The notes below the pieces were generated by a model that saw nothing but the letters and a program-made list of their open reading frames with translations, did no database searches and was not told the origin of the DNA. 59,574 nt of DNA, taken from contig JAKSOZ010000007.1 of NCBI GenBank assembly GCA_024405265.1, positions 1-59,574 on the forward strand, written 5' to 3'. Of the stretch, positions 1 through 59,574 are shown one piece after another (within the stretch, counting starts at the first letter, position 1; each line of letters starts with the position of its first letter). A program made the position numbers and the translations under genes. This DNA is from Kiritimatiellia bacterium. Its GTDB lineage: Bacteria > Verrucomicrobiota > Kiritimatiellia > RFP12 > UBA1067.

Positions 1-136
1 GCCAAGCGCGAAATCGTTTTACGCCTTGAAGCGTATTGCGGACGGTATTCTTGCCGGGGCGTCCGCATTTTATTCGCTCAATCTCCGCGGCATCGAGATA
101 GAGCTTGACCATTTTCGTTATCGTTGGTGTAGTCAT
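1..136 (-). CDS. N-terminal fragment of an unidentified protein (runs off the left edge)
   Basis: An ATG at 136-134 is preceded by a strong Shine-Dalgarno sequence (AAGGAGG, 6 bases upstream), and the frame stays open to the window edge for 45 codons. The visible N-terminus begins MTTPTITKMVKLYLDAAE and is rich in Lys/Arg afterwards, suggesting a cytoplasmic, possibly nucleic-acid-binding protein. No domain can be named from this fragment. An AT-rich AAATATGATTATTCT upstream resembles the promoter motif used elsewhere in the window. Confidence 0.6.
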   Translation of the reverse strand, partial: MTTPTITKMVKLYLDAAEIERIKCGRPGKNTVRNTLQGVKRFRAW

Positions 137-254
137 GATTATTCCTCCTTAGAATAATCATATTTTACACTTTTTCTTCTATCTAGAAACGTCGCCCCAT
201 TGCATAATTGCTGCATTTCCTGCTTTTTATCCCACATATCAGCCATGCGATAAC

Positions 255-1010
255 TGCGGCACTGTGTTCGCCGCGATCGAATCCTCGAACATCGTCGGCT
301 ATAAGAACGCCGATACGGTTAACGGCAACTTCAATATGGTCGCGGTTCCGTTTACGGCGGTTGACGGCGGCAATGTCTCGCTCAGCGATTTCACGTGGAC
401 GAACCTCATGGGCGGCGATGCCGCGTCGGAGACGACGGATATCATCGACATCTGGGACGCCGAGAATAGCGGCTATGCTTGCTACTATTACTACAATGTC
501 GAGGGTGAGGAAGATTGGTGGAATACCGATGAAGGCGGCACTTTTGACGAACAGTTCCCGGAAGGCCTTCCGGCCGGTCAGGCGTTTTGGGTTGAGACAG
601 CCGCTGAGCGCGAAGCGCCGTTGATGATTACGTTCGCCGGTGCCGTTGAAGGCGCGTCTGACGTTTCCTACGATCTCGTCTCGGGCAACTTCAACATGAT
701 TTCCAATCCCTACCCTGCGACCTATTCGCTCGGCGATACCACGAAGGTTGTCTTCACGAACCTGATGGGCGGCGATGCCGCGTCGGAGACAACGGATATC
801 ATCGACATTTGGGACGCTGCGAATAGCGGCTATGCTTGCTACTATTACTACAATGTCGAGGGCGAAGAGGATTGGTGGAACACCGACGAAGGCGGCACGT
901 TTGACGATCAGTTCGCTGACGGCATCGGTTGCGCGTTCTGGGTCGAGACGGCGGCTGACCGCGACGCGGGTGCGCTCAAGATCACCTTCAAGACGCCCGT
1001 CGCCAAGTAA
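255..1010 (+). pseudogene. 5'-truncated copy of the two-repeat surface protein (missing start and signal peptide)
   Basis: The frame encodes the same two-repeat protein as the intact gene at 4892-5686 (minus), nearly identical to the last codon. Sequence identity begins abruptly at base 255. The ATG and the first part of the signal peptide are absent, and the only in-frame start nearby is a GTG at 264 inside the former signal-peptide cleavage region. No Shine-Dalgarno sequence or promoter motif precedes it. The protein would contain an IVGY-type N-terminus followed by two tandem ~115-residue repeats, each with the segments TTDIIDIWD, YACYYYY and EEDWWNT and ending FWVETAA. Probably not exported, and probably a dead or donor copy. 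It could still be read as a cytoplasmic protein from the GTG. Confidence 0.75.
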
Positions 1011-1078
1011 GATCACTTTACAAGGTCGGCGGCATGGGGTCGCCGGCCTAAAGTAAAAACAAAGAAAGAAATACTAAA

Positions 1079-1666
1079 ATGAAGAAACTCATGGTTGCTG
1101 CTTTTGCGGTCGCTTTCGCGGCGGTTGCTCAGGCGGCTTCGATTGCGTGGACGTCGAACTTGATGTCCCTTACGGATGAATCGGGTACGGCGATCGGTGC
1201 GTCGGGTCTTCCTTCCGGCACTTCGCTCGTTCTCGTCGTCATGTCCACCGCCGATGGTTGGGCTGACGCGACGGCGATCACGACGGCTACGGGGACTGTT
1301 ATTGGCACCACAACGTTGAACGTCTCGACGAAGTCGGCGTCGATGGGCCGTGTGACGGGTACGGTCAGCTTCGCGTACGATGCCGCCGCCCAGAATAACC
1401 TCATCAATAACGGCGATTACCTCGCGCTCATGTTCCAGGACGAAGAGGGCCTTCACCAGCTCCAGTATACGTCCGGTGCTGATGCAGGTAAGGAAGTGAC
1501 GGCCGTTTACCAGGTCGCCGGCCTTTCGGACAACGCCTCCAAGCTCACGGGCAAGGCGATTAACATGACCGGCAACTTCACTGCTGAGACGATTCCGGAG
1601 CCGACCTCTGGTCTCCTTATTGCCCTCGGCATGGCTGCCCTCGCTCTCAAGCGCAAGGTTGCGTAA
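1079..1666 (+). CDS. PEP-CTERM-like secreted protein, copy 1
   Basis: This 195-residue protein has a clear signal peptide (MKKLMVAAFAVAFAAVAQA) and a C-terminal sorting-type tail: Ile-Pro-Glu-Pro-Thr at about 172-176, a hydrophobic helix, then LKRKVA. In the PEP-CTERM/exosortase model such proteins are exported and processed at the inner membrane; no exosortase gene is in the window. The middle is rich in Thr/Ser/Gly/Ala and looks like a small beta domain of unknown function. It lies 68 bases downstream of the truncated gene and ends in a terminator. The paralogue at 4232-4822 is nearly identical except for residues 56-82. The start is fixed by the signal peptide. Confidence 0.8.
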   Translation: MKKLMVAAFAVAFAAVAQAASIAWTSNLMSLTDESGTAIGASGLPSGTSLVLVVMSTADGWADATAITTATGTVIGTTTLNVSTKSASMGRVTGTVSFAYDAAAQNNLINNGDYLALMFQDEEGLHQLQYTSGADAGKEVTAVYQVAGLSDNASKLTGKAINMTGNFTAETIPEPTSGLLIALGMAALALKRKVA

Positions 1667-1691
1667 TTCGGTTATCTAAATCGAATACCTC

Positions 1692-1720
1692 GAAAGCCGT
1701 CCTTCTTGGGCGGCTTTCTT
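1692..1720 (+). terminator. Rho-independent terminator after the copy-1 surface gene
   Basis: GAAAGCCGTCC, loop TTCTT, GGGCGGCTTTC forms an 11-bp stem with one wobble pair and is followed by TTATTT. It ends the plus-strand pair and isolates the Fic gene downstream. Confidence 0.8.
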
Positions 1721-1763
1721 ATTTCGCCTGATGTTTGCAGGTGACTTTTGTGCGGAAATATGA

Positions 1764-1769
1764 TATAAT
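1764..1769 (+). promoter_or_regulatory. Extended -10 promoter of the Fic gene
   Basis: TATAAT preceded by ATATGA (TGn extension). The start codon lies 9 bases beyond the hexamer, so transcription should start about 3 bases before the ATG, giving a nearly leaderless mRNA. Confidence 0.65.
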
Positions 1770-1778
1770 TTCTCATAT

Positions 1779-2873
1779 ATGAATCTATTTGATTTTAATC
1801 AGTATTATGAAGCAGTAGAACCCGGGCAACGCGAGAGAGCGTTTGCTTGGACTACCGCAATTGGCCTTCAGGATGTTGACGGTCTGAAACCATCGGAATA
1901 CTTGATTAAGACAGCTAAACGACATATTGAAGGTGAAATCTCTGCGAGTGATGCCAGAAAATTAGTAGATGCATATTACGAAATTAAGGGAGATCATGAT
2001 GCGCCTAGCGACACGGAGGAAGCTGATAAAGTTGCGGCACGTATGATTGCCATTATTAACACACCTTCGTTCACTTTGTCTCCAGAATACTTTATAGGAT
2101 TACATGCGAAGATTTTTGAAGACGTCTTCCCTCATGCCGGAAGAATAAGAGATGTTGACCTGTTCAAGCGCGAGTGGGTGTTGAATGGCGATTCTGTGCA
2201 ATATGGTGCCGCCTTTATGATTCAAGAGAGTCTTGTGGGCGCTTTTCATCGCGAATCGAAGTTTAAATACTCGGGTTTAGGTGAGGATGAACTTGCAGAA
2301 CATTTTGCCGAATTTATAGCTACCATTTGGCAAATACATCCATTTAGAGAAGGTAATACGCGAACGACAGCATTATTTGCGATAAAGTATCTGCAAGCTA
2401 AAGGTTTTGACGTCGCAAATGATCTTTTCAGGGATAAATCATTCTATTTTCGAAATGCGTTGGTGCGCGCCAACTACGAGGATTTTCGAAATAAAATCGA
2501 CAAGACCATTCTGCCGTTGGCAGAGTTCTTTAAAGTGCTCCTTTTTGATGCAGAGATTGAACTTCGCAATCGATATCTTCGCGTGGGGCAAGAGTATGGT
2601 ACATCTACTGCCAAGGCGATTGAAGATATGCACCGAGCAGATGTCGTAGTAAATGACGTAGTAAATGTCGTAGTAACCTTGACGCAGCCCGAGGAAAAGG
2701 CCGCGAAAGCGATCTTACGTAATGGCCGCGTATCCGCCAAAGAGTTGGCTACTGTCATAGGGGTTCTTCCTCGACAAGCTCAACGTATAATCGCCTCTTT
2801 GAAAGTTAAGGCTGGCTTGAAAAGACGTGGTTCGGATAAGTCTGGCGAATGGTATTTCGACATTGCCAACTAG
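1779..2873 (+). CDS. Fic family protein (probable AMP-transferase) with C-terminal winged helix
   Basis: This 364-residue protein carries the Fic signature HPFREGNTR at residues 187-195 (HxFx[D/E]GNxR), with the catalytic His187 and phosphate-binding Gly/Asn/Arg all present. Fic enzymes usually transfer AMP from ATP to a hydroxyl of a target protein. A flap-like hairpin (FPHAGRIRDVDL, about 117-128) precedes the motif. The N-terminal helix around residues 44-52 (KTAKRHIEG) resembles the antitoxin helix of self-inhibited Fic proteins, but the exact [S/T]xxxE[G/N] spacing is not met, so autoinhibition is uncertain. Residues ~285-360 look like a winged-helix DNA-binding domain. It is a single-gene unit with its own promoter, closed by the terminator at 2960-2985, and its low GC contrasts with the flanking surface genes, suggesting acquisition. 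Confidence 0.9.
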   Translation: MNLFDFNQYYEAVEPGQRERAFAWTTAIGLQDVDGLKPSEYLIKTAKRHIEGEISASDARKLVDAYYEIKGDHDAPSDTEEADKVAARMIAIINTPSFTLSPEYFIGLHAKIFEDVFPHAGRIRDVDLFKREWVLNGDSVQYGAAFMIQESLVGAFHRESKFKYSGLGEDELAEHFAEFIATIWQIHPFREGNTRTTALFAIKYLQAKGFDVANDLFRDKSFYFRNALVRANYEDFRNKIDKTILPLAEFFKVLLFDAEIELRNRYLRVGQEYGTSTAKAIEDMHRADVVVNDVVNVVVTLTQPEEKAAKAILRNGRVSAKELATVIGVLPRQAQRIIASLKVKAGLKRRGSDKSGEWYFDIAN

Positions 2874-2959
2874 ACGTATATTCACGTATTTAATATAAAT
2901 AAAAATCGTGGCATGAACCGCATTCTTTGGCGAAAGTCTACACGAACATTGAAAGAGAA

Positions 2960-2985
2960 AAGGCCTCGGACGAATCCGAGGCCTT
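2960..2985. terminator. Bidirectional terminator between Fic gene and the convergent membrane-protein gene
   Basis: AAGGCCTCGGA, loop CGAA, TCCGAGGCCTT is a perfect 11-bp stem flanked by A-rich sequence on the left and T-rich sequence on the right. It can serve both the plus-strand Fic gene and the minus-strand gene ending at 3024. Confidence 0.85.
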
Positions 2986-3023
2986 ATCAATTTAGCTAGG
3001 TCAACTAACTTGATTACGCAACC

Positions 3024-4145
3024 TTACGCTTGAGAGCAAGACTGCGCTTTTCTCCGCATGGCTAGTATTAATAAGCCGAAGAGAATCAGAAGTTTTCCAT
3101 TTGGTTCGGGCACTACAATAATCTCGCGATCTTGTAGTGCATTTTCGTCATAACTACACTCTTTCTCAAAATCATATTCCTCACCGGGACATTCAAAATT
3201 CAGTACTTTGCGATAAATATCATCAATATTTACGAGCATATAATCCCAAAGGCCTATAGCCATGTAGCTTAAACCGTCTACAACCTCCAGATAATCGAAG
3301 CGATCATACAAGCCAAGAGCGAGCTCATAGTCAAATATTGGCCTTAAATAACCCCATCGTGCGAATATGTTCATGTAGTCGAATGCGAACCCGATGTCAA
3401 AAGACTTGATATCGTTTAGTTCATTATAATCCGGCATATAAAGTAACTGATTGGCTTGTAATAATTCAGACATGCGTAAATAAGCGAGCGGGATAGCGGA
3501 TATCTCACTTATGGATACAACCTTGTTGACCAGGTTCTTGATTTCCTCAAAGTCTCCCGCATACCAAGCTGCCTCACAAGGTCCTTCGATAGCTTTTAAT
3601 AATAGTTGCTTTGCATCGTCGGAAAAAGGCATTGAGAGGGCGATAAGGCGCTCGAGTTCATATTTGATACTCATGCTATAGTACATCATCCGATCCATAT
3701 CCAACCGGGCACGAGCCACATCTAATTTTCGAAGAAGTAAAATAAGACGAGCAAGCATATCCGTCGTTACTGTTTCAGGTCGTTTCACCGAGATTCCAAG
3801 CGACTCGAACCCCTTACCGACACGTTGCATACGTTTAAAGGAGATGAAGGCCGTCTCAACGGGCTTATCCACCTCCTGAGCTGTCGGCGCACTGTCGTAG
3901 TAAGTCTTATTAATGCAAATAGTTACGTTGGTCGAATTTACCACAAGAGGGCTATCATCACCGAATGTCGCGGTGCCACCGGCTGAGACTACAAAGCCTT
4001 CGCCCCATATGCTACCGATTTTTAAGTCGATGTTTCTAAAGGCAATGAGTATAAGGACTGCGCACAAGCAGACAATGGTTTCTTTCGGGTGTTTGGCTAT
4101 AAAACGGAAGATCTTATCGATATCAATGATGATCTTGTTTTTCAT
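3024..4145 (-). CDS. Membrane-anchored protein with PEP-CTERM-like tail, function unknown
   Basis: Start chosen at the ATG at 4145 (MKNKIIIDIDKIF), because the TATAAT of its promoter lies at 4157-4152 and an upstream in-frame ATG (4169) is before the promoter. The 373-residue protein has one membrane segment near residues 21-40 (ETIVCLCAVLILIAF), a long, probably helical extracytoplasmic region, and a sorting-type tail (VPEPNGKLLILFGLLILAMRRK). The lumenal part contains helix-rich, tetratricopeptide-like stretches, but no family is recognised. It lies in the interior of the inverted duplication, convergent with the Fic gene. Confidence 0.75.
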   Translation of the reverse strand: MKNKIIIDIDKIFRFIAKHPKETIVCLCAVLILIAFRNIDLKIGSIWGEGFVVSAGGTATFGDDSPLVVNSTNVTICINKTYYDSAPTAQEVDKPVETAFISFKRMQRVGKGFESLGISVKRPETVTTDMLARLILLLRKLDVARARLDMDRMMYYSMSIKYELERLIALSMPFSDDAKQLLLKAIEGPCEAAWYAGDFEEIKNLVNKVVSISEISAIPLAYLRMSELLQANQLLYMPDYNELNDIKSFDIGFAFDYMNIFARWGYLRPIFDYELALGLYDRFDYLEVVDGLSYMAIGLWDYMLVNIDDIYRKVLNFECPGEEYDFEKECSYDENALQDREIIVVPEPNGKLLILFGLLILAMRRKAQSCSQA

Positions 4146-4151
4146 GAGAGT

Positions 4152-4157
4152 ATTATA
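4152..4157 (-). promoter_or_regulatory. Extended -10 promoter of the 3024-4145 gene
   Basis: AATATGG-TATAAT reading on the minus strand. The hexamer ends 6 bases before the ATG at 4145, so the transcript should begin at or next to the start codon (leaderless). Confidence 0.7.
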
Positions 4158-4176
4158 CCATATTCCCATACAAAAA

Positions 4177-4209
4177 CAAAAGCGCCGCGGTTAATACCGC
4201 GGCACTTTT
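4177..4209. terminator. Bidirectional terminator below PEP-CTERM copy 2
   Basis: AAAAGCGCCGCGGT / ACCGCGGCACTTTT forms a strong stem with a TAAT loop region and runs of A and T on either side. It terminates the minus-strand pair that ends at 4232. Confidence 0.8.
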
Positions 4210-4231
4210 GAAGGCGCTAACCTAGACTAGA

Positions 4232-4822
4232 TTAGGCGACCTTACGCTTGAGGGCGAGAGCAGCCATGCCGAGGGCAATAAGGAGACCAGAGGTCGGCTC
4301 CGGAATCGTCTCAGCAGTGAAGTTGCCGGTCATGTTAATCGCCTTGCCCGTGAGCTTGGAGGCGTTGTCCGAAAGGCCGGCGACCTGGTAAACGGCCGTC
4401 ACTTCCTTACCTACATCAGCACCGGACGTATACTGGAGCTGGTGAAGAAGGCCCTCGTCGTCCTGGAACATGAGCGCGAGGTAGTCTCCGTTGTTGATGA
4501 GGTTATTCTGGGCGGCGGCATCGTACTCGAAGGAGACCGTACCCGTCACGCGGCCCATCGACGCCGACTTCGTCGAAATGCCCATGACAGTCGTGCCGAG
4601 GACTGTACCCGTAGCCGTTGGAATCACTGTCGCGCTATCCCAGCCGGTAGCGGAGGTCATCACGACGAGAACGAGCGACGTGCCGGAAGGAAGACCCGAC
4701 GCACCGATAGCCGTACCCGATTCATCCGTAAGGGACATCAAATTCGACGTCCACGCAATCGAAGCCGCCTGAGCAACCGCCGCGAAGGCAACCGCAAAAG
4801 CCGCAACCATGAGTTTCTTCAT
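4232..4822 (-). CDS. PEP-CTERM-like secreted protein, copy 2
   Basis: This 196-residue paralogue of the 1079-1666 protein has an identical signal peptide and an identical sorting tail (IPEPTSG, hydrophobic helix, KRKVA). The two copies differ at roughly 13 of 27 positions in residues 56-82 and at only about four positions elsewhere. It is second in a two-gene unit behind the intact two-repeat surface gene, with a 69-base spacer that is also duplicated at the left arm. Probably exported and processed like other PEP-CTERM substrates; its role is unknown. Confidence 0.82.
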   Translation of the reverse strand: MKKLMVAAFAVAFAAVAQAASIAWTSNLMSLTDESGTAIGASGLPSGTSLVLVVMTSATGWDSATVIPTATGTVLGTTVMGISTKSASMGRVTGTVSFEYDAAAQNNLINNGDYLALMFQDDEGLLHQLQYTSGADVGKEVTAVYQVAGLSDNASKLTGKAINMTGNFTAETIPEPTSGLLIALGMAALALKRKVA

Positions 4823-5647
4823 TTTAGTGTTTCTTTCTTTGTTTTTACTTTAGGCCGGCGACCCCATGCCGCCGACCTTGTAAATCAAATTTTACTTGGC
4901 GACGGGCGTCTTGAAGGTGATCTTGAGCGAGCCCGCTTCGCGGTCAGCCGCCGTCTCGACCCAGAACGCGCAACCGATGCCGGCTGTGAATTCGTCGTCG
5001 AAGGTTCCCGTCTCGGCCGTATTCCACCAATCCTCTTCACCCTCGACATCGTAGTAATAATAGCAAGCATAGCCGCTATTCTCGGCGTCCCAGATGTCGA
5101 TGATATCGGTCGTTTCCGACGCGGCATCGCCGCCCATCAGGTTCGTGAAGACAACCTTCGTGGTGTCGCCGAGCGAATAAGTCGCGGGGTAGGGATTAGC
5201 GATCATGTTGAAGTTGCCCGAGACGAGATCGTAGGAAACGTCAGACGCGCCTTCAACGGCACCGGCGAACGTGATCATCAACGGCGCCTCGCGATCGGCG
5301 GCCGTCTCAACCCAGAACGCCTGACCGGCAGGGAGACCATCCACGAATTCCTCGTCGAAGGTTCCGGTCTCAGCCGTATTCCACCAGTCCTCTTCACCCT
5401 CGACATCGTAGTAATAATAGCAAGCATAGCCGCTATTCGCCGCGTCCCAAATGTCGATGATATCCGTCGTCTCCGACGCGGCATCGCCACCCATCAGATT
5501 CGTCCACGTGAAGTCGCTGAGCGAGACATTGCCGCCGTCAACCGCCGTAAACGGAACCGCGACCATATTGAAGTTGCCGTTAACCGTATCGGCGTTCTTA
5601 TAGCCGACGATGTTCGAGGATTCGATCGCGGCGAACACAGTGCCGCA
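4232..5647 (-). repeat. Right arm of the ~1.4-kb inverted duplication
   Basis: Reverse-complement match to 255-1666. This arm extends into a complete first gene with its own Shine-Dalgarno sequence and promoter, so it is likely the parental copy. Confidence 0.85.
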
Positions 5648-5686
5648 AAGCAAGGCAGCGGCTGCGCCAAAAATCATTTTCTTCAT
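4892..5686 (-). CDS. Two-repeat secreted surface protein, intact copy
   Basis: This 264-residue protein starts at an ATG preceded by AAAGGAGA and has a signal peptide (MKKMIFGAAAALLCGTVFA). The mature N-terminus begins AIESSNIVGYKN, an 'IVGY' start also seen in the protein at 5873-6394. Two tandem repeats of ~115 residues follow, each with TTDIIDIWD, a Tyr cluster (YACYYYY), EEDWWNT and FWVETAADRE. The alternating hydrophobic pattern suggests a beta-sandwich or lectin-like surface domain, but no known family is recognised. It is first in a two-gene unit with the PEP-CTERM copy 2. Confidence 0.8.
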   Translation of the reverse strand: MKKMIFGAAAALLCGTVFAAIESSNIVGYKNADTVNGNFNMVAVPFTAVDGGNVSLSDFTWTNLMGGDAASETTDIIDIWDAANSGYACYYYYDVEGEEDWWNTAETGTFDEEFVDGLPAGQAFWVETAADREAPLMITFAGAVEGASDVSYDLVSGNFNMIANPYPATYSLGDTTKVVFTNLMGGDAASETTDIIDIWDAENSGYACYYYYDVEGEEDWWNTAETGTFDDEFTAGIGCAFWVETAADREAGSLKITFKTPVAK

Positions 5687-5789
5687 AGTTATTTCTCCTT
5701 TGTTTTATGCCCTTCCAAAGCCCTTCCGGTGCTGCATTGAGTCACTTGCTCAACGTCCGCCCAGTCGACACCTCTTCCAAGCAAGACAT

Positions 5790-5795
5790 AATATA
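5790..5795 (-). promoter_or_regulatory. Putative promoter of the intact surface-gene pair
   Basis: TTTGG-TATATT on the minus strand (TGn extended -10) about 100 bases upstream of the ATG at 5686. It agrees with the motif seen before other transcription units here. The truncated copy at 255 has no equivalent. Confidence 0.5.
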
Positions 5796-5872
5796 CCAAA
5801 TATTTGCACACGCCGTCAAGGGGGCCAGTGAAAAATTTTTCATCATGTTTTCTCGTCTGATGCTAGAGGGCA

Positions 5873-6394
5873 TCACCGCAAATCTTGTATCGAGCCATCG
5901 TCCCCAATATAGCGGACTTTAATGCTCTCGCCTATCGGTATCTCTCGCCTGCGCATCTTTCGACAATCCTCTTCGCTCAATTGACCGACATTAATCAACA
6001 TAACACGATTCGTCGATACGTGTTTCAACCAAAAGCGAGATCGAAGAGGTATCCAGTCCAATTCGATTCGTTGCAGATTCGGACAGGCATTGAAGTTAGC
6101 TCGCAAAACATAGTCGGAACCTATAAGCGCTTCGAAAACAAATGAGCGTCTTGTACCATCCAGATCCACGATTAACTCATCCCCGATGATTGAAGCGGGT
6201 GGAGAAAAGGCGAGAACGCGATCAAGCGTCGGAAAGATATCCAAGGAGTCCATCTTGACCTCGATCTCATTCAGACCAATCTTCACTTCATTAGATACAT
6301 ATCCTACAATATGCTCCGGCGGATACGGCTCCTTCGCGAAGAGCCCCATAGCAACAAGCAACAAGACAGAAACAAAAGAGAGTCGGCGCTTCAT
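5873..6394 (-). CDS. Secreted 'IVGY'-type protein, last gene of the envelope operon
   Basis: This 173-residue protein has a signal peptide (MKRRLSFVSVLLLVAMGLFA) and then EPYPPEHIVGYVSNEVKIG, echoing the mature N-terminus of the surface protein at 4892. The rest is beta-rich and unassigned. Its start overlaps the stop of the upstream gene by 4 bases (ATGA), so it is translationally coupled and belongs to the operon that begins at 9760. Probably an extracytoplasmic component of that system. Confidence 0.75.
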   Translation of the reverse strand: MKRRLSFVSVLLLVAMGLFAKEPYPPEHIVGYVSNEVKIGLNEIEVKMDSLDIFPTLDRVLAFSPPASIIGDELIVDLDGTRRSFVFEALIGSDYVLRANFNACPNLQRIELDWIPLRSRFWLKHVSTNRVMLINVGQLSEEDCRKMRRREIPIGESIKVRYIGDDGSIQDLR

Positions 6395-7353
6395 TCTTTA
6401 TACGGAAAAGTCTTGGTTTTCTCTTTCCGGGTGTGCACCTCGTTCATGCCCGCAATGTCTCGAGCGCGCACCTTGGGCTCAATTCCCACGCGATAGCATT
6501 TTTGAATGAGCCGAGAGTTGAAATCCTTCACGGTAAGGCCATAGAGAGAGTCCAATTCGGGCATCCAGAACTCCAAACTCGCATTCAGCATCCTCTTTTG
6601 TACCGCCAAAGGATTCGCCGCATAACTAAAATCAACAATCAAAGAACAGCGTTCCCCTTGCGTGTTTTGAGCCCATCTCATGGTAATGGTCTCAGCCCGA
6701 TACGCATAGCGTAAAACCGTCTCCAGTCTTTCCAGTATTCGATCTTGCGCTTTCGCCTGTTCAATCGGATGCCCACTCTTTTGCGGCAACATCTCATTCA
6801 TCAAGCCATCAATTATTCCAAGCTCATTTGTTGACGTGATCTGCACGACATTACCCTCGTCGACAAATCGGTCTCCCAGCCGTACACCTGACAGCACATG
6901 ATTCACTTCAGCGTTCGTAAAGAAGAAGAATTCAACCAACTGAATAGCATCTCGATTGAACCCAAATACCGCCACGCCGTCATCGCAAATCAATCCCTCA
7001 AATCGCAGCGCACGATCCCTGTATTCAGCCATTCGAGAAAGATCCTCAAAACAGCCAACAAAACGGCGCTTGCCCTCTTCGGATGTTTGAACATTGAATA
7101 TGAGTGAGCCGATCGTCCGCTCCTGCGCCTGCAAAAGAGATTGATTATTTTCCAGAAGAACATGCGCCGCCTTAAGCTCCTCGCGAAGATTATCCTGCAT
7201 TATCGCACCTTCACGATCCTTCCACCACGAGAATAATCCTTGCGCCAAGGCGCTGCTGATCGCCAACCCTAAAAATAGTTTTTCATATTTGCTCTTCTTA
7301 TCCGCCAATAAGATCAGAGCAACACTCATCAGCGTCAACAGTAAATACATCAT
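6391..7353 (-). CDS. Membrane protein with coiled coil, envelope operon
   Basis: This 320-residue protein has two N-terminal membrane segments (about residues 2-17 and 27-44), then a helical region likely to form a coiled coil (about 50-90, EELKAAHVLLENNQSLLQAQE), then a mixed alpha/beta domain. No known family is recognised. It starts 16 bases after the stop of the previous gene and overlaps the next by 4 bases. The topology suggests an inner-membrane protein with a large periplasmic domain. Confidence 0.75.
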   Translation of the reverse strand: MMYLLLTLMSVALILLADKKSKYEKLFLGLAISSALAQGLFSWWKDREGAIMQDNLREELKAAHVLLENNQSLLQAQERTIGSLIFNVQTSEEGKRRFVGCFEDLSRMAEYRDRALRFEGLICDDGVAVFGFNRDAIQLVEFFFFTNAEVNHVLSGVRLGDRFVDEGNVVQITSTNELGIIDGLMNEMLPQKSGHPIEQAKAQDRILERLETVLRYAYRAETITMRWAQNTQGERCSLIVDFSYAANPLAVQKRMLNASLEFWMPELDSLYGLTVKDFNSRLIQKCYRVGIEPKVRARDIAGMNEVHTRKEKTKTFPYKE

Positions 7354-7369
7354 ATCTGGAGTAGCCTAC

Positions 7370-8095
7370 TCAATCCTCATCCGGGAATCCTACCATCGGG
7401 AGTCCCATAGCACGAAGTTCGGCATTCTTCTCTTTCCACACCGACACATCTTTAGTTCGTTGAATCTGTCGCTGCGCCGTCTCGTAAATCGCGCGCTCTG
7501 CCTTTTGTCGAATTTCAAGTCGCTTCAAATAGCCGCCGACGGTACCGCCGGACTTAACATACTCCGCTAGTTCGCGCTTCATACCATTGACCATCCGTTT
7601 CATCTGCGCGACTTCGGCGAGATCATTCTCATTAATATCAACAAGCCGCGTCGCCTCCTTAATATTACGAATCGAAGGCACCGTCATAGGGACAATCTCT
7701 TTCCCGGGAATCGCATACAGCGCCAGATAACAATCGAATGCCTCATGAAAGACATTCGTCCAGCGGGCATCTTCGCACTCACGAATAACAACGGGATCCC
7801 CGAAAAGTTGCGCCCGATCTTCGACCTGTAAGGACTCCTCAACGACCCTGAATTCGCGAGATATCTCAAGGAAAGCGAACATTGCCGCAAGCGCCATCAC
7901 AGCAAGAATCACGATTGCAATCCAACGCTTGCCCTTCCCGAACACTTTGTTAAAAAAGCCGGGTGCTTCCTCTACACGCGACGGACGAATGCCGCGCTCT
8001 TTCAGCGCGGCAAACGCGGCGTCGCGGCTCGGCGCGGAGATCGCCCCGCTCCTGAGCTCGTTTTCGCTCGTACGATACTGGTAGACGAACTTCAA
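7370..8095 (-). CDS. Membrane-anchored coiled-coil protein, envelope operon
   Basis: This 241-residue protein starts at a TTG that overlaps the stop codon of the upstream gene (TAATTG). Residues 1-45 form a small soluble domain (SRDAAFAALKERGIRPSRV) of the type found at the N-terminus of type II secretion GspF proteins. A single membrane segment follows (about 57-76), then a helical region (about 130-230). The tail contains ELRAMGL, matched by SLRAMGI at the end of the operon's first protein, and the general plan (anchor, then helices) is the same, so the two may be distant paralogues. Function unknown. Confidence 0.75.
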   Translation of the reverse strand: MKFVYQYRTSENELRSGAISAPSRDAAFAALKERGIRPSRVEEAPGFFNKVFGKGKRWIAIVILAVMALAAMFAFLEISREFRVVEESLQVEDRAQLFGDPVVIRECEDARWTNVFHEAFDCYLALYAIPGKEIVPMTVPSIRNIKEATRLVDINENDLAEVAQMKRMVNGMKRELAEYVKSGGTVGGYLKRLEIRQKAERAIYETAQRQIQRTKDVSVWKEKNAELRAMGLPMVGFPDED

Positions 8096-8890
8096 TTATT
8101 CGCCCTTGACCGGATCGAAAGTGATCTTGATCGGATTCGTGGGCTTCGCGTGGACTTCTTCCCAAATAACCTTCTGGATATCATTAGTCGGAGAGGGTGC
8201 CCAACCTTCTCGACAAGCCGCGCGATATGTCGACTGACCTCCACGAGCAAAACCCAACTTCGACGAGGTTTGCGCAACAGCCATCATCGGCATCGGCGTT
8301 AAAATAGCGACCTTTTCCGAATCGAGATCCGCAACATTGCGAATGGGGCGCATCAGGCACGGCTGCTGCTGAGAATTCGCGGCCCCGAGCGCATAACCAA
8401 CCGCGCGCCACAACTCCTTGATCACTCTGGTCTTGAAGAGTTCCGGCGCGGGGTTGTCTTTCGCTAACTTCGAGAGATTGACCGTCGCCCAAAAATCTTC
8501 CGGCGCACAGAGAAGAGTCGGCGCATCGCCCATTTCCGCCAACGTAATCAGACAGCCGGTAGGGTATTTAGATTGGGTGGTAGAATCAACGACCTCGACA
8601 TGCGTTCTCGTCATACGACACATATTCACGATTTCGTCTGCGATATCTCCCTTTGCGACCTTATCGCTTTTCAACAAAATACAAATGACCTTCCCCTTCA
8701 CCGGACGATCAACCATCCCGCCGTCCGCGGCAATTCGGGCCGCACGCTGCGCCTTGCGCTCTTCTATCGTCATATGCCGTTTATCTGTCTTAGTGGATTG
8801 CCCTGCGTTTTGAACAGAGATCTCCGCGGATTCTTCAGCCATAAGAACAGACGAAAACACGACAGCGATCGCCAACAAACAACTCTTCAT
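8096..8890 (-). CDS. Secreted protein resembling a metzincin whose zinc site is lost
   Basis: This 264-residue protein has a signal peptide (MKSCLLAIAVVFSSVLMA) and an AAGGAGA ribosome site. After a Lys/Arg-rich linker comes an alpha/beta domain. Its segment KELWRAVGYALG followed by CLM lines up with the archaemetzincin pattern HExxHxxGxxH...CxM, but all three zinc-binding His are replaced (Lys, Arg, Leu), while the Glu, the Gly and the CxM turn are kept. I infer a pseudoenzyme or a scaffold derived from a metzincin fold. This rests on motif reading only. It is the second gene of the operon 9760-5873 and is followed without a gap by the GspF-N-like protein. Confidence 0.65.
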   Translation of the reverse strand: MKSCLLAIAVVFSSVLMAEESAEISVQNAGQSTKTDKRHMTIEERKAQRAARIAADGGMVDRPVKGKVICILLKSDKVAKGDIADEIVNMCRMTRTHVEVVDSTTQSKYPTGCLITLAEMGDAPTLLCAPEDFWATVNLSKLAKDNPAPELFKTRVIKELWRAVGYALGAANSQQQPCLMRPIRNVADLDSEKVAILTPMPMMAVAQTSSKLGFARGGQSTYRAACREGWAPSPTNDIQKVIWEEVHAKPTNPIKITFDPVKGE

Positions 8891-8914
8891 TTTTATTTCT
8901 CCTTCATTGATAAA

Positions 8915-9760
8915 TCAATATCCGCGCTTCTCCATACGACGCTCTTGCGCACTCTTCGGCGCATCTATCTCGGAAATTCCCATCGCACGCAAAGAAGCAT
9001 TAACAGTATCTAAAGCGCGCTGCGTTGATTCCGGATCACCTTCCTCATTAATCTTCTTGATTTCGCGTATCATCTCATCACGAAACTTCTTGTTGCTACT
9101 TAAGAGTTTTTGATGTTCAAGTAGTATCTGAGAGAAACCAATTCCTTCTCGCATAAGCTCATCTACTTGTTTACGCGCCTCAATTACACGCTCTTTCTGT
9201 TCTACAACTGATGGAGAATCATCTGGATCAATCACAATTGGTGTCTTAAGCGAATTCATAAACTCCTTATCAAGATTACGACCGACAGGGAGTGGCGGAA
9301 TTCCTCGCTTATCATCCCCACAAAGCGCCATCGCCAATAATTGGTCCGTCTGATACTTGAAAATCGGAGGTTTGGATGCGCGATAAACTTTGTGCGTCTT
9401 TCCATCTGCCGTCTTGTAATATTCACAGATTTGTCCTAAACTCGAATTCGTTGTGCAGCTAATAACTGCCACTATTCGAGTCGCAGGATCAAGGTTTTCT
9501 TCCTGTAATTGCGCAAGTTCTTCCACCGCCTTCTCCGCAATCTCGGGCTTCACTTCGGCGATCGCCTTCTTCTCGACCTTCTCCTCGGTCGGTTCATTCA
9601 CCTTCGGCAGGTCTTGGGTGACGAAAAGGTATGCGACACCGCCGATAACAAGCACCAATAGAAGCGCGGCAATACCGCGGAAAAGCGAGGACGAACCCGT
9701 CCCGCTTACCTTTGCTTTCTTAGGCGGAGTTGCGCCCCCGCCCGATCCGTTCCAAGCCAT
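8915..9760 (-). CDS. Single-pass membrane protein, first gene of the envelope operon
   Basis: Start set at the ATG at 9760 (MAWNGSGGG), which has AGAGGAGG just upstream; an in-frame start 13 codons earlier lacks one. The 281-residue protein has a short Gly/Lys-rich cytoplasmic N-terminus, a membrane segment (LFRGIAALLLVLVIGGVAYLF) and an extracytoplasmic part with a Glu/Lys-rich helix, a central domain with three Cys, and a helical C-terminus ending in SLRAMGI. Four genes follow with gaps or overlaps under 30 bases, so all five are probably co-transcribed. Function unknown; a cell-envelope complex is the simplest reading. Confidence 0.75.
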   Translation of the reverse strand: MAWNGSGGGATPPKKAKVSGTGSSSLFRGIAALLLVLVIGGVAYLFVTQDLPKVNEPTEEKVEKKAIAEVKPEIAEKAVEELAQLQEENLDPATRIVAVISCTTNSSLGQICEYYKTADGKTHKVYRASKPPIFKYQTDQLLAMALCGDDKRGIPPLPVGRNLDKEFMNSLKTPIVIDPDDSPSVVEQKERVIEARKQVDELMREGIGFSQILLEHQKLLSSNKKFRDEMIREIKKINEEGDPESTQRALDTVNASLRAMGISEIDAPKSAQERRMEKRGY

Positions 9761-9806
9761 CTTGCCTCCTCTAAATCTATGCGGGTACCCATTACCCACT
9801 TCTTAA

Positions 9807-10245
9807 TTATTTTACCAAATTATCGGGATTTAGTGAAGCGTCTTCCGCCGCTTTTCTCTCGGTCTCTTCCCGCGCCTTCTCCTCCGCTTCCCTTGCGAGA
9901 CGCGCGGCCTTTGAGGCTTCGGCGCGGGTGTCGGCAGCCCCATTTCGGATTATGCCCGGTCTTGTCGTAGACCATCTTCGGCTCCATAACAATCCTGATG
10001 AGACGATCGCGCTTGGGGAAATTGTCGTCCGGTTTGATGTTCCGATGACGCTACTCTTCATAGTAGTGCGATTCGTATGCTCCCTGTTCCGATCAGATCT
10101 CCTTGACCTTGATCTTCTTCAGGACATTGCGTTTGAAGTCGCGAGGACCGCCGAAGAGCCTGACCTCTGACATCGTCATCATGTCCCCTTCCTGAATCCG
10201 TCGCTCAATCAAATGCAGAGCGTTTTCCCTGACATCAACTCCTTA
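9807..10245 (-). pseudogene. Decayed coding remnant with frameshifts and stops
   Basis: Protein-like segments can be read in order but in different frames on the minus strand: ENALHLIERRIQEGDMMTMS and RLFGGPRDFKRNVLKKIK (10225-10100) ending in a stop, then GAYESHYYEE, a stop, and NIKPDDNFPKRDRLIRIVME (10080-9970), then a shifted Lys/Glu/Ala-rich tail ending NPDNLVK at 9809. A promoter-like -10 lies upstream at 10337-10342. The gene seems to have been inactivated by several small lesions. The parent family is not recognised. Confidence 0.55.
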
Positions 10246-10336
10246 AAATGAGAAGGCGACGAGAATCACTTCCCGTCACCCACGCGAAGACTTTCCTCCG
10301 CATCCAGATGATCCCACCTCTCGGGAGATCGATGAT

Positions 10337-10342
10337 ATTATA
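10337..10342 (-). promoter_or_regulatory. Extended -10 promoter upstream of the decayed gene
   Basis: GAATATGA-TATAAT on the minus strand fits the window's promoter consensus. It sits about 90 bases above the first remnant codons and may still drive the envelope operon, since no terminator is evident between 9807 and 9760. Confidence 0.5.
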
Positions 10343-10376
10343 TCATATTCGACGCCAAATCCGCAAGATGGTCACG

Positions 10377-10397
10377 AAATTTTGTTTTCAAAATTTT
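10377..10397. other. AT-rich hairpin and low-complexity spacer downstream of the TPR protein
   Basis: AAATTTTG, loop TTTT, CAAAATTT is a perfect stem that could end minus-strand transcription coming from 10484. The neighbouring segment (about 10421-10460) carries CCCCCTCCGGCCTAAGCCC, which recurs at 43418-43436. Confidence 0.45.
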
Positions 10398-10483
10398 ACC
10401 ATTTGCTTCACCGCACCGTCCCCCTCCGGCCTAAGCCCGCCTGACGGCGGAGGTGTAGGTGTAGGCATAGGCCGCAAGGGGCG

Positions 10484-12769
10484 TTATAACTCTTCGAGCA
10501 GGCGGCGATGATCCTCGGATAAGTTCCGCGAGCGAATACTGCGAATAAGAAGTCGATAATCGCGTCCTAGTTCGCCGCGCCGCTTCATAAGCCTCGCCTG
10601 ATCGATATCGAGGATATTTCGCGCACTATCGTACTGTTTCGCTTCACGAGCGAGCTTCGCCGCCTCTTTAAGAAGTCCTTCCGCTTCATCGAGATGATCG
10701 AGCTTTATCAAAATCGCCGCGCGCGTCTCAAGAAACGTCCAAGTCTTCGCTCCGGTCGCGGAAACGCGATCGGAAATCTCAAGCGCCTCGTCGAGTTTAT
10801 CCCGACGCGCGAGCACTTCCGCGAGATCATTCAACGCTTCGATCAAAACAGGTCCGTCGCCCTCGGCGGTAGCGCGTCTGAGATAAGTCTCCGCGCGCTC
10901 GTTATCGCCGGAGCGAGCGTACGAATTGCCGAGAATCGCGAGCGCCATGCGATTCGAGCGATCGCGACGCAAAACTTCGCGCGAGTCGCTCTCAAGCGAA
11001 TCATCGTCCTTTAGCGACGCGTCGAGCAAGAGAAGCTTCGGCGCGGTAAGTTTCAAGTCGCTGTACTCGTCGAGCGTCGCGATACGATACTCGTCACGCG
11101 CTTCGACGTGGTAATCGTCGCCTTTATGAAGCGCGAGCTCGCCCTTAAGCACGTGAACGAGCCACGAGTCCATCGAAGAAACCGATCTTTCGAGCTCCGG
11201 GAGAAGCGTATCTTCAAGTTCGAGAATGCGCACCGAGCGCTCGGTCCCCTCGAGCGAGTCGAGCTCGCCGAGATTGCGAACCGAAGCGAGGATCTTATCG
11301 CGGTTCGTGCGACGACGATAAACGGCCTCGAGCGAATAGCTCTCGTCGATATTACGAGCTACATATCCGCGGACTTCTTCGGCGCTCGCCTTATCTCCGA
11401 GCTTCTCGAAGCGAGCGGCGAGTTCGATACCCTGAACCGCGAAAATCCGACGCATCGACCACGAAGTCTTGTCGCGCCCTTTAAGCCGCGAAGCGACTTC
11501 CATCCAGCGCTTCTGCCAAAGCTCCTTCGCGTGAGTAAGATCACGCGCGGAATTGAGCTTCGCGCCGACCCAACACCACCCCTTCGGCTCGAAAGCCTCG
11601 GGAAGCGCGGTTTCGAACTGACGGGTCGTTACGAGCAACGCGCGCGAGCTGGCCGAGACGTCCTTCTTAAGCCAATCGGTCACAAAAGCGAACGAACCGA
11701 GATCGGCGGAGAAGCGAACCTCATCGTCGGGGATAAGCTTCAACAACTTCTCCGGAACCTTCTCGTCATAGCCGAGCTTGACGATAATCACATTCTCGGG
11801 GAGCTTCATCGCGAGAAGATCGTCGAACAGTCCGTCGGAAATGATGATATTACGCGTTCCGAGCTCTTCGATAATGCCGTCGACGAACTTATCGACGGGG
11901 TCGCCGGAAGCGCGCAAGAACCACGCCAGCGTACCGATCCCCAAAAACGCCGCGGAAGTCGCCCAAAAGACGAAGAACGCGATTCGCATGTGGACAGGGC
12001 GAATTCGGCCCGTACCGATGAAAACAATCGCAATCGCCGTCGAAAGAACTCCGATAACCGCGAAGACGATCGAGCCCGGATACCAAAAACCGCTCGGGAT
12101 AGAGTGGGCGGTAACGCCGATCACGCGAAAAAGATCTTGAAGCGGGCTCGCGAAAAGCGCCGAGGAAAGACCGAGCGAAAAGCCGATTCCGACGACCGTA
12201 AACGCGAGCGACATCGAAATCAAATCGCGACGCTTAAGGAACGGGATCACGAGACCGATCATCACGAGCGGAAGCGGGAAGATACCGATCGGTCCGCTCA
12301 AAATCGCCGCGCCCATGAAGACGCCGACGAAGAACGTACGCGTAACGAACGCGGTCGGACCCTTGCTGTCACGGACCGTCGAGAGCACTAAAAGCGCCGC
12401 GGCGGGGAAAATCTGCGAAAAAAGGAGCGGAGTCGGTTTGAACGCGGAAGCCACGAAGCCCGGGGTAAGGAGGTAAGCGACCGCGCCGATACCGGCGACG
12501 AGATACTCGAGGCCTTGATAATTCGCCTCGTCGAACGCGGCGGAAGACTCCGCGCGCTTGACTCCGAGCGCGGCGAAGCGATATATCGTGAAGAAAATGA
12601 GAATCGCGTTAAGGAAGTAGGCGCTGACCGAGAGAGAAGTCGCGGCGCTGACCGCCTCCATCCCGCAATTATGGAGGAATCTTACTAAACTACCCCAAAG
12701 CGGATAGAGCGGCACCTCGAGAGGTACCGCTCCTGTCCATTCACGTAAAAGATGTATTTCTTCGAACAT
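10484..12769 (-). CDS. Polytopic membrane protein with C-terminal TPR repeats (GT-C-like)
   Basis: This 761-residue protein has about eight membrane segments in residues ~40-290, then a large soluble part. Residues ~540-740 show tetratricopeptide repeats (for example NRMALAILGNSYARSGDNER and ALEISDRVSATGAKTWTFLE). The layout resembles DUF2723-type GT-C glycosyltransferase-like proteins, but the N-terminus begins directly at VPLYPLWGSLVRFLHNCG and the first helix with the usual acidic motif is not visible, so activity is uncertain. Its ATG overlaps the upstream stop (TAATG), making it translationally coupled to the secreted protein before it. A role in surface-protein glycosylation or assembly is possible, unproven. 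Confidence 0.7.
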   Translation of the reverse strand: MFEEIHLLREWTGAVPLEVPLYPLWGSLVRFLHNCGMEAVSAATSLSVSAYFLNAILIFFTIYRFAALGVKRAESSAAFDEANYQGLEYLVAGIGAVAYLLTPGFVASAFKPTPLLFSQIFPAAALLVLSTVRDSKGPTAFVTRTFFVGVFMGAAILSGPIGIFPLPLVMIGLVIPFLKRRDLISMSLAFTVVGIGFSLGLSSALFASPLQDLFRVIGVTAHSIPSGFWYPGSIVFAVIGVLSTAIAIVFIGTGRIRPVHMRIAFFVFWATSAAFLGIGTLAWFLRASGDPVDKFVDGIIEELGTRNIIISDGLFDDLLAMKLPENVIIVKLGYDEKVPEKLLKLIPDDEVRFSADLGSFAFVTDWLKKDVSASSRALLVTTRQFETALPEAFEPKGWCWVGAKLNSARDLTHAKELWQKRWMEVASRLKGRDKTSWSMRRIFAVQGIELAARFEKLGDKASAEEVRGYVARNIDESYSLEAVYRRRTNRDKILASVRNLGELDSLEGTERSVRILELEDTLLPELERSVSSMDSWLVHVLKGELALHKGDDYHVEARDEYRIATLDEYSDLKLTAPKLLLLDASLKDDDSLESDSREVLRRDRSNRMALAILGNSYARSGDNERAETYLRRATAEGDGPVLIEALNDLAEVLARRDKLDEALEISDRVSATGAKTWTFLETRAAILIKLDHLDEAEGLLKEAAKLAREAKQYDSARNILDIDQARLMKRRGELGRDYRLLIRSIRSRNLSEDHRRLLEEL

Positions 12770-13470
12770 TAGTTGCCGAACTTACGTCCGCCAATAATCT
12801 TGAAGAACGCGCCTTTATCCGCGTCAACAGTAAACTTATCTCCGTCAGCCTCGGCGTCGAGCTCGGTCGAAACGCCGTCGATCGAAGTCCCGGTAACGAC
12901 CTTGTAGGTCGCGACGGGGCTCATACCCGCGACGGTAAGGACGATCTTCGCGCCTTCGATCTTCATCGCCGTGATGACGGGCGAGTCAACCGCGACGAGA
13001 GTCTCGACAGCCGTAGCGCCCGAAGCGATGAGCGAGCCGCCCTGACCGGCCTGAGCCGAAGCGGAAGTCGCGGCCGCGTAAGAGTTGACGACCTGCGGGA
13101 AGCCGTTGACGATCGGAGCGAGCGTAGTCGCTGTCACGCGCGTATCGAGGAGATAAACCGCGAAAGTTCCGTTTTCGTACTTCTTTTCTGCGGGAAGTTC
13201 GAACACGATCGAGGGGCACTTACCGTCTTTCGCGAGCGGAGCGACGAGGACGATTTCGCTACCCGCCGAGCAAGTTCCGTCCGCGGCGATCGTGACGGGC
13301 GCGGCGTCCTTAGCGGAATAAACGAGCGCGTAGCATTCGCCATCGAGAACCGTCGTGCCGTCGACGTAGGTATCGACGCCGGGAGTCGAGAACGAAATAA
13401 GGATATCATTCGCCGCGGCGAAAGCGCCGAGGGAGAGCGCGGAAAGCGCGATAGTGAGAATTTTCTTCAT
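12769..13470 (-). CDS. Secreted surface protein, unassigned
   Basis: Start chosen at ATG 13470 (MKKILTIALSALSLGAFA), which has GGAGA at proper spacing. The 233-residue product has a signal peptide and a beta-rich body with a GG-Lys-Phe end, but no PEP-CTERM tail. It resembles the small 'cell-surface' proteins next to it in composition only. It lies between a PEP-CTERM gene and the GT-C/TPR gene in the same direction, and overlaps the latter. Confidence 0.75.
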   Translation of the reverse strand: MKKILTIALSALSLGAFAAANDILISFSTPGVDTYVDGTTVLDGECYALVYSAKDAAPVTIAADGTCSAGSEIVLVAPLAKDGKCPSIVFELPAEKKYENGTFAVYLLDTRVTATTLAPIVNGFPQVVNSYAAATSASAQAGQGGSLIASGATAVETLVAVDSPVITAMKIEGAKIVLTVAGMSPVATYKVVTGTSIDGVSTELDAEADGDKFTVDADKGAFFKIIGGRKFGN

Positions 13471-13518
13471 TTGTTGAATCTCCATCACCTTAAACTTTAC
13501 ACTTTAACTTTTAACCTC

Positions 13519-13965
13519 TCAAGCATTCTTACGCTTGAGAGCGAGACCGGCGAGACCGACGAGGAGCATAAGCGCGCTCGTAGGTTCGGGAATCGTGAAC
13601 GCGCTGACCTGCCAGGGCGAGGCCGGCGGCTGCGCCGAAGAGCCACGATCATAGATGTAGCTCTTAAGCGTGCTCTGGGCATACGACTCGGTCGAAACGG
13701 CGAGCGTATTGCCATCACCGTCGAGAAGCGCGACGATATACTGCGAATAGTCAGAGAAAGAAAGAATGTACGACTCAACCGTCGTCACGCCCGACGAGTT
13801 AAGCTTCATACCGGCGAGGCTCGTCGTTTCCGAGCCGTTCACTCCCTGAAGCACGGCGTACGTGCCGTTGAAGGTCGTGTCGGCGACCTGCCAGTAGAGG
13901 ACGAGATCAGCCTTCGCGGCAACCGCCGCGAAAGCAACCATCATAATCGTAATAAGCTTTTTCAT
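13519..13965 (-). CDS. Small PEP-CTERM-like secreted protein
   Basis: A 148-residue product from ATG 13965 (MKKLITIMMVAFAAVAAKA signal peptide). The tail reads IPEPTSALMLLVGLAGLALK followed by RKNA, a typical sorting end. The centre is a small beta domain without known relatives. The spacer before this gene and the spacer after it share the same unusual string (AAACTTTACACTTTAACTTT at 13983-14010 and 13489-13512), suggesting that gene cassettes here arose by duplication together with their spacers. Confidence 0.8.
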   Translation of the reverse strand: MKKLITIMMVAFAAVAAKADLVLYWQVADTTFNGTYAVLQGVNGSETTSLAGMKLNSSGVTTVESYILSFSDYSQYIVALLDGDGNTLAVSTESYAQSTLKSYIYDRGSSAQPPASPWQVSAFTIPEPTSALMLLVGLAGLALKRKNA

Positions 13966-14011
13966 AGTTTTAAGTTCCATCACTTTAAACTTTACACTTT
14001 AACTTTTACAC

Positions 14012-17000
14012 TTACTTAATCAGCCAGACGCTGCCGCCGACCGGAACCGTGGGATCCTCTTCGGAGATATCCTCCTCCGAGCCCGAAACGTCCAACAAGC
14101 CGGGGATCGTGACCGGAACCGACTTCGTGCACTGCCACGCCTTCTCGCCGTTGCCCTTATCGATGACCGTGTAACGAACGAGCTCGGTGCCGCCGATGGG
14201 GATGAGAACGTCACCAACCGTCTTCGCCTCGGGCGTGATCGGCTCCATCATCGGGTTACCGATGAGGTTGTAACCGGTCGTCACTTCGGGTTCAACCGCC
14301 TCGTCCGTGTACGCACCGAACGCCACGACCTGACCCGCCGTCGTCACCCAAACCGCAGAGCCACGAGGAAGCACCGTCGTAGCAGGATCAGACGCATCCT
14401 CAATCGCGCCCGCACGAACGGTCGTAATCGGCGACCAAGACTTCGCACCGGTTTCAGCATCGGCCACCAACTTCCAAGACTGGTAGTTCTGGGTTTCCGG
14501 ATTAAGCGCCTTGAGGATATCGCCTTCGTAGCCATCCTCTTCATCGCTCGCAGGGGTAAGGAGCGCCGTATTGAGGAGGTTTGCAACCGTCGCACCCGTG
14601 AACGGAACCGCAACAGCCGTCGTCACCGGATCAGGCGACGAACCCGACTCCGCATCCTTCGTCTTAACAACGGCGAGCGTTTCAGTCGCGACAACCATCT
14701 CACCGACCTTACCAGTTACCGTATAAACGCCCGTCACGAGCGGAATCGTATTGCCGGTAACAGTTTCCTCGCCGGAACCGGTCGCAACCGTAATCTCAAT
14801 CGTGTCCGCGCCGGGAATGCTGGGCGTGATACCACCTTCCGTCGGCGTCGGCGGTTCGGGCTGAATCGTCTCAAGCGAGTAAACGCCGCCATTATAAACG
14901 ACACGCTTTGTAGCAACAGCCGAAATAACCTTGCCGTCAGCAAGCTTCGCAGCAACCGTCAGCGTCGCATTGTCAGCAAGCTTAAAGACGCTCGTGCCGG
15001 CAACAACAATATCGCCGGTGATTGCAACATTGCCACTAATCGGCGCAGTCTTATTCGACTTCTGGAAGCCCGACGTACACGAAATCGAAACGCCATCGGC
15101 AATTGAAGTGGAATCGCTCGTAAAGCCAAGGAAGAGTGCTCCCGTGCCGGAAATCTTCGCATTCGCGCCGATATTGCCGTAGAGATAAACGCCCTTCAAA
15201 TCATTCGAATTGCTGAAGTCCTTGAAGTTAACGACGATCTCCATACCTTCGGGAATGCCATTGCCGGCACCGAGATCCATCTCTTTCTCAATCGTAACCT
15301 TATGACCCTTGAGATTGTTAAGGTTGATACCTGTACCCCACTGGCCGCCCGTGTAGTTGTCATTGATGACGACTTCATCGCCATCAATCAACGTTACGGC
15401 AGTTCCGTTCTCGAGCTTAAACTGCGTAACATTGCGGTCGATAAGATAAAGCGTCGAGGCATCGCGAAGAACCGACGAATAAGTCTTGTCATTGCGGACA
15501 ATGTTGTAATTCACTTCCGTCGGAAGAATCTTCGAAACATTGAAGATATCAAGACCATCATCGAACGTCGCACCATGCTTGATCTTGATTGTCACGTCGG
15601 ATCCAGAGGCAAGGCTCGTGCCTGTCGTGATATGGAGCTGACCGCTCGTGATATTAATCGTACCGGTTCCGGTAATCGAGGTCGTGCGGAGATGAAAAAT
15701 CTTGCCCTCATCCATCGCAATCTCGAGCGTGTGATTGTTAAGATCAAGTGAGGTAGAATCCCAGCCGCTATTAAGCAAGCAGTACGTATTCGTACCAGTA
15801 ATCTTCGCCTTGTCGCCAGTAACCTTGATTACGGCGAGCTGACGCGAGTTCGTACTCATAGCCGCGCCACTGTTGGTAAGTTCACCGGCGAGCTCAACCT
15901 TGTAGCAATTGCCATAGTTATCGCCGGCGATATTAGCTACATCAAGGACCGCACCTTCGGCAACCTTGATGACCGACATATTGGCCGTATTAGCCGTTCC
16001 ATCATAAGGACCGAAACCCTTCTTCGTGGAGCCGGTCTTAATCGTACCGGCTTCGACCTCTAGTCCACCAGTAAAGGTATTATCCGCATTGAGCGTCAGC
16101 GTACCTACGCCCGACTTGACAAGCGTACCAGCACCACCAAAGATCGTCGTGAGCGTCGTATCTTCCGTCACATTGACCGTGAGCTTCTTGCCGGAACCAA
16201 TGTTGACATGAGTAAAGCCCGAGCTCGCGATAGTAGCAGCATCAAGCGTCATATCCATATTGACGTTGAGGATCTTATTGCCAGTAGCGGTACCGGCGAG
16301 AAGAGTAGCCTCAGAGAAATCACCACCGTTAAGCGTCAACGTCGCCGTGCCGGTAACAGGCGTACTAGGATTGCCCGGATTAATCACATATCCGCCGGCA
16401 ACGAGCGTACCGGTGAACTTTGCGTTCGGAGCGCTAATCGTCACCGCCGTATTACCATCGACCTTAATTGTCGGATTGTTACGCGAGGCGCTCTGATTGG
16501 CCGGAACAAAACCACCACCAACGATATTCTTGGAGAATGTACCCTCCATCTCGGTAGAAACAACCACTTCCGTGTTTCCTTGGAGCGTCTGAGTACCGGC
16601 GGAATTCCAACCCCACATACCGCCACCTACGATATAACCCGACGAATCAACCGCTCCGCCGCTGACGATAGATCCTTCAGTCGTCGTATTCTGAAGATTC
16701 TTAATCGTGACATGGGTATTGCCGGTAAAGGTCGTCGTACGATTATGAGCCGTCGTGCTCGCACCGATAATACTTCCTGCGACAACCGCATCGTCTTTAA
16801 CGACGATATAGACATCGCCATTCCAAGTCGGATCGTTAGCGTCTTGGAAATAACCACCAACAATATGACGAACAGCCGTATTACCGCCGACCTCGATCGT
16901 TACATTACCAGAGCTAACCTTTTTCGCTCCACCCCAGTTGCAGAAGCTACCGCCGATAATCGCATTGTAAGAGCCGGAAACGGCATTAATCCATACGTCC

Positions 17001-17773
17001 TTGTTCAACGTACCGCCCGTAGCACTTGTATTCCAACCGCCATAGATATTATAGGTCGCAGCCGTAGAGCCAACCAACTTAACAACCTCTGCACTGCGCT
17101 CACCAATCGTCTGATCGTATTCCGTCTGAGCGCCAAGCGAGAGAATCTCGCTCACAAAAGCCATTTCTGCCTCTGTCGGCTTCGCGCCGCCAATAGTCGT
17201 ATCAAACGAGACAGCCTTGTCTGGGTCGGAATCGACCGTAATCTCGTAAGGAAGCGTATAGTTATTTGAAGCCGTAAAGTTCGAGGATGTCACGACACGT
17301 TGCTCACGAGCGGCTTCACAGTTATAAAGCGCCATACGGAAATTCCCCGCAGTTCCATTCGCATCGCAGGCCGTCATCGTTGCCGAAGTACCGACCTTAA
17401 GATAGAGGTTGTCGAACGTGTAGGTCACCTTCTTCGCCACGGGAACCGACAACCAGTTATCGGAAGAAAGTTCACGAGATGAAGACAACGCATCTCCAAT
17501 CTTGATCGCTGCGGTCGGATGTCCGGAATCTTCATCGCGGCAGCCTAAGGAGATCGAAGTCACCTTCACAATGTCGCCAACCGCGAGCTGCCCGTCAACT
17601 GCAGGAACGGTGATCCCCGAAAACTGCCAATTCGCGACAGCGTCACCCGTGAGGCCCTTATCCGTATTCGTGATCGTCACAGTCGCCGCCCACACACATT
17701 GCGCGAGCAGAGAGACAAGAGCCGCTACGCAGAAGTTGCGCAGATAGCTATTTTTTTTTGTCTTCATTTTCAT
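14012..17773 (-). CDS. Large autotransporter-like surface protein with beta-strand repeats
   Basis: This 1,253-residue protein has a signal peptide (NFCVAALVSLLAQCVWA) and an extended Gly/Thr/Asn-rich body with many short beta strands, consistent with a right-handed helix. A passenger-associated repeat is clear at about 550-590 (GVGTLTLNADNTFTGGLEVE). The C-terminal ~250 residues form separate domains ending GGSVWLIK; there is no beta-barrel and no PEP-CTERM tail. It is preceded by a leader that also occurs at 18551-18579, on the far side of the vapC pair. No Shine-Dalgarno sequence is obvious. Likely displayed or secreted; the adhesive role is inferred. Confidence 0.75.
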   Translation of the reverse strand: MKMKTKKNSYLRNFCVAALVSLLAQCVWAATVTITNTDKGLTGDAVANWQFSGITVPAVDGQLAVGDIVKVTSISLGCRDEDSGHPTAAIKIGDALSSSRELSSDNWLSVPVAKKVTYTFDNLYLKVGTSATMTACDANGTAGNFRMALYNCEAAREQRVVTSSNFTASNNYTLPYEITVDSDPDKAVSFDTTIGGAKPTEAEMAFVSEILSLGAQTEYDQTIGERSAEVVKLVGSTAATYNIYGGWNTSATGGTLNKDVWINAVSGSYNAIIGGSFCNWGGAKKVSSGNVTIEVGGNTAVRHIVGGYFQDANDPTWNGDVYIVVKDDAVVAGSIIGASTTAHNRTTTFTGNTHVTIKNLQNTTTEGSIVSGGAVDSSGYIVGGGMWGWNSAGTQTLQGNTEVVVSTEMEGTFSKNIVGGGFVPANQSASRNNPTIKVDGNTAVTISAPNAKFTGTLVAGGYVINPGNPSTPVTGTATLTLNGGDFSEATLLAGTATGNKILNVNMDMTLDAATIASSGFTHVNIGSGKKLTVNVTEDTTLTTIFGGAGTLVKSGVGTLTLNADNTFTGGLEVEAGTIKTGSTKKGFGPYDGTANTANMSVIKVAEGAVLDVANIAGDNYGNCYKVELAGELTNSGAAMSTNSRQLAVIKVTGDKAKITGTNTYCLLNSGWDSTSLDLNNHTLEIAMDEGKIFHLRTTSITGTGTINITSGQLHITTGTSLASGSDVTIKIKHGATFDDGLDIFNVSKILPTEVNYNIVRNDKTYSSVLRDASTLYLIDRNVTQFKLENGTAVTLIDGDEVVINDNYTGGQWGTGINLNNLKGHKVTIEKEMDLGAGNGIPEGMEIVVNFKDFSNSNDLKGVYLYGNIGANAKISGTGALFLGFTSDSTSIADGVSISCTSGFQKSNKTAPISGNVAITGDIVVAGTSVFKLADNATLTVAAKLADGKVISAVATKRVVYNGGVYSLETIQPEPPTPTEGGITPSIPGADTIEITVATGSGEETVTGNTIPLVTGVYTVTGKVGEMVVATETLAVVKTKDAESGSSPDPVTTAVAVPFTGATVANLLNTALLTPASDEEDGYEGDILKALNPETQNYQSWKLVADAETGAKSWSPITTVRAGAIEDASDPATTVLPRGSAVWVTTAGQVVAFGAYTDEAVEPEVTTGYNLIGNPMMEPITPEAKTVGDVLIPIGGTELVRYTVIDKGNGEKAWQCTKSVPVTIPGLLDVSGSEEDISEEDPTVPVGGSVWLIK

Positions 17774-17776
17774 AGT

Positions 17777-17804
17777 TTTTCGTTGTTTTTGTTACTGATT
17801 GTTA
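17777..17804 (-). repeat. Leader repeat, proximal copy
   Basis: A 28-base segment (TTTTCGTTGTTTTTGTTACT and onward) directly upstream of the large surface gene. It recurs at 18551-18579 with one extra T. The vapC pair and a truncated signal-peptide ORF lie between the copies. Confidence 0.8.
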
Positions 17805-17817
17805 GATTTGAAATAGG

Positions 17818-17961
17818 TCAGGCAGTATGCGCCGTCTGTAAACCGAGACGCTCAACTGTAGCTTTAGCACGAAGCGCAATACGCTCAAGATTGTTGTCAC
17901 ACTCCGCGGCGATCTTATGACGTATCGCGCGAACCTCATCTATAAGATATGTATTAGACAT
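17818..17961 (-). CDS. Small partner (probable antitoxin) of the VapC-type toxin
   Basis: This 47-residue frame begins MSNTYLIDEVRAIRHKIAAE and overlaps the toxin gene's stop codon by 8 bases, so it is translationally coupled. Small proteins with a [D/E]-[V/I]-R-x-I-R-H-K-[I/L] helix regularly follow PIN toxins of this subclass. The order (toxin first, then partner) is the reverse of classic vapBC. The product is highly charged and likely helical. The antitoxin role is inferred from position and pattern. Confidence 0.65.
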   Translation of the reverse strand: MSNTYLIDEVRAIRHKIAAECDNNLERIALRAKATVERLGLQTAHTA

Positions 17962-18460
17962 CACAATCCTCCATCATCTTGTTCTCAATAAAAGTCTTTG
18001 GTGTCATAACTGCGGGGCACACATATCCGGCCTTCGTCACGATATCGCGCGTGAGCGGTAATGTATGAGGGTTCGCCATGTGACGGCAGTTCCATGTCAG
18101 AAGGATATCCATACCCGCAACCGAAGCAGCCGCGATATGCAACGCATCAGTCGTCTCACCTTCCGGAAGCGCATGACCCGCTATTAACTTATTCGCCAGC
18201 GCGACCTCTTCCTCGATGCGCGACGGAAGGAGCGGAACCGATTTCAAAAACTCTAGCCGAAGCGCTACTTGATCTTGGCGACCATCTACGGACTCCTGAA
18301 CTGTATAATTAGAAGTATAGACATCGCAAGCACTCCGCTCTTCTTCCCACCACTGACGAGTATATGCCTGATCTGCGGCAATCTTCGCATTAGAAGTTGC
18401 CATCCCCGTGACATAACTCACGAAAGAAGATTCAAGATATACTTTCAGTTTAACGCTCAT
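17954..18460 (-). CDS. vapC: PIN-domain protein, VapC-like toxin
   Basis: A 168-residue product from the ATG at 18460 (MSVKLKVYLE). PIN-domain RNases have a first acidic strand (here VYLESSFVSY, with Glu where Asp is usual), a central Glu (VQES), a third acidic helix (TTDALHIAAA) and an end motif (WNCRHMAN), all of which are visible. Such proteins cleave RNA and act as toxins held in check by a cognate antitoxin. The Glu-for-Asp change in the first motif may lower activity but keeps a carboxylate. It sits downstream of a 25-codon signal-peptide remnant and upstream of its small partner. Confidence 0.85.
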   Translation of the reverse strand: MSVKLKVYLESSFVSYVTGMATSNAKIAADQAYTRQWWEEERSACDVYTSNYTVQESVDGRQDQVALRLEFLKSVPLLPSRIEEEVALANKLIAGHALPEGETTDALHIAAASVAGMDILLTWNCRHMANPHTLPLTRDIVTKAGYVCPAVMTPKTFIENKMMEDCDV

Positions 18461-18464
18461 ACTT

Positions 18465-18542
18465 TTACACAACGAGAAGCGAGACAATAGCTGCCGCGCA
18501 CATCGTGCGCACTAAGCTAATCATTTTTGTCATACTTTTCAT
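18465..18542 (-). pseudogene. 25-codon signal-peptide remnant of a surface gene
   Basis: Behind the second leader copy, the frame MKSMTKMISLVRTMCAAAIV then SLLVV and a stop codon reads like a signal peptide with no mature protein. The vapC start follows 4 bases later. The simplest reading is that the 5' end of a surface gene (leader plus signal peptide) was separated from its body when the toxin pair arrived. A coincidental short ORF cannot be excluded. Confidence 0.5.
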
Positions 18543-18550
18543 TGTTTTAC

Positions 18551-18579
18551 TTTTCGTTGTTTTTTGTTACTGATTGTTA
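18551..18579 (-). repeat. Leader repeat, distal copy
   Basis: Same sequence as 17777-17804 with one extra T, followed in both places by an ATG and a signal-peptide-like frame. The ~775-bp span between copies contains the vapC pair. Confidence 0.8.
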
Positions 18580-18635
18580 AGGTTAAGAAGTTAAATGTAA
18601 GATGTCCAATTTTGCAAACCGTGAAAGAATCGATA

Positions 18636-18899
18636 TTATACACGTACAGTCCCAAAGATTCCTGCCATAGCTTCTCGAGCATCACAGCAACGTCCCTCCG
18701 CGATGTCTTGTTCAGCCTCGGCTATCATCTGATATATCTTCTGCTTCGCATAGAGAGCGCGGTAAAGATTCATGTCCAAAAGCACCATCTGCTCGTTGCC
18801 ATCCTCATCAGAGATAAACACCGGATCGGAATTGCCGACACATAATCGACGCACGCGCGCCGTATTCTCCAATTCATTTATCGTCATCGTATACGACAT
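18636..18899 (-). CDS. Lone Phd/YefM-family antitoxin
   Basis: Start at ATG 18899, preceded by AAAGGAGGAG; longer in-frame starts lack this. The 87-residue product MSYTMTINELENTARVRRLC... has the Phd/YefM plan: a short DNA-binding beta/alpha domain, then ISDEDGNEQMVLLDMNLYRA (the strand-turn-helix typical of the family) and a charged helix. No toxin gene is found downstream (18543-18635 is non-coding) or upstream, so it appears solitary. It might act on a toxin encoded elsewhere. A -10-like sequence lies at 18988-18993. Confidence 0.75.
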   Translation of the reverse strand: MSYTMTINELENTARVRRLCVGNSDPVFISDEDGNEQMVLLDMNLYRALYAKQKIYQMIAEAEQDIAEGRCCDAREAMAGIFGTVRV

Positions 18900-19067
18900 T
18901 TCTCCTCCTTTCTCCGTTATTTTATTAGGTTTTCTCGTGTTTTTTACATAGTGATTTTGTCCGGGCACACTATACCCAGTCTCCGCTATATTATCATATC
19001 CGCGGCAAAGGCGCAAGAGGACAAGAGAAAAAATCTAAAAAAGCAATAAAAGCGCTAAAATTTTCCG

Positions 19068-19844
19068 TCACTTCAAATCTTCCGCAATGATCGAAGCGAT
19101 CTTGCGACCCGACTTGAACATACCGCCGAAGATCGGACCCATGCGGAAGCCGCCTTGAACATTGTTCGCCGCCATACCCGAAGCGTAGAGGCCGGGGTAA
19201 AGGCGCTTCGTGTTCTCGACCGTCGTGCGCTCTCCGTCTTCCATCCACATCGGCTTTTCGCCGAGGATGCCGCCCGTCGGAGAGTCGATCTTGACGCCCG
19301 CCTTATTGACGGCCTTGTTGATGATTTCGCTCGGGTGACCCGTGCCGTCGATAAGCGCGCGGCAAGTGACGACGATCGGGTCGACATGCATCTCGAGACG
19401 CGCGACCGGATTCCAGTTGATGACGACGCCGCAAACGGTCCCGTTGTGAATAACGATATCTTCGACTTTAACCGTGTTGAAGATCGTGACTCCCGCCTTC
19501 TTCGCGCCGAAGATAAGACCCGAGGCCATTTCGACCGAGTCGACGGTGTGATACTGGCTATCGACAGGAACGGTCGTGATGCCGAACTCATGGAGAATTT
19601 CCGCCGCGTCATTCTGAACGACGACTTCATTGAAGAGCATCCCGCCGCCCCAAGTTCCGCCGCCCGGCGCGAGCTTCGACTCGAACATCGCGACCTTGTA
19701 GCCCTTCAAAGCCAAATCACGCGCGGCAACGAGGCCCGAGGGACCCGCGCCGACGATAGCGACGTCTACCGCCAAATTGCTTTCGAGTTTCTTGAAATAG
19801 CTGCGGACGATAGCGCCCGAAATCGTTTCTTCCATTACCTGCAT
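19068..19844 (-). CDS. thi4: Thiamine thiazole synthase, Thi4 family, His type
   Basis: A 258-residue flavin-fold protein with the dinucleotide motif [10 protein letters not shown] (residues 32-41), [16 protein letters not shown] (54-69), and the C-terminal [15 protein letters not shown] signature. Thi4 makes the thiazole half of thiamine from NAD and glycine. In yeast a cysteine supplies the sulfur and is used up; here the equivalent position is His153 (EMHVDP), as in the archaeal sulfide-using enzymes. That predicts a catalytic, sulfide- and iron-dependent enzyme suited to anaerobic life. It ends the bioB-mnmA-thi4 unit, starting 27 bases after mnmA, with AAGGAG upstream. Confidence 0.9.
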
Positions 19845-19871
19845 TTTATTCTTCTCCTTTAAAGTTGAAAT

Positions 19872-20930
19872 TCATTTGATGATGCCCGAGACGAGGATGC
19901 GCCCTTCCTTATCATAGAAGACCGCCGACTGGCCGGGCGCAACGCCGCGAATCCCATTCGGGAAAGTCGCGGCAGTTCCTTTTAGGAAAGCGGGGCCGCG
20001 CGGCACTCCTGCGGAGCGAACCTTGACGAAGCACTCGATTTCCTTATTTCCGTCGTTCTCTTCGGGACTCATCGCCCCATAGACTACATCGGTCATTTCG
20101 AGCGAGGTCTTGACCGCCTCTTCTTCGAAGCCGATAATGACCTCGTTCTTGCAAGCGTTAAGATCGACGACATAGTAAGGAGTTCCGCCTCCGATGCCGA
20201 GGCCCTTGCGCTGTCCGACCGTGTAATGCCAAAAACCGTTGTGCTTGCCGAGGACTTTGCCGCGGACATCGACGATATTGCCCACTTTATCGGGCTCGCC
20301 GATAAGTTCGGCCTTATCTCCCGAATAGAAGTCCTGAGAGTCTGGACGCTCAGCGGTAATAAGCCCCTTCTCCGCGGCAATTCGGCGAATTTCTTTCTTC
20401 GTAAGTCCACCGAGCGGAAAGAGCGTCTTCGAAAGCTGTTCCTGCGATAAACGACAGAGGAAGTAGCTCTGATCCTTCGAATCATCCGCGCCTCTCGCTA
20501 CGCAATATCGTCCGCCCACTTCTTCGATTCGCGCGTAATGTCCCGTCGCGAACTTATCGAACTTTAGTCCCGCTTCATTCGCCAGGCGCGGCAAAAGTCC
20601 GAACTTGACAAGCTCATTGCAGCGAACACAAGGATTCGGAGTGCGCCCGTTTAGGTATGTGTCGCGGAAGTAGCCGATGACTTCCTTGTTGTACGCTTCG
20701 AAGCAATCGAAAGCTTGATATTCAATCCCCAAAGTCTTCGCAAGTTCTTCGATTCGAGCGATATTCTCGGGCTCTTTCGCGCTGAAACAAGATTCGCGCT
20801 CTCCGCCCTTGTAATAGCCCTCGCGCCAGAGCTTCATCGTGATGCCGACGACCTCATGACCCGCTTCCTTTAAGAGGAGCGCGGCGACCGAGGAGTCGAC
20901 TCCGCCCGAAAGTCCGATCGCGACTCTCAT
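19872..20930 (-). CDS. mnmA: tRNA-specific 2-thiouridylase
   Basis: This 352-residue protein has the ATP-pyrophosphatase loop SGGVDSS (residues 8-14), the NPCVRCN motif (Cys101, Cys104), TGHYAR and the C-terminal beta-barrel. MnmA puts sulfur on position 2 of the wobble uridine in tRNA-Lys/Glu/Gln. In most family members a second catalytic Cys sits in a [S/T]xxICF motif; here the aligned stretch is SQDFYSGD (198-205) with Phe-Tyr instead, so that Cys is absent. The enzyme may work through the CxxC pair or with a cluster. The start overlaps the bioB stop by 4 bases. Confidence 0.9.
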   Translation of the reverse strand: MRVAIGLSGGVDSSVAALLLKEAGHEVVGITMKLWREGYYKGGERESCFSAKEPENIARIEELAKTLGIEYQAFDCFEAYNKEVIGYFRDTYLNGRTPNPCVRCNELVKFGLLPRLANEAGLKFDKFATGHYARIEEVGGRYCVARGADDSKDQSYFLCRLSQEQLSKTLFPLGGLTKKEIRRIAAEKGLITAERPDSQDFYSGDKAELIGEPDKVGNIVDVRGKVLGKHNGFWHYTVGQRKGLGIGGGTPYYVVDLNACKNEVIIGFEEEAVKTSLEMTDVVYGAMSPEENDGNKEIECFVKVRSAGVPRGPAFLKGTAATFPNGIRGVAPGQSAVFYDKEGRILVSGIIK

Positions 20931-21883
20931 ACCGCGTACCCCGCATTCTTCGCGAGCTGGCGATCATCGGCATAATCGGAGCCGGGCGTCGTAAGCAAGG
21001 GACCCTGAATCCCTGAGTTGATACCGACATAGACGCACTTCGCCGCTTCTTCGTCGGTTAAATCGCGTCTTCCGCCCGCGAACCGGAGATACGTCTTCGG
21101 GTTGATAAGGCGAAGAATCGAGACCGAATCGAGAATTCGCTTCAAGCTTAAACGGGGACAGTCCCCAAGCGGAGTCCCCTTAATCGCATGAAGGATATTG
21201 ACGGGAATCGAATCAGGGCCGATTTCTTTTAGGAGGAAGCCGAACTCGACGAGCTCCTCGTCGCTCTCGCCCATACCGATAATGCCGCCCGAGCAAACCT
21301 CGAGACCGACTTCACGCGCGGTCTTGATCGTCGCGAGCTTTTCTTCGGTCGTGTGAGTCGTGCAAAGGGTCTTGAAGTGAGCGGGAGAAGACTCCATATT
21401 GCAGTGAATTCTCGTTAATCCCGCCGCTTTAAGCTTTTCGAGCTGCGCTTTGGTAACGAGCCCCAAGCTCGCGCAAAGGGACATCTTAGTCTCGCGCTTC
21501 ATCGCTTTCAGCGCTTCACAGATTTCATCGATCTGATTCGGGGTCTGTCCCCGTCCGGAAGTGACGATCGCGATGCGTCCGACCTTGTTCGCTTCGGCCT
21601 TCTTCGCTTCTTCGACGCACTTTTCCGCACCTACGAACGGGTAGACTTCGCAGCCGGTCGCGTAGTGGGCAGACTGCGCGCACCACTTGCAATTCTCCGA
21701 GCACTTCCCGCTACGCGCATTGATGATCGCACAAAAGTCGAAGTGATCTTTTTTGAAATATTCGGTTATTTCATGCGCGGCTTCATAGAGAGCCGAAGAG
21801 CTCCCCTTCTTAAGGAGCTCCACGGCTTCGGCTTTGGAGATCTCGCCTCCCGCCTTGATTCTTGCGACTATGGCCTTGAGCAT
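20927..21883 (-). CDS. bioB: Biotin synthase (radical SAM)
   Basis: A 318-residue protein with the radical-SAM cluster motif CSENCKWC (residues 60-67), the segment HCNMES, EVCSGGIIGMGES, and the C-terminal GGRRDL region that holds the auxiliary cluster Arg. It inserts sulfur into dethiobiotin, the last step of biotin synthesis; no other bio genes are nearby. The promoter is 8 bases upstream of the ATG. The gene contains two GGGGWCWGTCCCC palindromes (21154-21166 and 21540-21552), read through as GDCP and GQTP without changing the length. Confidence 0.95.
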   Translation of the reverse strand: MLKAIVARIKAGGEISKAEAVELLKKGSSSALYEAAHEITEYFKKDHFDFCAIINARSGKCSENCKWCAQSAHYATGCEVYPFVGAEKCVEEAKKAEANKVGRIAIVTSGRGQTPNQIDEICEALKAMKRETKMSLCASLGLVTKAQLEKLKAAGLTRIHCNMESSPAHFKTLCTTHTTEEKLATIKTAREVGLEVCSGGIIGMGESDEELVEFGFLLKEIGPDSIPVNILHAIKGTPLGDCPRLSLKRILDSVSILRLINPKTYLRFAGGRRDLTDEEAAKCVYVGINSGIQGPLLTTPGSDYADDRQLAKNAGYAV

Positions 21884-21891
21884 TTCGGTAT

Positions 21892-21897
21892 ATTATA
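21892..21897 (-). promoter_or_regulatory. Extended -10 promoter of bioB-mnmA-thi4
   Basis: AAATATGG-TATAAT on the minus strand ends 8 bases before the bioB ATG; transcription should start within about 2 bases of it, and no Shine-Dalgarno sequence is present. Confidence 0.7.
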
Positions 21898-21906
21898 CCA
21901 TATTTC

Positions 21907-22824
21907 TCAGTCGAAGAGCCAAGTCGAAAGATAACGCTCTCCCGTATCGGGCATGAGCGCAACGATCGTCTTCCCCGCCCACTTAGGGTCTTTCGCTAAC
22001 TCAAGCGCCGCATAAACCGCCGCACCCGAAGAAATGCCCACTAACATTCCTTCTTTCGACGCGAGATTTCGCGCGGTCTTACCGGCATTTTCGGCGTCGA
22101 CCGTAATTACGCCATCATAGACGTTCGTATCGAGCGCGCCCGGCACGAAGTTCGCGCCGATTCCCTGAAGTTTATGAGGGCCCGCGACTCCCTTGGAAAG
22201 CAAGGGACTCGTGTCGGGTTCGACCGCGAAGACTTTAATCGCAGGATTCTTCGATTTGAGGAACTTACCGACACCGGTTATGGTACCGCCTGTTCCGACA
22301 CCGGCGACGAAAGCATCGACCTTCCCGCAAGTATCTTCCCAAATCTCGGGACCGGTCGAAGCGATGTGAGCGGCCGGATTCGCGGGATTTTCGAACTGCT
22401 GGAGGATGACCGCGTCCGGGATCGAATCGCGAAGTTCGATCGCCTTCTCGACCGAGCCCTTCATTCCCAACGCCCCCGGAGTAAGCACGATCTTAGCTCC
22501 GTAGGCCGCGGCGAGTTTCCTGCGCTCGATCGACATCGTCTCAGGCATAACGAGAATCATCTTATATCCCCTGACCGCCGAAACGAGCGCGAGGCCGACT
22601 CCCGTATTACCGCTCGTAGGCTCGATAATCGTCGCGCCCGGCTTTAAGGTGCCGTCCTTTTCGGCGGCTTCGACCATCGACAGCGCCGCGCGATCCTTAA
22701 CGCTACCGCCCGGATTGAAGAACTCGACCTTTACGAGGACCTTTCCTTCGCCCTCGTTCGTCTTCTTGGAAAGCTCCACCAACGGGGTCTTACCTATCGT
22801 TTTCAAAATACTATCAATCTTCAT
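21907..22824 (-). CDS. cysK: Cysteine synthase A
   Basis: This 305-residue PLP enzyme has the cofactor Lys in GGSVKDRAA (residues 39-47), the PTSGNTG loop (69-75), and GVGTGGTITG. It makes cysteine from O-acetylserine and sulfide. The start overlaps the end of the Rrf2 regulator gene by 4 bases, so regulator and enzyme are co-transcribed and coupled. Only ~23 bases separate its end from the bioB start. Confidence 0.95.
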   Translation of the reverse strand: MKIDSILKTIGKTPLVELSKKTNEGEGKVLVKVEFFNPGGSVKDRAALSMVEAAEKDGTLKPGATIIEPTSGNTGVGLALVSAVRGYKMILVMPETMSIERRKLAAAYGAKIVLTPGALGMKGSVEKAIELRDSIPDAVILQQFENPANPAAHIASTGPEIWEDTCGKVDAFVAGVGTGGTITGVGKFLKSKNPAIKVFAVEPDTSPLLSKGVAGPHKLQGIGANFVPGALDTNVYDGVITVDAENAGKTARNLASKEGMLVGISSGAAVYAALELAKDPKWAGKTIVALMPDTGERYLSTWLFD

Positions 22825-23222
22825 TTCGAAAGCACTTTCTTTAATGTAACGTTTCTAAGCGAAGAGCGAATCGCTTCATTGACATCGCCCCAAATAAGTT
22901 TCGGCGCGCATGCGGGCGCTCTTTCACAAGTTTTTTCGCCAAGGCACTCGACAACGCAAATCGGTCCTTGAGCAGCTTCGATGATTTCGAGGAGCGAAAT
23001 ATCCTTCGGCGCTTTGGCGAGACGATATCCGCCTTCGCGCCCTCGAGCGGCGGTTACCATCCCGGCGTCACGCAAGTTCAGGACGAGACGCGAAACGAAC
23101 TTCTCGCCGATAGCCTGCGACTCGGAGATTTCCTTTAAAGTCCTCGGCTTCTCCTCTGTAGCGTTTTGAGCGATATCGAGGAGAATCCTGAGCGCATATC
23201 TTGCTTTGGCCGTCAACTTCAT
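22821..23222 (-). CDS. Rrf2-family regulator, probably Fe-S or cysteine responsive
   Basis: A 133-residue protein with the Rrf2 winged helix (ALRILLDIA, IGEKFVSRLVLNLRDAGMV, RGREGGYRLAKAP). It has three Cys at 93, 99 and 105 with x5-x5 spacing, the same spacing used for the cluster in IscR, plus Cys89. Rrf2 proteins such as IscR and CymR control Fe-S and cysteine genes. Being coupled to cysK and next to metY and bioB, it most likely controls the local sulfur genes. The promoter ends 8 bases before the ATG, giving a near-leaderless mRNA. No clear operator palindrome was found. Confidence 0.85.
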   Translation of the reverse strand: MKLTAKARYALRILLDIAQNATEEKPRTLKEISESQAIGEKFVSRLVLNLRDAGMVTAARGREGGYRLAKAPKDISLLEIIEAAQGPICVVECLGEKTCERAPACAPKLIWGDVNEAIRSSLRNVTLKKVLSK

Positions 23223-23230
23223 ATTAGGTG

Positions 23231-23236
23231 ATTATA
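23231..23236 (-). promoter_or_regulatory. Promoter of the rrf2-cysK unit
   Basis: GTATATGA-TATAAT lies in the 23-base gap between metY and the regulator gene, with the ATG 8 bases downstream. Confidence 0.65.
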
Positions 23237-23245
23237 TCATATACC

Positions 23246-24514
23246 TCAAATCGCCTCAAGCGATTGAGCGAGATCGGCGATAATGTCGTCGATATGTTCG
23301 ATACCGATCGAAAGGCGGATAAGCTCGGGCTTAAGTCCCGTCGCTTTCATCTCTTCCTCGGTAAGCTGCGAGTGAGTCGCCGAAGCGGGATGGATGACGA
23401 GACTTCTCGCGTCACCGACATTCGCGAGCTGGGAGAAGAGCTTAAGTCCATCGGCGAACTTGATACCTTCCTTAACGCCACCCTTAACACCGAAGACAAC
23501 CATGCCGCCCGCTCCGTTCGGGAGATACTTCTTCGTGAGCTCTGGGTCGGTCAAGGTCGGATAGTTGACCCATGCGACCTTCGGATGGGCCTTCAAGAAC
23601 TCCGCGACCTTAAGCGCATTTTCGCTATGACGCGCGATACGAAGAGGAAGCGACTCGACACCCTGGAGGAATATCCAGTTCGCGTCAGGCGACAAGGTCG
23701 GGCCCTGATTGCGAAGACCGACCGTACGAAGCCGCGTGATGAAAGCGGCCGGCCCGATCGCCTCTCCCCACTTGATCCCATGGTAGCCGGTATCAGGCTC
23801 CGTGAAGAGCGGGAATCGAGGCGCATCCCAGTTAAACTTACCCGCATCGATAACAACGCCGCCGATACCCGCGCCATGTCCTCCGATCCACTTCGAGAGC
23901 GAATGAATCACGACATCTGCGCCCCATTCGATCGGATGCTCCAAGATCGGAGTCGAGAATGTCGCGTCGACTACGAGCGGAAGGCCGTGCTTGTGAGCGA
24001 CTTCGGCATATTTCTCAAGATCCGCAACTCCAAGACCGGGGTTACCGATAGTCTCGACATAAATGAAACGCGTCTTCTCATTGATTGCTGCTTCCACCGC
24101 AGCAAAATCGTTGAGATGGGTCCAGCGAACGTGGATATTGTTCGACTGAGGGAGAATCGTATTGAACTGTACAAAAGTACCGCCGTAGACATTGTCGGCC
24201 GAGATGAACTCCGAGCCGGTTTCCGCGATATTAGTGACCGTAAAGTAAATCGCCGCTGTTCCCGAAGCGAGCGTCAACGCGCCGATACCTCCTTCGAGCG
24301 CGGCAAGACGCTTTTCAAGAACGTCCTCGGTCGGATTCATAAGGCGAGCATAGATATTACCCGCTCTTTTCAAAGCGAAAAGATCCGCGCCATGTTGAGC
24401 GTTCTCGAAGTTGAACGCCGTCGTACGATAAACGGGAACCGCGCAAGCGTGCGTCGCAGGATCCCCGTTCCAGCCCGCATGAAGAGCGAGCGTTTCCGCA
24501 TGTAACTTACCCAT
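23246..24514 (-). CDS. metY: O-acetylhomoserine sulfhydrylase (PLP enzyme)
   Basis: Start taken at ATG 24514 (MGKLHAETLALHAGW), which has GGGAG upstream; an in-frame start 20 codons earlier has neither ribosome site nor conservation. The 422-residue protein belongs to the Cys/Met metabolism PLP family: YARLMNPTEDVLEKRLAALE, SGTAAIYF, and the Lys-binding motif SLSKWIGGHG. It makes homocysteine from O-acetylhomoserine and sulfide, thus linking sulfide to methionine. It is upstream of the Rrf2-cysK unit but has its own promoter about 50 bases above the start. Confidence 0.93.
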   Translation of the reverse strand: MGKLHAETLALHAGWNGDPATHACAVPVYRTTAFNFENAQHGADLFALKRAGNIYARLMNPTEDVLEKRLAALEGGIGALTLASGTAAIYFTVTNIAETGSEFISADNVYGGTFVQFNTILPQSNNIHVRWTHLNDFAAVEAAINEKTRFIYVETIGNPGLGVADLEKYAEVAHKHGLPLVVDATFSTPILEHPIEWGADVVIHSLSKWIGGHGAGIGGVVIDAGKFNWDAPRFPLFTEPDTGYHGIKWGEAIGPAAFITRLRTVGLRNQGPTLSPDANWIFLQGVESLPLRIARHSENALKVAEFLKAHPKVAWVNYPTLTDPELTKKYLPNGAGGMVVFGVKGGVKEGIKFADGLKLFSQLANVGDARSLVIHPASATHSQLTEEEMKATGLKPELIRLSIGIEHIDDIIADLAQSLEAI

Positions 24515-24564
24515 CTTCTTTCTCCCTCTCTTAATCTCTACCGATTCGGTAGATAACAGCGCGT

Positions 24565-24570
24565 AGTATA
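24565..24570 (-). promoter_or_regulatory. Promoter of metY
   Basis: TAGACA, a 17-base spacer ending in GAATATGA, then TATACT: a recognisable -35/-10 pair with the extended element. Confidence 0.65.
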
Positions 24571-24651
24571 TCATATTCCCTTCTCAATGTCTACTCGCTA
24601 AGTAGATTTATTTTCAGCTATCGAGGCTTCCTTTTCAACTCGAACTTATGC

Positions 24652-24657
24652 TATAAT
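24652..24657 (+). promoter_or_regulatory. Extended -10 promoter of tcdA
   Basis: TTATGC-TATAAT on the plus strand, 7 bases from the ATG; the mRNA should be essentially leaderless. Divergent from the metY promoter about 85 bases away. Confidence 0.7.
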
Positions 24658-24664
24658 ACGAGGC

Positions 24665-25426
24665 ATGTCACATCCCACTATTCTCAGTCGTGTCGAGCTT
24701 ATGCTCGGCGCTTCTCTCGTCGATAAGTTACGCGCCACGCGCGTAGCGATTATCGGACTCGGAGGCGTCGGTAGCTGGTGCGCCGAGTCGCTCGTTCGCT
24801 CGGGTATCGGCGAACTCATGCTTGTCGACTCGGATAAAGTTTCAATCACGAACGTCAATCGTCAGCTGATGGCAACGACGAAAACAGTCGGGCTTTCGAA
24901 GGTTTCGGTTCTCGCCGAGCGACTTAAAGAAATCAATCCGGATGTGAAGCTTGATGTCCACGAAACGGTTTACAACGAAGAGAACGCCGCGAGCTTCGAT
25001 CTCGGCCGTTTCGACTACGTCATCGACGCGATCGATTCCTTAAGCGAGAAAGCATCGCTCATTCGCCACGCACTATCCTTCCCTAATGTAAAGCTTTTCG
25101 CGTCGATGGGCGCGGCGCTGAAGATGGACCCGTTTAAGATCCGCGCGAGCGAATTTCGCAAGATCGAAGGCGATGGTCTCGCGCGAGCGCTTCGACAGAA
25201 GTTCAAGAAGACGGGGGGATTTCCACGGCGAAAATTCACTTGCGTCTGGAGCGACGAGCATCGCGAAAACTTAGGCGATGCGATTCAACCCGACATCGAA
25301 GATAGCTGGGGCGCGAAGAAAGCCCGCATTAACGGCACAATCGCGCACACAACCGCGATTTTCGGCTTCGCGCTCGCCGGGCTTGTCCTTAAGGACATTG
25401 AAGAATCTTACGGATGTAAGGGATAA
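24665..25426 (+). CDS. tcdA: tRNA threonylcarbamoyladenosine dehydratase
   Basis: This 253-residue member of the ThiF/MoeB/E1-like family has the nucleotide motif GLGGVGSWCAE (residues 32-42), DSDKVSITNVNRQ (56-68, with the adenylation Arg), and the TcdA-type C-terminal half with RKFTCVWSDE. TcdA cyclises t6A at position 37 of ANN-decoding tRNAs. The gene stands alone on the plus strand; its last 38 bases overlap the 3' end of the convergent hydrolase gene. Confidence 0.92.
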   Translation: MSHPTILSRVELMLGASLVDKLRATRVAIIGLGGVGSWCAESLVRSGIGELMLVDSDKVSITNVNRQLMATTKTVGLSKVSVLAERLKEINPDVKLDVHETVYNEENAASFDLGRFDYVIDAIDSLSEKASLIRHALSFPNVKLFASMGAALKMDPFKIRASEFRKIEGDGLARALRQKFKKTGGFPRRKFTCVWSDEHRENLGDAIQPDIEDSWGAKKARINGTIAHTTAIFGFALAGLVLKDIEESYGCKG

Positions 25427-26000
25427 GCGTCGTTTTCACGGCCTCCGCGTTAAGACGATGGCCTCCCGGATAGACCATCGACATCCCCGGATAATAGCGC
25501 TCGAACGTCTCGCGATTATCTCCCGCGAGCGGATCCGAGTCTCCGAATAGACCATGGCAAAAGAGCGTCTCAACTTCGTCGATATTATCGAACTGATGCG
25601 CTTCCATTTCCTTAAAGCGCTCGATCGTTTCCTTATAGACGTGAAACTCGAGTTCACCATTCTTTCTAGGATTCAGCCATTTGTACTTGCCGACATGGAA
25701 GTGCGAGTAAAGCTGTGACATCCTGAACGATGGATTTACGCAAATTCGCTCAACCCCTCGCAGTTGTTGAGCATACATTCCGCCCATCGACGTCCCAATG
25801 ACGAGAAGCGGCTGTTCCTTTTCGACGAGAGCTCTAATCATCTTGAGCGCCTCGGTCGGCTCAACGGGGATATCCGGCGCGACAATCGAAATACGGTTTT
25901 GAATCGACGTGCCAAGAAACTCCTTGCGAAGCATCTCGACCGTTCCGCTCTGGCCCGAAGATCCGAACCCGTGGAGATAGACGATTTTCTTAGAGTCCAT
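25389..26000 (-). CDS. YqiA/YcfP-like alpha/beta hydrolase, end of the aromatic operon
   Basis: A 203-residue protein with YLHGFGSSGQSG (oxyanion region, residues 9-20) and the nucleophile elbow GTSMGG (68-73). It then has the YqiA-like middle and a Gly-Asp-Ser-Asp segment followed by GGHRL, supplying the Asp and His. YqiA proteins are small esterases of uncertain substrate. Its start overlaps the acyl-CoA synthetase gene by 11 bases, so it is the last gene of the operon. Its 3' end overlaps tcdA on the other strand. Confidence 0.8.
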   Translation of the reverse strand: MDSKKIVYLHGFGSSGQSGTVEMLRKEFLGTSIQNRISIVAPDIPVEPTEALKMIRALVEKEQPLLVIGTSMGGMYAQQLRGVERICVNPSFRMSQLYSHFHVGKYKWLNPRKNGELEFHVYKETIERFKEMEAHQFDNIDEVETLFCHGLFGDSDPLAGDNRETFERYYPGMSMVYPGGHRLNAEAVKTTLIPYIRKILQCP

Positions 26001-27630
26001 TCTGACGAGCGATCAAGGCTTCGCCGCCATACATTTTGCGAAGCTTCGGCTTTTCGATCTTGCCCGTAGGATTGCGAGGAACGGGAGCGAAGATGACCTT
26101 GCGAGGACGCTTGTAACGCGGCAAATCGAGGCAGAAATCATTGAATTCCGTTTCGGATAAGGTCATCCCTTCCTTCACTTCGACAATCGCTGCGGCAATT
26201 TCACCGAGACGCGCATCGGGAAGACCGATTACCGCAACATCCTTAATCGCTTTATTGGCGCGAAGGAAGTCTTCGATCTGGACAGGATAAAGGTTCTCGC
26301 CGCCCGTAATGATCACGTCTTTCGCGCGGTCGACAAGATAAATGAATCCATCGCGCTCTTCGGCCATGTCGCCCGTTAAGAGCCAACCGTCCGGCTTCAA
26401 GATTTCGGCCGTCGCCTGAGGATTCTTGTAATATTCACGCATGACGCCGGGGCCCTTGATCGCGAGTTCGCCGACTTCGCCCGGGGCGACTTCTTCCATC
26501 GACTGACCCTTCACGATCTTCGTTTCCCAGCCGAAACCGGCCTTGCCGATAGCGCCGACGTGATCGATGTTCTCGACGCCGAGGTGAACGGCACCGGGGC
26601 CCGTCGATTCGCTAAGCCCGTAGTTCGTATCATAATCGTGATGCGGGAAAACTTCTTTCCAACGCTTGATCAAGGACGGCGGAACGGGCTGAGCGCCGAT
26701 ATGCATAAGACGCCACTGTGAAAGCGTGTAATCATCGAGCTTCACTTCGCCGCGGTCGATCGCGTCCAAAATGTCCTGAGCCCAAGGAACGAGAAGCCAA
26801 ACGATCGAGCAGCGCTCTTCGGAAACGGCTCTGAGAATCCACTCGGGCTTCACACCCTTCAATAAGACCGCCTTCGCGCCGACGAGCAAAGAGCCGAACC
26901 AGTGCATCTTCGCGCCCGTATGATACAAGGGCGGAATGCAAAGGAAGATATCGTCCTTAGTCTGACCGTGGTGAGCTTGCTCTACTTTGGCCGAATGAAG
27001 GAGGCAGTGGTGCTGCAAGACGATCGCCTTCGGAAAGCCGGTCGTGCCCGAAGAAAAGTAAATCGCGGCATCATCGTCCGTCTTCATTTCGACAACGGGC
27101 TTCGAGGACGAAGCGTAATCAACGAGCTTTTGGTAACTCAAAGCGAAAGTCGGGCAATCATCCCCGACATACGCGAGCATCTTCACCTTCGGAATGCGCG
27201 TAACGATTTGCTCGACGCGCCCCACGAACTCGGGCCCGAAAACAAGGCCTTCGCAATCGGCCAAGTCAAGGCAGTACTTGATTTCATCGGCCGTATAGCG
27301 GAAGTTCATCGGAACGGCCATGCAGCCCGCCTTCAAGATGCCGAAATAGATGGGAAGCCATTCGAGGCAATTCATAAGAAGAATCGCGATTTTGTCGCCC
27401 TTCTTGTAACCGCGCGCCAAAAGAAGATTCGCGAACTTGTTCGCCTTCTCATCGAACTTCGCCCAAGTCATCTTCGAATAGAACTTGTCGACGGGAGAAG
27501 ACTCGATAAGCGAATATTCGCGCCAAGTAGTGCGCTTCGCATCGAGCTCCTGAGGATTGATTTCGACGAGAGCGATGTTGTTAGGACGTTCGACCGCCCA
27601 CTGTTCCAAAAGTTCGCAAATGGTTTCCAT
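25990..27630 (-). CDS. Acyl-CoA synthetase (AMP-forming)
   Basis: Start at ATG 27630, overlapping the stop codon of the aroE/K gene (TAATG). A 546-residue ANL-family enzyme: AMP motif SSGTTGFPK, YGLSESTGPG, LTGDMAEERDGFIYLVDRAKD (hinge) and the catalytic Lys near the end (NPTGKIEKP). It activates a carboxylic acid as its CoA thioester. Position in the aromatic amino acid operon suggests an aryl or phenolic acid, but the sequence alone does not fix the substrate; a medium/long-chain fatty acid is equally possible. Confidence 0.85.
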   Translation of the reverse strand: METICELLEQWAVERPNNIALVEINPQELDAKRTTWREYSLIESSPVDKFYSKMTWAKFDEKANKFANLLLARGYKKGDKIAILLMNCLEWLPIYFGILKAGCMAVPMNFRYTADEIKYCLDLADCEGLVFGPEFVGRVEQIVTRIPKVKMLAYVGDDCPTFALSYQKLVDYASSSKPVVEMKTDDDAAIYFSSGTTGFPKAIVLQHHCLLHSAKVEQAHHGQTKDDIFLCIPPLYHTGAKMHWFGSLLVGAKAVLLKGVKPEWILRAVSEERCSIVWLLVPWAQDILDAIDRGEVKLDDYTLSQWRLMHIGAQPVPPSLIKRWKEVFPHHDYDTNYGLSESTGPGAVHLGVENIDHVGAIGKAGFGWETKIVKGQSMEEVAPGEVGELAIKGPGVMREYYKNPQATAEILKPDGWLLTGDMAEERDGFIYLVDRAKDVIITGGENLYPVQIEDFLRANKAIKDVAVIGLPDARLGEIAAAIVEVKEGMTLSETEFNDFCLDLPRYKRPRKVIFAPVPRNPTGKIEKPKLRKMYGGEALIARQNGL

Positions 27631-28787
27631 TAGAGCTTCTCCATCATGGTTTTGAAAGTGACTTTTTCGGTGAAAGATTGATAATGATCCCAACGCGCGG
27701 CGAGGAGCGCTTCCATCTTCGCCTTCGCCCCGCCTTTGAGTAAGGGGCGCGCCGCCTCCAAGGCCGCTGCACGCGCGACAAGGTCTTCTTTTGTCGCGTC
27801 GATATAGATTACGCGCCCGGTCGCTTCGGCAACGCGGCGATTCTCGTCTCTCAGGAGCGTCCCGCCGCCCAAAGAAACGACCTTATTCCCGGTCTTGGAA
27901 ATATCGAGAAGTGTCGCCGCTTCGAGATCACGGAAATACTTTTCACCCTTCTCGGCGAAAATGGTCGGAATAGATGTCCCTTCGCGCTTTTCGATTTCTT
28001 CATCGAGGTCGATGAATTCGACGCCGCGCTTTTCGGCGTACTTCTTCCCCAAGGTCGACTTGCCCGAGCCGGGAGCGCCGTAGAAGTAGAGATTCGCATT
28101 CATGTAAGCGGAGGCCTTTTTCGCCTGCTCGACAAGCATGAGCCACCCACCGACCGCTATTTTTCCACGCTTCTTGGCATCGGCCAAAAGCATGGTCTCT
28201 TCGGGATTGTAGATCAAATCAATTACCGCTTCGGCCTTCGGAAACGATTCCATCGAAACGGGAGCGAAATCGACTTTCGGAAACATTCCGACGGGAGTAC
28301 CGTTCACGACGAGCGCGGCATCTTGATGACGAGAAAGATTCGTATAGTTATCCTCGCCAGAGCGGGAAATGTTGACGACGGGATCGGCGCCGAGTTCACG
28401 AAGGACTACCGCGGCAGTTGTCGCCGCGCCACCCGAGCCGAGAACGACACACTTCTTACCCTTAACGTCGACTCCCGTTTTCTCGACGAGGCAAGCGAAC
28501 CCGTAGGCGTCGGTATTGTCCCCGAAGAGCTTCCCATCAAGCCCTTTCACGACGACATTGCAGTTCCCGAGTTTTTTGGCAATCGGAGAAACGGCATCGC
28601 AAAGCGAGAAAGCTTTTCTTTTATAAGGAATCGTCACATTGATCGCGTCGTAATCCCCATTTTTAAGGAAGCTTTCCACTTCTTCGGGAGTTTTTTCAAT
28701 AAGCTTATATTCGTAAGAGCCGAGCCCCGCATGAATTTCGGGGGAGCGGCTGTGACCGAGCTTTTCGCCTAAAAGTCCGCACTTCAT
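27630..28787 (-). CDS. Shikimate dehydrogenase-shikimate kinase fusion
   Basis: A 385-residue bifunctional protein. Residues 1-232 are AroE-like: HSRSPEIHAG, NVTIPYK (Lys56), GDNTDAYG (Asp93), and the NADP loop GSGGAATTA (117-125). Residues 233-385 are AroK-like: P-loop GAPGSGKS (237-244), DLDEEIEKREG, and SLGGGTL. The two would convert 3-dehydroshikimate to shikimate 3-phosphate in one chain. The AroE half is a little short, ending at VGGWLMLVEQA. It overlaps tyrA by 4 bases and the acyl-CoA synthetase by 1. Confidence 0.9.
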   Translation of the reverse strand: MKCGLLGEKLGHSRSPEIHAGLGSYEYKLIEKTPEEVESFLKNGDYDAINVTIPYKRKAFSLCDAVSPIAKKLGNCNVVVKGLDGKLFGDNTDAYGFACLVEKTGVDVKGKKCVVLGSGGAATTAAVVLRELGADPVVNISRSGEDNYTNLSRHQDAALVVNGTPVGMFPKVDFAPVSMESFPKAEAVIDLIYNPEETMLLADAKKRGKIAVGGWLMLVEQAKKASAYMNANLYFYGAPGSGKSTLGKKYAEKRGVEFIDLDEEIEKREGTSIPTIFAEKGEKYFRDLEAATLLDISKTGNKVVSLGGGTLLRDENRRVAEATGRVIYIDATKEDLVARAAALEAARPLLKGGAKAKMEALLAARWDHYQSFTEKVTFKTMMEKL

Positions 28788-29560
28788 TTCGAGAGCTCTT
28801 TAATGCGCTTGCCTTCTTTCAAAAGCGCCTTTAAAGTTTCGGAGTCGGACGAATCGATAGCGCGCTTAAAAGTTGTAAGACGCTCGATCAAACGCCCGAG
28901 GACAATCGAGAGATCGTCCTTATTGGAGAGAAAAAGATCGTTCCAAATATCGGCTTCGACAACGGCGACTCGCGTCATGTCCTGGAAAGAACCCGCGGAG
29001 AAACCCATGTGACCGGTCGCAATCGGATCTTGGACATAAGCGGACGAAACGACGTGAGCAAGCTGGCTCGTATAAGCGATCATCTCGTCGTGATGTTCGG
29101 GAGTCGTGACGACCACGCGAGCAAAACCGATCGAGAGCATAAGCGATTTAAGTTCCTCGACTTTCTCCGAAGGCGTCCACTCGTAAGGCGTCAAAATCAT
29201 CGACGCGCCCTTGTAGAGCTTCGCATCGCTCATCGCATAGCCGCAGCGCTCTTTACCGGCCATCGGGTGACCGCCGATATAAGTCCAGTTAGCGCGCTTA
29301 GCCGTTTCTTCAAGCTCGGAGAGAACGACGCGCTTAACGCCCGCAACATCGGTAATCAGCGCGCCGGGCTTGAAGTCCGCAGCGTGTTCCCTAATCCAAG
29401 GCGCGACCATTAAAGGCGGAAGCGCGACGATGATTAGATCGCACGAGCTGATTAAAGAAGCGTCGGCACCTTTAAGATTAAGCGCCCGGTCGCCTCTTTC
29501 GATAAAGGCCTTTTCAAAGGAGCCGCCGATAAGTCCGAGACCACGAATGCCGACGATCAT
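28784..29560 (-). CDS. tyrA: Prephenate dehydrogenase
   Basis: Start at ATG 29560 (MIVGIRGLGLIGGS), overlapping the aroC stop (ATGA). The 258-residue protein has the NAD motif GLGLIGGS, YIGGHPMAGKERCGY (catalytic His region) and the helical C-domain with SQLAHVVSSA and SAGSFQDMTRVA. It makes 4-hydroxyphenylpyruvate for tyrosine. The stretch between the glycine loop and DLIIVALPP is about 20 residues shorter than usual, removing much of the strand that reads the adenosine ribose, so cofactor choice is hard to predict. No chorismate mutase domain is attached. Confidence 0.9.
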   Translation of the reverse strand: MIVGIRGLGLIGGSFEKAFIERGDRALNLKGADASLISSCDLIIVALPPLMVAPWIREHAADFKPGALITDVAGVKRVVLSELEETAKRANWTYIGGHPMAGKERCGYAMSDAKLYKGASMILTPYEWTPSEKVEELKSLMLSIGFARVVVTTPEHHDEMIAYTSQLAHVVSSAYVQDPIATGHMGFSAGSFQDMTRVAVVEADIWNDLFLSNKDDLSIVLGRLIERLTTFKRAIDSSDSETLKALLKEGKRIKELSK

Positions 29561-30543
29561 ATCGCCTGTTCCTTCCGACGTTCGAGATAGGCATCGAGAA
29601 TCGCAACCGCTGCCGCCGCTTCGACGACAGGAACGGCGCGCAAAGCGATGCAAGGATCGTGACGACCTTTGATAGACAAAGTCGCGTCTTCCATTTTCGT
29701 TAAATCGACGGAAGCTTGGTCTTTGAAAATCGAGGGAGTGGGCTTAATGGCAACACGGAAAACAATCGGCGCGCCCGTCGTAATACCGCCCAAGATTCCA
29801 CCCGCATTGTTGGTAACGGGCTTAACCTTCCCGTCAACCATACGATAAGGATCGTTATTCTCCGAGCCCTTCATCGAGGCAACCTTGAAGCCCGCTCCGA
29901 ACTCGAGACCTTTGACGGCGGGAATGCCGAAAACGACTTGGGCAATGCGGTTTTCCATGCCGAGGAACATGGGGTTTCCAAGCCCCGCAGGGCAGCCGAC
30001 GACTTCACATTCGATAAGCCCACCGACGGAATCACCTTCGGCTTTCGCCTTAAGAATCGTTTCCTTATCGACATTCGCTTTCGCCGAAATCGTTATCCCG
30101 AGACGCTTCAAAAGCTGAATCGCGATGCCCCCGACGATGCATAAGGGCGCGGTCAACCGACCCGAGAAATGACCGCCGCCCGCACGATCTTGAAAGCCAC
30201 CGAATTTAACTTCGGCGGGATAATCGGCGTGGCCGGGACGCGGCAAAATCGCGAGATTGCCGTAGTCCTGAGAACGGGTATTCGTGTTGCGGATAATCGC
30301 GGCAATTGGAGAGCCGGTAGTAAAGCCATTCTTAAGCCCGCTCAAGAATTCGGGCTGATCAGGTTCTTTACGGGAAGTCGAAGTCTCGTCACGCCCGGGA
30401 GCGCGGCGCTCGAGGAAAGCTTGCAGTTCTTCAAGATCGACTTTACATCCCGCAGGGAGGCCTTCGATATTGACCCCGATTGCCGCGGAGTGAGACTCGC
30501 CGAAAATCGAAAAGCGAAGATTCTGACCGAAAGAGCTGCTCAT
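29557..30543 (-). CDS. aroC: Chorismate synthase
   Basis: Start at ATG 30543 (MSSSFGQNLRFSIFGESHS), overlapping the aroA stop. A 328-residue protein with the three family signatures: GESHSAAIGV, GRLTAPLCIVGGIA, and the C-terminal RHDPCIALRAVPVVEA. It converts EPSP to chorismate with reduced FMN. Slightly shorter than the common ~360 residues but complete at the motif level. Confidence 0.93.
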   Translation of the reverse strand: MSSSFGQNLRFSIFGESHSAAIGVNIEGLPAGCKVDLEELQAFLERRAPGRDETSTSRKEPDQPEFLSGLKNGFTTGSPIAAIIRNTNTRSQDYGNLAILPRPGHADYPAEVKFGGFQDRAGGGHFSGRLTAPLCIVGGIAIQLLKRLGITISAKANVDKETILKAKAEGDSVGGLIECEVVGCPAGLGNPMFLGMENRIAQVVFGIPAVKGLEFGAGFKVASMKGSENNDPYRMVDGKVKPVTNNAGGILGGITTGAPIVFRVAIKPTPSIFKDQASVDLTKMEDATLSIKGRHDPCIALRAVPVVEAAAAVAILDAYLERRKEQAI

Positions 30544-31592
30544 CGAATTACCTCCAAACTGTCGAAATCCTTCCAAAAGCCGGGATAGGACTTGTTGACG
30601 ACTTGATCATCGTCGACAATCACGGGCCCAGTCGAACCGGTAGCCAAAACCGCCGCGCTCATCGCGATTCGATGATCGTTGCACGTCATGACTTTGCCGC
30701 CCGGAAGCGAGGTTTTGCCGCGGACGATAAGCGTATCGCCCTCGATTCGAGCGTCGCCTCCTACCGCGTTAACCATCGCGCAAGTCGACTCGAGGCGGTC
30801 GCTTTCTTTGATCCTGAGACGTGCACAATTAACGAAACGCGTTTCACCGGGCGTGAAAGCGGCATGTGCGGCAAGAGCGGGAATCAGATCGGGAACAGGA
30901 CCCGCATCAACTTCGCGTTCGTTCAAGAGCTTCAAAACGGCTCGATCGCCCTGAGAAGACGAATAGTCTACACCTTCGATATTAACGCCCATCGCAAGGA
31001 AGAACGCGGCCTGAGACCAGTCGCCTTCAACCTCGCGGCCGCCTTCGATGGAATACTTTTGGCCACCCTTGATCTTCCAACCAAGTCTCGTGCGCTCGAC
31101 TTCGATATGAGCGGCCTTTAGCATATTCTCGGTTAAAGTCACGTAAGCAGCCGACTGAAGGCCGCCCTCAATCTGAATTTCGGAGTCCCAATCGGCCATC
31201 GGAAGCGCCATCAAAAGGCCCGAAACAAACTGGGAAGAGACATTCCCCGGGATGACGTACAAGCTCTTCTTCTCGAAAGGCATCGTCGGACGCTCGGCTA
31301 GTCGCCCTTCACACTTAAACGCACCTTTCGCGCCGAGGACTCCCGCTATCGGAGTCAAAAAACGTAAAGTCGAACCCGACTCGCCACACGGCCAAACGCT
31401 CTCGCCTAAGCGCATCGCTTCCAGACACGCGTAAGTCGCAACCGTATCTTTCGAAGGCCCGTAAATCTTCGGCTGCGGGACACCGCTCAAAAAGGCCGCG
31501 ATGATTTCACGATGAGCAACCGACTTCGAAGACGGCACCCTAATCGTGCCGCGGCGCTTACCGGGAAGAATGATTCGCTCGTTAGCGGCCAT
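30540..31592 (-). CDS. aroA: 3-Phosphoshikimate 1-carboxyvinyltransferase (short EPSP synthase)
   Basis: A 350-residue EPSP synthase with PSSKSVAHR (PEP/shikimate Lys), ESGSTLRFL, RLRIKESDR and the end motif CNDHRIAMSAA; the catalytic Asp lies in GPVPDLIPALA. Typical enzymes have ~430 residues, so several loops are trimmed. ESGSTLR replaces the common NxGTxxR, which may alter glyphosate response (class cannot be assigned here). It overlaps aroB by 11 bases. Confidence 0.9.
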   Translation of the reverse strand: MAANERIILPGKRRGTIRVPSSKSVAHREIIAAFLSGVPQPKIYGPSKDTVATYACLEAMRLGESVWPCGESGSTLRFLTPIAGVLGAKGAFKCEGRLAERPTMPFEKKSLYVIPGNVSSQFVSGLLMALPMADWDSEIQIEGGLQSAAYVTLTENMLKAAHIEVERTRLGWKIKGGQKYSIEGGREVEGDWSQAAFFLAMGVNIEGVDYSSSQGDRAVLKLLNEREVDAGPVPDLIPALAAHAAFTPGETRFVNCARLRIKESDRLESTCAMVNAVGGDARIEGDTLIVRGKTSLPGGKVMTCNDHRIAMSAAVLATGSTGPVIVDDDQVVNKSYPGFWKDFDSLEVIR

Positions 31593-32637
31593 TGTCGATC
31601 ATCTCCTCGACTTTCTCGAGCGGAGTCTTTTGAGTTACACACTTTCCGATCTCGGTCGGAATAACGAAATCGATCGAACCCGCGGATACTTTCTTGTCTC
31701 CCATAATCGCGTCGGACATAGCCCCCGTAAAGAGGAGCGACGTCGGATCATAGCCCATCGCGGCAACGAGCGCAACGATACGCTCGCAATCATTCTCCGA
31801 AAGAAGCCCGAGCTGTCGAGAGCAACGCGCGGCGAAAGCGATACCGGTCGCAATCGCGTGACCATGCGTCGTTCCGAATCCCGAGAGCTTCTCGATCGCG
31901 TGGCCGAAGGTGTGTCCGAGATTAAGAAGCTTTCTGACGCCCCCCTCCTTCTCGTCGATATTCACAATATCGCGCTTCATGCCGATACACTTCGCGATTT
32001 CGACTTCTCCGATCTTGCGCTTGGGATTAGCTTCGAGAACGCTGAACAAATCCATATCTCCAAGGATCGCATACTTCAGGACTTCGCCCATTCCGTCCTT
32101 GATCCAGATTTCAGGCAGCGTCTCGAGATAACTCAAATCACAGAAAACGGCACGCGGCTGATGAAACGCGCCGACCAAGTTCTTACCCGCTTCAAGATCG
32201 ACGCCGGTCTTTCCGCCGACCGAAGAGTCGACCATCGCGAGAAGCGAAGTCGGAATCTGGATAAAGTCGATGCCGCGCATGTAGGTTGCCGCGGCAAAGC
32301 CCGTCAAGTCACCCGTCACGCCTCCGCCCAAAGCGACAAGAATATCGGTACGAGATAAGCGCTTCTCGGCGAGGAAATTGATAAGCGACGAGTACGTCGC
32401 GAGCGTCTTCGACTTTTCCCCCGCTTCGAAAGAGAAAAGCGAAGCTTCGAGGCCCACGCCTCGAAGCTCATTCAATACCTTATCGGCATGGAGAGGCGCG
32501 ACATTAGAGTCGCTGACTAAGACTACCTTACGAGCTTTCGTCAAGGTAGTCTTAATGAACATCGCAGCCTTATTCGCCGCGCCATAATCGACGACGACTT
32601 CGTAAGGGACTCCGGTTTCGACTTTAATGCGCGTCAT
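31582..32637 (-). CDS. aroB: 3-Dehydroquinate synthase
   Basis: This 351-residue protein has the NAD site GGGVTGDLTGFAA, PTSLLAMVDSSVGGKTGVD, and the metal ligands in the GE(V)LKYAI, LGHTFGHAIE and THGHAIA segments. It converts DAHP to 3-dehydroquinate. It lies 9 bases after pheA. A separate 3-dehydroquinate dehydratase gene (aroD/aroQ), the next step, is not in this window. Confidence 0.93.
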   Translation of the reverse strand: MTRIKVETGVPYEVVVDYGAANKAAMFIKTTLTKARKVVLVSDSNVAPLHADKVLNELRGVGLEASLFSFEAGEKSKTLATYSSLINFLAEKRLSRTDILVALGGGVTGDLTGFAAATYMRGIDFIQIPTSLLAMVDSSVGGKTGVDLEAGKNLVGAFHQPRAVFCDLSYLETLPEIWIKDGMGEVLKYAILGDMDLFSVLEANPKRKIGEVEIAKCIGMKRDIVNIDEKEGGVRKLLNLGHTFGHAIEKLSGFGTTHGHAIATGIAFAARCSRQLGLLSENDCERIVALVAAMGYDPTSLLFTGAMSDAIMGDKKVSAGSIDFVIPTEIGKCVTQKTPLEKVEEMIDNGR

Positions 32638-32646
32638 ATTTTTCAG

Positions 32647-33789
32647 TTATCTTTCAGCGTAAGCGCCGAGGAAGGTGAAGTGTTCGACGTTCGGATCGTT
32701 CGTGAAGCCCGCGATAAGCTTGATTACGCGCTTATCGGTCGGGAGCGCCTCAAAATCGAAGATGAAGCGGAATTCGAAGTCGGACCCGGGAACAGGACGC
32801 GACTCGAGTTTCGTGAGGTTTACTCCGACTGCGGCAAACTTTACGAGAACATCGGACAAGGCACCGGGGCGATGCGACAAGCTCATCATCATCGAGAACT
32901 TGTGAGCGTCGGGATAAATCTCGGCCTTCTTCGAAATGCAGATAAAGCGAGTATAGTTATTCTCGATATCGGCGATATCTTCGGCAATCACTTCAAGACC
33001 GTAAAGTTCGGCACATTCACGCGAGCAAATAACCGCGGCATCCTTACGACCCGAGTGAGCGAGGGCTTTCGCGGCAGCCGCCGTATTGGTCGAGGGCGTC
33101 GCGCGAATTCCCGCATGATCGCGGAGGAAGTTCGAGCACTGAGCAAGCGCATGCGGGTGAGACATGATTTCCTTCACGTCCGCGAGCTTGACGCCGGGAG
33201 CGGCGAGGAGCACATGACGGATGCGAAGCTTCAAAGCCTTCACGATACGGAAGTTGTGCTTCGCCATCAAATCGTAAACGGCCGTCACGCTACCCGCCGT
33301 CGAATTCTCAACGGGTAGAACGCCATAGTCGCACATCCCCTTCTCGACCGCGGCAAAAACGTCATCGAAGTTCTTGAAGTAGAAAATCGTCGGGAAGTTG
33401 ACGATACGGCAAGCGGCCTGCTGAGCATAAGCGCCTTCGACGCCCGTGCAAGCAACGACCGCCTTCGAAGGAAAGCCGTTCTTACCGGCTTCAAGGGCGG
33501 CAGTCACCGAGGGCTCGAAACTATCGAGGGCGAGTTCGGAGCGCTGACGACCACGAGAAATCGCCATCATCGTCGTAAAGAGAAGACGAGCTTCGTTCTC
33601 AAGATCGTGGCCGACACGCGTCGCTACCTTCGAAAGAATCTCGCGTTCACGCGCGGGATCGGTTACAGGAGCGCCGGACTCCTTCTTCGCGGCGGCGACC
33701 TTCGAGGCCGCTTCCATGCGACGAACGAAGAGCTCGACCATTTGGGAGTCGATCTCGTCGATAGTCTTGCGGATATCGGAAAGTTCCAT
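32647..33789 (-). CDS. pheA: Chorismate mutase-prephenate dehydratase (P-protein)
   Basis: A 380-residue three-domain enzyme. Residues ~1-85: AroQ-type mutase helix set (IRKTIDEIDSQMVELFVRRM). Residues ~105-285: dehydratase domain with GVEGAYAQQA, PVENSTAGSV and the catalytic NNYTRF. Residues ~295-380: ACT domain with ESRP, the Phe-binding feedback site. It converts chorismate to phenylpyruvate. It follows aroF by 16 bases. The ACT domain gives allosteric control in addition to the attenuator upstream. Confidence 0.93.
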   Translation of the reverse strand: MELSDIRKTIDEIDSQMVELFVRRMEAASKVAAAKKESGAPVTDPAREREILSKVATRVGHDLENEARLLFTTMMAISRGRQRSELALDSFEPSVTAALEAGKNGFPSKAVVACTGVEGAYAQQAACRIVNFPTIFYFKNFDDVFAAVEKGMCDYGVLPVENSTAGSVTAVYDLMAKHNFRIVKALKLRIRHVLLAAPGVKLADVKEIMSHPHALAQCSNFLRDHAGIRATPSTNTAAAAKALAHSGRKDAAVICSRECAELYGLEVIAEDIADIENNYTRFICISKKAEIYPDAHKFSMMMSLSHRPGALSDVLVKFAAVGVNLTKLESRPVPGSDFEFRFIFDFEALPTDKRVIKLIAGFTNDPNVEHFTFLGAYAER

Positions 33790-33805
33790 TTCTCTTTTTC
33801 GCTCC

Positions 33806-34819
33806 TTACTTAGCCTGCCAAGCGTGAGGACGAATCGCCATGACGCGCTTCATCGTATCATCGAAGACTTCGGGAGTCTGGGACTGAACACCATCGCAAA
33901 GCGCGTGAGGCGGATCGTTGTGGACTTCGATGATAAGCGCATCGGCGCCCATCGCAGTCGCACCCATCGCGCAAGGTTCGACGAGGTGAGCGTAACCGGT
34001 CGAATGCGAAGGATCGATGACGATGGGGAGGTGAGAAAGACGCTTCAAAACGGGGATAACCGTCAAGTCGATCGTGTTGCGGGTAGCCGTTTCGAACGTA
34101 CGAATGCCGCGCTCGCAAAGCATGACGTTCGGGTTACCGGAGGCCATGATGTATTCGGCGCTCATGAGGAGTTCCTGCAAGGTCGCCGACATGCCGCGTT
34201 TAAGAAGGATCGGCTTCTTGGTCATCGCGCCGACTTCCTTAAGTAAATCGAAGTTCTGCATATTGCGAGCACCGATCTGGATAACGTCGACATCGTTGAA
34301 CAAGGGAAGATGCTCGATCGCCATGAGCTCCGTAACGATCGGAAGCCCCGTTTCCTTCTTCGCTTCAAGGAGGATATCAAGGCCCTGCTTGCCGAGACCC
34401 TGGAAAGAATAGGGCGAAGTGCGCGGCTTGAACGCGCCACCACGAAGCATCGTCGCACCCGAGGCCTTAACCGACTTCGCAATACCGATCATCTGGTCAA
34501 TCGATTCGACCGAGCAAGGACCCGCGATAACCTGGAAGTTGCCTCCGCCGATCTTGACGCCGGAGCAATCGATAACGGAATCCATCGGGTGGAACTTGCG
34601 GTTCGCGGCCTTGTAGGGCTCCTGAATTCGCTGAACGCGCTCGACGACGCTAAGCGCCTGCACGAGGCCGATATCCATCTTCGCGACATCGCCGACGCAG
34701 CCGATAACGGTTTCGCGTTCACCCGCGCTCACATTCGGGGTGATATGACGGGCCTTGAGCCAATTAAGGAGACTATCGACCTGGGACTTTTCAGCATCCT
34801 TCTTGAGTATGATGATCAT
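33806..34819 (-). CDS. aroF: DAHP synthase (type I beta) with regulatory N-domain
   Basis: The start is placed at ATG 34819 (MIIILKKDAEKSQ), after the attenuator and preceded by AAGAGA. A longer frame from 34882 would start inside the terminator loop and is rejected. The 337-residue protein has a ferredoxin-like N-terminal domain (residues 1-70) typical of the regulated I-beta class, and a barrel with AGPCSVES, RGGAFKPRTSPYSFQG, KRGMSAT and DPSHSTG. It commits phosphoenolpyruvate and erythrose 4-phosphate to the shikimate pathway, the best place for control. Confidence 0.93.
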   Translation of the reverse strand: MIIILKKDAEKSQVDSLLNWLKARHITPNVSAGERETVIGCVGDVAKMDIGLVQALSVVERVQRIQEPYKAANRKFHPMDSVIDCSGVKIGGGNFQVIAGPCSVESIDQMIGIAKSVKASGATMLRGGAFKPRTSPYSFQGLGKQGLDILLEAKKETGLPIVTELMAIEHLPLFNDVDVIQIGARNMQNFDLLKEVGAMTKKPILLKRGMSATLQELLMSAEYIMASGNPNVMLCERGIRTFETATRNTIDLTVIPVLKRLSHLPIVIDPSHSTGYAHLVEPCAMGATAMGADALIIEVHNDPPHALCDGVQSQTPEVFDDTMKRVMAIRPHAWQAK

Positions 34820-34867
34820 TTTTATTCTCTTCTTTCTTTTGAAATCTTCTTTATCGTTAAATAATGA

Positions 34868-34901
34868 AACGGCCTTGCTCATGTTTAAGGAGCAGGGCCG
34901 T
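34868..34901 (-). terminator. Attenuator terminator of the aromatic operon
   Basis: On the minus strand: ACGGCC-C-TGCTC, loop CTTAAACAT, GAGCA-A-GGCCGT, then TTCATTATTT. An 11-bp stem with one internal mismatch and a U-rich tail, lying between the leader peptide and aroF. The ascending arm includes CCCTGCTCC (34889-34897), which can pair instead with GGAGCAGGG inside the leader reading frame (34938-34946). Confidence 0.85.
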
Positions 34902-34914
34902 CTTTTTCATAGCA

Positions 34915-34983
34915 TCAAGTTTTCTTAATGTGCGAGACCCTGCTCCGACATAAAGTCGAAGTAGTAATAAAAGTCAAACTTGA
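34915..34983 (-). promoter_or_regulatory. Alternative pairings of the aromatic attenuator
   Basis: Two mutually dependent pairings are visible besides the terminator. TCAAGTTT (34983-34976, codons 5-7) pairs with AAACTTGA (34922-34915), closing around the leader frame. GGAGCAGGG (34946-34938) pairs perfectly with CCCTGCTCC (34897-34889), which is the terminator's first arm. A ribosome that finishes the peptide covers GGAGCAGGG and frees the terminator; one stalled at the Tyr run leaves GGAGCAGGG free to disrupt it. Confidence 0.8.
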
Positions 34984-34996
34984 GCCAAGTATTCAT
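34925..34996 (-). CDS. Aromatic leader peptide of the attenuator (23 residues)
   Basis: An ATG at 34996, 11 bases after the -10 hexamer, opens a 23-codon frame ending in TAA at 34925. Residues 1-12 are MNTWLKFDFYYY, 13-23 are FDFMSEQGLAH. Nine of its first 15 codons... precisely Trp4, Phe7, Phe9, Tyr10, Tyr11, Tyr12, Phe13 and Phe15 (eight aromatics) plus His at the end. Codons 17-20 contain the anti-terminator sequence GGAGCAGGG. This is the plan of classic Phe/Trp leader peptides: scarcity of charged tRNA-Phe/Tyr stalls the ribosome before the anti-terminator, so the terminator cannot form. The frame ends before the terminator. Confidence 0.85.
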   Translation of the reverse strand: MNTWLKFDFYYYFDFMSEQGLAH

Positions 34997-35007
34997 ATTT
35001 GAGTTGA

Positions 35008-35037
35008 ATTATACCAAACTGACGCGTTTCCAGTCAA
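35008..35037 (-). promoter_or_regulatory. Promoter of the aromatic operon
   Basis: TTGACT (35037-35032), an 18-base spacer ending TTTGG, and TATAAT (35013-35008) on the minus strand. The TGn element and both hexamers are good matches, so this should be a strong promoter; the leader ATG is 5 bases beyond the predicted start. Confidence 0.8.
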
Positions 35038-35060
35038 GCCCGTTATAAAACCATTTTGCG

Positions 35061-35121
35061 CCGCGTTTCGAACTGCCGCGCACAGAGTCTTTTGACAGGA
35101 TTAACTTCGATTTGCATGATT
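35061..35121. repeat. Direct repeat on the left side of the AbiE pair
   Basis: CCGCGTTTCGAACTGCCGCG ... TTTTGACAGGATTAACTTCG ATTTGCA-GATTA. It recurs in the same orientation at 36647-36710, and its first part recurs with changes at about 50078-50100. Confidence 0.8.
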
Positions 35122-35180
35122 ACGCCCTACCAAGCGACACGCAAAAGAATCGATTATACGACTATGGGATAATACCGGCA

Positions 35181-35990
35181 TTAGTTCAGCGTCTCGAGAA
35201 ACGAAACTATCGCCGTTATCACCTCGTCCGAACTTATTTCAAGCCAATTAACGCGGCTATTCTTAAGTTTTCCAACAAACGTCCTTGTTGAAAATATCGC
35301 CTGAAGCATCTTCATCATTGTTTCGTGATTCGTAACTCTGCAACGCTTATTCTCATATATCAGCGCTTTGATGTATCCCGCTAGGCGAGCACGATCCAAT
35401 CGTTCTACAAGATAGCACATATCGAAAACATCCTTGGGCCTATTGGACAGTGCACCATGGCGCAACAGACTTAAGAGTTTCTCTGAGAATATCTGTTCCG
35501 GAGAGTTTGCCAAAAGTTCTGCAGGACTATTTTCTGCAGAAACGTCAAAAGCAAACTCCACCTGTTCTATCTCTTCTCGTTTATGCACACCGATATCAAC
35601 CTTGGTACGAATCGCGCGCATGATTGAGCTGTCTTTTACCATTAAATAGATTCTCTTCCCTCGGTAATCCTCATGCTTAAGCTCGATCGGCTTGCCGACC
35701 ATCTTAAGCGTCAGCTGCGGGATTGCCTTAGCTAATTTGGCAACAAACCGCTCAACCGATTTCTCCGCCAACGAATAATGGATAAAGTCGATATCCATAT
35801 CCATTGTTGCCCTACGCACGTCTCCCGTTAGTGAACTCATCACGACACCACCCTTAATAGTGCTGTTCGCCTTGAATCCACTCTTGTGCATTGCCCAAAG
35901 TACCGCATCGTGTACTACTTTCGCACGCGCCGCATCCGTAGAATAGCCTTCCGATATCAGAGAGTCGATTTGTTCTTTTAAACTCTTCAT
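35181..35990 (-). CDS. AbiEii-type nucleotidyltransferase toxin
   Basis: ATG at 35990 sits in a TGATG overlap with the upstream antitoxin stop (an in-frame TTG just before it is less likely). The 269-residue product has the nucleotidyltransferase beta-hairpin: KGGVVMSS then DMDIDF, giving the GG...DxD acid pair, followed by a basic/aromatic middle and EQIFSEKLLSLLRHG, a common AbiEii segment. AbiE toxins transfer nucleotides to tRNA or other acceptors and cause growth arrest during phage infection. Paired with the AbiEi-like gene. Low GC relative to the aromatic operon supports acquisition. Confidence 0.85.
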   Translation of the reverse strand: MKSLKEQIDSLISEGYSTDAARAKVVHDAVLWAMHKSGFKANSTIKGGVVMSSLTGDVRRATMDMDIDFIHYSLAEKSVERFVAKLAKAIPQLTLKMVGKPIELKHEDYRGKRIYLMVKDSSIMRAIRTKVDIGVHKREEIEQVEFAFDVSAENSPAELLANSPEQIFSEKLLSLLRHGALSNRPKDVFDMCYLVERLDRARLAGYIKALIYENKRCRVTNHETMMKMLQAIFSTRTFVGKLKNSRVNWLEISSDEVITAIVSFLETLN

Positions 35991-36532
35991 CAAAACACCT
36001 CCGTATCAATAATCGATAGTATGCGATCTCTATGAGGAAAGAGTTCCAAATACTCGGATATCTTTCCCCCTTCAATCTCATCAACATGAGCACGATAATA
36101 AGCAACAATCTCCTTATACTGATCAGACGGGAGACGGTTCTTCATCCGTGCGGTCTCAATCAAAAGCCGCTCCTTATCGTAGATCCTTATCTTCGCGTCT
36201 TCATACTCTATGATCGTCTTACCCACGTCTAAAACATTCTCGGGAACATAGAATTGGCGGATTCTATCATCTTTTATTGGCTTCGCATGATTTCCCGTTA
36301 CCAGCGTGTAAGTCTCCGGAATGTAATCGGTCATGTCATAATAGAAGTAGGCACTATCAAATGACACAATCGTAGCCGGATACTTCGCTTGCAATACCTC
36401 GACTTCGCTTTCCGCCCCTGTGTCGGAATAAACCCCAACATCCATTTTATGCAAAGCTCCGCTTCTTATCGCCTTTTCTATCTGATAAGGCGACCCGTAT
36501 CGTTCTTTACAAGCTTTGAAATCGAATAACAC
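35990..36532 (-). CDS. AbiEi-like antitoxin
   Basis: A 180-residue protein that begins MLFDFKACKERYGSPYQIEK (a short helix-turn-helix-like start) and continues with GALHKMDVGVYSD, the ATIVSFDSAYFYYDMTDYIP segment seen in AbiEi proteins (target-site reading domain) and PENVLDVGKTIIEYEDAKIRIYD, a typical beta strand set before RLLIE. AbiEi represses the operon and neutralises the AbiEii toxin. The promoter is about 50 bases upstream. The stop overlaps the toxin start. Confidence 0.8.
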   Translation of the reverse strand: MLFDFKACKERYGSPYQIEKAIRSGALHKMDVGVYSDTGAESEVEVLQAKYPATIVSFDSAYFYYDMTDYIPETYTLVTGNHAKPIKDDRIRQFYVPENVLDVGKTIIEYEDAKIRIYDKERLLIETARMKNRLPSDQYKEIVAYYRAHVDEIEGGKISEYLELFPHRDRILSIIDTEVF

Positions 36533-36584
36533 AGCTTTGACCTTTCGCAGGATTTATTCTTCCTCAATCCGTCGTTTGGTATAA

Positions 36585-36590
36585 ATTATA
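36585..36590 (-). promoter_or_regulatory. Promoter of the AbiE pair
   Basis: TTGCTT, 18 bases ending GGAAATATAG, TATAAT on the minus strand. It lies inside the direct-repeat-bounded segment, so the module carries its own promoter. Confidence 0.6.
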
Positions 36591-36646
36591 CTATATTTCC
36601 GTTTCCTAAAGCAAGCATGAATTTATTTTTCCATCCCCTTAATCCG

Positions 36647-36710
36647 CCGCGTTTCGAACTGCCGCGCTCAAAGGTATTTTGACAGGATTAACTTCGATTT
36701 GCAGGATTAT
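36647..36710. repeat. Direct repeat on the right side of the AbiE pair
   Basis: Second copy of the 35061-35121 repeat, with a few changes and a 3-base length difference. The two copies bracket the ~1.5-kb antitoxin-toxin pair. Confidence 0.8.
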
Positions 36711-36745
36711 GCGCTTCGCGCGGCATTGCCGACATATCGTCGGCA

Positions 36746-39700
36746 TTATTTCTTCATCGTCTCGCCGGCCTCGTGGAACTTGATCGCGTTCTGAGTCAAT
36801 TCTTCTTCCGAAAGTGCACGATTCCAAATACGGACTTCGTTATAAGCAGCATTTGCATCCTCATTCCACGGAGTCCCTGCTGCATACCCCAGATAGAAAC
36901 CTTTGCCCGCCAATTTTTCCGCTGACACGTGATGGTCAAAATCCTTCTTCCACATCATGTTGCCGGTCGATGCATCCTGAATATAAACATGAACAATGTT
37001 CCCTTCACCATCACTTTGCTCAATAACCATTGAGATATGCAATTCGGTATCCAGCGGAATCGGGCATGTTTCGGAAGCAACATAGTTGCTGTCCTTAAGT
37101 CTGCAATATACGGTTCCGGGCTGATGGTTCCCCATCGACCACGACATTAATATATCATCATCGGCGAGTCCAATATTAAAGATTCTCCCCCATTCCTTAA
37201 CGCTTTTCTCCGTTCCCCAAATCTCAATCGTCCATCCGTCATTCCCTGTAAAAAGATCACACCCTAAATCCACATAAGAGCTACCATGTACACCGCCGGC
37301 CAAGACTATCTGCTCATCCTCTTGTTTTACCTCTCCAACCAAGCTAGCCGTCCTTCCCCCAACACTATCCTCCAAGGTTCCATTAAAATCCCAGCGGTGG
37401 ATAAGCCCCTGAGCATTGTCGGGGCTCGCTCTCAACCTACGCAGTTCAGCAAGTTGCGCTTTCATCTCGGCGAGGCTCCGACGCATTTCTTCGCGGCGCT
37501 TTTCTTCTAGTAGTTTAGCCTCGCGTTCGGCCCTGCGCTGAGCAAAACTGAGAGAGTTGCCTGATATCCGTTTAAGTAGGCTTTTCCCTCTTTTCGAAGA
37601 AGAGGCATTCCTGACAGGACGAATCGGCAAGCCGTCACAGCGACCGGCATAATCAATGAGAAAGGGTTTTCTTTTTGCATCGAACTTCATGCACGAGAAA
37701 TGCCTTCCATCGGGGTGTGGTGTTGAAGACATACAGTGCCCCTCTTTACCAAGTTCGGCATCAAGACCAACCCCGACATCGGGAAGAAATATGCTTTGGT
37801 GCGCAAACTCCCCCCTTCCCTTCACAAGAAGTCCTTCCACACCGTTCCGAGTATTCCACTCCGTGTCGCACTTTTCAATCAACGCGACCAGGTCTTCACG
37901 AGTAGGCATACGCCACAGTGCGCCAAGATGTGCAGTAACGGCATCATGCGAGGCGGAAAGATTGCCCGTCGAATCGACATACCCATCTGCCATCAACTGC
38001 TCATTACTCTTCTCCCAGACCGGAGTATCTGTGCTGAAGACAAAGTTCGTCTTTAAACCATCTTCGCTATTCCAATGCTCCCCGTCCCACTTATATCCTA
38101 CCGTATCACCCCACCAAAAATAATAGCCTGCTTCTTCCGGCTTCGTCGCCCCGACATTACACTCCGCCCAATAAGGACCATCTTCCCAAAGCTGCACGCC
38201 GCCCAATCCGACATTTTCTTCCACCGCGTCAAACACAAGTGGGATGCCAAGCCATTCCTTCATGCCACGCCAGCTCTTCGCATCAGCGGGAACATGAATC
38301 TCCTTCAAATTTGAACAATGATAGAACACCTCATGATTAGCCGACTCTTCTTCTACCGAGGGACGTTCTCCAAGAAATGTAACAAGACGCAACTTAGTAC
38401 AATTCTTAAACGCGCCAAACTGAATTGTCGTTACATCCTTAGGTAGGGTAATACGCTCCAACTTTGCGCAAGATTCAAAACAATATCGGCGAAGTTTCTT
38501 AACTTTCGAAGGAATCGTCACCGAATCGATAGTGTTCACGCAAGCCACAACCTCCCCAAGATTCTTCGTATAAAGGACTCCATCTACAGCGGTGAAATTA
38601 GGATTTTCGGCGGCAACTTCAAGATGCGAAAGTTTTGGACAATAGGCAACATTCGCTACTCCTACATTCTGCAACGAAGCGGGCAAGACCAACGTCGTTA
38701 ACTCATCACATCCCCAAATCGCCGAATTACCAATAGACTCTACACTCTCAGGCAAAACCAAGGATTTTAGCTGTTTGCAACTTCTAAACGCATCATCTTC
38801 TATCAAACAAACGCTTTCCGGGATAGTCACAGACTTGAGATTCGGGCAATCCCTAAATGCGCTCAGTTTAATCACACGTAAATCTTTAGGCAATTCCACC
38901 GTTTCAAGGCTCTTGCATAGACAAAAAGCATCCCAACCGATGGATCTTACGCTATCGGGGAATTTCACTTCCTTCAATGCATCACAACTGTAAAAAGCGG
39001 CTCTAGCTATATGGGTAACCCCATCTGGAATCGTCACTGAAGTCATCCAATTGCAGCGAGCGAATGCGCCCTTGCCAATTGCAGTAACTTTAACGCCTCC
39101 CAATGAGGACGGAATCACAAGATTTCCAGTTGGAGTCGGCGATACCGCGCAAGGAAATTTGTCTCCATCGACAATATTCACAATCGTCGCTTCGCCTTTA
39201 TCTATGCGATAGGACCAAGTATAACCATTACATTCTTCCGTAAACTGCTCGCTACGCTTAACTTGTTTGTCTCGTTTCGCCAACAAAAGCGCCCTACACG
39301 TTGCAACATGATCCGTCTTCATATGTGCCGCGAGGCGCATCCCCACGCCATTGTATTTGTTATACTTAGAATTCCACCACCACCATGAAGCCGAACAATT
39401 ATTGCAAGAATAAGCAAAATCATTAAATGAACATCCCTTCCGCGTCCATTCATCTTTAACGTCATCACCCTCCAACATCCATTCGGTCACATTACCCTGC
39501 ATATCGTACAAGCCATAGGCATTGGGCATTTTAGTCGCAACGGGATGAGTCATATTATCATTGTTTTCTTGAAGCCAAGCCATATCAAGAATACATCCTT
39601 CAACACCGGGTTTGATCCAATATGCCCTCTCGCCCCCACCCATCGCAGCAAAGCGCCATTCCTCATGGGTTGGCAAGGTGAAAACAAAAGGCGAATTCTT

Positions 39701-40321
39701 CACTTCTTCAAGACTATTAAGCTTCTCCAGAAATGCATCGCAATCCGCTCGACTGATCCATTCGACCGGAAGATCTTCGCCCTTATGCCGCGATTCGTTG
39801 AACCCCATAACTGCATCCCATTGCCCCTGAGTAAGCTCCGTTTCCGAAATCCAATAATCTCGATTCGGAATCTTGACCATCCCTTTAATAATCCCCGTAA
39901 TGGAATTACGCGAAACAGACTTGTCGATGGAGTCCGAATCCCTTTTAGCCCCCTCATCCAAAATCGCCAAATCGATCATGTTCGCAATATTCTTCGCTGA
40001 GATGTCGGTAATCGACGATTCGATCTTGTCCAAAGTCTCGATGGCTTTTTCGGCCTTACCGTCCCGTGCATAAAGAATGAAGGCTCCTTTCATAAAGAGG
40101 AGTTTCGAGGCCTCATCATCCGCTTTATCGGCTAGTATCATCGCTGAGTCCGCAACCTCGCTACGCGTCATTATCCTAGCCTTAAGTGCCGCGTTCTCGC
40201 GGCTAAGCAGCTTACGCACTTTAGGAGCCGCTTGCCGCATCTCATTCTCCGTAGGCATTGCCATCAAGTTCAATCCCGCGCAGGCAATCATCGCCAAAAT
40301 GGTAAACAATCTGATTTTCAT
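36746..40321 (-). CDS. Five-domain secreted mosaic (FGE-like, LRR, paralogous domain, coiled coil, LamG)
   Basis: ATG 40321 has GAGGAGG at 6 bases; a GTG two codons earlier overlaps that site. The 1,191-residue protein has a signal peptide, a helical region (25-145), a formylglycine-generating-enzyme-like domain (about 148-335: MVKIPNRDYWISETELTQGQ, PTHEEWRFAAMGGG, GLYDMQGNVTEW), BspA-type leucine-rich repeats (about 385-675: SVTIPDGVTHI and the like), a domain like the Fibrobacter major paralogous family (VQLWEDGPYWAECNVGATKP), a coiled coil (about 920-965) and a LamG-type end (LIHRWDFNG ... EVRIWNRALSEEEL). The FGE-like part probably binds rather than oxidises. Fourth gene of the kinase-sigma operon. 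Confidence 0.85.
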   Translation of the reverse strand: MKIRLFTILAMIACAGLNLMAMPTENEMRQAAPKVRKLLSRENAALKARIMTRSEVADSAMILADKADDEASKLLFMKGAFILYARDGKAEKAIETLDKIESSITDISAKNIANMIDLAILDEGAKRDSDSIDKSVSRNSITGIIKGMVKIPNRDYWISETELTQGQWDAVMGFNESRHKGEDLPVEWISRADCDAFLEKLNSLEEVKNSPFVFTLPTHEEWRFAAMGGGERAYWIKPGVEGCILDMAWLQENNDNMTHPVATKMPNAYGLYDMQGNVTEWMLEGDDVKDEWTRKGCSFNDFAYSCNNCSASWWWWNSKYNKYNGVGMRLAAHMKTDHVATCRALLLAKRDKQVKRSEQFTEECNGYTWSYRIDKGEATIVNIVDGDKFPCAVSPTPTGNLVIPSSLGGVKVTAIGKGAFARCNWMTSVTIPDGVTHIARAAFYSCDALKEVKFPDSVRSIGWDAFCLCKSLETVELPKDLRVIKLSAFRDCPNLKSVTIPESVCLIEDDAFRSCKQLKSLVLPESVESIGNSAIWGCDELTTLVLPASLQNVGVANVAYCPKLSHLEVAAENPNFTAVDGVLYTKNLGEVVACVNTIDSVTIPSKVKKLRRYCFESCAKLERITLPKDVTTIQFGAFKNCTKLRLVTFLGERPSVEEESANHEVFYHCSNLKEIHVPADAKSWRGMKEWLGIPLVFDAVEENVGLGGVQLWEDGPYWAECNVGATKPEEAGYYFWWGDTVGYKWDGEHWNSEDGLKTNFVFSTDTPVWEKSNEQLMADGYVDSTGNLSASHDAVTAHLGALWRMPTREDLVALIEKCDTEWNTRNGVEGLLVKGRGEFAHQSIFLPDVGVGLDAELGKEGHCMSSTPHPDGRHFSCMKFDAKRKPFLIDYAGRCDGLPIRPVRNASSSKRGKSLLKRISGNSLSFAQRRAEREAKLLEEKRREEMRRSLAEMKAQLAELRRLRASPDNAQGLIHRWDFNGTLEDSVGGRTASLVGEVKQEDEQIVLAGGVHGSSYVDLGCDLFTGNDGWTIEIWGTEKSVKEWGRIFNIGLADDDILMSWSMGNHQPGTVYCRLKDSNYVASETCPIPLDTELHISMVIEQSDGEGNIVHVYIQDASTGNMMWKKDFDHHVSAEKLAGKGFYLGYAAGTPWNEDANAAYNEVRIWNRALSEEELTQNAIKFHEAGETMKK

Positions 40322-40331
40322 CTCCACCTCC

Positions 40332-41276
40332 TCAATAAACTATTTTGCTATTAACCGCGTCGACGCTAACTCTAGGTCTCACCGTATAATAATTGACCCC
40401 GGTGCCATTATGTAGCTTAACTCTAACCTCATCCATTTGCCGGCCAAGTTCATGTCCCTCATAGTCACGCTCCTCATCTAATTCAACCGTTGTGAACGCA
40501 ATATCAATAACGGCATCTTCGAGTTGATCCTTCGTCGCCTCAAGACGTCTAACGGAAATCTCAGCTTCCAGATCATCGCCGATTTTGAAGACTTTATAAG
40601 CTAGCAGGTCTTCCGGAACCTCGACATGAAGGTCCTTCGCCTCATAATCGTTCTTCATCCATTCTTTTATCTCGCCAATCATTCTATTTACTCTAGAAAG
40701 CTTTTCGACACTCAAGGTACCGTGCATGTTAATCGCATAAACTTGCTTGGTCGAAGGAATCGCCGAATAAGTCACCTCCGTACAATAAAACTCCGGCTCA
40801 TCAAGTCGGCGATACTTGCCGAACGTGATTTCATCAATCTTCAGCTCCTTGGTCTCTTCGCACTCTTTTTTAAGAACCGCAAAAGACCCGTCTTTGAGCT
40901 CGTCTCCAATCGAAATACCGCCTATACTGATCATTCCGTATCTTTTAGAAAGCTCGTCGCTTTTCGCAAACTCCGCACATTCTTCCGTAAGCCGATTCAC
41001 CACATTGGTAAACTCGCCATACATTGGATTGTCAACATATGTCGGCAATTTCACAACACTGCCTACTTTCGCCGCCGTTGTTTTCTTACAAGCGGAAGAA
41101 TGTATGCTTTTGGGTTTGTATTCGGGTATCGTACCCTTCTGGGAAATTCGCTTTGCAATTTGAGCCGGCTTTGCGTTATCATTATGACACGAGGTCACCA
41201 TATTGTAATGGGAGATAACGGCCACTCCCGTAGCGCAAAGCCAAGTACATGCGATTGATATCAGTGTCATTTTCAT
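40332..41276 (-). CDS. Secreted protein of unknown function between sigma factor and mosaic
   Basis: A 314-residue protein with a hydrophobic N-terminus (MKMTLISIACTWLCATGVAV) and a Cys at about 30 that is followed by a Lys/Ser-rich linker, then an alpha/beta body with strong charge. No family recognised. It lies 76 bases after the ECF sigma factor gene and 10 bases before the mosaic gene. The 76-base gap has a GAACGC / GCGTTC hairpin (about 41296-41312) and could hold an internal promoter for the sigma factor. Confidence 0.75.
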   Translation of the reverse strand: MKMTLISIACTWLCATGVAVISHYNMVTSCHNDNAKPAQIAKRISQKGTIPEYKPKSIHSSACKKTTAAKVGSVVKLPTYVDNPMYGEFTNVVNRLTEECAEFAKSDELSKRYGMISIGGISIGDELKDGSFAVLKKECEETKELKIDEITFGKYRRLDEPEFYCTEVTYSAIPSTKQVYAINMHGTLSVEKLSRVNRMIGEIKEWMKNDYEAKDLHVEVPEDLLAYKVFKIGDDLEAEISVRRLEATKDQLEDAVIDIAFTTVELDEERDYEGHELGRQMDEVRVKLHNGTGVNYYTVRPRVSVDAVNSKIVY

Positions 41277-41352
41277 ATTTGTCTTCTTTCTGAACGCTTG
41301 TTGCGTTCATTGACACTATACGCACGACGCGCTTAAATCTCCCGCGGAAAAA

Positions 41353-41964
41353 TCAACTTTTTTCGTCGGCATACTCCATCTCGACTACTTCAATCATCTT
41401 ATTAAGACGATTCTTGACCTTATAGACGATGTCCGCAGAAACGCCAAAAGTCTCGATTATCTCTTCAATCGGACGATTTTTCAGCACATAATCGCGATAA
41501 ATCTGCCGCGTTTGATCTTTCATCGCGACCTTCGTAAGTACATGTTCAACGGCCGCTTCGTGCTTGGCCTTCGCCCAAGTGAGATCGATTTGCGAATACT
41601 GCGAGGAAGGCGCGGCAATCTCTTCGGTCAATTCATCAATCGAACAGTGATTCGAGAGGTGGCGCGCTTTATCTTGCCTATAGAGCGAAATGAGCTCATG
41701 ACGTATCAAAAGCGCGAGAAAAGTCCTGAACTTCGCTTTTTCCGCGTTATATCTTCCTTCTCGAATAACCTCAACAAGCTTAAGGTAAACTTCCTGTACT
41801 ACATCATCAGGGTCATGAACCTTATCATTAATCTCGACAAAACGACGTATCGCCGGCGTATAAAGATTAAAGAACCTCACCCATGCGGCATCATTGTTCT
41901 TGCCGGTTATCTCGACGGCCAACTTTTGTAATAAGGTCAGTGAGGTTGGAGGGAAGAAACTCAT
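41353..41964 (-). CDS. ECF-type RNA polymerase sigma factor
   Basis: A 203-residue sigma-70-family protein. Region 2 is seen around residues 25-95 (DPDDVVQEVYLKLVEVIREG, FRTFLALLIRHELISLYRQ) and region 4 around 125-195 (VLKNRPIEEIIETFGVSADIVYKVKNRL, the helix-turn-helix). No anti-sigma gene is adjacent. It overlaps the kinase gene by 1 base (TAATG), so kinase and sigma factor are made together. The pairing of Ser/Thr kinase with an ECF factor recalls planctomycete and Lentisphaera ECF groups, in which the kinase replaces the anti-sigma factor. Confidence 0.88.
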   Translation of the reverse strand: MSFFPPTSLTLLQKLAVEITGKNNDAAWVRFFNLYTPAIRRFVEINDKVHDPDDVVQEVYLKLVEVIREGRYNAEKAKFRTFLALLIRHELISLYRQDKARHLSNHCSIDELTEEIAAPSSQYSQIDLTWAKAKHEAAVEHVLTKVAMKDQTRQIYRDYVLKNRPIEEIIETFGVSADIVYKVKNRLNKMIEVVEMEYADEKS

Positions 41965-42986
41965 TAGCTATCGCTTTCATAAATGCCGCGGAGACCGAAC
42001 GCGTCATCGAAATCGTCGACATTATTCGATAATGGCTTATTTACGAAGATATAACCACCGATTGCGATGACCACCGAAGAAACCAAGGCAAGAAACCAAA
42101 GAGCAGCTCGGCGCAGATTACCCCGTCGTTTTGCCTTTCTGCCGTCAGATGCAACGTCAGGATCCTTACGTAACGTTTCAACGAGAGCCGTCAAGTCCGT
42201 CGGGCGATCTAAAGGATTCTCGGCAAGCAACTTCGGCAATACCTCATTCCAACGATATTCAAGGGACTCAAGAAGCGCAAAGACTTTCGATCCGGATTCA
42301 TACCAGATACCAGTAAGCAAATAAACGAACATCACGCCGAGAGCATAAACATCTGCCGCCGGAGTCGCCTCTTCGCCACGAATGATTTCCGGCGCCATGT
42401 AGCCCTGGGTTCCCATGATAAAACGCGGCAAAGCTCCCGCTTCCGTTACCATCGTATTAACGGCATTTACCGCTCCACGTAAACGATTCGAACAAAGTCG
42501 CGAAATCCCGAAATCAGAGAGAATCGCGCGCCCATCTTCAGCGAGAAGGACATTACTTAATTTAATATCCCGATGAACAATCCCTTGTGAATGAATGAAG
42601 TCAAGTGTACGCGCAAGTTCAGAAAACCATCTAAAGACGCTATCCTCATCGAAATCATCAATCTTTATATCTGCGAGCGAACAAGGATGGCCGCCCTTCG
42701 CGAGCACAAGATCCATCACGAAATACAACGTGTTCGTCGCCTCATCGCAACTCAGATCATAAACACGCACGATGTTCCTCGAACGAAGTCGTGCAAGCAG
42801 CTTTCCCTCGGTTAAAAACTTCTGCCGCAATGTCTCGACATGGCCGGTAGCAAGCGTAAACGCCTTCAACGCATAATGCACACCGAGTTGCACATGCTCG
42901 ACTTCGTAGACAACGCCCGTACCGCCCTCACCTAATGAGCGAATCACTCGATAGTTTCCGATTTGTTGTCCGACTTCTAATCGCAT
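41964..42986 (-). CDS. Membrane-bound Ser/Thr protein kinase
   Basis: A 340-residue Hanks-type kinase: glycine loop GEGGTG (residues 19-24), ATP Lys41, HRDIKLSN (138-145), DFG (158-160) and the MAPEIIRG segment, all intact. After the kinase domain come a Lys/Arg-rich linker and one membrane segment (about 290-312) with a short acidic C-terminal tail, and no sensor domain. It heads the four-gene operon; the promoter is about 30 bases upstream. The kinase most likely controls the co-encoded sigma factor by phosphorylation. Confidence 0.93.
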   Translation of the reverse strand: MRLEVGQQIGNYRVIRSLGEGGTGVVYEVEHVQLGVHYALKAFTLATGHVETLRQKFLTEGKLLARLRSRNIVRVYDLSCDEATNTLYFVMDLVLAKGGHPCSLADIKIDDFDEDSVFRWFSELARTLDFIHSQGIVHRDIKLSNVLLAEDGRAILSDFGISRLCSNRLRGAVNAVNTMVTEAGALPRFIMGTQGYMAPEIIRGEEATPAADVYALGVMFVYLLTGIWYESGSKVFALLESLEYRWNEVLPKLLAENPLDRPTDLTALVETLRKDPDVASDGRKAKRRGNLRRAALWFLALVSSVVIAIGGYIFVNKPLSNNVDDFDDAFGLRGIYESDS

Positions 42987-43019
42987 ACGATTGTCATAAC
43001 CCTACATTTGGTATATTAT

Positions 43020-43025
43020 ATTATA
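43020..43025 (-). promoter_or_regulatory. Promoter of the kinase-sigma operon
   Basis: TTGAGT, 18 bases ending GAAATGG, TATAAT on the minus strand; a second overlapping TATAAT follows at 43020-43015. The kinase ATG is about 30 bases downstream. Confidence 0.65.
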
Positions 43026-43300
43026 CCATTTCAATGCAGCCCCACTCAACAACTATTTGCCGGATTCTGCCGCGGAGCGGCAATTAGCGCGGCATTACTA
43101 ACGAAAAGAGTTTTGTGCGTCGCTTGGTAGGGCCAAATAATGCCGCGCCACTAACAAAAAGATCAAAATCGCTTTTAGCGACCCGCCGGGGCTTAGCGCT
43201 TACTCCCCGACTGAAATTCACACTAAAAAAAATTTGGGGACTGTCCCCGAATATTTTGCCTCTCGGAGGCGCTTCAATTCATTATCGGGAGACGCTCGGG

Positions 43301-43398
43301 GGACGGTAATATGTTGAGCGGGGGACGGTAATGATTTGAAGCGGTCACGATATTGATTCGAGCCGGTCTCGGTAATGATTCTACCATACCCCGATATT
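43301..43398. repeat. 22-bp phased array, five units (word NNNCGRTAWT)
   Basis: Units start at 43301 (GGACGGTAAT), 43323 (GGACGGTAAT), 43345 (TCACGATATT), 43367 (TCTCGGTAAT) and 43389 (CCCCGATATT). Every step is exactly 22 bases. A second, weaker word (AGCGG / AGCCGG) follows each unit at about half the period. Confidence 0.8.
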
Positions 43399-43974
43399 GT
43401 AATCTTTCGGGGACTGTCCCCCTCCGGCCTAAGCCCACCTGCGGCGGGCGCAAAAGGAGCGAGCTCAAGACGCTCCTTAGAATTGGGTGAGGCTAGTGAC
43501 GCGAGGTTGAGTGTTGAGCGAGGCTGAAAGACGAGATGCGGTTCGGCGGATTCGGAAGTCGAGAACAAGTAAGCCTAGGAGGAGTATCCGACGACGAAGG
43601 ATTGCGCAGTTATCGGCTTCAGAAGCGACCGGGAGCATCGAGGAGAGAAGCCAAGCGAGACCGAGAGCGAAGCGGCAGCTCGCCGAATTCGACCAGGGTG
43701 CCATGCGCGGCGAATTTGGCCGCCGTCAGCCGAGCGGACTAGACTAAGAAGATGACTCGCTTGAAGCGGCTCGGGTCGAGACTAATCTAAAGATTGTCGA
43801 AACCCGTAGACGCCGAAAGCGAGGCTCTTATCAGTCAGGAGCACGGTTGCGGGCAAATTCGCCGTCACAAGGTAAAGGCACAGGCTAGAGGTGCGCAGGA
43901 AAATTTGGGGTCTGTCCCCGTTTTTCTTTTCCTCTCACATTATATCATAAACCCTCTCGAGGATAGCGGCAAGT

Positions 43975-44111
43975 CTAGGCTAGAGAGGTCTCGACCCTTG
44001 GCTAGAAAATCACTTTTCTTTAGCTAGCGCGGCACTTCGCGCTAGTTAGACTACGCGAGTTCTCTAGCTTAGAATCGCGGCCGTGAAAACTAGAGCATAT
44101 TTTCGAGCTAG
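43975..44111. repeat. CTAG cluster with 18/22/26-bp spacing
   Basis: CTAG occurs at 43975, 43980, 44002, 44024, 44042, 44064, 44090 and 44108. Several steps are 22 bases, and two units form 22-base palindromic blocks (CTAGCGCG ... CGCGCTAG at 44024-44045 and CTAGAGC ... GAGCTAG at 44090-44111). CTAG is normally one of the rarest tetranucleotides in bacterial genomes. Confidence 0.6.
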
Positions 44112-44130
44112 CCGAACCTTACGCCGACGC

Positions 44131-44700
44131 TCAGTAGCCGAGATCTTCGTCGACGAGGATGACTAAAGTCGGCATGCCCGTAGGGCAGCGGTCGAAAATC
44201 GCCGTCACCTTGCAGATTCTGTCGGGACTATCGCAATCGAGGCAGACGTCATTGATCGCGCACGGAGTCTTCTTACCTAAGCGGCGGCAATTGGGGCCGC
44301 AGGCCTTAGCGTGAATGCGCTCCAAGGCCGCGTCGATTCCGCCTTCGACGATCTTATTCTTGCCGATAACGTAAATCACCTTCTTCGGCCCCGCGATCGA
44401 CGCGGCGACACGATTGCCGCGCCCGTCGATGTTAACGATGCGCCCGTCGGAGGTTAGGGCATTGGCGGAGAGAAGGAAAAGATCCATTATGAGTTCATGA
44501 TCGAGAATCTTCTTTCCCGACTTCTCGAGCATATCGCGAACTCCCGATTCTTTAAGCGATTCCGAGCCGCCCCACCCGATGGTCGCGGCACTTTCGGCTT
44601 CTTTCGCGATGACTTCGCGAGCTTCGGCGCTCGTCGCGACCGCTATCGCTTCAAAGCCGCGTTTCCTAAGCGCGGCAGCAACTTCGTGGAGCTTATACAT
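44131..44700 (-). CDS. LUD-domain protein (LutC/YkgG-like) with Cys-rich end
   Basis: A 189-residue protein with the LUD/DUF162 plan: TIGWGGSESLKESGVRD, DLFLLSANALTSDGRIVNID and GPKKVIYVIGKNKIV. Such proteins occur in lactate-utilisation complexes and in stand-alone form in anaerobes. The end has CGPNCRRLGKKTPCAINDVCLDC, six Cys in a pattern suitable for a metal or cluster site. No lutA/lutB partner is nearby, so the lactate role is not supported. It overlaps the DUF975 gene by 8 bases. Confidence 0.82.
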   Translation of the reverse strand: MYKLHEVAAALRKRGFEAIAVATSAEAREVIAKEAESAATIGWGGSESLKESGVRDMLEKSGKKILDHELIMDLFLLSANALTSDGRIVNIDGRGNRVAASIAGPKKVIYVIGKNKIVEGGIDAALERIHAKACGPNCRRLGKKTPCAINDVCLDCDSPDRICKVTAIFDRCPTGMPTLVILVDEDLGY

Positions 44701-45433
44701 GGGGAAAACCTTTCGTAGCGGGTTCTTCTTGTTTCTCTAAAAGATCGCGATAGAAGATAGCCGAGCCGAGAGCCCAGTAGTTAAAGAAAATGATCCAGCC
44801 GACAATGGGGACGAAAATCCAAAGTGCCGCGAGCCAGTAAGACATATCGAACTTAAAGAGTCGCCACTTATTACCTTCCATCATCTTGACCGAGCGTTTA
44901 AGCGCGGCAAAAGCTCCGCTCGAAGGATCGTCGGCCTTAATAAACCACAGTTGACGATAACGATAAGAAACGACAAGCGCGATTATTATTGAAATAAGGT
45001 AAAAAATCATTGCGCTGAGTGCGAGAATAGACGTTCCGGTTTCCAAAGCTTTTGCGGCCAATACCACGGTAGCTACCAATGGTAGAAATACCCAAGCAAG
45101 TATCACGAGGCCCATAACCATTTGAGCGAAAAACGCGCGAAAAGGATACAGGTAACCGAGGAATGAGTCGCTTAAAATTCCCCTTTCTTCACCGCGAACA
45201 ACGCCCAGAAACGCCGCAGCAAGCCCCATCGTCATAACCGCCTGGAAGAGATTGCCGACTAACTGAACGATTCCCTCGGCGCTTTTATTAAAGCCGAATA
45301 GCGCATAAAGAGCCACTATGACGCCGATAATGATAAGATATTGCAAAGCTCCTACGCCGAAGAGCTTCCAGATGTGGTTATTCTTCCATAAAAGTGACCA
45401 AGCTTCTTCGCGGATTTCTTTCGAACTTCTCAT
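44693..45433 (-). CDS. DUF975-family integral membrane protein
   Basis: A 246-residue protein starting MRSSKEIREEAWSLLWKNN, the typical DUF975 opening, followed by about six membrane segments and the cytoplasmic SYRYRQLWFIKADDP motif before the last two helices. Function unknown for the family. It is transcribed with the LUD gene (8-base overlap) and follows the secreted protein at 45462 by 28 bases. Confidence 0.82.
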   Translation of the reverse strand: MRSSKEIREEAWSLLWKNNHIWKLFGVGALQYLIIIGVIVALYALFGFNKSAEGIVQLVGNLFQAVMTMGLAAAFLGVVRGEERGILSDSFLGYLYPFRAFFAQMVMGLVILAWVFLPLVATVVLAAKALETGTSILALSAMIFYLISIIIALVVSYRYRQLWFIKADDPSSGAFAALKRSVKMMEGNKWRLFKFDMSYWLAALWIFVPIVGWIIFFNYWALGSAIFYRDLLEKQEEPATKGFPHV

Positions 45434-45461
45434 ATTATTATCGCTTTCTACCTAAAAAGCC

Positions 45462-48110
45462 TCAGTATAGCTTCTTGCCGTAAACGAGTATCTTATAAAG
45501 ATGGAAGAAGTCATTTCGATCATCGATCTTGCGTCCGACCTTGATATATCTCGCCTTGATCGGAGCGAGAATCTCAAGCGTCCACTCATCCTGCACCTTG
45601 GTGAAGGTTCCGAGGTGGGTAAACGTCTTGCCGTCTTCGCTCGACCAAATCGAAAGCGGAATCTGACGCGAGGCGTTCTGACGAGAACCGGAGTTCACGA
45701 TGGTAATCGCCTTGATTTCCGCCGGTCCCGGGAGTTTGACCATCCCCCAAGGCGCCGTTTCTTTTCCCGTATGGAAAGCGTTCCCCTCTCCGAAGCCCTG
45801 AGCGGTAAGCGCGTCGCGATATACGATCGGCCAATCCCATGGGCTGGTCGACGAGGTCATGAGCATGCCATCGGGAGAAATGAGCCTGGCGCCCGCCTTT
45901 TCCGTCGGCCAAGACCTATCGGTCGGTTTAGGTTTAAGTTCACTCGAAAACTTATCGAGGATCGCGTAAACTTGATGGAACATTTCGATATCGCCCGATT
46001 TCGAAGCGGTCAGAAGCATTTCTTTGTAATCGATCGCCGAGCCCGTCTTCTCGACGCTCGCGGCGACGATACCGATAAAGCGTCGCGTCGATTCCTCGTC
46101 GCGCACCAGATTCGTCGAGCCCCAATTGACCGCCTGACGATAAAAGCTCTTGGTTCCGGCTTGACCATCGAGAGCCGCGTCGAGAATCGCCCAATTGGCC
46201 TCCGCGTCATTCGCGAAGAGTTGCTTAAGCGGATTCAAAGCGATTTCATCGAAATATCCCGCCTCGGCGACCTCATACGAGCCCTCTTTCATCGTCTTCA
46301 GCGCCTTAACCGCCGCGTTCAGCTTCGCTTCGCGATTAGTGAGCTTCTTAAGATACGGAAGATAAAGCTGAAAACCTTCGCTCGGCATCGTCGAGAACGT
46401 CTCACGAACTGCCGCGGCGTAAGGCTCGTACGCCTCAATCGGAGCTTTGGCGCGCTCGAGCGCGTTGAACCAGGCGACCGCCGCGCACCAGTTGCCGGGC
46501 ACCTTCCTCATCGCCTCTTCATACTTCCCCTGCCAACGAAGCCTCTCGGCCGCCATACGGTCGGGATGCGCGTAATAAAGCTGCTGCTCGTTCGCCGCGG
46601 CGAAGCCTCCGCCTCCGAGCGAATTGTGCGGACCCGTATGACCGGTTACCGAATAAGCGACGTTCCAACGATCTTTCTCATAATCCCAGAGCATGTACGC
46701 GCAGTGACCGGGCTGACCCGCCGAGAACGCGCGAATACCATGAGTCTCGGCGATATGCGCGCCGAAATTCGAAAGCGAACCGCAAACGCCTCCGACGTAA
46801 AAGCGGCGCTTTTGCATGACATCTCGATGCTCCCAGGGCCTGTAGTACATGGGTCCCTGAACACTTTCGCCGAAGCAGTTGTCCATTCGATAGGAGCACT
46901 GCCAGCACATCCCGCCATACTCCGCCGGCGCGACGTTCTTGACGAAATTATGGCTCCAGCGAAGATCTTCGATCGTGAGCCAGGAATTCTGCCCGAAGCC
47001 TACGACCTCGCGCCACTTTCGGACGTCATAGTTCTTCGTCTCGGCGATAAGCGAGCCGTCTTTGAGCCAATCGCGATAGAGCGCATAAGCTTGGACGAGC
47101 CACTCCTCGTCTCTATCGTAGCCATGGTTCAGCGCAAGCGCGGTCGCGACGTTGCGCGCGGCTTTATCGTTCAAAATCGAGCCGTCGTCATTGAATACGA
47201 GCGTATCGAGCGTCTTCAAAGCTTTCGCGGCGTTCCCGAGATTATCGTTCATGCCTTGCCAAGCCTGACAGCTCCAAGGCCCCGAACCCGCGAACTCCTC
47301 CGTCCACTCCGTATCGGCGAAGAAGCGTTCGAGGAATTCGCGCCCTCCCTCCTTCGCGCCGATTTCGTTAATCGTATCCTCGCCGACGACCGAGCGAATG
47401 TATTTCGCCGCGAGGCCGTCGTTAGGAGCGAGGCCCGAGAAAGCGGCTGAAGCACGCATCTTCAAAACTCTACGCGCGATTTTGAGTTCACCCGCCTTCG
47501 CCTCGTTCACATGAAGCGTGATCGTCTGGATCGCAACGCCGCTCGGGAGTTCGAATTCGAACGGAGGCGTGAGTTTAAGATAAGTTCCGGACTCGACGTT
47601 AATCTCGATCGCCGAAATCTTCGCCGCGCCCTTCACGTCGATCGTATAGAAGCCGGGTTCGCGGAAAGCTCTGTCGACGCCGTACTTGATGGTCGTCGTC
47701 GGAACGGTAAGTTCGCCGTCTTTCCACGGCCAATAAAGCGAAAGCGGAGCGACGCCGCGCAAGTTCAAATAGCCCATCGCCGCCGTTCCCCAGAAAGAGG
47801 TTTCGTCGACTTCGACTACGCCCTTCAGCAGCGCGTTCATTTCGTCCGTCTTCGCCTTATCGTCGCGATAAAGCGCGAAACGAGCCATGTCCTGAAGTTG
47901 GGAAGAGCCGCGAATCGTCGAGAGGAGAGCTTCGCCTTCTTTGATCTTACCTTCCTTGCGAAGCTCGCTTATTTTGCCTACGCTTTCGATACCGGGAGCG
48001 TAAGTGATTGCGGGAGTATAGGTGGGAACGAACTTGGGCGCGGCAAAAGCGCCCAAACTCGCCAGCGTGAGCATCGCGCCTACGCTGAAGCGTTTGATAT
48101 TCGTTTTCAT
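45462..48110 (-). CDS. Secreted transglutaminase-like protein with discoidin domain
   Basis: An 882-residue protein with a signal peptide (SVGAMLTLASLGAFA). The middle (about 395-520) has a transglutaminase-like core: Cys in YVGGVCGSLSNFGA, His in GQPGHCAYMLWD, and an Asn/Asp in the following WNVAYSV strand. The C-terminal ~140 residues look like an F5/8-type discoidin domain (IKAITIVNSGSRQNASRQIP ... ARYIKVGRK). The first half has a small beta domain and helices. It probably acts on, or binds, surface protein or polysaccharide; activity is inferred only from the triad. The predicted mRNA starts at the ATG. Confidence 0.75.
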   Translation of the reverse strand: MKTNIKRFSVGAMLTLASLGAFAAPKFVPTYTPAITYAPGIESVGKISELRKEGKIKEGEALLSTIRGSSQLQDMARFALYRDDKAKTDEMNALLKGVVEVDETSFWGTAAMGYLNLRGVAPLSLYWPWKDGELTVPTTTIKYGVDRAFREPGFYTIDVKGAAKISAIEINVESGTYLKLTPPFEFELPSGVAIQTITLHVNEAKAGELKIARRVLKMRASAAFSGLAPNDGLAAKYIRSVVGEDTINEIGAKEGGREFLERFFADTEWTEEFAGSGPWSCQAWQGMNDNLGNAAKALKTLDTLVFNDDGSILNDKAARNVATALALNHGYDRDEEWLVQAYALYRDWLKDGSLIAETKNYDVRKWREVVGFGQNSWLTIEDLRWSHNFVKNVAPAEYGGMCWQCSYRMDNCFGESVQGPMYYRPWEHRDVMQKRRFYVGGVCGSLSNFGAHIAETHGIRAFSAGQPGHCAYMLWDYEKDRWNVAYSVTGHTGPHNSLGGGGFAAANEQQLYYAHPDRMAAERLRWQGKYEEAMRKVPGNWCAAVAWFNALERAKAPIEAYEPYAAAVRETFSTMPSEGFQLYLPYLKKLTNREAKLNAAVKALKTMKEGSYEVAEAGYFDEIALNPLKQLFANDAEANWAILDAALDGQAGTKSFYRQAVNWGSTNLVRDEESTRRFIGIVAASVEKTGSAIDYKEMLLTASKSGDIEMFHQVYAILDKFSSELKPKPTDRSWPTEKAGARLISPDGMLMTSSTSPWDWPIVYRDALTAQGFGEGNAFHTGKETAPWGMVKLPGPAEIKAITIVNSGSRQNASRQIPLSIWSSEDGKTFTHLGTFTKVQDEWTLEILAPIKARYIKVGRKIDDRNDFFHLYKILVYGKKLY

Positions 48111-48116
48111 GGCGCT

Positions 48117-48122
48117 ATTGTA
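48117..48122 (-). promoter_or_regulatory. Extended -10 promoter of the 45462-48110 gene
   Basis: TTATGC-TACAAT on the minus strand. The hexamer ends 6 bases before the ATG, placing the predicted transcription start at the first base of the start codon. Confidence 0.65.
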
Positions 48123-48151
48123 GCATAATCCCGAAGCGCCGTCAAATAGTC

Positions 48152-48991
48152 TTACGGGCCTACCACGCCGAAGATCGCGTCATGATCCGAGAGTTCTTCG
48201 GCGGAAATTCTGATCGTCCGCCCCTTCGCTTCCAGCCCACGAACGAAGATATAATCCAGGAGCGAATTTCCCCAGCGTTTGTTCGGGTGACTGTAACGCT
48301 CAGCTTCCGGCATCAACCTCGAGAAATCGACAAACCCGAATTTCTCCAAATCGGCAAATATCGTTTCATCGGCGAATTCCTTTTTATCGCGATCGGAATT
48401 GAAATCACCTCCGATAATTACCGACGCTACCTTCCGCTTCTTTTTCCCGGCTCGCTCAAGTAAATCTTCGATAGCGATCGCACGTTTTGCCGCGTTTTCT
48501 TTCTTCAAAGCCGCGTTCGTCGCGCCGTAATTCGATTTCAAATGTACGGCGTAGACCTCCGTCGTAATCGAACCGGGGAAGATAAGTGTAGAAAAAGCGG
48601 TTCCACGCGGCGCTTTTACCTTCTTTTTCGCAGGCCAAACGCCCCAGCCGGCGTCGACCACGGGAAGCGTCGTGATGATCGCGTCCTGTTGTTGGTCGAA
48701 GCGGTCTCGCCTACGATAGCGCGAAACGCTCGCAACGTGCAAATTCGGCTTCGACATGCGTTCGACGAGGTTCGAAACGACCTCGGGAGAGCGCATTTCA
48801 TTTAAGATGATGACGACGTCATTGGTTCCGCCTTCATCAAGCGCGGCGATTCCCTTGGAAAGCATTTCCGCAGCGGCACTCATAGTCGCTTCCTCGACTT
48901 TCGGGTGCGCACGATGTTCGGCACGACCGGATGGAAACCAATTTCCATTCCACGTACCGATAATTACCGCGGCTAGTATAAGTTTAATCAT
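48152..48991 (-). CDS. Secreted EEP-family nuclease/phosphatase
   Basis: A 279-residue protein of the endonuclease/exonuclease/phosphatase superfamily. Motifs in order: GTWNGNWF (residues 12-19), IILNEM (60-65, metal Glu), YAVHLKSNYG, GGDFNSDRD (metal/transition-state), LLDYIFVRG and the final SDHDAI (Asp-His pair). The N-terminus is hydrophobic and may serve as signal or anchor. The substrate (DNA, phosphoesters or lipid head groups) cannot be read from sequence. The upstream region has a 7-unit 22-bp array that touches its -35 position. Confidence 0.85.
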   Translation of the reverse strand: MIKLILAAVIIGTWNGNWFPSGRAEHRAHPKVEEATMSAAAEMLSKGIAALDEGGTNDVVIILNEMRSPEVVSNLVERMSKPNLHVASVSRYRRRDRFDQQQDAIITTLPVVDAGWGVWPAKKKVKAPRGTAFSTLIFPGSITTEVYAVHLKSNYGATNAALKKENAAKRAIAIEDLLERAGKKKRKVASVIIGGDFNSDRDKKEFADETIFADLEKFGFVDFSRLMPEAERYSHPNKRWGNSLLDYIFVRGLEAKGRTIRISAEELSDHDAIFGVVGP

Positions 48992-49008
48992 CGCTCAAGA
49001 TAAACTTT

Positions 49009-49014
49009 ATTATA
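49009..49014 (-). promoter_or_regulatory. Promoter of the EEP gene
   Basis: TTTTGA, 17 bases ending GGAAATATGG, TATAAT on the minus strand. The start codon is 17 bases from the hexamer. Confidence 0.6.
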
Positions 49015-49040
49015 CCATATTTCCAACGCGCTCAAAATGT

Positions 49041-49192
49041 CAAGTTACATGATAATCATACTCAAGTCACACGTAAACGGACTCGCGCACACATGTAAAC
49101 CATTCTCAAGTTACATGTAACTTGGCGCTTACTCACATGTAACTTGGGCTTAAGTTACATGTGACTTGACGTTAAGTCACATGTAAGTAAGA
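49041..49192. repeat. 22-bp phased palindrome array, seven units (CAAGTTACATGTAACTTG)
   Basis: The core ACATGT (or ACATGA, ACACGT) starts at 49047, 49069, 49091, 49113, 49135, 49157 and 49179: six steps of exactly 22 bases. The best units are the full palindrome CAAGTTACATGTAACTTG (49106-49123) and its one-change form (49152-49168). The array lies between the toxin gene's stop codon (49228) and the EEP promoter. Confidence 0.92.
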
Positions 49193-49227
49193 CTTTCCAC
49201 GTCCTAACCGAAACACTTTTAATGCCA

Positions 49228-49545
49228 TCAAACTACTTCATCAAAGATGTTGATTGCATCTTCGTCAAGAAGCATGCTGACACGTCGAACCGTTATCACA
49301 TAAATCACATCTTCTTTAGTTCGATAAATCAGTCGAAAGTTCTTCTTGACGATTACTTCTCTATAAGGCAACGACGGAAATTCAGGAAGCTTGCGGCCCA
49401 TTGCGGGAAATTCCACGAGCCCTTCCGCCGCCTCAATAATCCTATCGACCCATTTCATTGCAATATCCAAACAAGACTCCGTTGCAATGTATCGCGCTTG
49501 GTCCCGCAGGCAATCACGCGCAAATTCAGTCCATACTACCCTCAT
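49228..49545 (-). CDS. RelE/ParE-family toxin
   Basis: A 105-residue protein with the ParE/RelE fold signature: MRVVWTEFARDCLRDQARYI, two helices, PAMGRKLPEF and LPYREVIVKKNFRLIYRTKEDVIYVITV (central strands and basic patch). Depending on subgroup it would block gyrase or cut mRNA on ribosomes; ParE is the closer match by length and by the conserved RLIYR segment. It follows the antitoxin gene by 5 bases. Confidence 0.88.
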   Translation of the reverse strand: MRVVWTEFARDCLRDQARYIATESCLDIAMKWVDRIIEAAEGLVEFPAMGRKLPEFPSLPYREVIVKKNFRLIYRTKEDVIYVITVRRVSMLLDEDAINIFDEVV

Positions 49546-49550
49546 GAGCT

Positions 49551-49832
49551 TTAGATCCCCAAAGAAGACAATACCGACTCACGAACTTCACCGGAGGAAA
49601 GCACACGACCGGCCTGAATATCTTGCTCACCTTTATAGAGCTCCATTGCAAGATCCGCCTTGTCCAAGAGTTCCTGATAATCATTCACATCAAGAAACAC
49701 CGTCGAAGCCCGCCCGTTTTGAGTAACAACCACGGGACGATGCGTGGTTCTCGTCTGGGTCATTAGACGAGTTACATCCGACCTAAAGGACGAAAGCGGA
49801 ACAATATCTTCAGCAAAATTAACTCGCGGCAT
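49551..49832 (-). CDS. Phd/YefM-family antitoxin
   Basis: A 93-residue protein from ATG 49832 (MPRVNFAEDIVPLSSFRSDV); an in-frame start 19 codons earlier lies upstream of the promoter and operator. It has the family plan: short DNA-binding part, RPVVVTQNGRASTVFLDVNDYQEL, and a charged helix tail. It pairs with the ParE/RelE toxin. Autorepression through the palindrome at 49846-49860 is likely. Confidence 0.88.
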   Translation of the reverse strand: MPRVNFAEDIVPLSSFRSDVTRLMTQTRTTHRPVVVTQNGRASTVFLDVNDYQELLDKADLAMELYKGEQDIQAGRVLSSGEVRESVLSSLGI

Positions 49833-49845
49833 AGCATCTTCTCCA

Positions 49846-49866
49846 ATCTTGTTACAAGATATTTTA
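49846..49866 (-). promoter_or_regulatory. Operator and promoter of the toxin-antitoxin operon
   Basis: ATCTTGTTACAAGAT (49846-49860) is a perfect 15-base palindrome that covers the predicted transcription start. The -10 is AATATGG-TAAAAT (49866-49861), in the minus direction. This arrangement is typical for a self-repressed toxin-antitoxin operon. A partial second half-site CTTGGTCAAG is at 49881-49890. Confidence 0.75.
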
Positions 49867-49894
49867 CCATATTCTGTAATCTTGGTCAAGCACT

Positions 49895-50004
49895 ACTGAA
49901 TCGTTACTGAACTCATTCTGAACCCAATCTGAGTCCATACTGCATTCTTAGGGAGTCGTTCGGGAGTTCTTGGGGAGTCGTTCGGGAGTTCTTCGGGAGT
50001 TTGT
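49895..50004. repeat. 11-bp phased array, ten units (ACTGAATCGTT changing to CGGGAGTTCTT)
   Basis: Units start every 11 bases from 49895: ACTGAATCGTT, ACTGAACTCAT, TCTGAACCCAA, TCTGAGTCCAT, ACTGCATTCTT, AGGGAGTCGTT, CGGGAGTTCTT, GGGGAGTCGTT, CGGGAGTTCTT, CGGGAGTTTGT. The word shifts gradually from one form to another without any indel. Confidence 0.85.
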
Positions 50005-50120
50005 TTATCTTGCTAATCGCAAGAACATCCTCGCCCAGTCCGAAAAACAAACACTTATCTACCATTTCACAATTTGCCACGTTTCGAAGTGCCGCGCACA
50101 AGGTTGCGTTCCTTAAAACG

Positions 50121-50197
50121 CTACCTATCATTTACTAAATCGCAACGTATCGTTTTACCAAGCGCTACCTATCGTTTCCTTATTCGTTACTTATCCT
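50121..50197. repeat. 22-bp phased array, four units (CTACCTATCGT)
   Basis: CTACCTATCAT at 50121, CAACGTATCGT at 50143, CTACCTATCGT at 50165 and TTACTTATCCT at 50187, each exactly 22 bases apart, with weaker related words between them (TTACTAAATCG, TTTACCAAGCG, TTCCTTATTCG). Confidence 0.75.
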
Positions 50198-50236
50198 TTT
50201 CTTTTTGAACCTAGATATCAATGTCCTTCATCCCTG

Positions 50237-50346
50237 GACTGTCGGTTGACTATCGGTCATGCACAATCAAACTTTCCGAATCGTTTCTGAACTATTACTG
50301 AATCAATACTGAATCGTTACTGAATCAAAACTGAATTCAACCGGAA
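50237..50346. repeat. 11-bp phased array (GACTRTCGGTT then ACTGAATCNNT)
   Basis: GACTGTCGGTT and GACTATCGGTC are 11 apart at 50237 and 50248. Then six-base cores begin at 50275 (TCCGAA), 50286 (TCTGAA), 50297, 50308, 50319, 50330 (all ACTGAA) and 50341 (CCGGAA), all steps being 11. The word ACTGAATCGTT is shared with the array at 49895. Confidence 0.85.
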
Positions 50347-50409
50347 ACGAAATCCGCGACAAATTAGACAAAACGCCTAATCTGCCGCGGAATCTTACCA
50401 ATTATGCCA

Positions 50410-53400
50410 TTACTTAAGTTCGATAACTAGCTTATAGAGATGCGCGGAGGTTTTGAGTCCTTCTACTGGGGCAAGCTCAACCTTCGCATTCGGGTATTTC
50501 GCCTGAATTGCCTCAACTGCCTCGGCAGGATCGGTAGCAAGCTTGCTCATATCGATATTCTCAATTTCCGCTTCGACCTGCTCCTGAATCGCCTCTTCCG
50601 TCGCATCCGGAGCCAAGCCCAAGATAAACGCGTTCACATTCGCCGCGCTCGGATTCGAAACCCCATGCTTCTTGACCCACTCATCGAACGCCTCTTTAAT
50701 CTTCTCGGCGACATGCTCTAGCGCCGAAGGACGCGTCGCGGCAGGTGTCCAGACTACATTTCGTATCCAAACACAATCTTCTCCGTTACTGTCGGACTCA
50801 TCCTTAATGTACATCCAGGTGGCATTGCCCTTTGCAACATCCATTTCAACCTTAGTCCATGATTTCTCCCCAAAGAAGTCTATTTCCGTCTCATCATTAG
50901 AGAAGTTCGCATAATCTACTGCATATTCTTTGCCCTTATTAATAAGCGACTCGCAGCTAACCTTCCACTCAAACGACAATTTACCTCCACTAGGAAGTGT
51001 CGCCTGTAGCCAACTCTGCGCATCATCACCAATCACTCCACTTCTCATCACATATTTCCCATCCACCAAATCGCGCTTCCATGCCGCATCGCCTCCCGTC
51101 GTGAACTCCAACTCGGATTCAAGGATTTCGTTAATCGTCCAAGGAGCGCGTACGGTCGACTTCTCTACGACCTCGCTATCGAACCAATCTTCCGCAATCG
51201 CTATTGCCTTTATCGTTAATGATCCCTCGACCTCAAATCCGTCTTCATACTTCAAGCTCGACGAGCTCGGCTCCGTTCCATCAATCGTATAATAGATGAC
51301 TGCGTCTTCATTGTCACATGTTATTACGACTTCGGTCTTCTCGGTATCATACCACTCCGCAACTTCGATCTTCGGGCTCGAGAGGATCTTCTCCGTCCAA
51401 ACTGCCGCGAAGCTGACTTCTCCGGCGATTGAGTACTTATCACCCGGCTGATAAACCTGAGTGCCATCCGTCCAACCTGCGAACGAATGCTTGGGGAGTC
51501 TCGCCTCGCCGATTTCAGGCAACTCGATCTCACGACGAAGCGCCGTTTCAATCGCGCTCGGCATCGTACCGACAACGCCTTCCCCTCCGACAAAACCGAC
51601 CGACATCGGGGTATAGGTGCTGACAACCGTCGCTTCTTCAACCTCGCTATCGAAGTAATCTTCCTTGATAGCAATTGCCTTGATTGTCACGGATCCCGCA
51701 ACTTCAAACGCGCCCTCGTAACGCGTACCATTCTCCTCGCTCGGATCCGATCCGTCGATCGTATAATAGATGGTCACTTCGTCATCAATGGCCGTGATTT
51801 TAACGACTGTCGTCGGTTCGTCATGTTCCGTAGCGACAGAGATTATCGGCATATTTAGCGTTTTGGCAATCCAAACTGCGGTGAACTGCACATCACTTTG
51901 AGGAACAAAACCGGTTCCCGCAGCATAGACATTTCCATTAAGCGACCAACCGCCGAAAGAATGCTTGGCTAACGACGCCTCGCCGATTCCGGCTAGATTA
52001 ACCGAACCACCCGAAATGACCTGCTGTGTTACAGGGACATTGCCGTTTCCACCATTCAGATCGAAAGAGACTTCTAAGACCTCCGTCCAAATCGGCTTCA
52101 CAACCATATCTTGCGCGTCAACCGTAAGCTTCTCTCCGGGCAGATAGATCTTGTCGCCATACTTCCAACCCGCGAAAACATGCCTCTCGTACGTCACCTC
52201 GCCAAGCTCCGGAAGTTCAATCTCATAGCCCGCCGAGCTGACGACACGCTCAGGAAGCGTGCCGACGATTTCTTCATCCGCGGCAAAATCGACATACGCG
52301 GCAAATGAGAACTTGACGCCATCGACCCACGCGCAATCATCGCCGGGATACTCGGCATCATCCGCATCGTCTTTTACATACTTCCATGTTATCGTATGAG
52401 ATCCCTTCGTAGTTACAGAAACGACAACCTTCGTCCAGGGCGTCTCACCGTCCGCTTGAGTATACACCTCTCCGTCAAGCCAACATTCGACATGATCACA
52501 GAAAAACTCCTCCAAGTCATCATACTCGCACGAGGTCTTCCACCAAAACTCGAATACACCATCACCTTCAAAGGTAGCGGTCATTATCGACTCGCCGTTA
52601 TTCCCTATCTTACCGCTCTTCATAGAAGGCGTTCCATCCTCCCCAAGCTCTTCTACATCCAAAAGCCAAGGCGCCGCGCCGCTTGTCTGAACCTCTACGG
52701 GTCCACATCCTTCTCCCGTTTGAACAATAGCCGCATTCACGCTCGGCAAGTAACGTTCGCTTGCGACTTCGCTGACTCTAACCCCACGCAAAAATGCCGC
52801 GGCCTTTATTGTCGTATCGGCAGAGACCACGTAGGCAAAGCGCTTCTCATACTTCGAGCTATCCTTAGTCGGCTCGGAGCCATCGGTCGTATACCTGACC
52901 TCCGTCTCATATCCGGCAATTCCGGAATATGTCATCGTTATCGTCGCACGTCCATTAACAACCTTACTCTCAGGTGTAATGGAGATCTTCGGCAGATTCT
53001 CGAGGCGATCGAGAATCGTAAACTGACGCGTAATCATGCCCTTATAATTGCCGCAACCCGTAATTGTAAGCGACGCTTCCCCGATTTGGGCATTGTTCAA
53101 GTACGAGACATTATAATCCTTGCCGTTCTTAAGCTCAACTCCAAGTCCCTCATCCGTGATACTGACCGAAGGATATTTTGCCGCGCCATCGTAGAAGAAG
53201 ACATCCTGCGAAAGTGCCGCGCTGAAGTCGCTCAAATCACGCGCGGTGATTGTGAGCGTCTTCGTCGAATCGACAGTGGTCACATAAGTATAATTGTAAT
53301 AGTCATCGCTTGCGAAACGCTTGATCGTGCCCTTCGCCTTTGCAGAGTACGCTCCCGCATTGACCGCACTCGTCGTTCCGGTGACTTCGACATCTATCTC

Positions 53401-56400
53401 ATCTACATCTTCGGCAATGATCGTCGAAATCGACTTCTCCGTTCCATCGTATGCAAACGCGGCGCTACTAGGCGACCACGCGAAAATATCCTTCCTCGTA
53501 TCTTCCGCAACAACAGAACCCTTTGTGATTAAGAAGCTCCCGGTGTAGGTGCCGATATAGTCTCCTTTGCCGCGGACAATCACTTTAGCGGTGCCGACCT
53601 TGTCATTATCGACATACTCGACCGTAAAGTCCTGTCCTTCTACCAATTCGCCGCGTCCTTCGACAGTAACCATCACCTTCGGAGTCGGCGCCGCGCCCTT
53701 CCATGCGACAGTCGTATCATGGCTGAACCTTGGCATTGGCTGAGGACCTTCCGTATCACCAAAATTCACGAGAAGCGTTGAGTTAAATTTGACGACCACA
53801 TCACCAATCGTTCCCGCAGGTATCTTATCAACCTTCTCACCATTTATCGTCCACCCATCAAAGCGGAAGGTTGAAGCCCTCGTCCCATCCGGAAGCTCCG
53901 AACCGAAGCTATAATCGGCAATTTCCGGAAGCGCACAATCCTCATTATAGGAATAAGTCTCGGGTAACTCATACCCCAGCGCTGCTGGATAGTTCGCGTA
54001 AGTAATGGTATATGTGTTCGGCGCGCAAATCGGCCTGACAATCGTATTCGTCATAATCGGTTCTTCCAAATCACGATCCCATCCAACGAAATGCCAACCA
54101 TCTTTCACTATGACATTTGGCGCGTGTGGAACAACGTCACCCTCATCAACTATATAAGACAAGTCATCTCCAGAGCTATACGACCAATTTTCTCCGGTAA
54201 GGAATTCAACGGTGTATGTATAAATATCAGGATCGATTACAATTCGTTGCGTGTATCTATCGGAATGATAATCACTGCTATACCAAATATTACATATAAG
54301 ATCGATTTCGCGGTTTTGGCGCACTCGCCACTCTTCTGCACACGGCGTAATAAACTCGAAAGTCTGGACCTTCTCGTCAACAGTCCAAGAATTCCAATCA
54401 AACGAATAGATATCTATGCTTGAGCCATCTAAGTTATAATACACATTCTCTTGCGACCGATCCCAATAATAATTATGTGGATCACGAACAATGTTTTGGA
54501 AAACAGTCTTGTAGCTTATTCTTAAGACATCACCCGATTTGACCCCAATATATTCTGGAGAGTTATAGTTGTTTGTATAAGATTCATAAGACGTCCCATA
54601 ATACGAATTCTGAACTCTATCTCTAAATTCATATTCGCCTCGAGGAATATCATGCACACGTATCTCGCGAGTTTCTTCTGGGATATCAAGCCAAATAGTA
54701 TACGAATCTTCAAATAGTGAATATGAAAACTCAATTTCCAAATGATCTAAGTTATCGTATTCCGTTAATACACAACTCCAATATAATGTCTCGCCAAAAT
54801 AAAAGACTGCACCAACTGCCTCATTTGCGCGCTGATTAGTTATATCATATCCAACAATCTTTGCAGACCATGTATCTTGTTCGCTACTGTAATTATCGAA
54901 GGACTGCATTAAATTCCTAAGCTCGGGATTAACCGTTCCCTGAACCCGATAGCAAGCATTTGAGACATCGTAAAACGCATCAGTAATCTCAAATAAATCA
55001 CCACTAATACTTCCCCATTGCCATACATCAGATAACAGAAATTCGTTGAAATTTCGTTTCTTAAGTATCGGCGAAGTTTCTATATCCCCAGTCACACAAC
55101 TGATCGACGGTTCCCAATGCGAAAACTCCATCCATGGGACATAGCACATTACTTGTGGCGAATATGCGGTATGCCCGTATTTGACATCCTTCTCAACATA
55201 TTCCTCGCACCAATATCCATTGTCGTCACACATATCGCAATCATGCGAGGATTTATACTTAACGGTAAAAGACAGCGCTGACACATCCTCGTCCATAACA
55301 ACAATTTGTTGCGCTTTATTGAACGGACTAGCATTTTCCGCATTCCCGACGGCCTGACGCACTTGTTCGGGATAATTCGTCTCTAATACGTCTATAACTG
55401 TGTATGAGAAGGCACCATCTTTAAATTCTTTTACATTCCCACCAATAATTAGATGCTGAATATGCTTAACGCCACTCAGAGCATTACCATCAATAACAGC
55501 CACATTGGAGGTAATTTCTAACACAGAACCATCCCCAATGTAGTCAAACAAGACACCATTCACGATAACAAGACCACTCGCATCTGCAAGACCTCGACAT
55601 CCTTTAAACGCGCTTCCGCCAATTTCATGAAGACAACTAGGTATATTAATTGTTGTAAGCGAACTGCAACCGTCAAACGCACACAACCCAATCGTCGTCA
55701 CACTATTCGGTATCGTTATCGACGTAAGCGAACGGCAATAGTAAAACGCATAATCGCCAATCGAGGTCACGCCGTAAGGAATCGTTATCGAGGCAAGCGA
55801 ACTGCAATAGTAAAACGCACCAGGCCCAATCGCTGTCACGCTATCGGGGATAGTTACCGATGTTAGCGAACTGCAATACGAAAACGCATCAGACCCAATC
55901 GCTGTCACGCTATCGGGGATAGTTACTGATGTTAGCGAATTACAACCGTCAAACGCAGACCGGCCTATTGATGTCACACAATCAGGAATTTTAACATCCC
56001 CATTAACACCTAACAAAACTGTCTTTCCATCTTTAGAGCATAGCATTTTGTTGATTGAGCGGAAACGCGGATTATTATCTCCGACAATAAATTCCATTCG
56101 CGAACTGCAGTCGCTAAACACACCCGCCCCTATAGTTGTAACACTATCAGGGATCGTGATCGTTGTCAGCGAACTACAACGATAAAACGCATAATCGCCA
56201 ATTGAGGTCACACCATCAGGGATCGTGATCGAGGCAAGCGAACTGCAATAGTAAAACGCAGAATCGCCAATCGAGGTCACGCCATCAGGAATCGTTATCG
56301 AGGCAAGCGAACTGCAATAGTAAAACGCCCGCTTTCCAATCGTCGTCGCACTATTCGGTATCGTCACAGACTTTAGCGAACTGCAATATTCAAACGCACT

Positions 56401-57126
56401 CGACCCAATCGTCGTCACGCTATTCGGTATCGTTATCGAGGTAAGCGAACTACAATCGGAGAACGCCCCTGACCCGATCGTCGTCACACTATTCGGAATC
56501 GTGATCGACGTAAGCGAACTGCAACCGCGAAACGCCTCCGACCCAATCTCCGTCACGCTATTCGGTATCGTCACGGACGTAAGCGAACTACAATAGGAGA
56601 ACGCCCCTGACCCAATCGTCGTCACGCTATCGGGTATCGTCACCGACGTAAGCGAACTGCAATCCGCAAACGCATTCGATCCAATCGTCGTCACGCTATC
56701 GGGAATCGTGACAGAAGAAGGACAATTCCCTTTATACTTATAAAGGCATCCGTTCCCTAGGATAACTAAACCATCCGGCTGATTATTATAGAACGGCGTT
56801 CCGTAAAACGCACTCGACCCGATCGTCGTCACGCTATCCGGTATCGTAATCGAAATAAGCGAACTGCAATCTATAAACGCACAATTCCCAATCGTCGTCA
56901 CACTATACCCGCCAAGTGTCGATGGAATCGTAAGCGAGCCGGAATATACATTGGAATACTGAGAAGCGTACGACCCGCGATAGGTAATCTCGGCATTATA
57001 GCCACCATTCCCATCGTCAATAAGATTAAAATACCAAGTTACGCCATCAACCGTGGCCTCATACTGATTCGCCCAAGCCCCCGCGGCAAAGAGCGCGGCA
57101 AAAATAAACGCGATAAGTTTCTTCAT
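50410..57126 (-). CDS. Giant BspA-type leucine-rich surface protein
   Basis: ATG 57126 (MKKLIAFIFAALFAAGAWA signal peptide) has GGAGGATCTGAC upstream; longer in-frame starts lie within the leader. The 2,238-residue product has about 15 leucine-rich repeats of 23 residues (CSSLTSVTIPDSVTTIG type) in residues ~70-520, two beta-rich interruptions, an InlB-like region (about 1080-1180: VEFLTGENWSY, FVGWDRDLEE), MBG-like domains (about 1230-1430), CHB_HEX_C-like segments (YTTDGSEPTKDSSKYE, YYTIDGSDPSEENGTRYE, YYTIDGTEPSSSSLKYEDGF) alternating with InlB-like repeats (FDLNGGNGN, FGGWSLNG), and a helical C-terminus. No PEP-CTERM tail. Probably an adhesin or polymer-binding surface protein. Confidence 0.88.
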   Translation of the reverse strand: MKKLIAFIFAALFAAGAWANQYEATVDGVTWYFNLIDDGNGGYNAEITYRGSYASQYSNVYSGSLTIPSTLGGYSVTTIGNCAFIDCSSLISITIPDSVTTIGSSAFYGTPFYNNQPDGLVILGNGCLYKYKGNCPSSVTIPDSVTTIGSNAFADCSSLTSVTIPDSVTTIGSGAFSYCSSLTSVTIPNSVTEIGSEAFRGCSSLTSITIPNSVTTIGSGAFSDCSSLTSITIPNSVTTIGSSAFEYCSSLKSVTIPNSATTIGKRAFYYCSSLASITIPDGVTSIGDSAFYYCSSLASITIPDGVTSIGDYAFYRCSSLTTITIPDSVTTIGAGVFSDCSSRMEFIVGDNNPRFRSINKMLCSKDGKTVLLGVNGDVKIPDCVTSIGRSAFDGCNSLTSVTIPDSVTAIGSDAFSYCSSLTSVTIPDSVTAIGPGAFYYCSSLASITIPYGVTSIGDYAFYYCRSLTSITIPNSVTTIGLCAFDGCSSLTTINIPSCLHEIGGSAFKGCRGLADASGLVIVNGVLFDYIGDGSVLEITSNVAVIDGNALSGVKHIQHLIIGGNVKEFKDGAFSYTVIDVLETNYPEQVRQAVGNAENASPFNKAQQIVVMDEDVSALSFTVKYKSSHDCDMCDDNGYWCEEYVEKDVKYGHTAYSPQVMCYVPWMEFSHWEPSISCVTGDIETSPILKKRNFNEFLLSDVWQWGSISGDLFEITDAFYDVSNACYRVQGTVNPELRNLMQSFDNYSSEQDTWSAKIVGYDITNQRANEAVGAVFYFGETLYWSCVLTEYDNLDHLEIEFSYSLFEDSYTIWLDIPEETREIRVHDIPRGEYEFRDRVQNSYYGTSYESYTNNYNSPEYIGVKSGDVLRISYKTVFQNIVRDPHNYYWDRSQENVYYNLDGSSIDIYSFDWNSWTVDEKVQTFEFITPCAEEWRVRQNREIDLICNIWYSSDYHSDRYTQRIVIDPDIYTYTVEFLTGENWSYSSGDDLSYIVDEGDVVPHAPNVIVKDGWHFVGWDRDLEEPIMTNTIVRPICAPNTYTITYANYPAALGYELPETYSYNEDCALPEIADYSFGSELPDGTRASTFRFDGWTINGEKVDKIPAGTIGDVVVKFNSTLLVNFGDTEGPQPMPRFSHDTTVAWKGAAPTPKVMVTVEGRGELVEGQDFTVEYVDNDKVGTAKVIVRGKGDYIGTYTGSFLITKGSVVAEDTRKDIFAWSPSSAAFAYDGTEKSISTIIAEDVDEIDVEVTGTTSAVNAGAYSAKAKGTIKRFASDDYYNYTYVTTVDSTKTLTITARDLSDFSAALSQDVFFYDGAAKYPSVSITDEGLGVELKNGKDYNVSYLNNAQIGEASLTITGCGNYKGMITRQFTILDRLENLPKISITPESKVVNGRATITMTYSGIAGYETEVRYTTDGSEPTKDSSKYEKRFAYVVSADTTIKAAAFLRGVRVSEVASERYLPSVNAAIVQTGEGCGPVEVQTSGAAPWLLDVEELGEDGTPSMKSGKIGNNGESIMTATFEGDGVFEFWWKTSCEYDDLEEFFCDHVECWLDGEVYTQADGETPWTKVVVSVTTKGSHTITWKYVKDDADDAEYPGDDCAWVDGVKFSFAAYVDFAADEEIVGTLPERVVSSAGYEIELPELGEVTYERHVFAGWKYGDKIYLPGEKLTVDAQDMVVKPIWTEVLEVSFDLNGGNGNVPVTQQVISGGSVNLAGIGEASLAKHSFGGWSLNGNVYAAGTGFVPQSDVQFTAVWIAKTLNMPIISVATEHDEPTTVVKITAIDDEVTIYYTIDGSDPSEENGTRYEGAFEVAGSVTIKAIAIKEDYFDSEVEEATVVSTYTPMSVGFVGGEGVVGTMPSAIETALRREIELPEIGEARLPKHSFAGWTDGTQVYQPGDKYSIAGEVSFAAVWTEKILSSPKIEVAEWYDTEKTEVVITCDNEDAVIYYTIDGTEPSSSSLKYEDGFEVEGSLTIKAIAIAEDWFDSEVVEKSTVRAPWTINEILESELEFTTGGDAAWKRDLVDGKYVMRSGVIGDDAQSWLQATLPSGGKLSFEWKVSCESLINKGKEYAVDYANFSNDETEIDFFGEKSWTKVEMDVAKGNATWMYIKDESDSNGEDCVWIRNVVWTPAATRPSALEHVAEKIKEAFDEWVKKHGVSNPSAANVNAFILGLAPDATEEAIQEQVEAEIENIDMSKLATDPAEAVEAIQAKYPNAKVELAPVEGLKTSAHLYKLVIELK
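55600..56900 (-). repeat. 69-bp coding tandem repeats (leucine-rich units)
   Basis: About 15 units of 69 bases encode the 23-residue repeats of the giant surface protein. Neighbouring units are nearly identical at DNA level (for example AACGTCACGC/ATCGTCGTCACGCTA stretches), which favours slippage and length change. One unit pair is interrupted near 56000-56100 by a non-repeat segment (residues LCSKDGKTVLLGVNGDVK). Confidence 0.85.
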
Positions 57127-57420
57127 GTCAGATCCTCCAAATCTCATGCGCAGTGAACGCCGTGGAAGAATCCGTGCATGAAAAAAGAGCGCATTTTCTC
57201 TCATGCACTCTGTCGAAGCCCTACCACAGGCATACTGTGAATACACGAAGAGACAATGCGCCCACAATGGGCGCATCATCCACTTACATGCCGTCCACAG
57301 ATTGAAATAGTGGTAGTATTTCGACAGAACGACTTGTTAGCGTTGACGCTAAATTGTTTTGCCGCGGAATTCACCGCGCATCCGGCAGGATTTCTCCCCC
57401 ACCGAACGTTTGATATTGTA
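57127..57420 (-). promoter_or_regulatory. Long structured leader and promoter of the giant surface gene
   Basis: Promoter: TTCCAA, 17 bases ending GGGAATATGG, TACAAT (57420-57415) on the minus strand. The ~290-base leader has no good frame but at least four hairpins: TTAGCG/CGCTAA (57337-57352), TGCGCCCA/TGGGCGCA (57254-57273), CACAG/CTGTG (about 57223-57240) and GTGCATGA/TCATGCAC around a CTC/GAG inner pair (57172-57209). No known riboswitch class was recognised. Confidence 0.6.
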
Positions 57421-57529
57421 CCATATTCCCGCTTGAGTTGGAAGCGCAAAGACTCAAAAATCTACATAGCTAAAAGAAGATCCCACAGCATCACCACGGG
57501 ACTTGTATGGCCTTCAAAATATCTCAGGC

Positions 57530-58600
57530 TTATGTCAATTCAGCTTCAAGCTCTTCGATCGACGGTAGATCACTCTTGAATTGTTCGGGGATAATGCCAC
57601 TCAGCTCATAATCAGAAACAGCAAGCGGCATGTCGACTTTATTTACCATGTATTTAGCAAGAACCGAGTTCTTGCCTTTGCAAACCAATAGCCCCATTGC
57701 AGGATTGTCTCCCGGACGATTAAGCGTCAAATCTACAGCAGCTACATACCCCTGAAGCTGCCCGAGATCCGCTGGTTCAAACTCACCCAACTTCACTTCG
57801 ACAACAAAGTAACGATGGAGCGGGATGAAATAAAACAGAAGATCGATTTGCTTGTCCTCTCCACCGACAACCATCGGATATTCGCGCCCTACGAAAGAAA
57901 AGCCCTTGCCCATTTCGACTAGGAGCTTCTCAACATTGGCGGTCATCGCACGCTTGAGCATGTCCTCATTGTACTTTGGCGTAAGACCTTGGACATCGAA
58001 GATGTACGGATCTTTGGTCAGTTGCTGTGCGAGATCTCCATCAGGTTTTGCGAGGACTTCCCGAAAATTCGAAATCGCCTTACCTTCTCGCCCGTAAAGA
58101 TCGGTCGAAATCCAATTTAAAAGCGAGTTGCGACTCCAATTATTCTCAATCGTCTTCTCTACATAAAAAAGCGCCTTCTCTACATTTCCGCTGCACTTGT
58201 TCATGATGAGGACATGGTGACCCCAAGGAATCTTGACTAGTTTTTCAACAAGTTGTTGAATCGCAGTATTATTCGAATTTTCGTCATTTTCGAAAGTTAG
58301 CACATTATTAGCTAGCGAAGAATAGAACTTGTAGAAACCACGAATATAGTAAAGGTTTTGCGCGGAGAAACACTTTGATCCGGGAATCTCACGACGAAGG
58401 TCATGAGAAAGTTGCTCAAGCGCTTTCATAGAGAGCGATTTGCCATTCTCTCGCGCGAAAATATCACGACCAAGCTTCCAATAAAACTCCAAAAGAGCAC
58501 GATTTACCGAAACTGCAGCCTTAATTTGCGTCGCTCGAAAGCCAGCCTTAAGTTCGGCAATCCAGTTCAGATATTCAGTTCCTGTAAGCAACTCATTCAT
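57530..58600 (-). CDS. YhcG/DUF1016-family PD-(D/E)XK nuclease-like protein
   Basis: A 356-residue protein taken from ATG 58600 (MNELLTGTEYLNWI); an upstream in-frame TTG is only 2 bases from the -10 and cannot be on the transcript. The N-terminal DUF1016 helical domain (about 10-170: LGRDIFARE, YYIRGFYKFY, LVKIPWGHHVLIMNKC) is followed by the C-terminal nuclease-like domain (about 195-350: GKGFSFVGREYPMVVGGEDK, QIDLLFYFIPLHRYFVVEVK, LGEFEPADLGQLQGYV) with the Asp, Glu-x-Lys and Gln of the PD-(D/E)XK core. Family members are frequent in defence islands and mobile regions and are thought to repair or cut DNA. It stands alone with its own promoter. Confidence 0.9.
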   Translation of the reverse strand: MNELLTGTEYLNWIAELKAGFRATQIKAAVSVNRALLEFYWKLGRDIFARENGKSLSMKALEQLSHDLRREIPGSKCFSAQNLYYIRGFYKFYSSLANNVLTFENDENSNNTAIQQLVEKLVKIPWGHHVLIMNKCSGNVEKALFYVEKTIENNWSRNSLLNWISTDLYGREGKAISNFREVLAKPDGDLAQQLTKDPYIFDVQGLTPKYNEDMLKRAMTANVEKLLVEMGKGFSFVGREYPMVVGGEDKQIDLLFYFIPLHRYFVVEVKLGEFEPADLGQLQGYVAAVDLTLNRPGDNPAMGLLVCKGKNSVLAKYMVNKVDMPLAVSDYELSGIIPEQFKSDLPSIEELEAELT

Positions 58601-58626
58601 AGCATTATTCGTTAAGTTTTTCAAGT

Positions 58627-58649
58627 ATTATATCATATTTTCGCTTTAG
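58627..58649 (-). promoter_or_regulatory. Promoter of the YhcG-like gene
   Basis: TTTCAA, 17 bases ending GAAAATATGA, TATAAT on the minus strand. The element is strikingly close to the giant-surface-gene promoter (TTCCAA, CTCAAGCGGGAATATGG, TACAAT). Confidence 0.65.
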
Positions 58650-58739
58650 TTGAAAGCAGAAAGGTTGTTCAAAAAATTGCCACGGGAGAAATGGCGCTAT
58701 TTAAGCGCGAGGTAGATCGCGGCGACCACCGATGAAGCT

Positions 58740-58879
58740 AGCGCGCTGAAAAATAAATCTCAGCACGCTGAAAAGCAAATCTCAGCACGCTGAAAAGGAA
58801 ATCTCAGCGCGCTGAAAAACAGAAGTCAGCACGCTTAGAACTCCAACTGAGCGTGCTCAGAATCACAAGCGAGCACGCT
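58740..58879. repeat. 22-bp phased array, seven units (AGCRCGCT)
   Basis: AGCGCGCT at 58740 and 58806, AGCACGCT at 58762, 58784, 58828 and 58872, AGCGTGCT at 58850: six steps of exactly 22 bases. The first four units share most of the remaining 14 bases (GAAAA ... AAATCTC); the last three keep only the core, still in perfect register. Confidence 0.92.
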
Positions 58880-59037
58880 GATAAACAGATCACACACCGA
58901 AGTCCTCGCTCGCCAACACTCCCGAAACTTCAAACCTCGGTTTGGTTCCCCCCACACCCCCTTCCGTCTCTCTAATGGCGGGAGACGGAGTCTGTCCCCG
59001 TACCGAAAAATCGCCTCAAGCGGTAACAGCTTCAATC

Positions 59038-59180
59038 AGCGTGCTCATCGCCTATTGATCAGCCCGCTCACTCGCGCGAGTGAGCCCGCTCATTCTCTTG
59101 AGTGAGCCTGCCCATCGGACACCGATCAGCCCGCCCATCGCCTACCAATCAACGCGCTCATCGGCTCGAGTGAGCCCGCC
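59038..59180. repeat. 22/23-bp phased array, seven units (AGCCCGCT/AGCCCGCC)
   Basis: Cores at 59038, 59061, 59083, 59105, 59128, 59151 and 59173 (steps 23, 22, 22, 23, 23, 22). The core AGCnnGCY is that of the neighbouring array at 58740. Spacers are of two alternating kinds: one ending GAGTG (22 bases) and one ending ATC (23 bases). Confidence 0.8.
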
Positions 59181-59270
59181 CATTGCTCACATCGGCTAAG
59201 GCACCTAACCAGGAACGTACCCGCCATGTGAAAAAGCGTACTGCGTTTTCAAATCTTCTCTGTAGAGCGC

Positions 59271-59329
59271 GATGTGTCAAAATTATGGGAAACATGGTCT
59301 GACCTTCCGTCTCATAATTTTGACACATC
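59271..59329. repeat. 59-base hairpin element with perfect 17-bp arms
   Basis: GATGTGTCAAAATTATG (59271-59287) and CATAATTTTGACACATC (59313-59329) are perfect reverse complements around a 25-base loop. Size and form fit a mini inverted-repeat or REP-like element. The right arm reads well as a terminator only on one strand, and no gene ends nearby. Confidence 0.7.
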
Positions 59330-59498
59330 AAAACATCAAGTAAATTACATTATTAAACGCATTTCATGCGCAATTCTGATTGAGTCTTTACCCTTCTAAC
59401 ACGGCGGCGTGGTTCGCACCACTAAGCTACTCCGTTCAGGAGAAGCGCGAAAAGAGCGAATAGCCGCAACGCGGCAAAAGAAACGCACCGAAGAAGTA

Positions 59499-59532
59499 GG
59501 TGAGGCTAGTGACGCAAGGTTGAGCGTTGAGC
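59499..59532. repeat. 34-base repeat shared with 43486-43519
   Basis: Both copies read GGTGAGGCTAGTGACGC then [A/G]AGGTTGAG then [C/T]GTTGAGC; only two mismatches in 34 bases. Flanking sequence differs. Non-coding in both places. Confidence 0.75.
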
Positions 59533-59574
59533 TGAGTGATTGAGAGCGTTTCGGTTCGGCTAGAAAGCGTTTAG

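Follow-up and report, generated by a model that had tools for sequence, protein, structure and literature searches.

A candidate ribosome-mediated attenuator with a Phe/Tyr leader peptide before the shikimate operon of an uncultured Kiritimatiellia bacterium

Leader-peptide attenuation is textbook knowledge for Proteobacteria and Actinobacteria. In E. coli the TyrR and TrpR repressors control the genes for DAHP synthase, and an attenuator before such a gene, the aroR-aroF attenuator of Corynebacterium glutamicum, was reportedly described by Neshat et al. in 2014. The E. coli pheA (pheL) and trp (trpL) attenuators share with the locus described here leader codons for the end product, a switch of segments 2, 3 and 4, and a terminator before the first gene; they differ in reading a single amino acid each, in belonging to another phylum, and in having Rfam models, which find no match here. 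In published accounts, the aroF operon of C. glutamicum is preceded by a Phe-Tyr-Phe leader, for which Phe, not Tyr, is reported to be effective (PMC11802643, PMC4046766). The two systems are alike in placing a short aromatic leader peptide before a DAHP synthase operon under ribosome-mediated transcription attenuation; unlike our locus, aroR is actinobacterial, has fewer aromatic residues and is reported as Phe- rather than Tyr-responsive, whereas the leader studied here is modelled with Tyr10-12 as the gate and precedes an operon of nine genes. The Acholeplasma candidate uORFC-13-1, a uORF with Phe codon(s) adjoining an intrinsic terminator upstream of aroF (PMC8632094), works alike, to go by its description, in combining a Phe-codon uORF and an intrinsic terminator before aroF; it differs in occurring in Acholeplasma and environmental sequences only, in having Phe only, and in being a conserved RNA motif. 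Attenuator leaders translated off leaderless mRNA have been described in S. meliloti (trpL; PMC7298713) and Streptomyces (leuL/trpL; PMC8079986), in other phyla and for other amino acids; in our case leaderlessness is predicted from promoter spacing. According to a 2010 survey, no leader-peptide system had been known from groups other than Proteobacteria and Actinobacteria until the survey itself added a His leader in bacilli (PMC2965389). Our search of the literature, with most subscription journals outside its reach, found no such element in Verrucomicrobiota or Kiritimatiellae, in agreement with the initial annotation of this locus, which knew of no aromatic attenuator in the phylum, and no DAHP synthase leader in Clostridia. 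Elements of this kind are already known; what is new is the members, how widely they occur and, perhaps, the mixed Tyr/Phe gate.

The window analyzed here is a stretch of 59,574 nucleotides (contig JAKSOZ010000007.1) from a genome of 1.7 Mb that is 77% complete; the assemblies closely related to it come from ruminant gut metagenomes and belong to the Kiritimatiellae (Verrucomicrobiota). All operon and leader coordinates given below are on the minus strand. The run of nine codirectional genes begins with aroF, a DAHP synthase with a B. subtilis-type domain (33806..34819; TIGR01361 373 bits and PRK08673 458 bits, over cut-off), and continues with pheA, chorismate mutase/prephenate dehydratase (32647..33789; PRK11898 215 bits, narrowly missing the cut-off of 219), aroB, 3-dehydroquinate synthase (31582..32637; TIGR01357, over cut-off), aroA, EPSP synthase (30540..31592; TIGR01356, E 1e-60, below cut-off), aroC, chorismate synthase (29557..30543; TIGR00033, over cut-off), tyrA, prephenate dehydrogenase (28784..29560; prephenate dehydrogenase models with E to 1e-40, below cut-offs), and an aroE-aroK fusion of shikimate dehydrogenase and shikimate kinase (27630..28787; TIGR00507 over residues 3-225, shikimate kinase models over ~221-378). 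An acyl-CoA/AMP ligase family gene (25990..27630; PRK06187, E 3e-114, below cut-off) overlaps the aroEK end, and a YqiA-like esterase gene (25389..26000; PRK11071, E 2e-13, below cut-off) closes the run. Shikimate, Phe and Tyr genes thus make up seven of the nine, and a 3-dehydroquinate dehydratase gene is absent among them. Adjacent genes overlap or lie within 17 nt of each other, a layout which indicates that all nine are packed into one operon, as the initial annotation had it. Its proposal that this whole operon is governed by attenuation of the trp/pheA type is the best-supported reading, with its elements kept in relatives and leader composition tracking the biosynthetic gene, and we regard it as very probable that transcription of the nine-gene shikimate/Phe/Tyr operon is controlled by a ribosome-mediated attenuator. 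In uncultured gut Kiritimatiellae such an attenuator would govern the entry enzyme and nearly all of the shikimate pathway, and would predict when these gut bacteria synthesise and when they import aromatic amino acids.

Ahead of the operon, a consensus scan identifies a -35 box TTGACT (35032..35037) and, after a spacer of 18 nt, an extended -10 box TATAAT (35008..35013; TG ahead, pattern TG..TATAAT); together they match 11 of 12 consensus positions, a strong promoter as originally described. From the usual promoter spacing we infer a transcription start at about 35001. The leader ATG at 34996 is 11 nt downstream of the -10 box, and no Shine-Dalgarno sequence precedes it. Among Kiritimatiellia elements with a called promoter the -10-to-ATG distance is 7-13 nt in 29 of 37, and a Shine-Dalgarno match occurs in 5 of 48 elements; in other phyla the distance has a median of 29.5 nt, and a Shine-Dalgarno match occurs in 34 of 53 elements. 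The short spacing is shared by 10 of the 17 trp leaders with a called promoter. Because of this spacing and the few Shine-Dalgarno matches, Kiritimatiellia leader mRNAs are probably leaderless or nearly so, and the promoter spacing predicts the same for the leader studied here as for most of its relatives. The leader ORF (34925..34996, stop 34927-34925) encodes MNTWLKFDFYYYFDFMSEQGLAH in 23 codons, eight of them for aromatic residues (Trp4, Phe7, Phe9, Tyr10-12, Phe13 and Phe15), exactly the residues first annotated.

Between the leader and aroF lies a terminator hairpin of -18.6 kcal/mol (dG), whose arms, 34901-34890 and 34880-34869, are 12 nt long with one mismatch (inverted repeat I1, 92%) and enclose a loop of 9 nt. 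The 5' arm (segment 3; 34889..34901; inverted repeats I1 and I2) is common to the terminator and the antiterminator, the 3' arm (segment 4) spans 34869..34880, and a T-rich tail, TCATTATTT, follows. The terminator that had been claimed before aroF is therefore there, with one refinement: its U-tract, UUUCAUUAUUU (34858..34868), is imperfect. A simple consensus terminator scan did not report it because the scan permits loops of at most 8 nt. The imperfect U-tract would suit a non-intrinsic mechanism, in which the leader regulates Rho access or, through a hairpin around the ribosome-binding site, aroF translation; nothing more specific points that way, and with a hairpin that ends ~48 nt ahead of the aroF start, a hairpin-to-gene distance that varies from ~13 to 177 nt across relatives, and T-rich tails after the hairpin throughout those relatives, we consider such a mechanism extremely unlikely.

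Ribosome-mediated attenuation relies on a competing arm, and this was found as well. The antiterminator 5' arm (segment 2), GGAGCAGGGUC, lies at 34936..34946 over codons 17-20/21, and its pairing of 34946-34938 with 34897-34889 comprises 9 bp at 100% complementarity (inverted repeat I2, 9 of 9), or 11 bp if one G-U is counted; the perfect nine-base match between codons 17-20 and the first terminator arm noted in the initial annotation is thus confirmed. The duplex of leader and terminator arm reaches -25.7 kcal/mol vs a shuffle mean of -10.4, with 0 of 200 shuffles equal to it, and the folding z is -3.9 for the whole leader and -5.65 for the RNA to mid-terminator, with zero shuffles matching. 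Two small hairpins appear in the folds. One, over codons 13-18 (34944..34960; arms UUCGAC and GUCGGA, loop UUUAU; -6.5 kcal/mol), is predicted to compete with the antiterminator unless a stalled ribosome covers it, and may be the equivalent of the 1:2 protector hairpin; the other (34913..34930; arms CAUUAAG and CUUGAUG, loop AAAA) lies over the leader stop within the antiterminator loop and is a possible pause site.

Folding the studied leader with a ribosome at each position tested (equilibrium models) gives a switch. With the ribosome at the stop codon the terminator probability is 0.97, and it is 0.89-0.97 at every other position, save when the A-site is at codons 10-13 (Tyr, Tyr, Tyr, Phe), where it falls to 0.06-0.30 and the antiterminator wins. 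The model makes terminator and antiterminator mutually exclusive, with the antiterminator 5' arm covered by a ribosome at the stop and free on a stall, and the read-through window moves by at most one codon across ribosome footprints of 9-15 nt. Restriction of read-through to codons 10-13 appears to result from the stalled ribosome opening the small hairpin of codons 13-18. The ribosome-free RNA is predicted to be antiterminated, a difference from E. coli trp. Stalls at Trp4 or Phe7 give no predicted read-through. Because modelled read-through occurs only with the A-site at about Tyr10-Phe13, the control codons should be Tyr10, Tyr11, Tyr12 and Phe13 (34958..34969) and not Trp4. The earlier claim of sensing through Phe and Tyr plus Trp is accordingly upheld by the model for Tyr10-12 and Phe13 and not for Trp4 or Phe7, and the same genome has a separate Trp attenuator before trpE, which further weakens the case for Trp.

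The predicted sequence of events follows from these folds. A ribosome would translate the aromatic leader, probably leaderless, behind RNA polymerase. With charged tRNA-Tyr and tRNA-Phe abundant, it would reach the stop and cover segment 2 (codons 17-20), and segments 3 and 4 would then form the terminator and halt transcription before aroF. With charged tRNA scarce, it would stall in the Tyr10-Phe13 cluster and disrupt the small competing hairpin, leaving segment 2 free to pair with segment 3; the terminator would be blocked and the operon transcribed.

DAHP synthase is present in 85 of 96 related genomes, and the regions upstream of it were then examined. Both the genus itself and other families of the order have aromatic leaders, such as MNRYYRFGWYFYFGFMSERGRAH, MNNNRYFYFGFFYFAFTERGVG and MNRYFSFGFYFGPRAARPSR; these leaders are ~16-28 codons long and in most cases begin 150-190 nt upstream of the gene. 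At least six F/Y/W in 12 residues are found in 40 of 103 unique aroF upstream regions vs 0.4% of dinucleotide shuffles, and at least seven in 25 of 103 vs zero shuffles. Curated leaders before aroF or pheA are available for 45 relatives in five families of the order, and in all 45 an intrinsic terminator follows the leader and precedes the gene. In 29 of the 31 leader-lacking aroF loci (relatives of >60% identity) an open frame extends to aroF, and there, as the gene layout indicates, aroF is not the first gene or has no room for a leader. The hairpin could in principle be a constitutive terminator beside a chance ORF, causing partial termination or stabilising the mRNA 5' end and sensing nothing, which would agree with its stability in nearly all models and with the imperfect U-tract at the studied locus; such a hairpin would lead one to expect neither the excess of aromatic leaders over shuffles just given nor a competing arm whose register matches the end of the leader, and we judge this explanation highly improbable.

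The attenuator reading also predicts alternative pairings in relatives. Equilibrium folding is a weak test of the switch across relatives because their terminators are usually more stable than their antiterminators: it predicts the terminator in most relatives at any ribosome position, a stall terminator probability below 0.3 is reached in only 11 of 48 elements, and kinetic folding must be assumed for relatives with a terminator stable at any ribosome position. Duplex-vs-shuffle and swap tests were used in its place. Antiterminator complementarity exceeds shuffles at p <= 0.05 in 28 of 48 Kiritimatiellia elements (combined p ~5e-28). In the swap test on 60 elements, trpE leaders included, the native pairing averages -23.0 vs -17.8 (sd 0.43) when exchanged, with 0 of 5000 permutations equalling it; on these sequences the test shows that the two arms of the putative antiterminator change together. 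The pairing is not above shuffle level in family f3 (duplex-vs-shuffle test), which has GPRAARPSR-type leaders. The expected comparison among relatives thus came out in favor of the initial annotation, with aromatic codons, terminator and competing arm kept despite sequence divergence, the alternative pairing itself holding in 28 of 48 elements and failing in f3. Points against the attenuator reading are the imperfect U-tract, the antiterminated prediction for ribosome-free RNA, the terminator predicted at equilibrium in most relatives at any ribosome position, and the shuffle-level pairing in f3. The antiterminator arm usually ends a few nt ahead of the stop and in short leaders begins right after it, so a ribosome at the stop would by this geometry cover the arm. 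Class-wide, read-through-favoring stall codons are F/Y/W in 87 of 161 cases vs 350 of 1077 overall, the codons not being independent. The leaders of family f4 (L057, L058, L060, L062; such as ..FFFFAGPGAVAS) contain much Phe and at most a little Tyr; 166-244 nt separate their ends from aroF, which leaves an additional stretch between terminator and gene.

A match between leader composition and downstream gene is evident. Leaders before aroF are 19% Phe and 13% Tyr; those before stand-alone pheA (n=3) are 30% Phe and 5% Tyr, including MRNEKEFFGFSFFLARL with five Phe and zero Tyr and MNKYFDFRFFFFFASLA with seven Phe and one Tyr; and those at trpE loci (n=27) are 14% Trp, with WWW in most. In a relative with the gene order pheA-aroF (G004) the leader, MNKSYQIEWFYYFGFTSGRVC, stands before pheA. 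The source genome itself has a Trp leader, MKKINVFGWWRWYFDK, upstream of trpE (G000:C22, L302:744-794), with a terminator, ACGGCCCGCTCC..GAGCGAGCCGT, between leader and gene. No other result argues as strongly as this match that the supply of particular aminoacyl-tRNAs would be the controlling factor, and matching Phe and Trp attenuators would serve the branches in Kiritimatiellae. Arrest peptides retain specific residues at fixed positions. In a TnaC/SecM-type arrest peptide the nascent chain itself, possibly along with a free aromatic amino acid, would halt the ribosome in place of a lack of charged tRNA, and the downstream architecture would be identical; yet the leaders have no fixed motif, aromatic composition alone being common to them, and that composition changes with the gene, becoming Phe-rich where pheA stands alone and featuring WWW at trpE, so we consider this mechanism highly improbable. 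In the same search, hisG loci showed no convincing His-rich leader before the gene, and a generally permissive leader detector was rejected on that basis. Downstream of the Trp leader stop, TCGGAGCGC resembles the antiterminator arm of the aroF leader, TCGGAGCAGGG.

Among known RNA and protein families, an Rfam search of the studied locus and 15 related loci gave no match at gathering score, riboswitch and T-box models included; a T-box or riboswitch identity was rejected on these zero matches, and a known leader-peptide protein family on zero NCBIfam matches for seven leaders.

The arrangement extends past the phylum, to Clostridia, Treponema and Lentisphaerae loci; among the 80 closest named aroF loci, many come from the first and some from the other two. 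At these named loci, leaders with at least six aromatic residues occur in 50 of 73 unique upstream regions vs 4.4% of shuffles, and with at least seven in 43 of 73 vs 0.55%; a terminator is present at most loci with a leader. Cultured species with both (loci L142-L215) include Anaerotignum neopropionicum (DSM 3847, L188), Aminicella lysinilytica (DSM 28287, L205) and Angelakisella massiliensis. Alternative pairings differ in sequence and reach at most 12-15 bp; that of Anaerotignum neopropionicum, GAATTTTACTGTGAG / TTCGCAGTGAAATTC, has 15 bp. Taken one by one, only 14 of 47 named loci pass the shuffle test; their combined p as a set is ~2e-12. We lean toward the view that a widespread class of unannotated mixed Phe/Tyr attenuators controls DAHP synthase across three or more phyla (Verrucomicrobiota, with Kiritimatiellae and Lentisphaerae; Bacillota, with Clostridia; and Spirochaetota), those of Kiritimatiellae being leaderless and Tyr-gated, with Phe- and Trp-rich sisters splitting the three aromatic branches; if so, Phe/Tyr attenuators would fill in gut anaerobes the role that belongs to T-boxes or TyrR in model bacteria. 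The element's presence in most of the close aroF relatives examined from gut Clostridia, cultured testable species among them, offers tens of natural variants for studying how one leader may read two amino acids. The DAHP synthase of the genus (f1 genomes) has ~60-67% identity to Clostridial enzymes but only ~43% to its counterpart in family f3, which belongs to the same order; this suggests that aroF was transferred, and both f1 and f3 have leaders.

Directly upstream of the attenuator promoter, at 35181-36532, is a gene for an AbiEii-type nucleotidyltransferase toxin (Pfam AbiEii), whose start is overlapped by a 180-aa gene that has no Pfam match and maybe encodes its antitoxin. Beyond these, the region 36746-42986 holds a gene pair for a sigma-70-type factor and a protein kinase, together with a protein of 1193 aa that combines BspA-type leucine-rich repeats with FGE-sulfatase and laminin-G-like domains.
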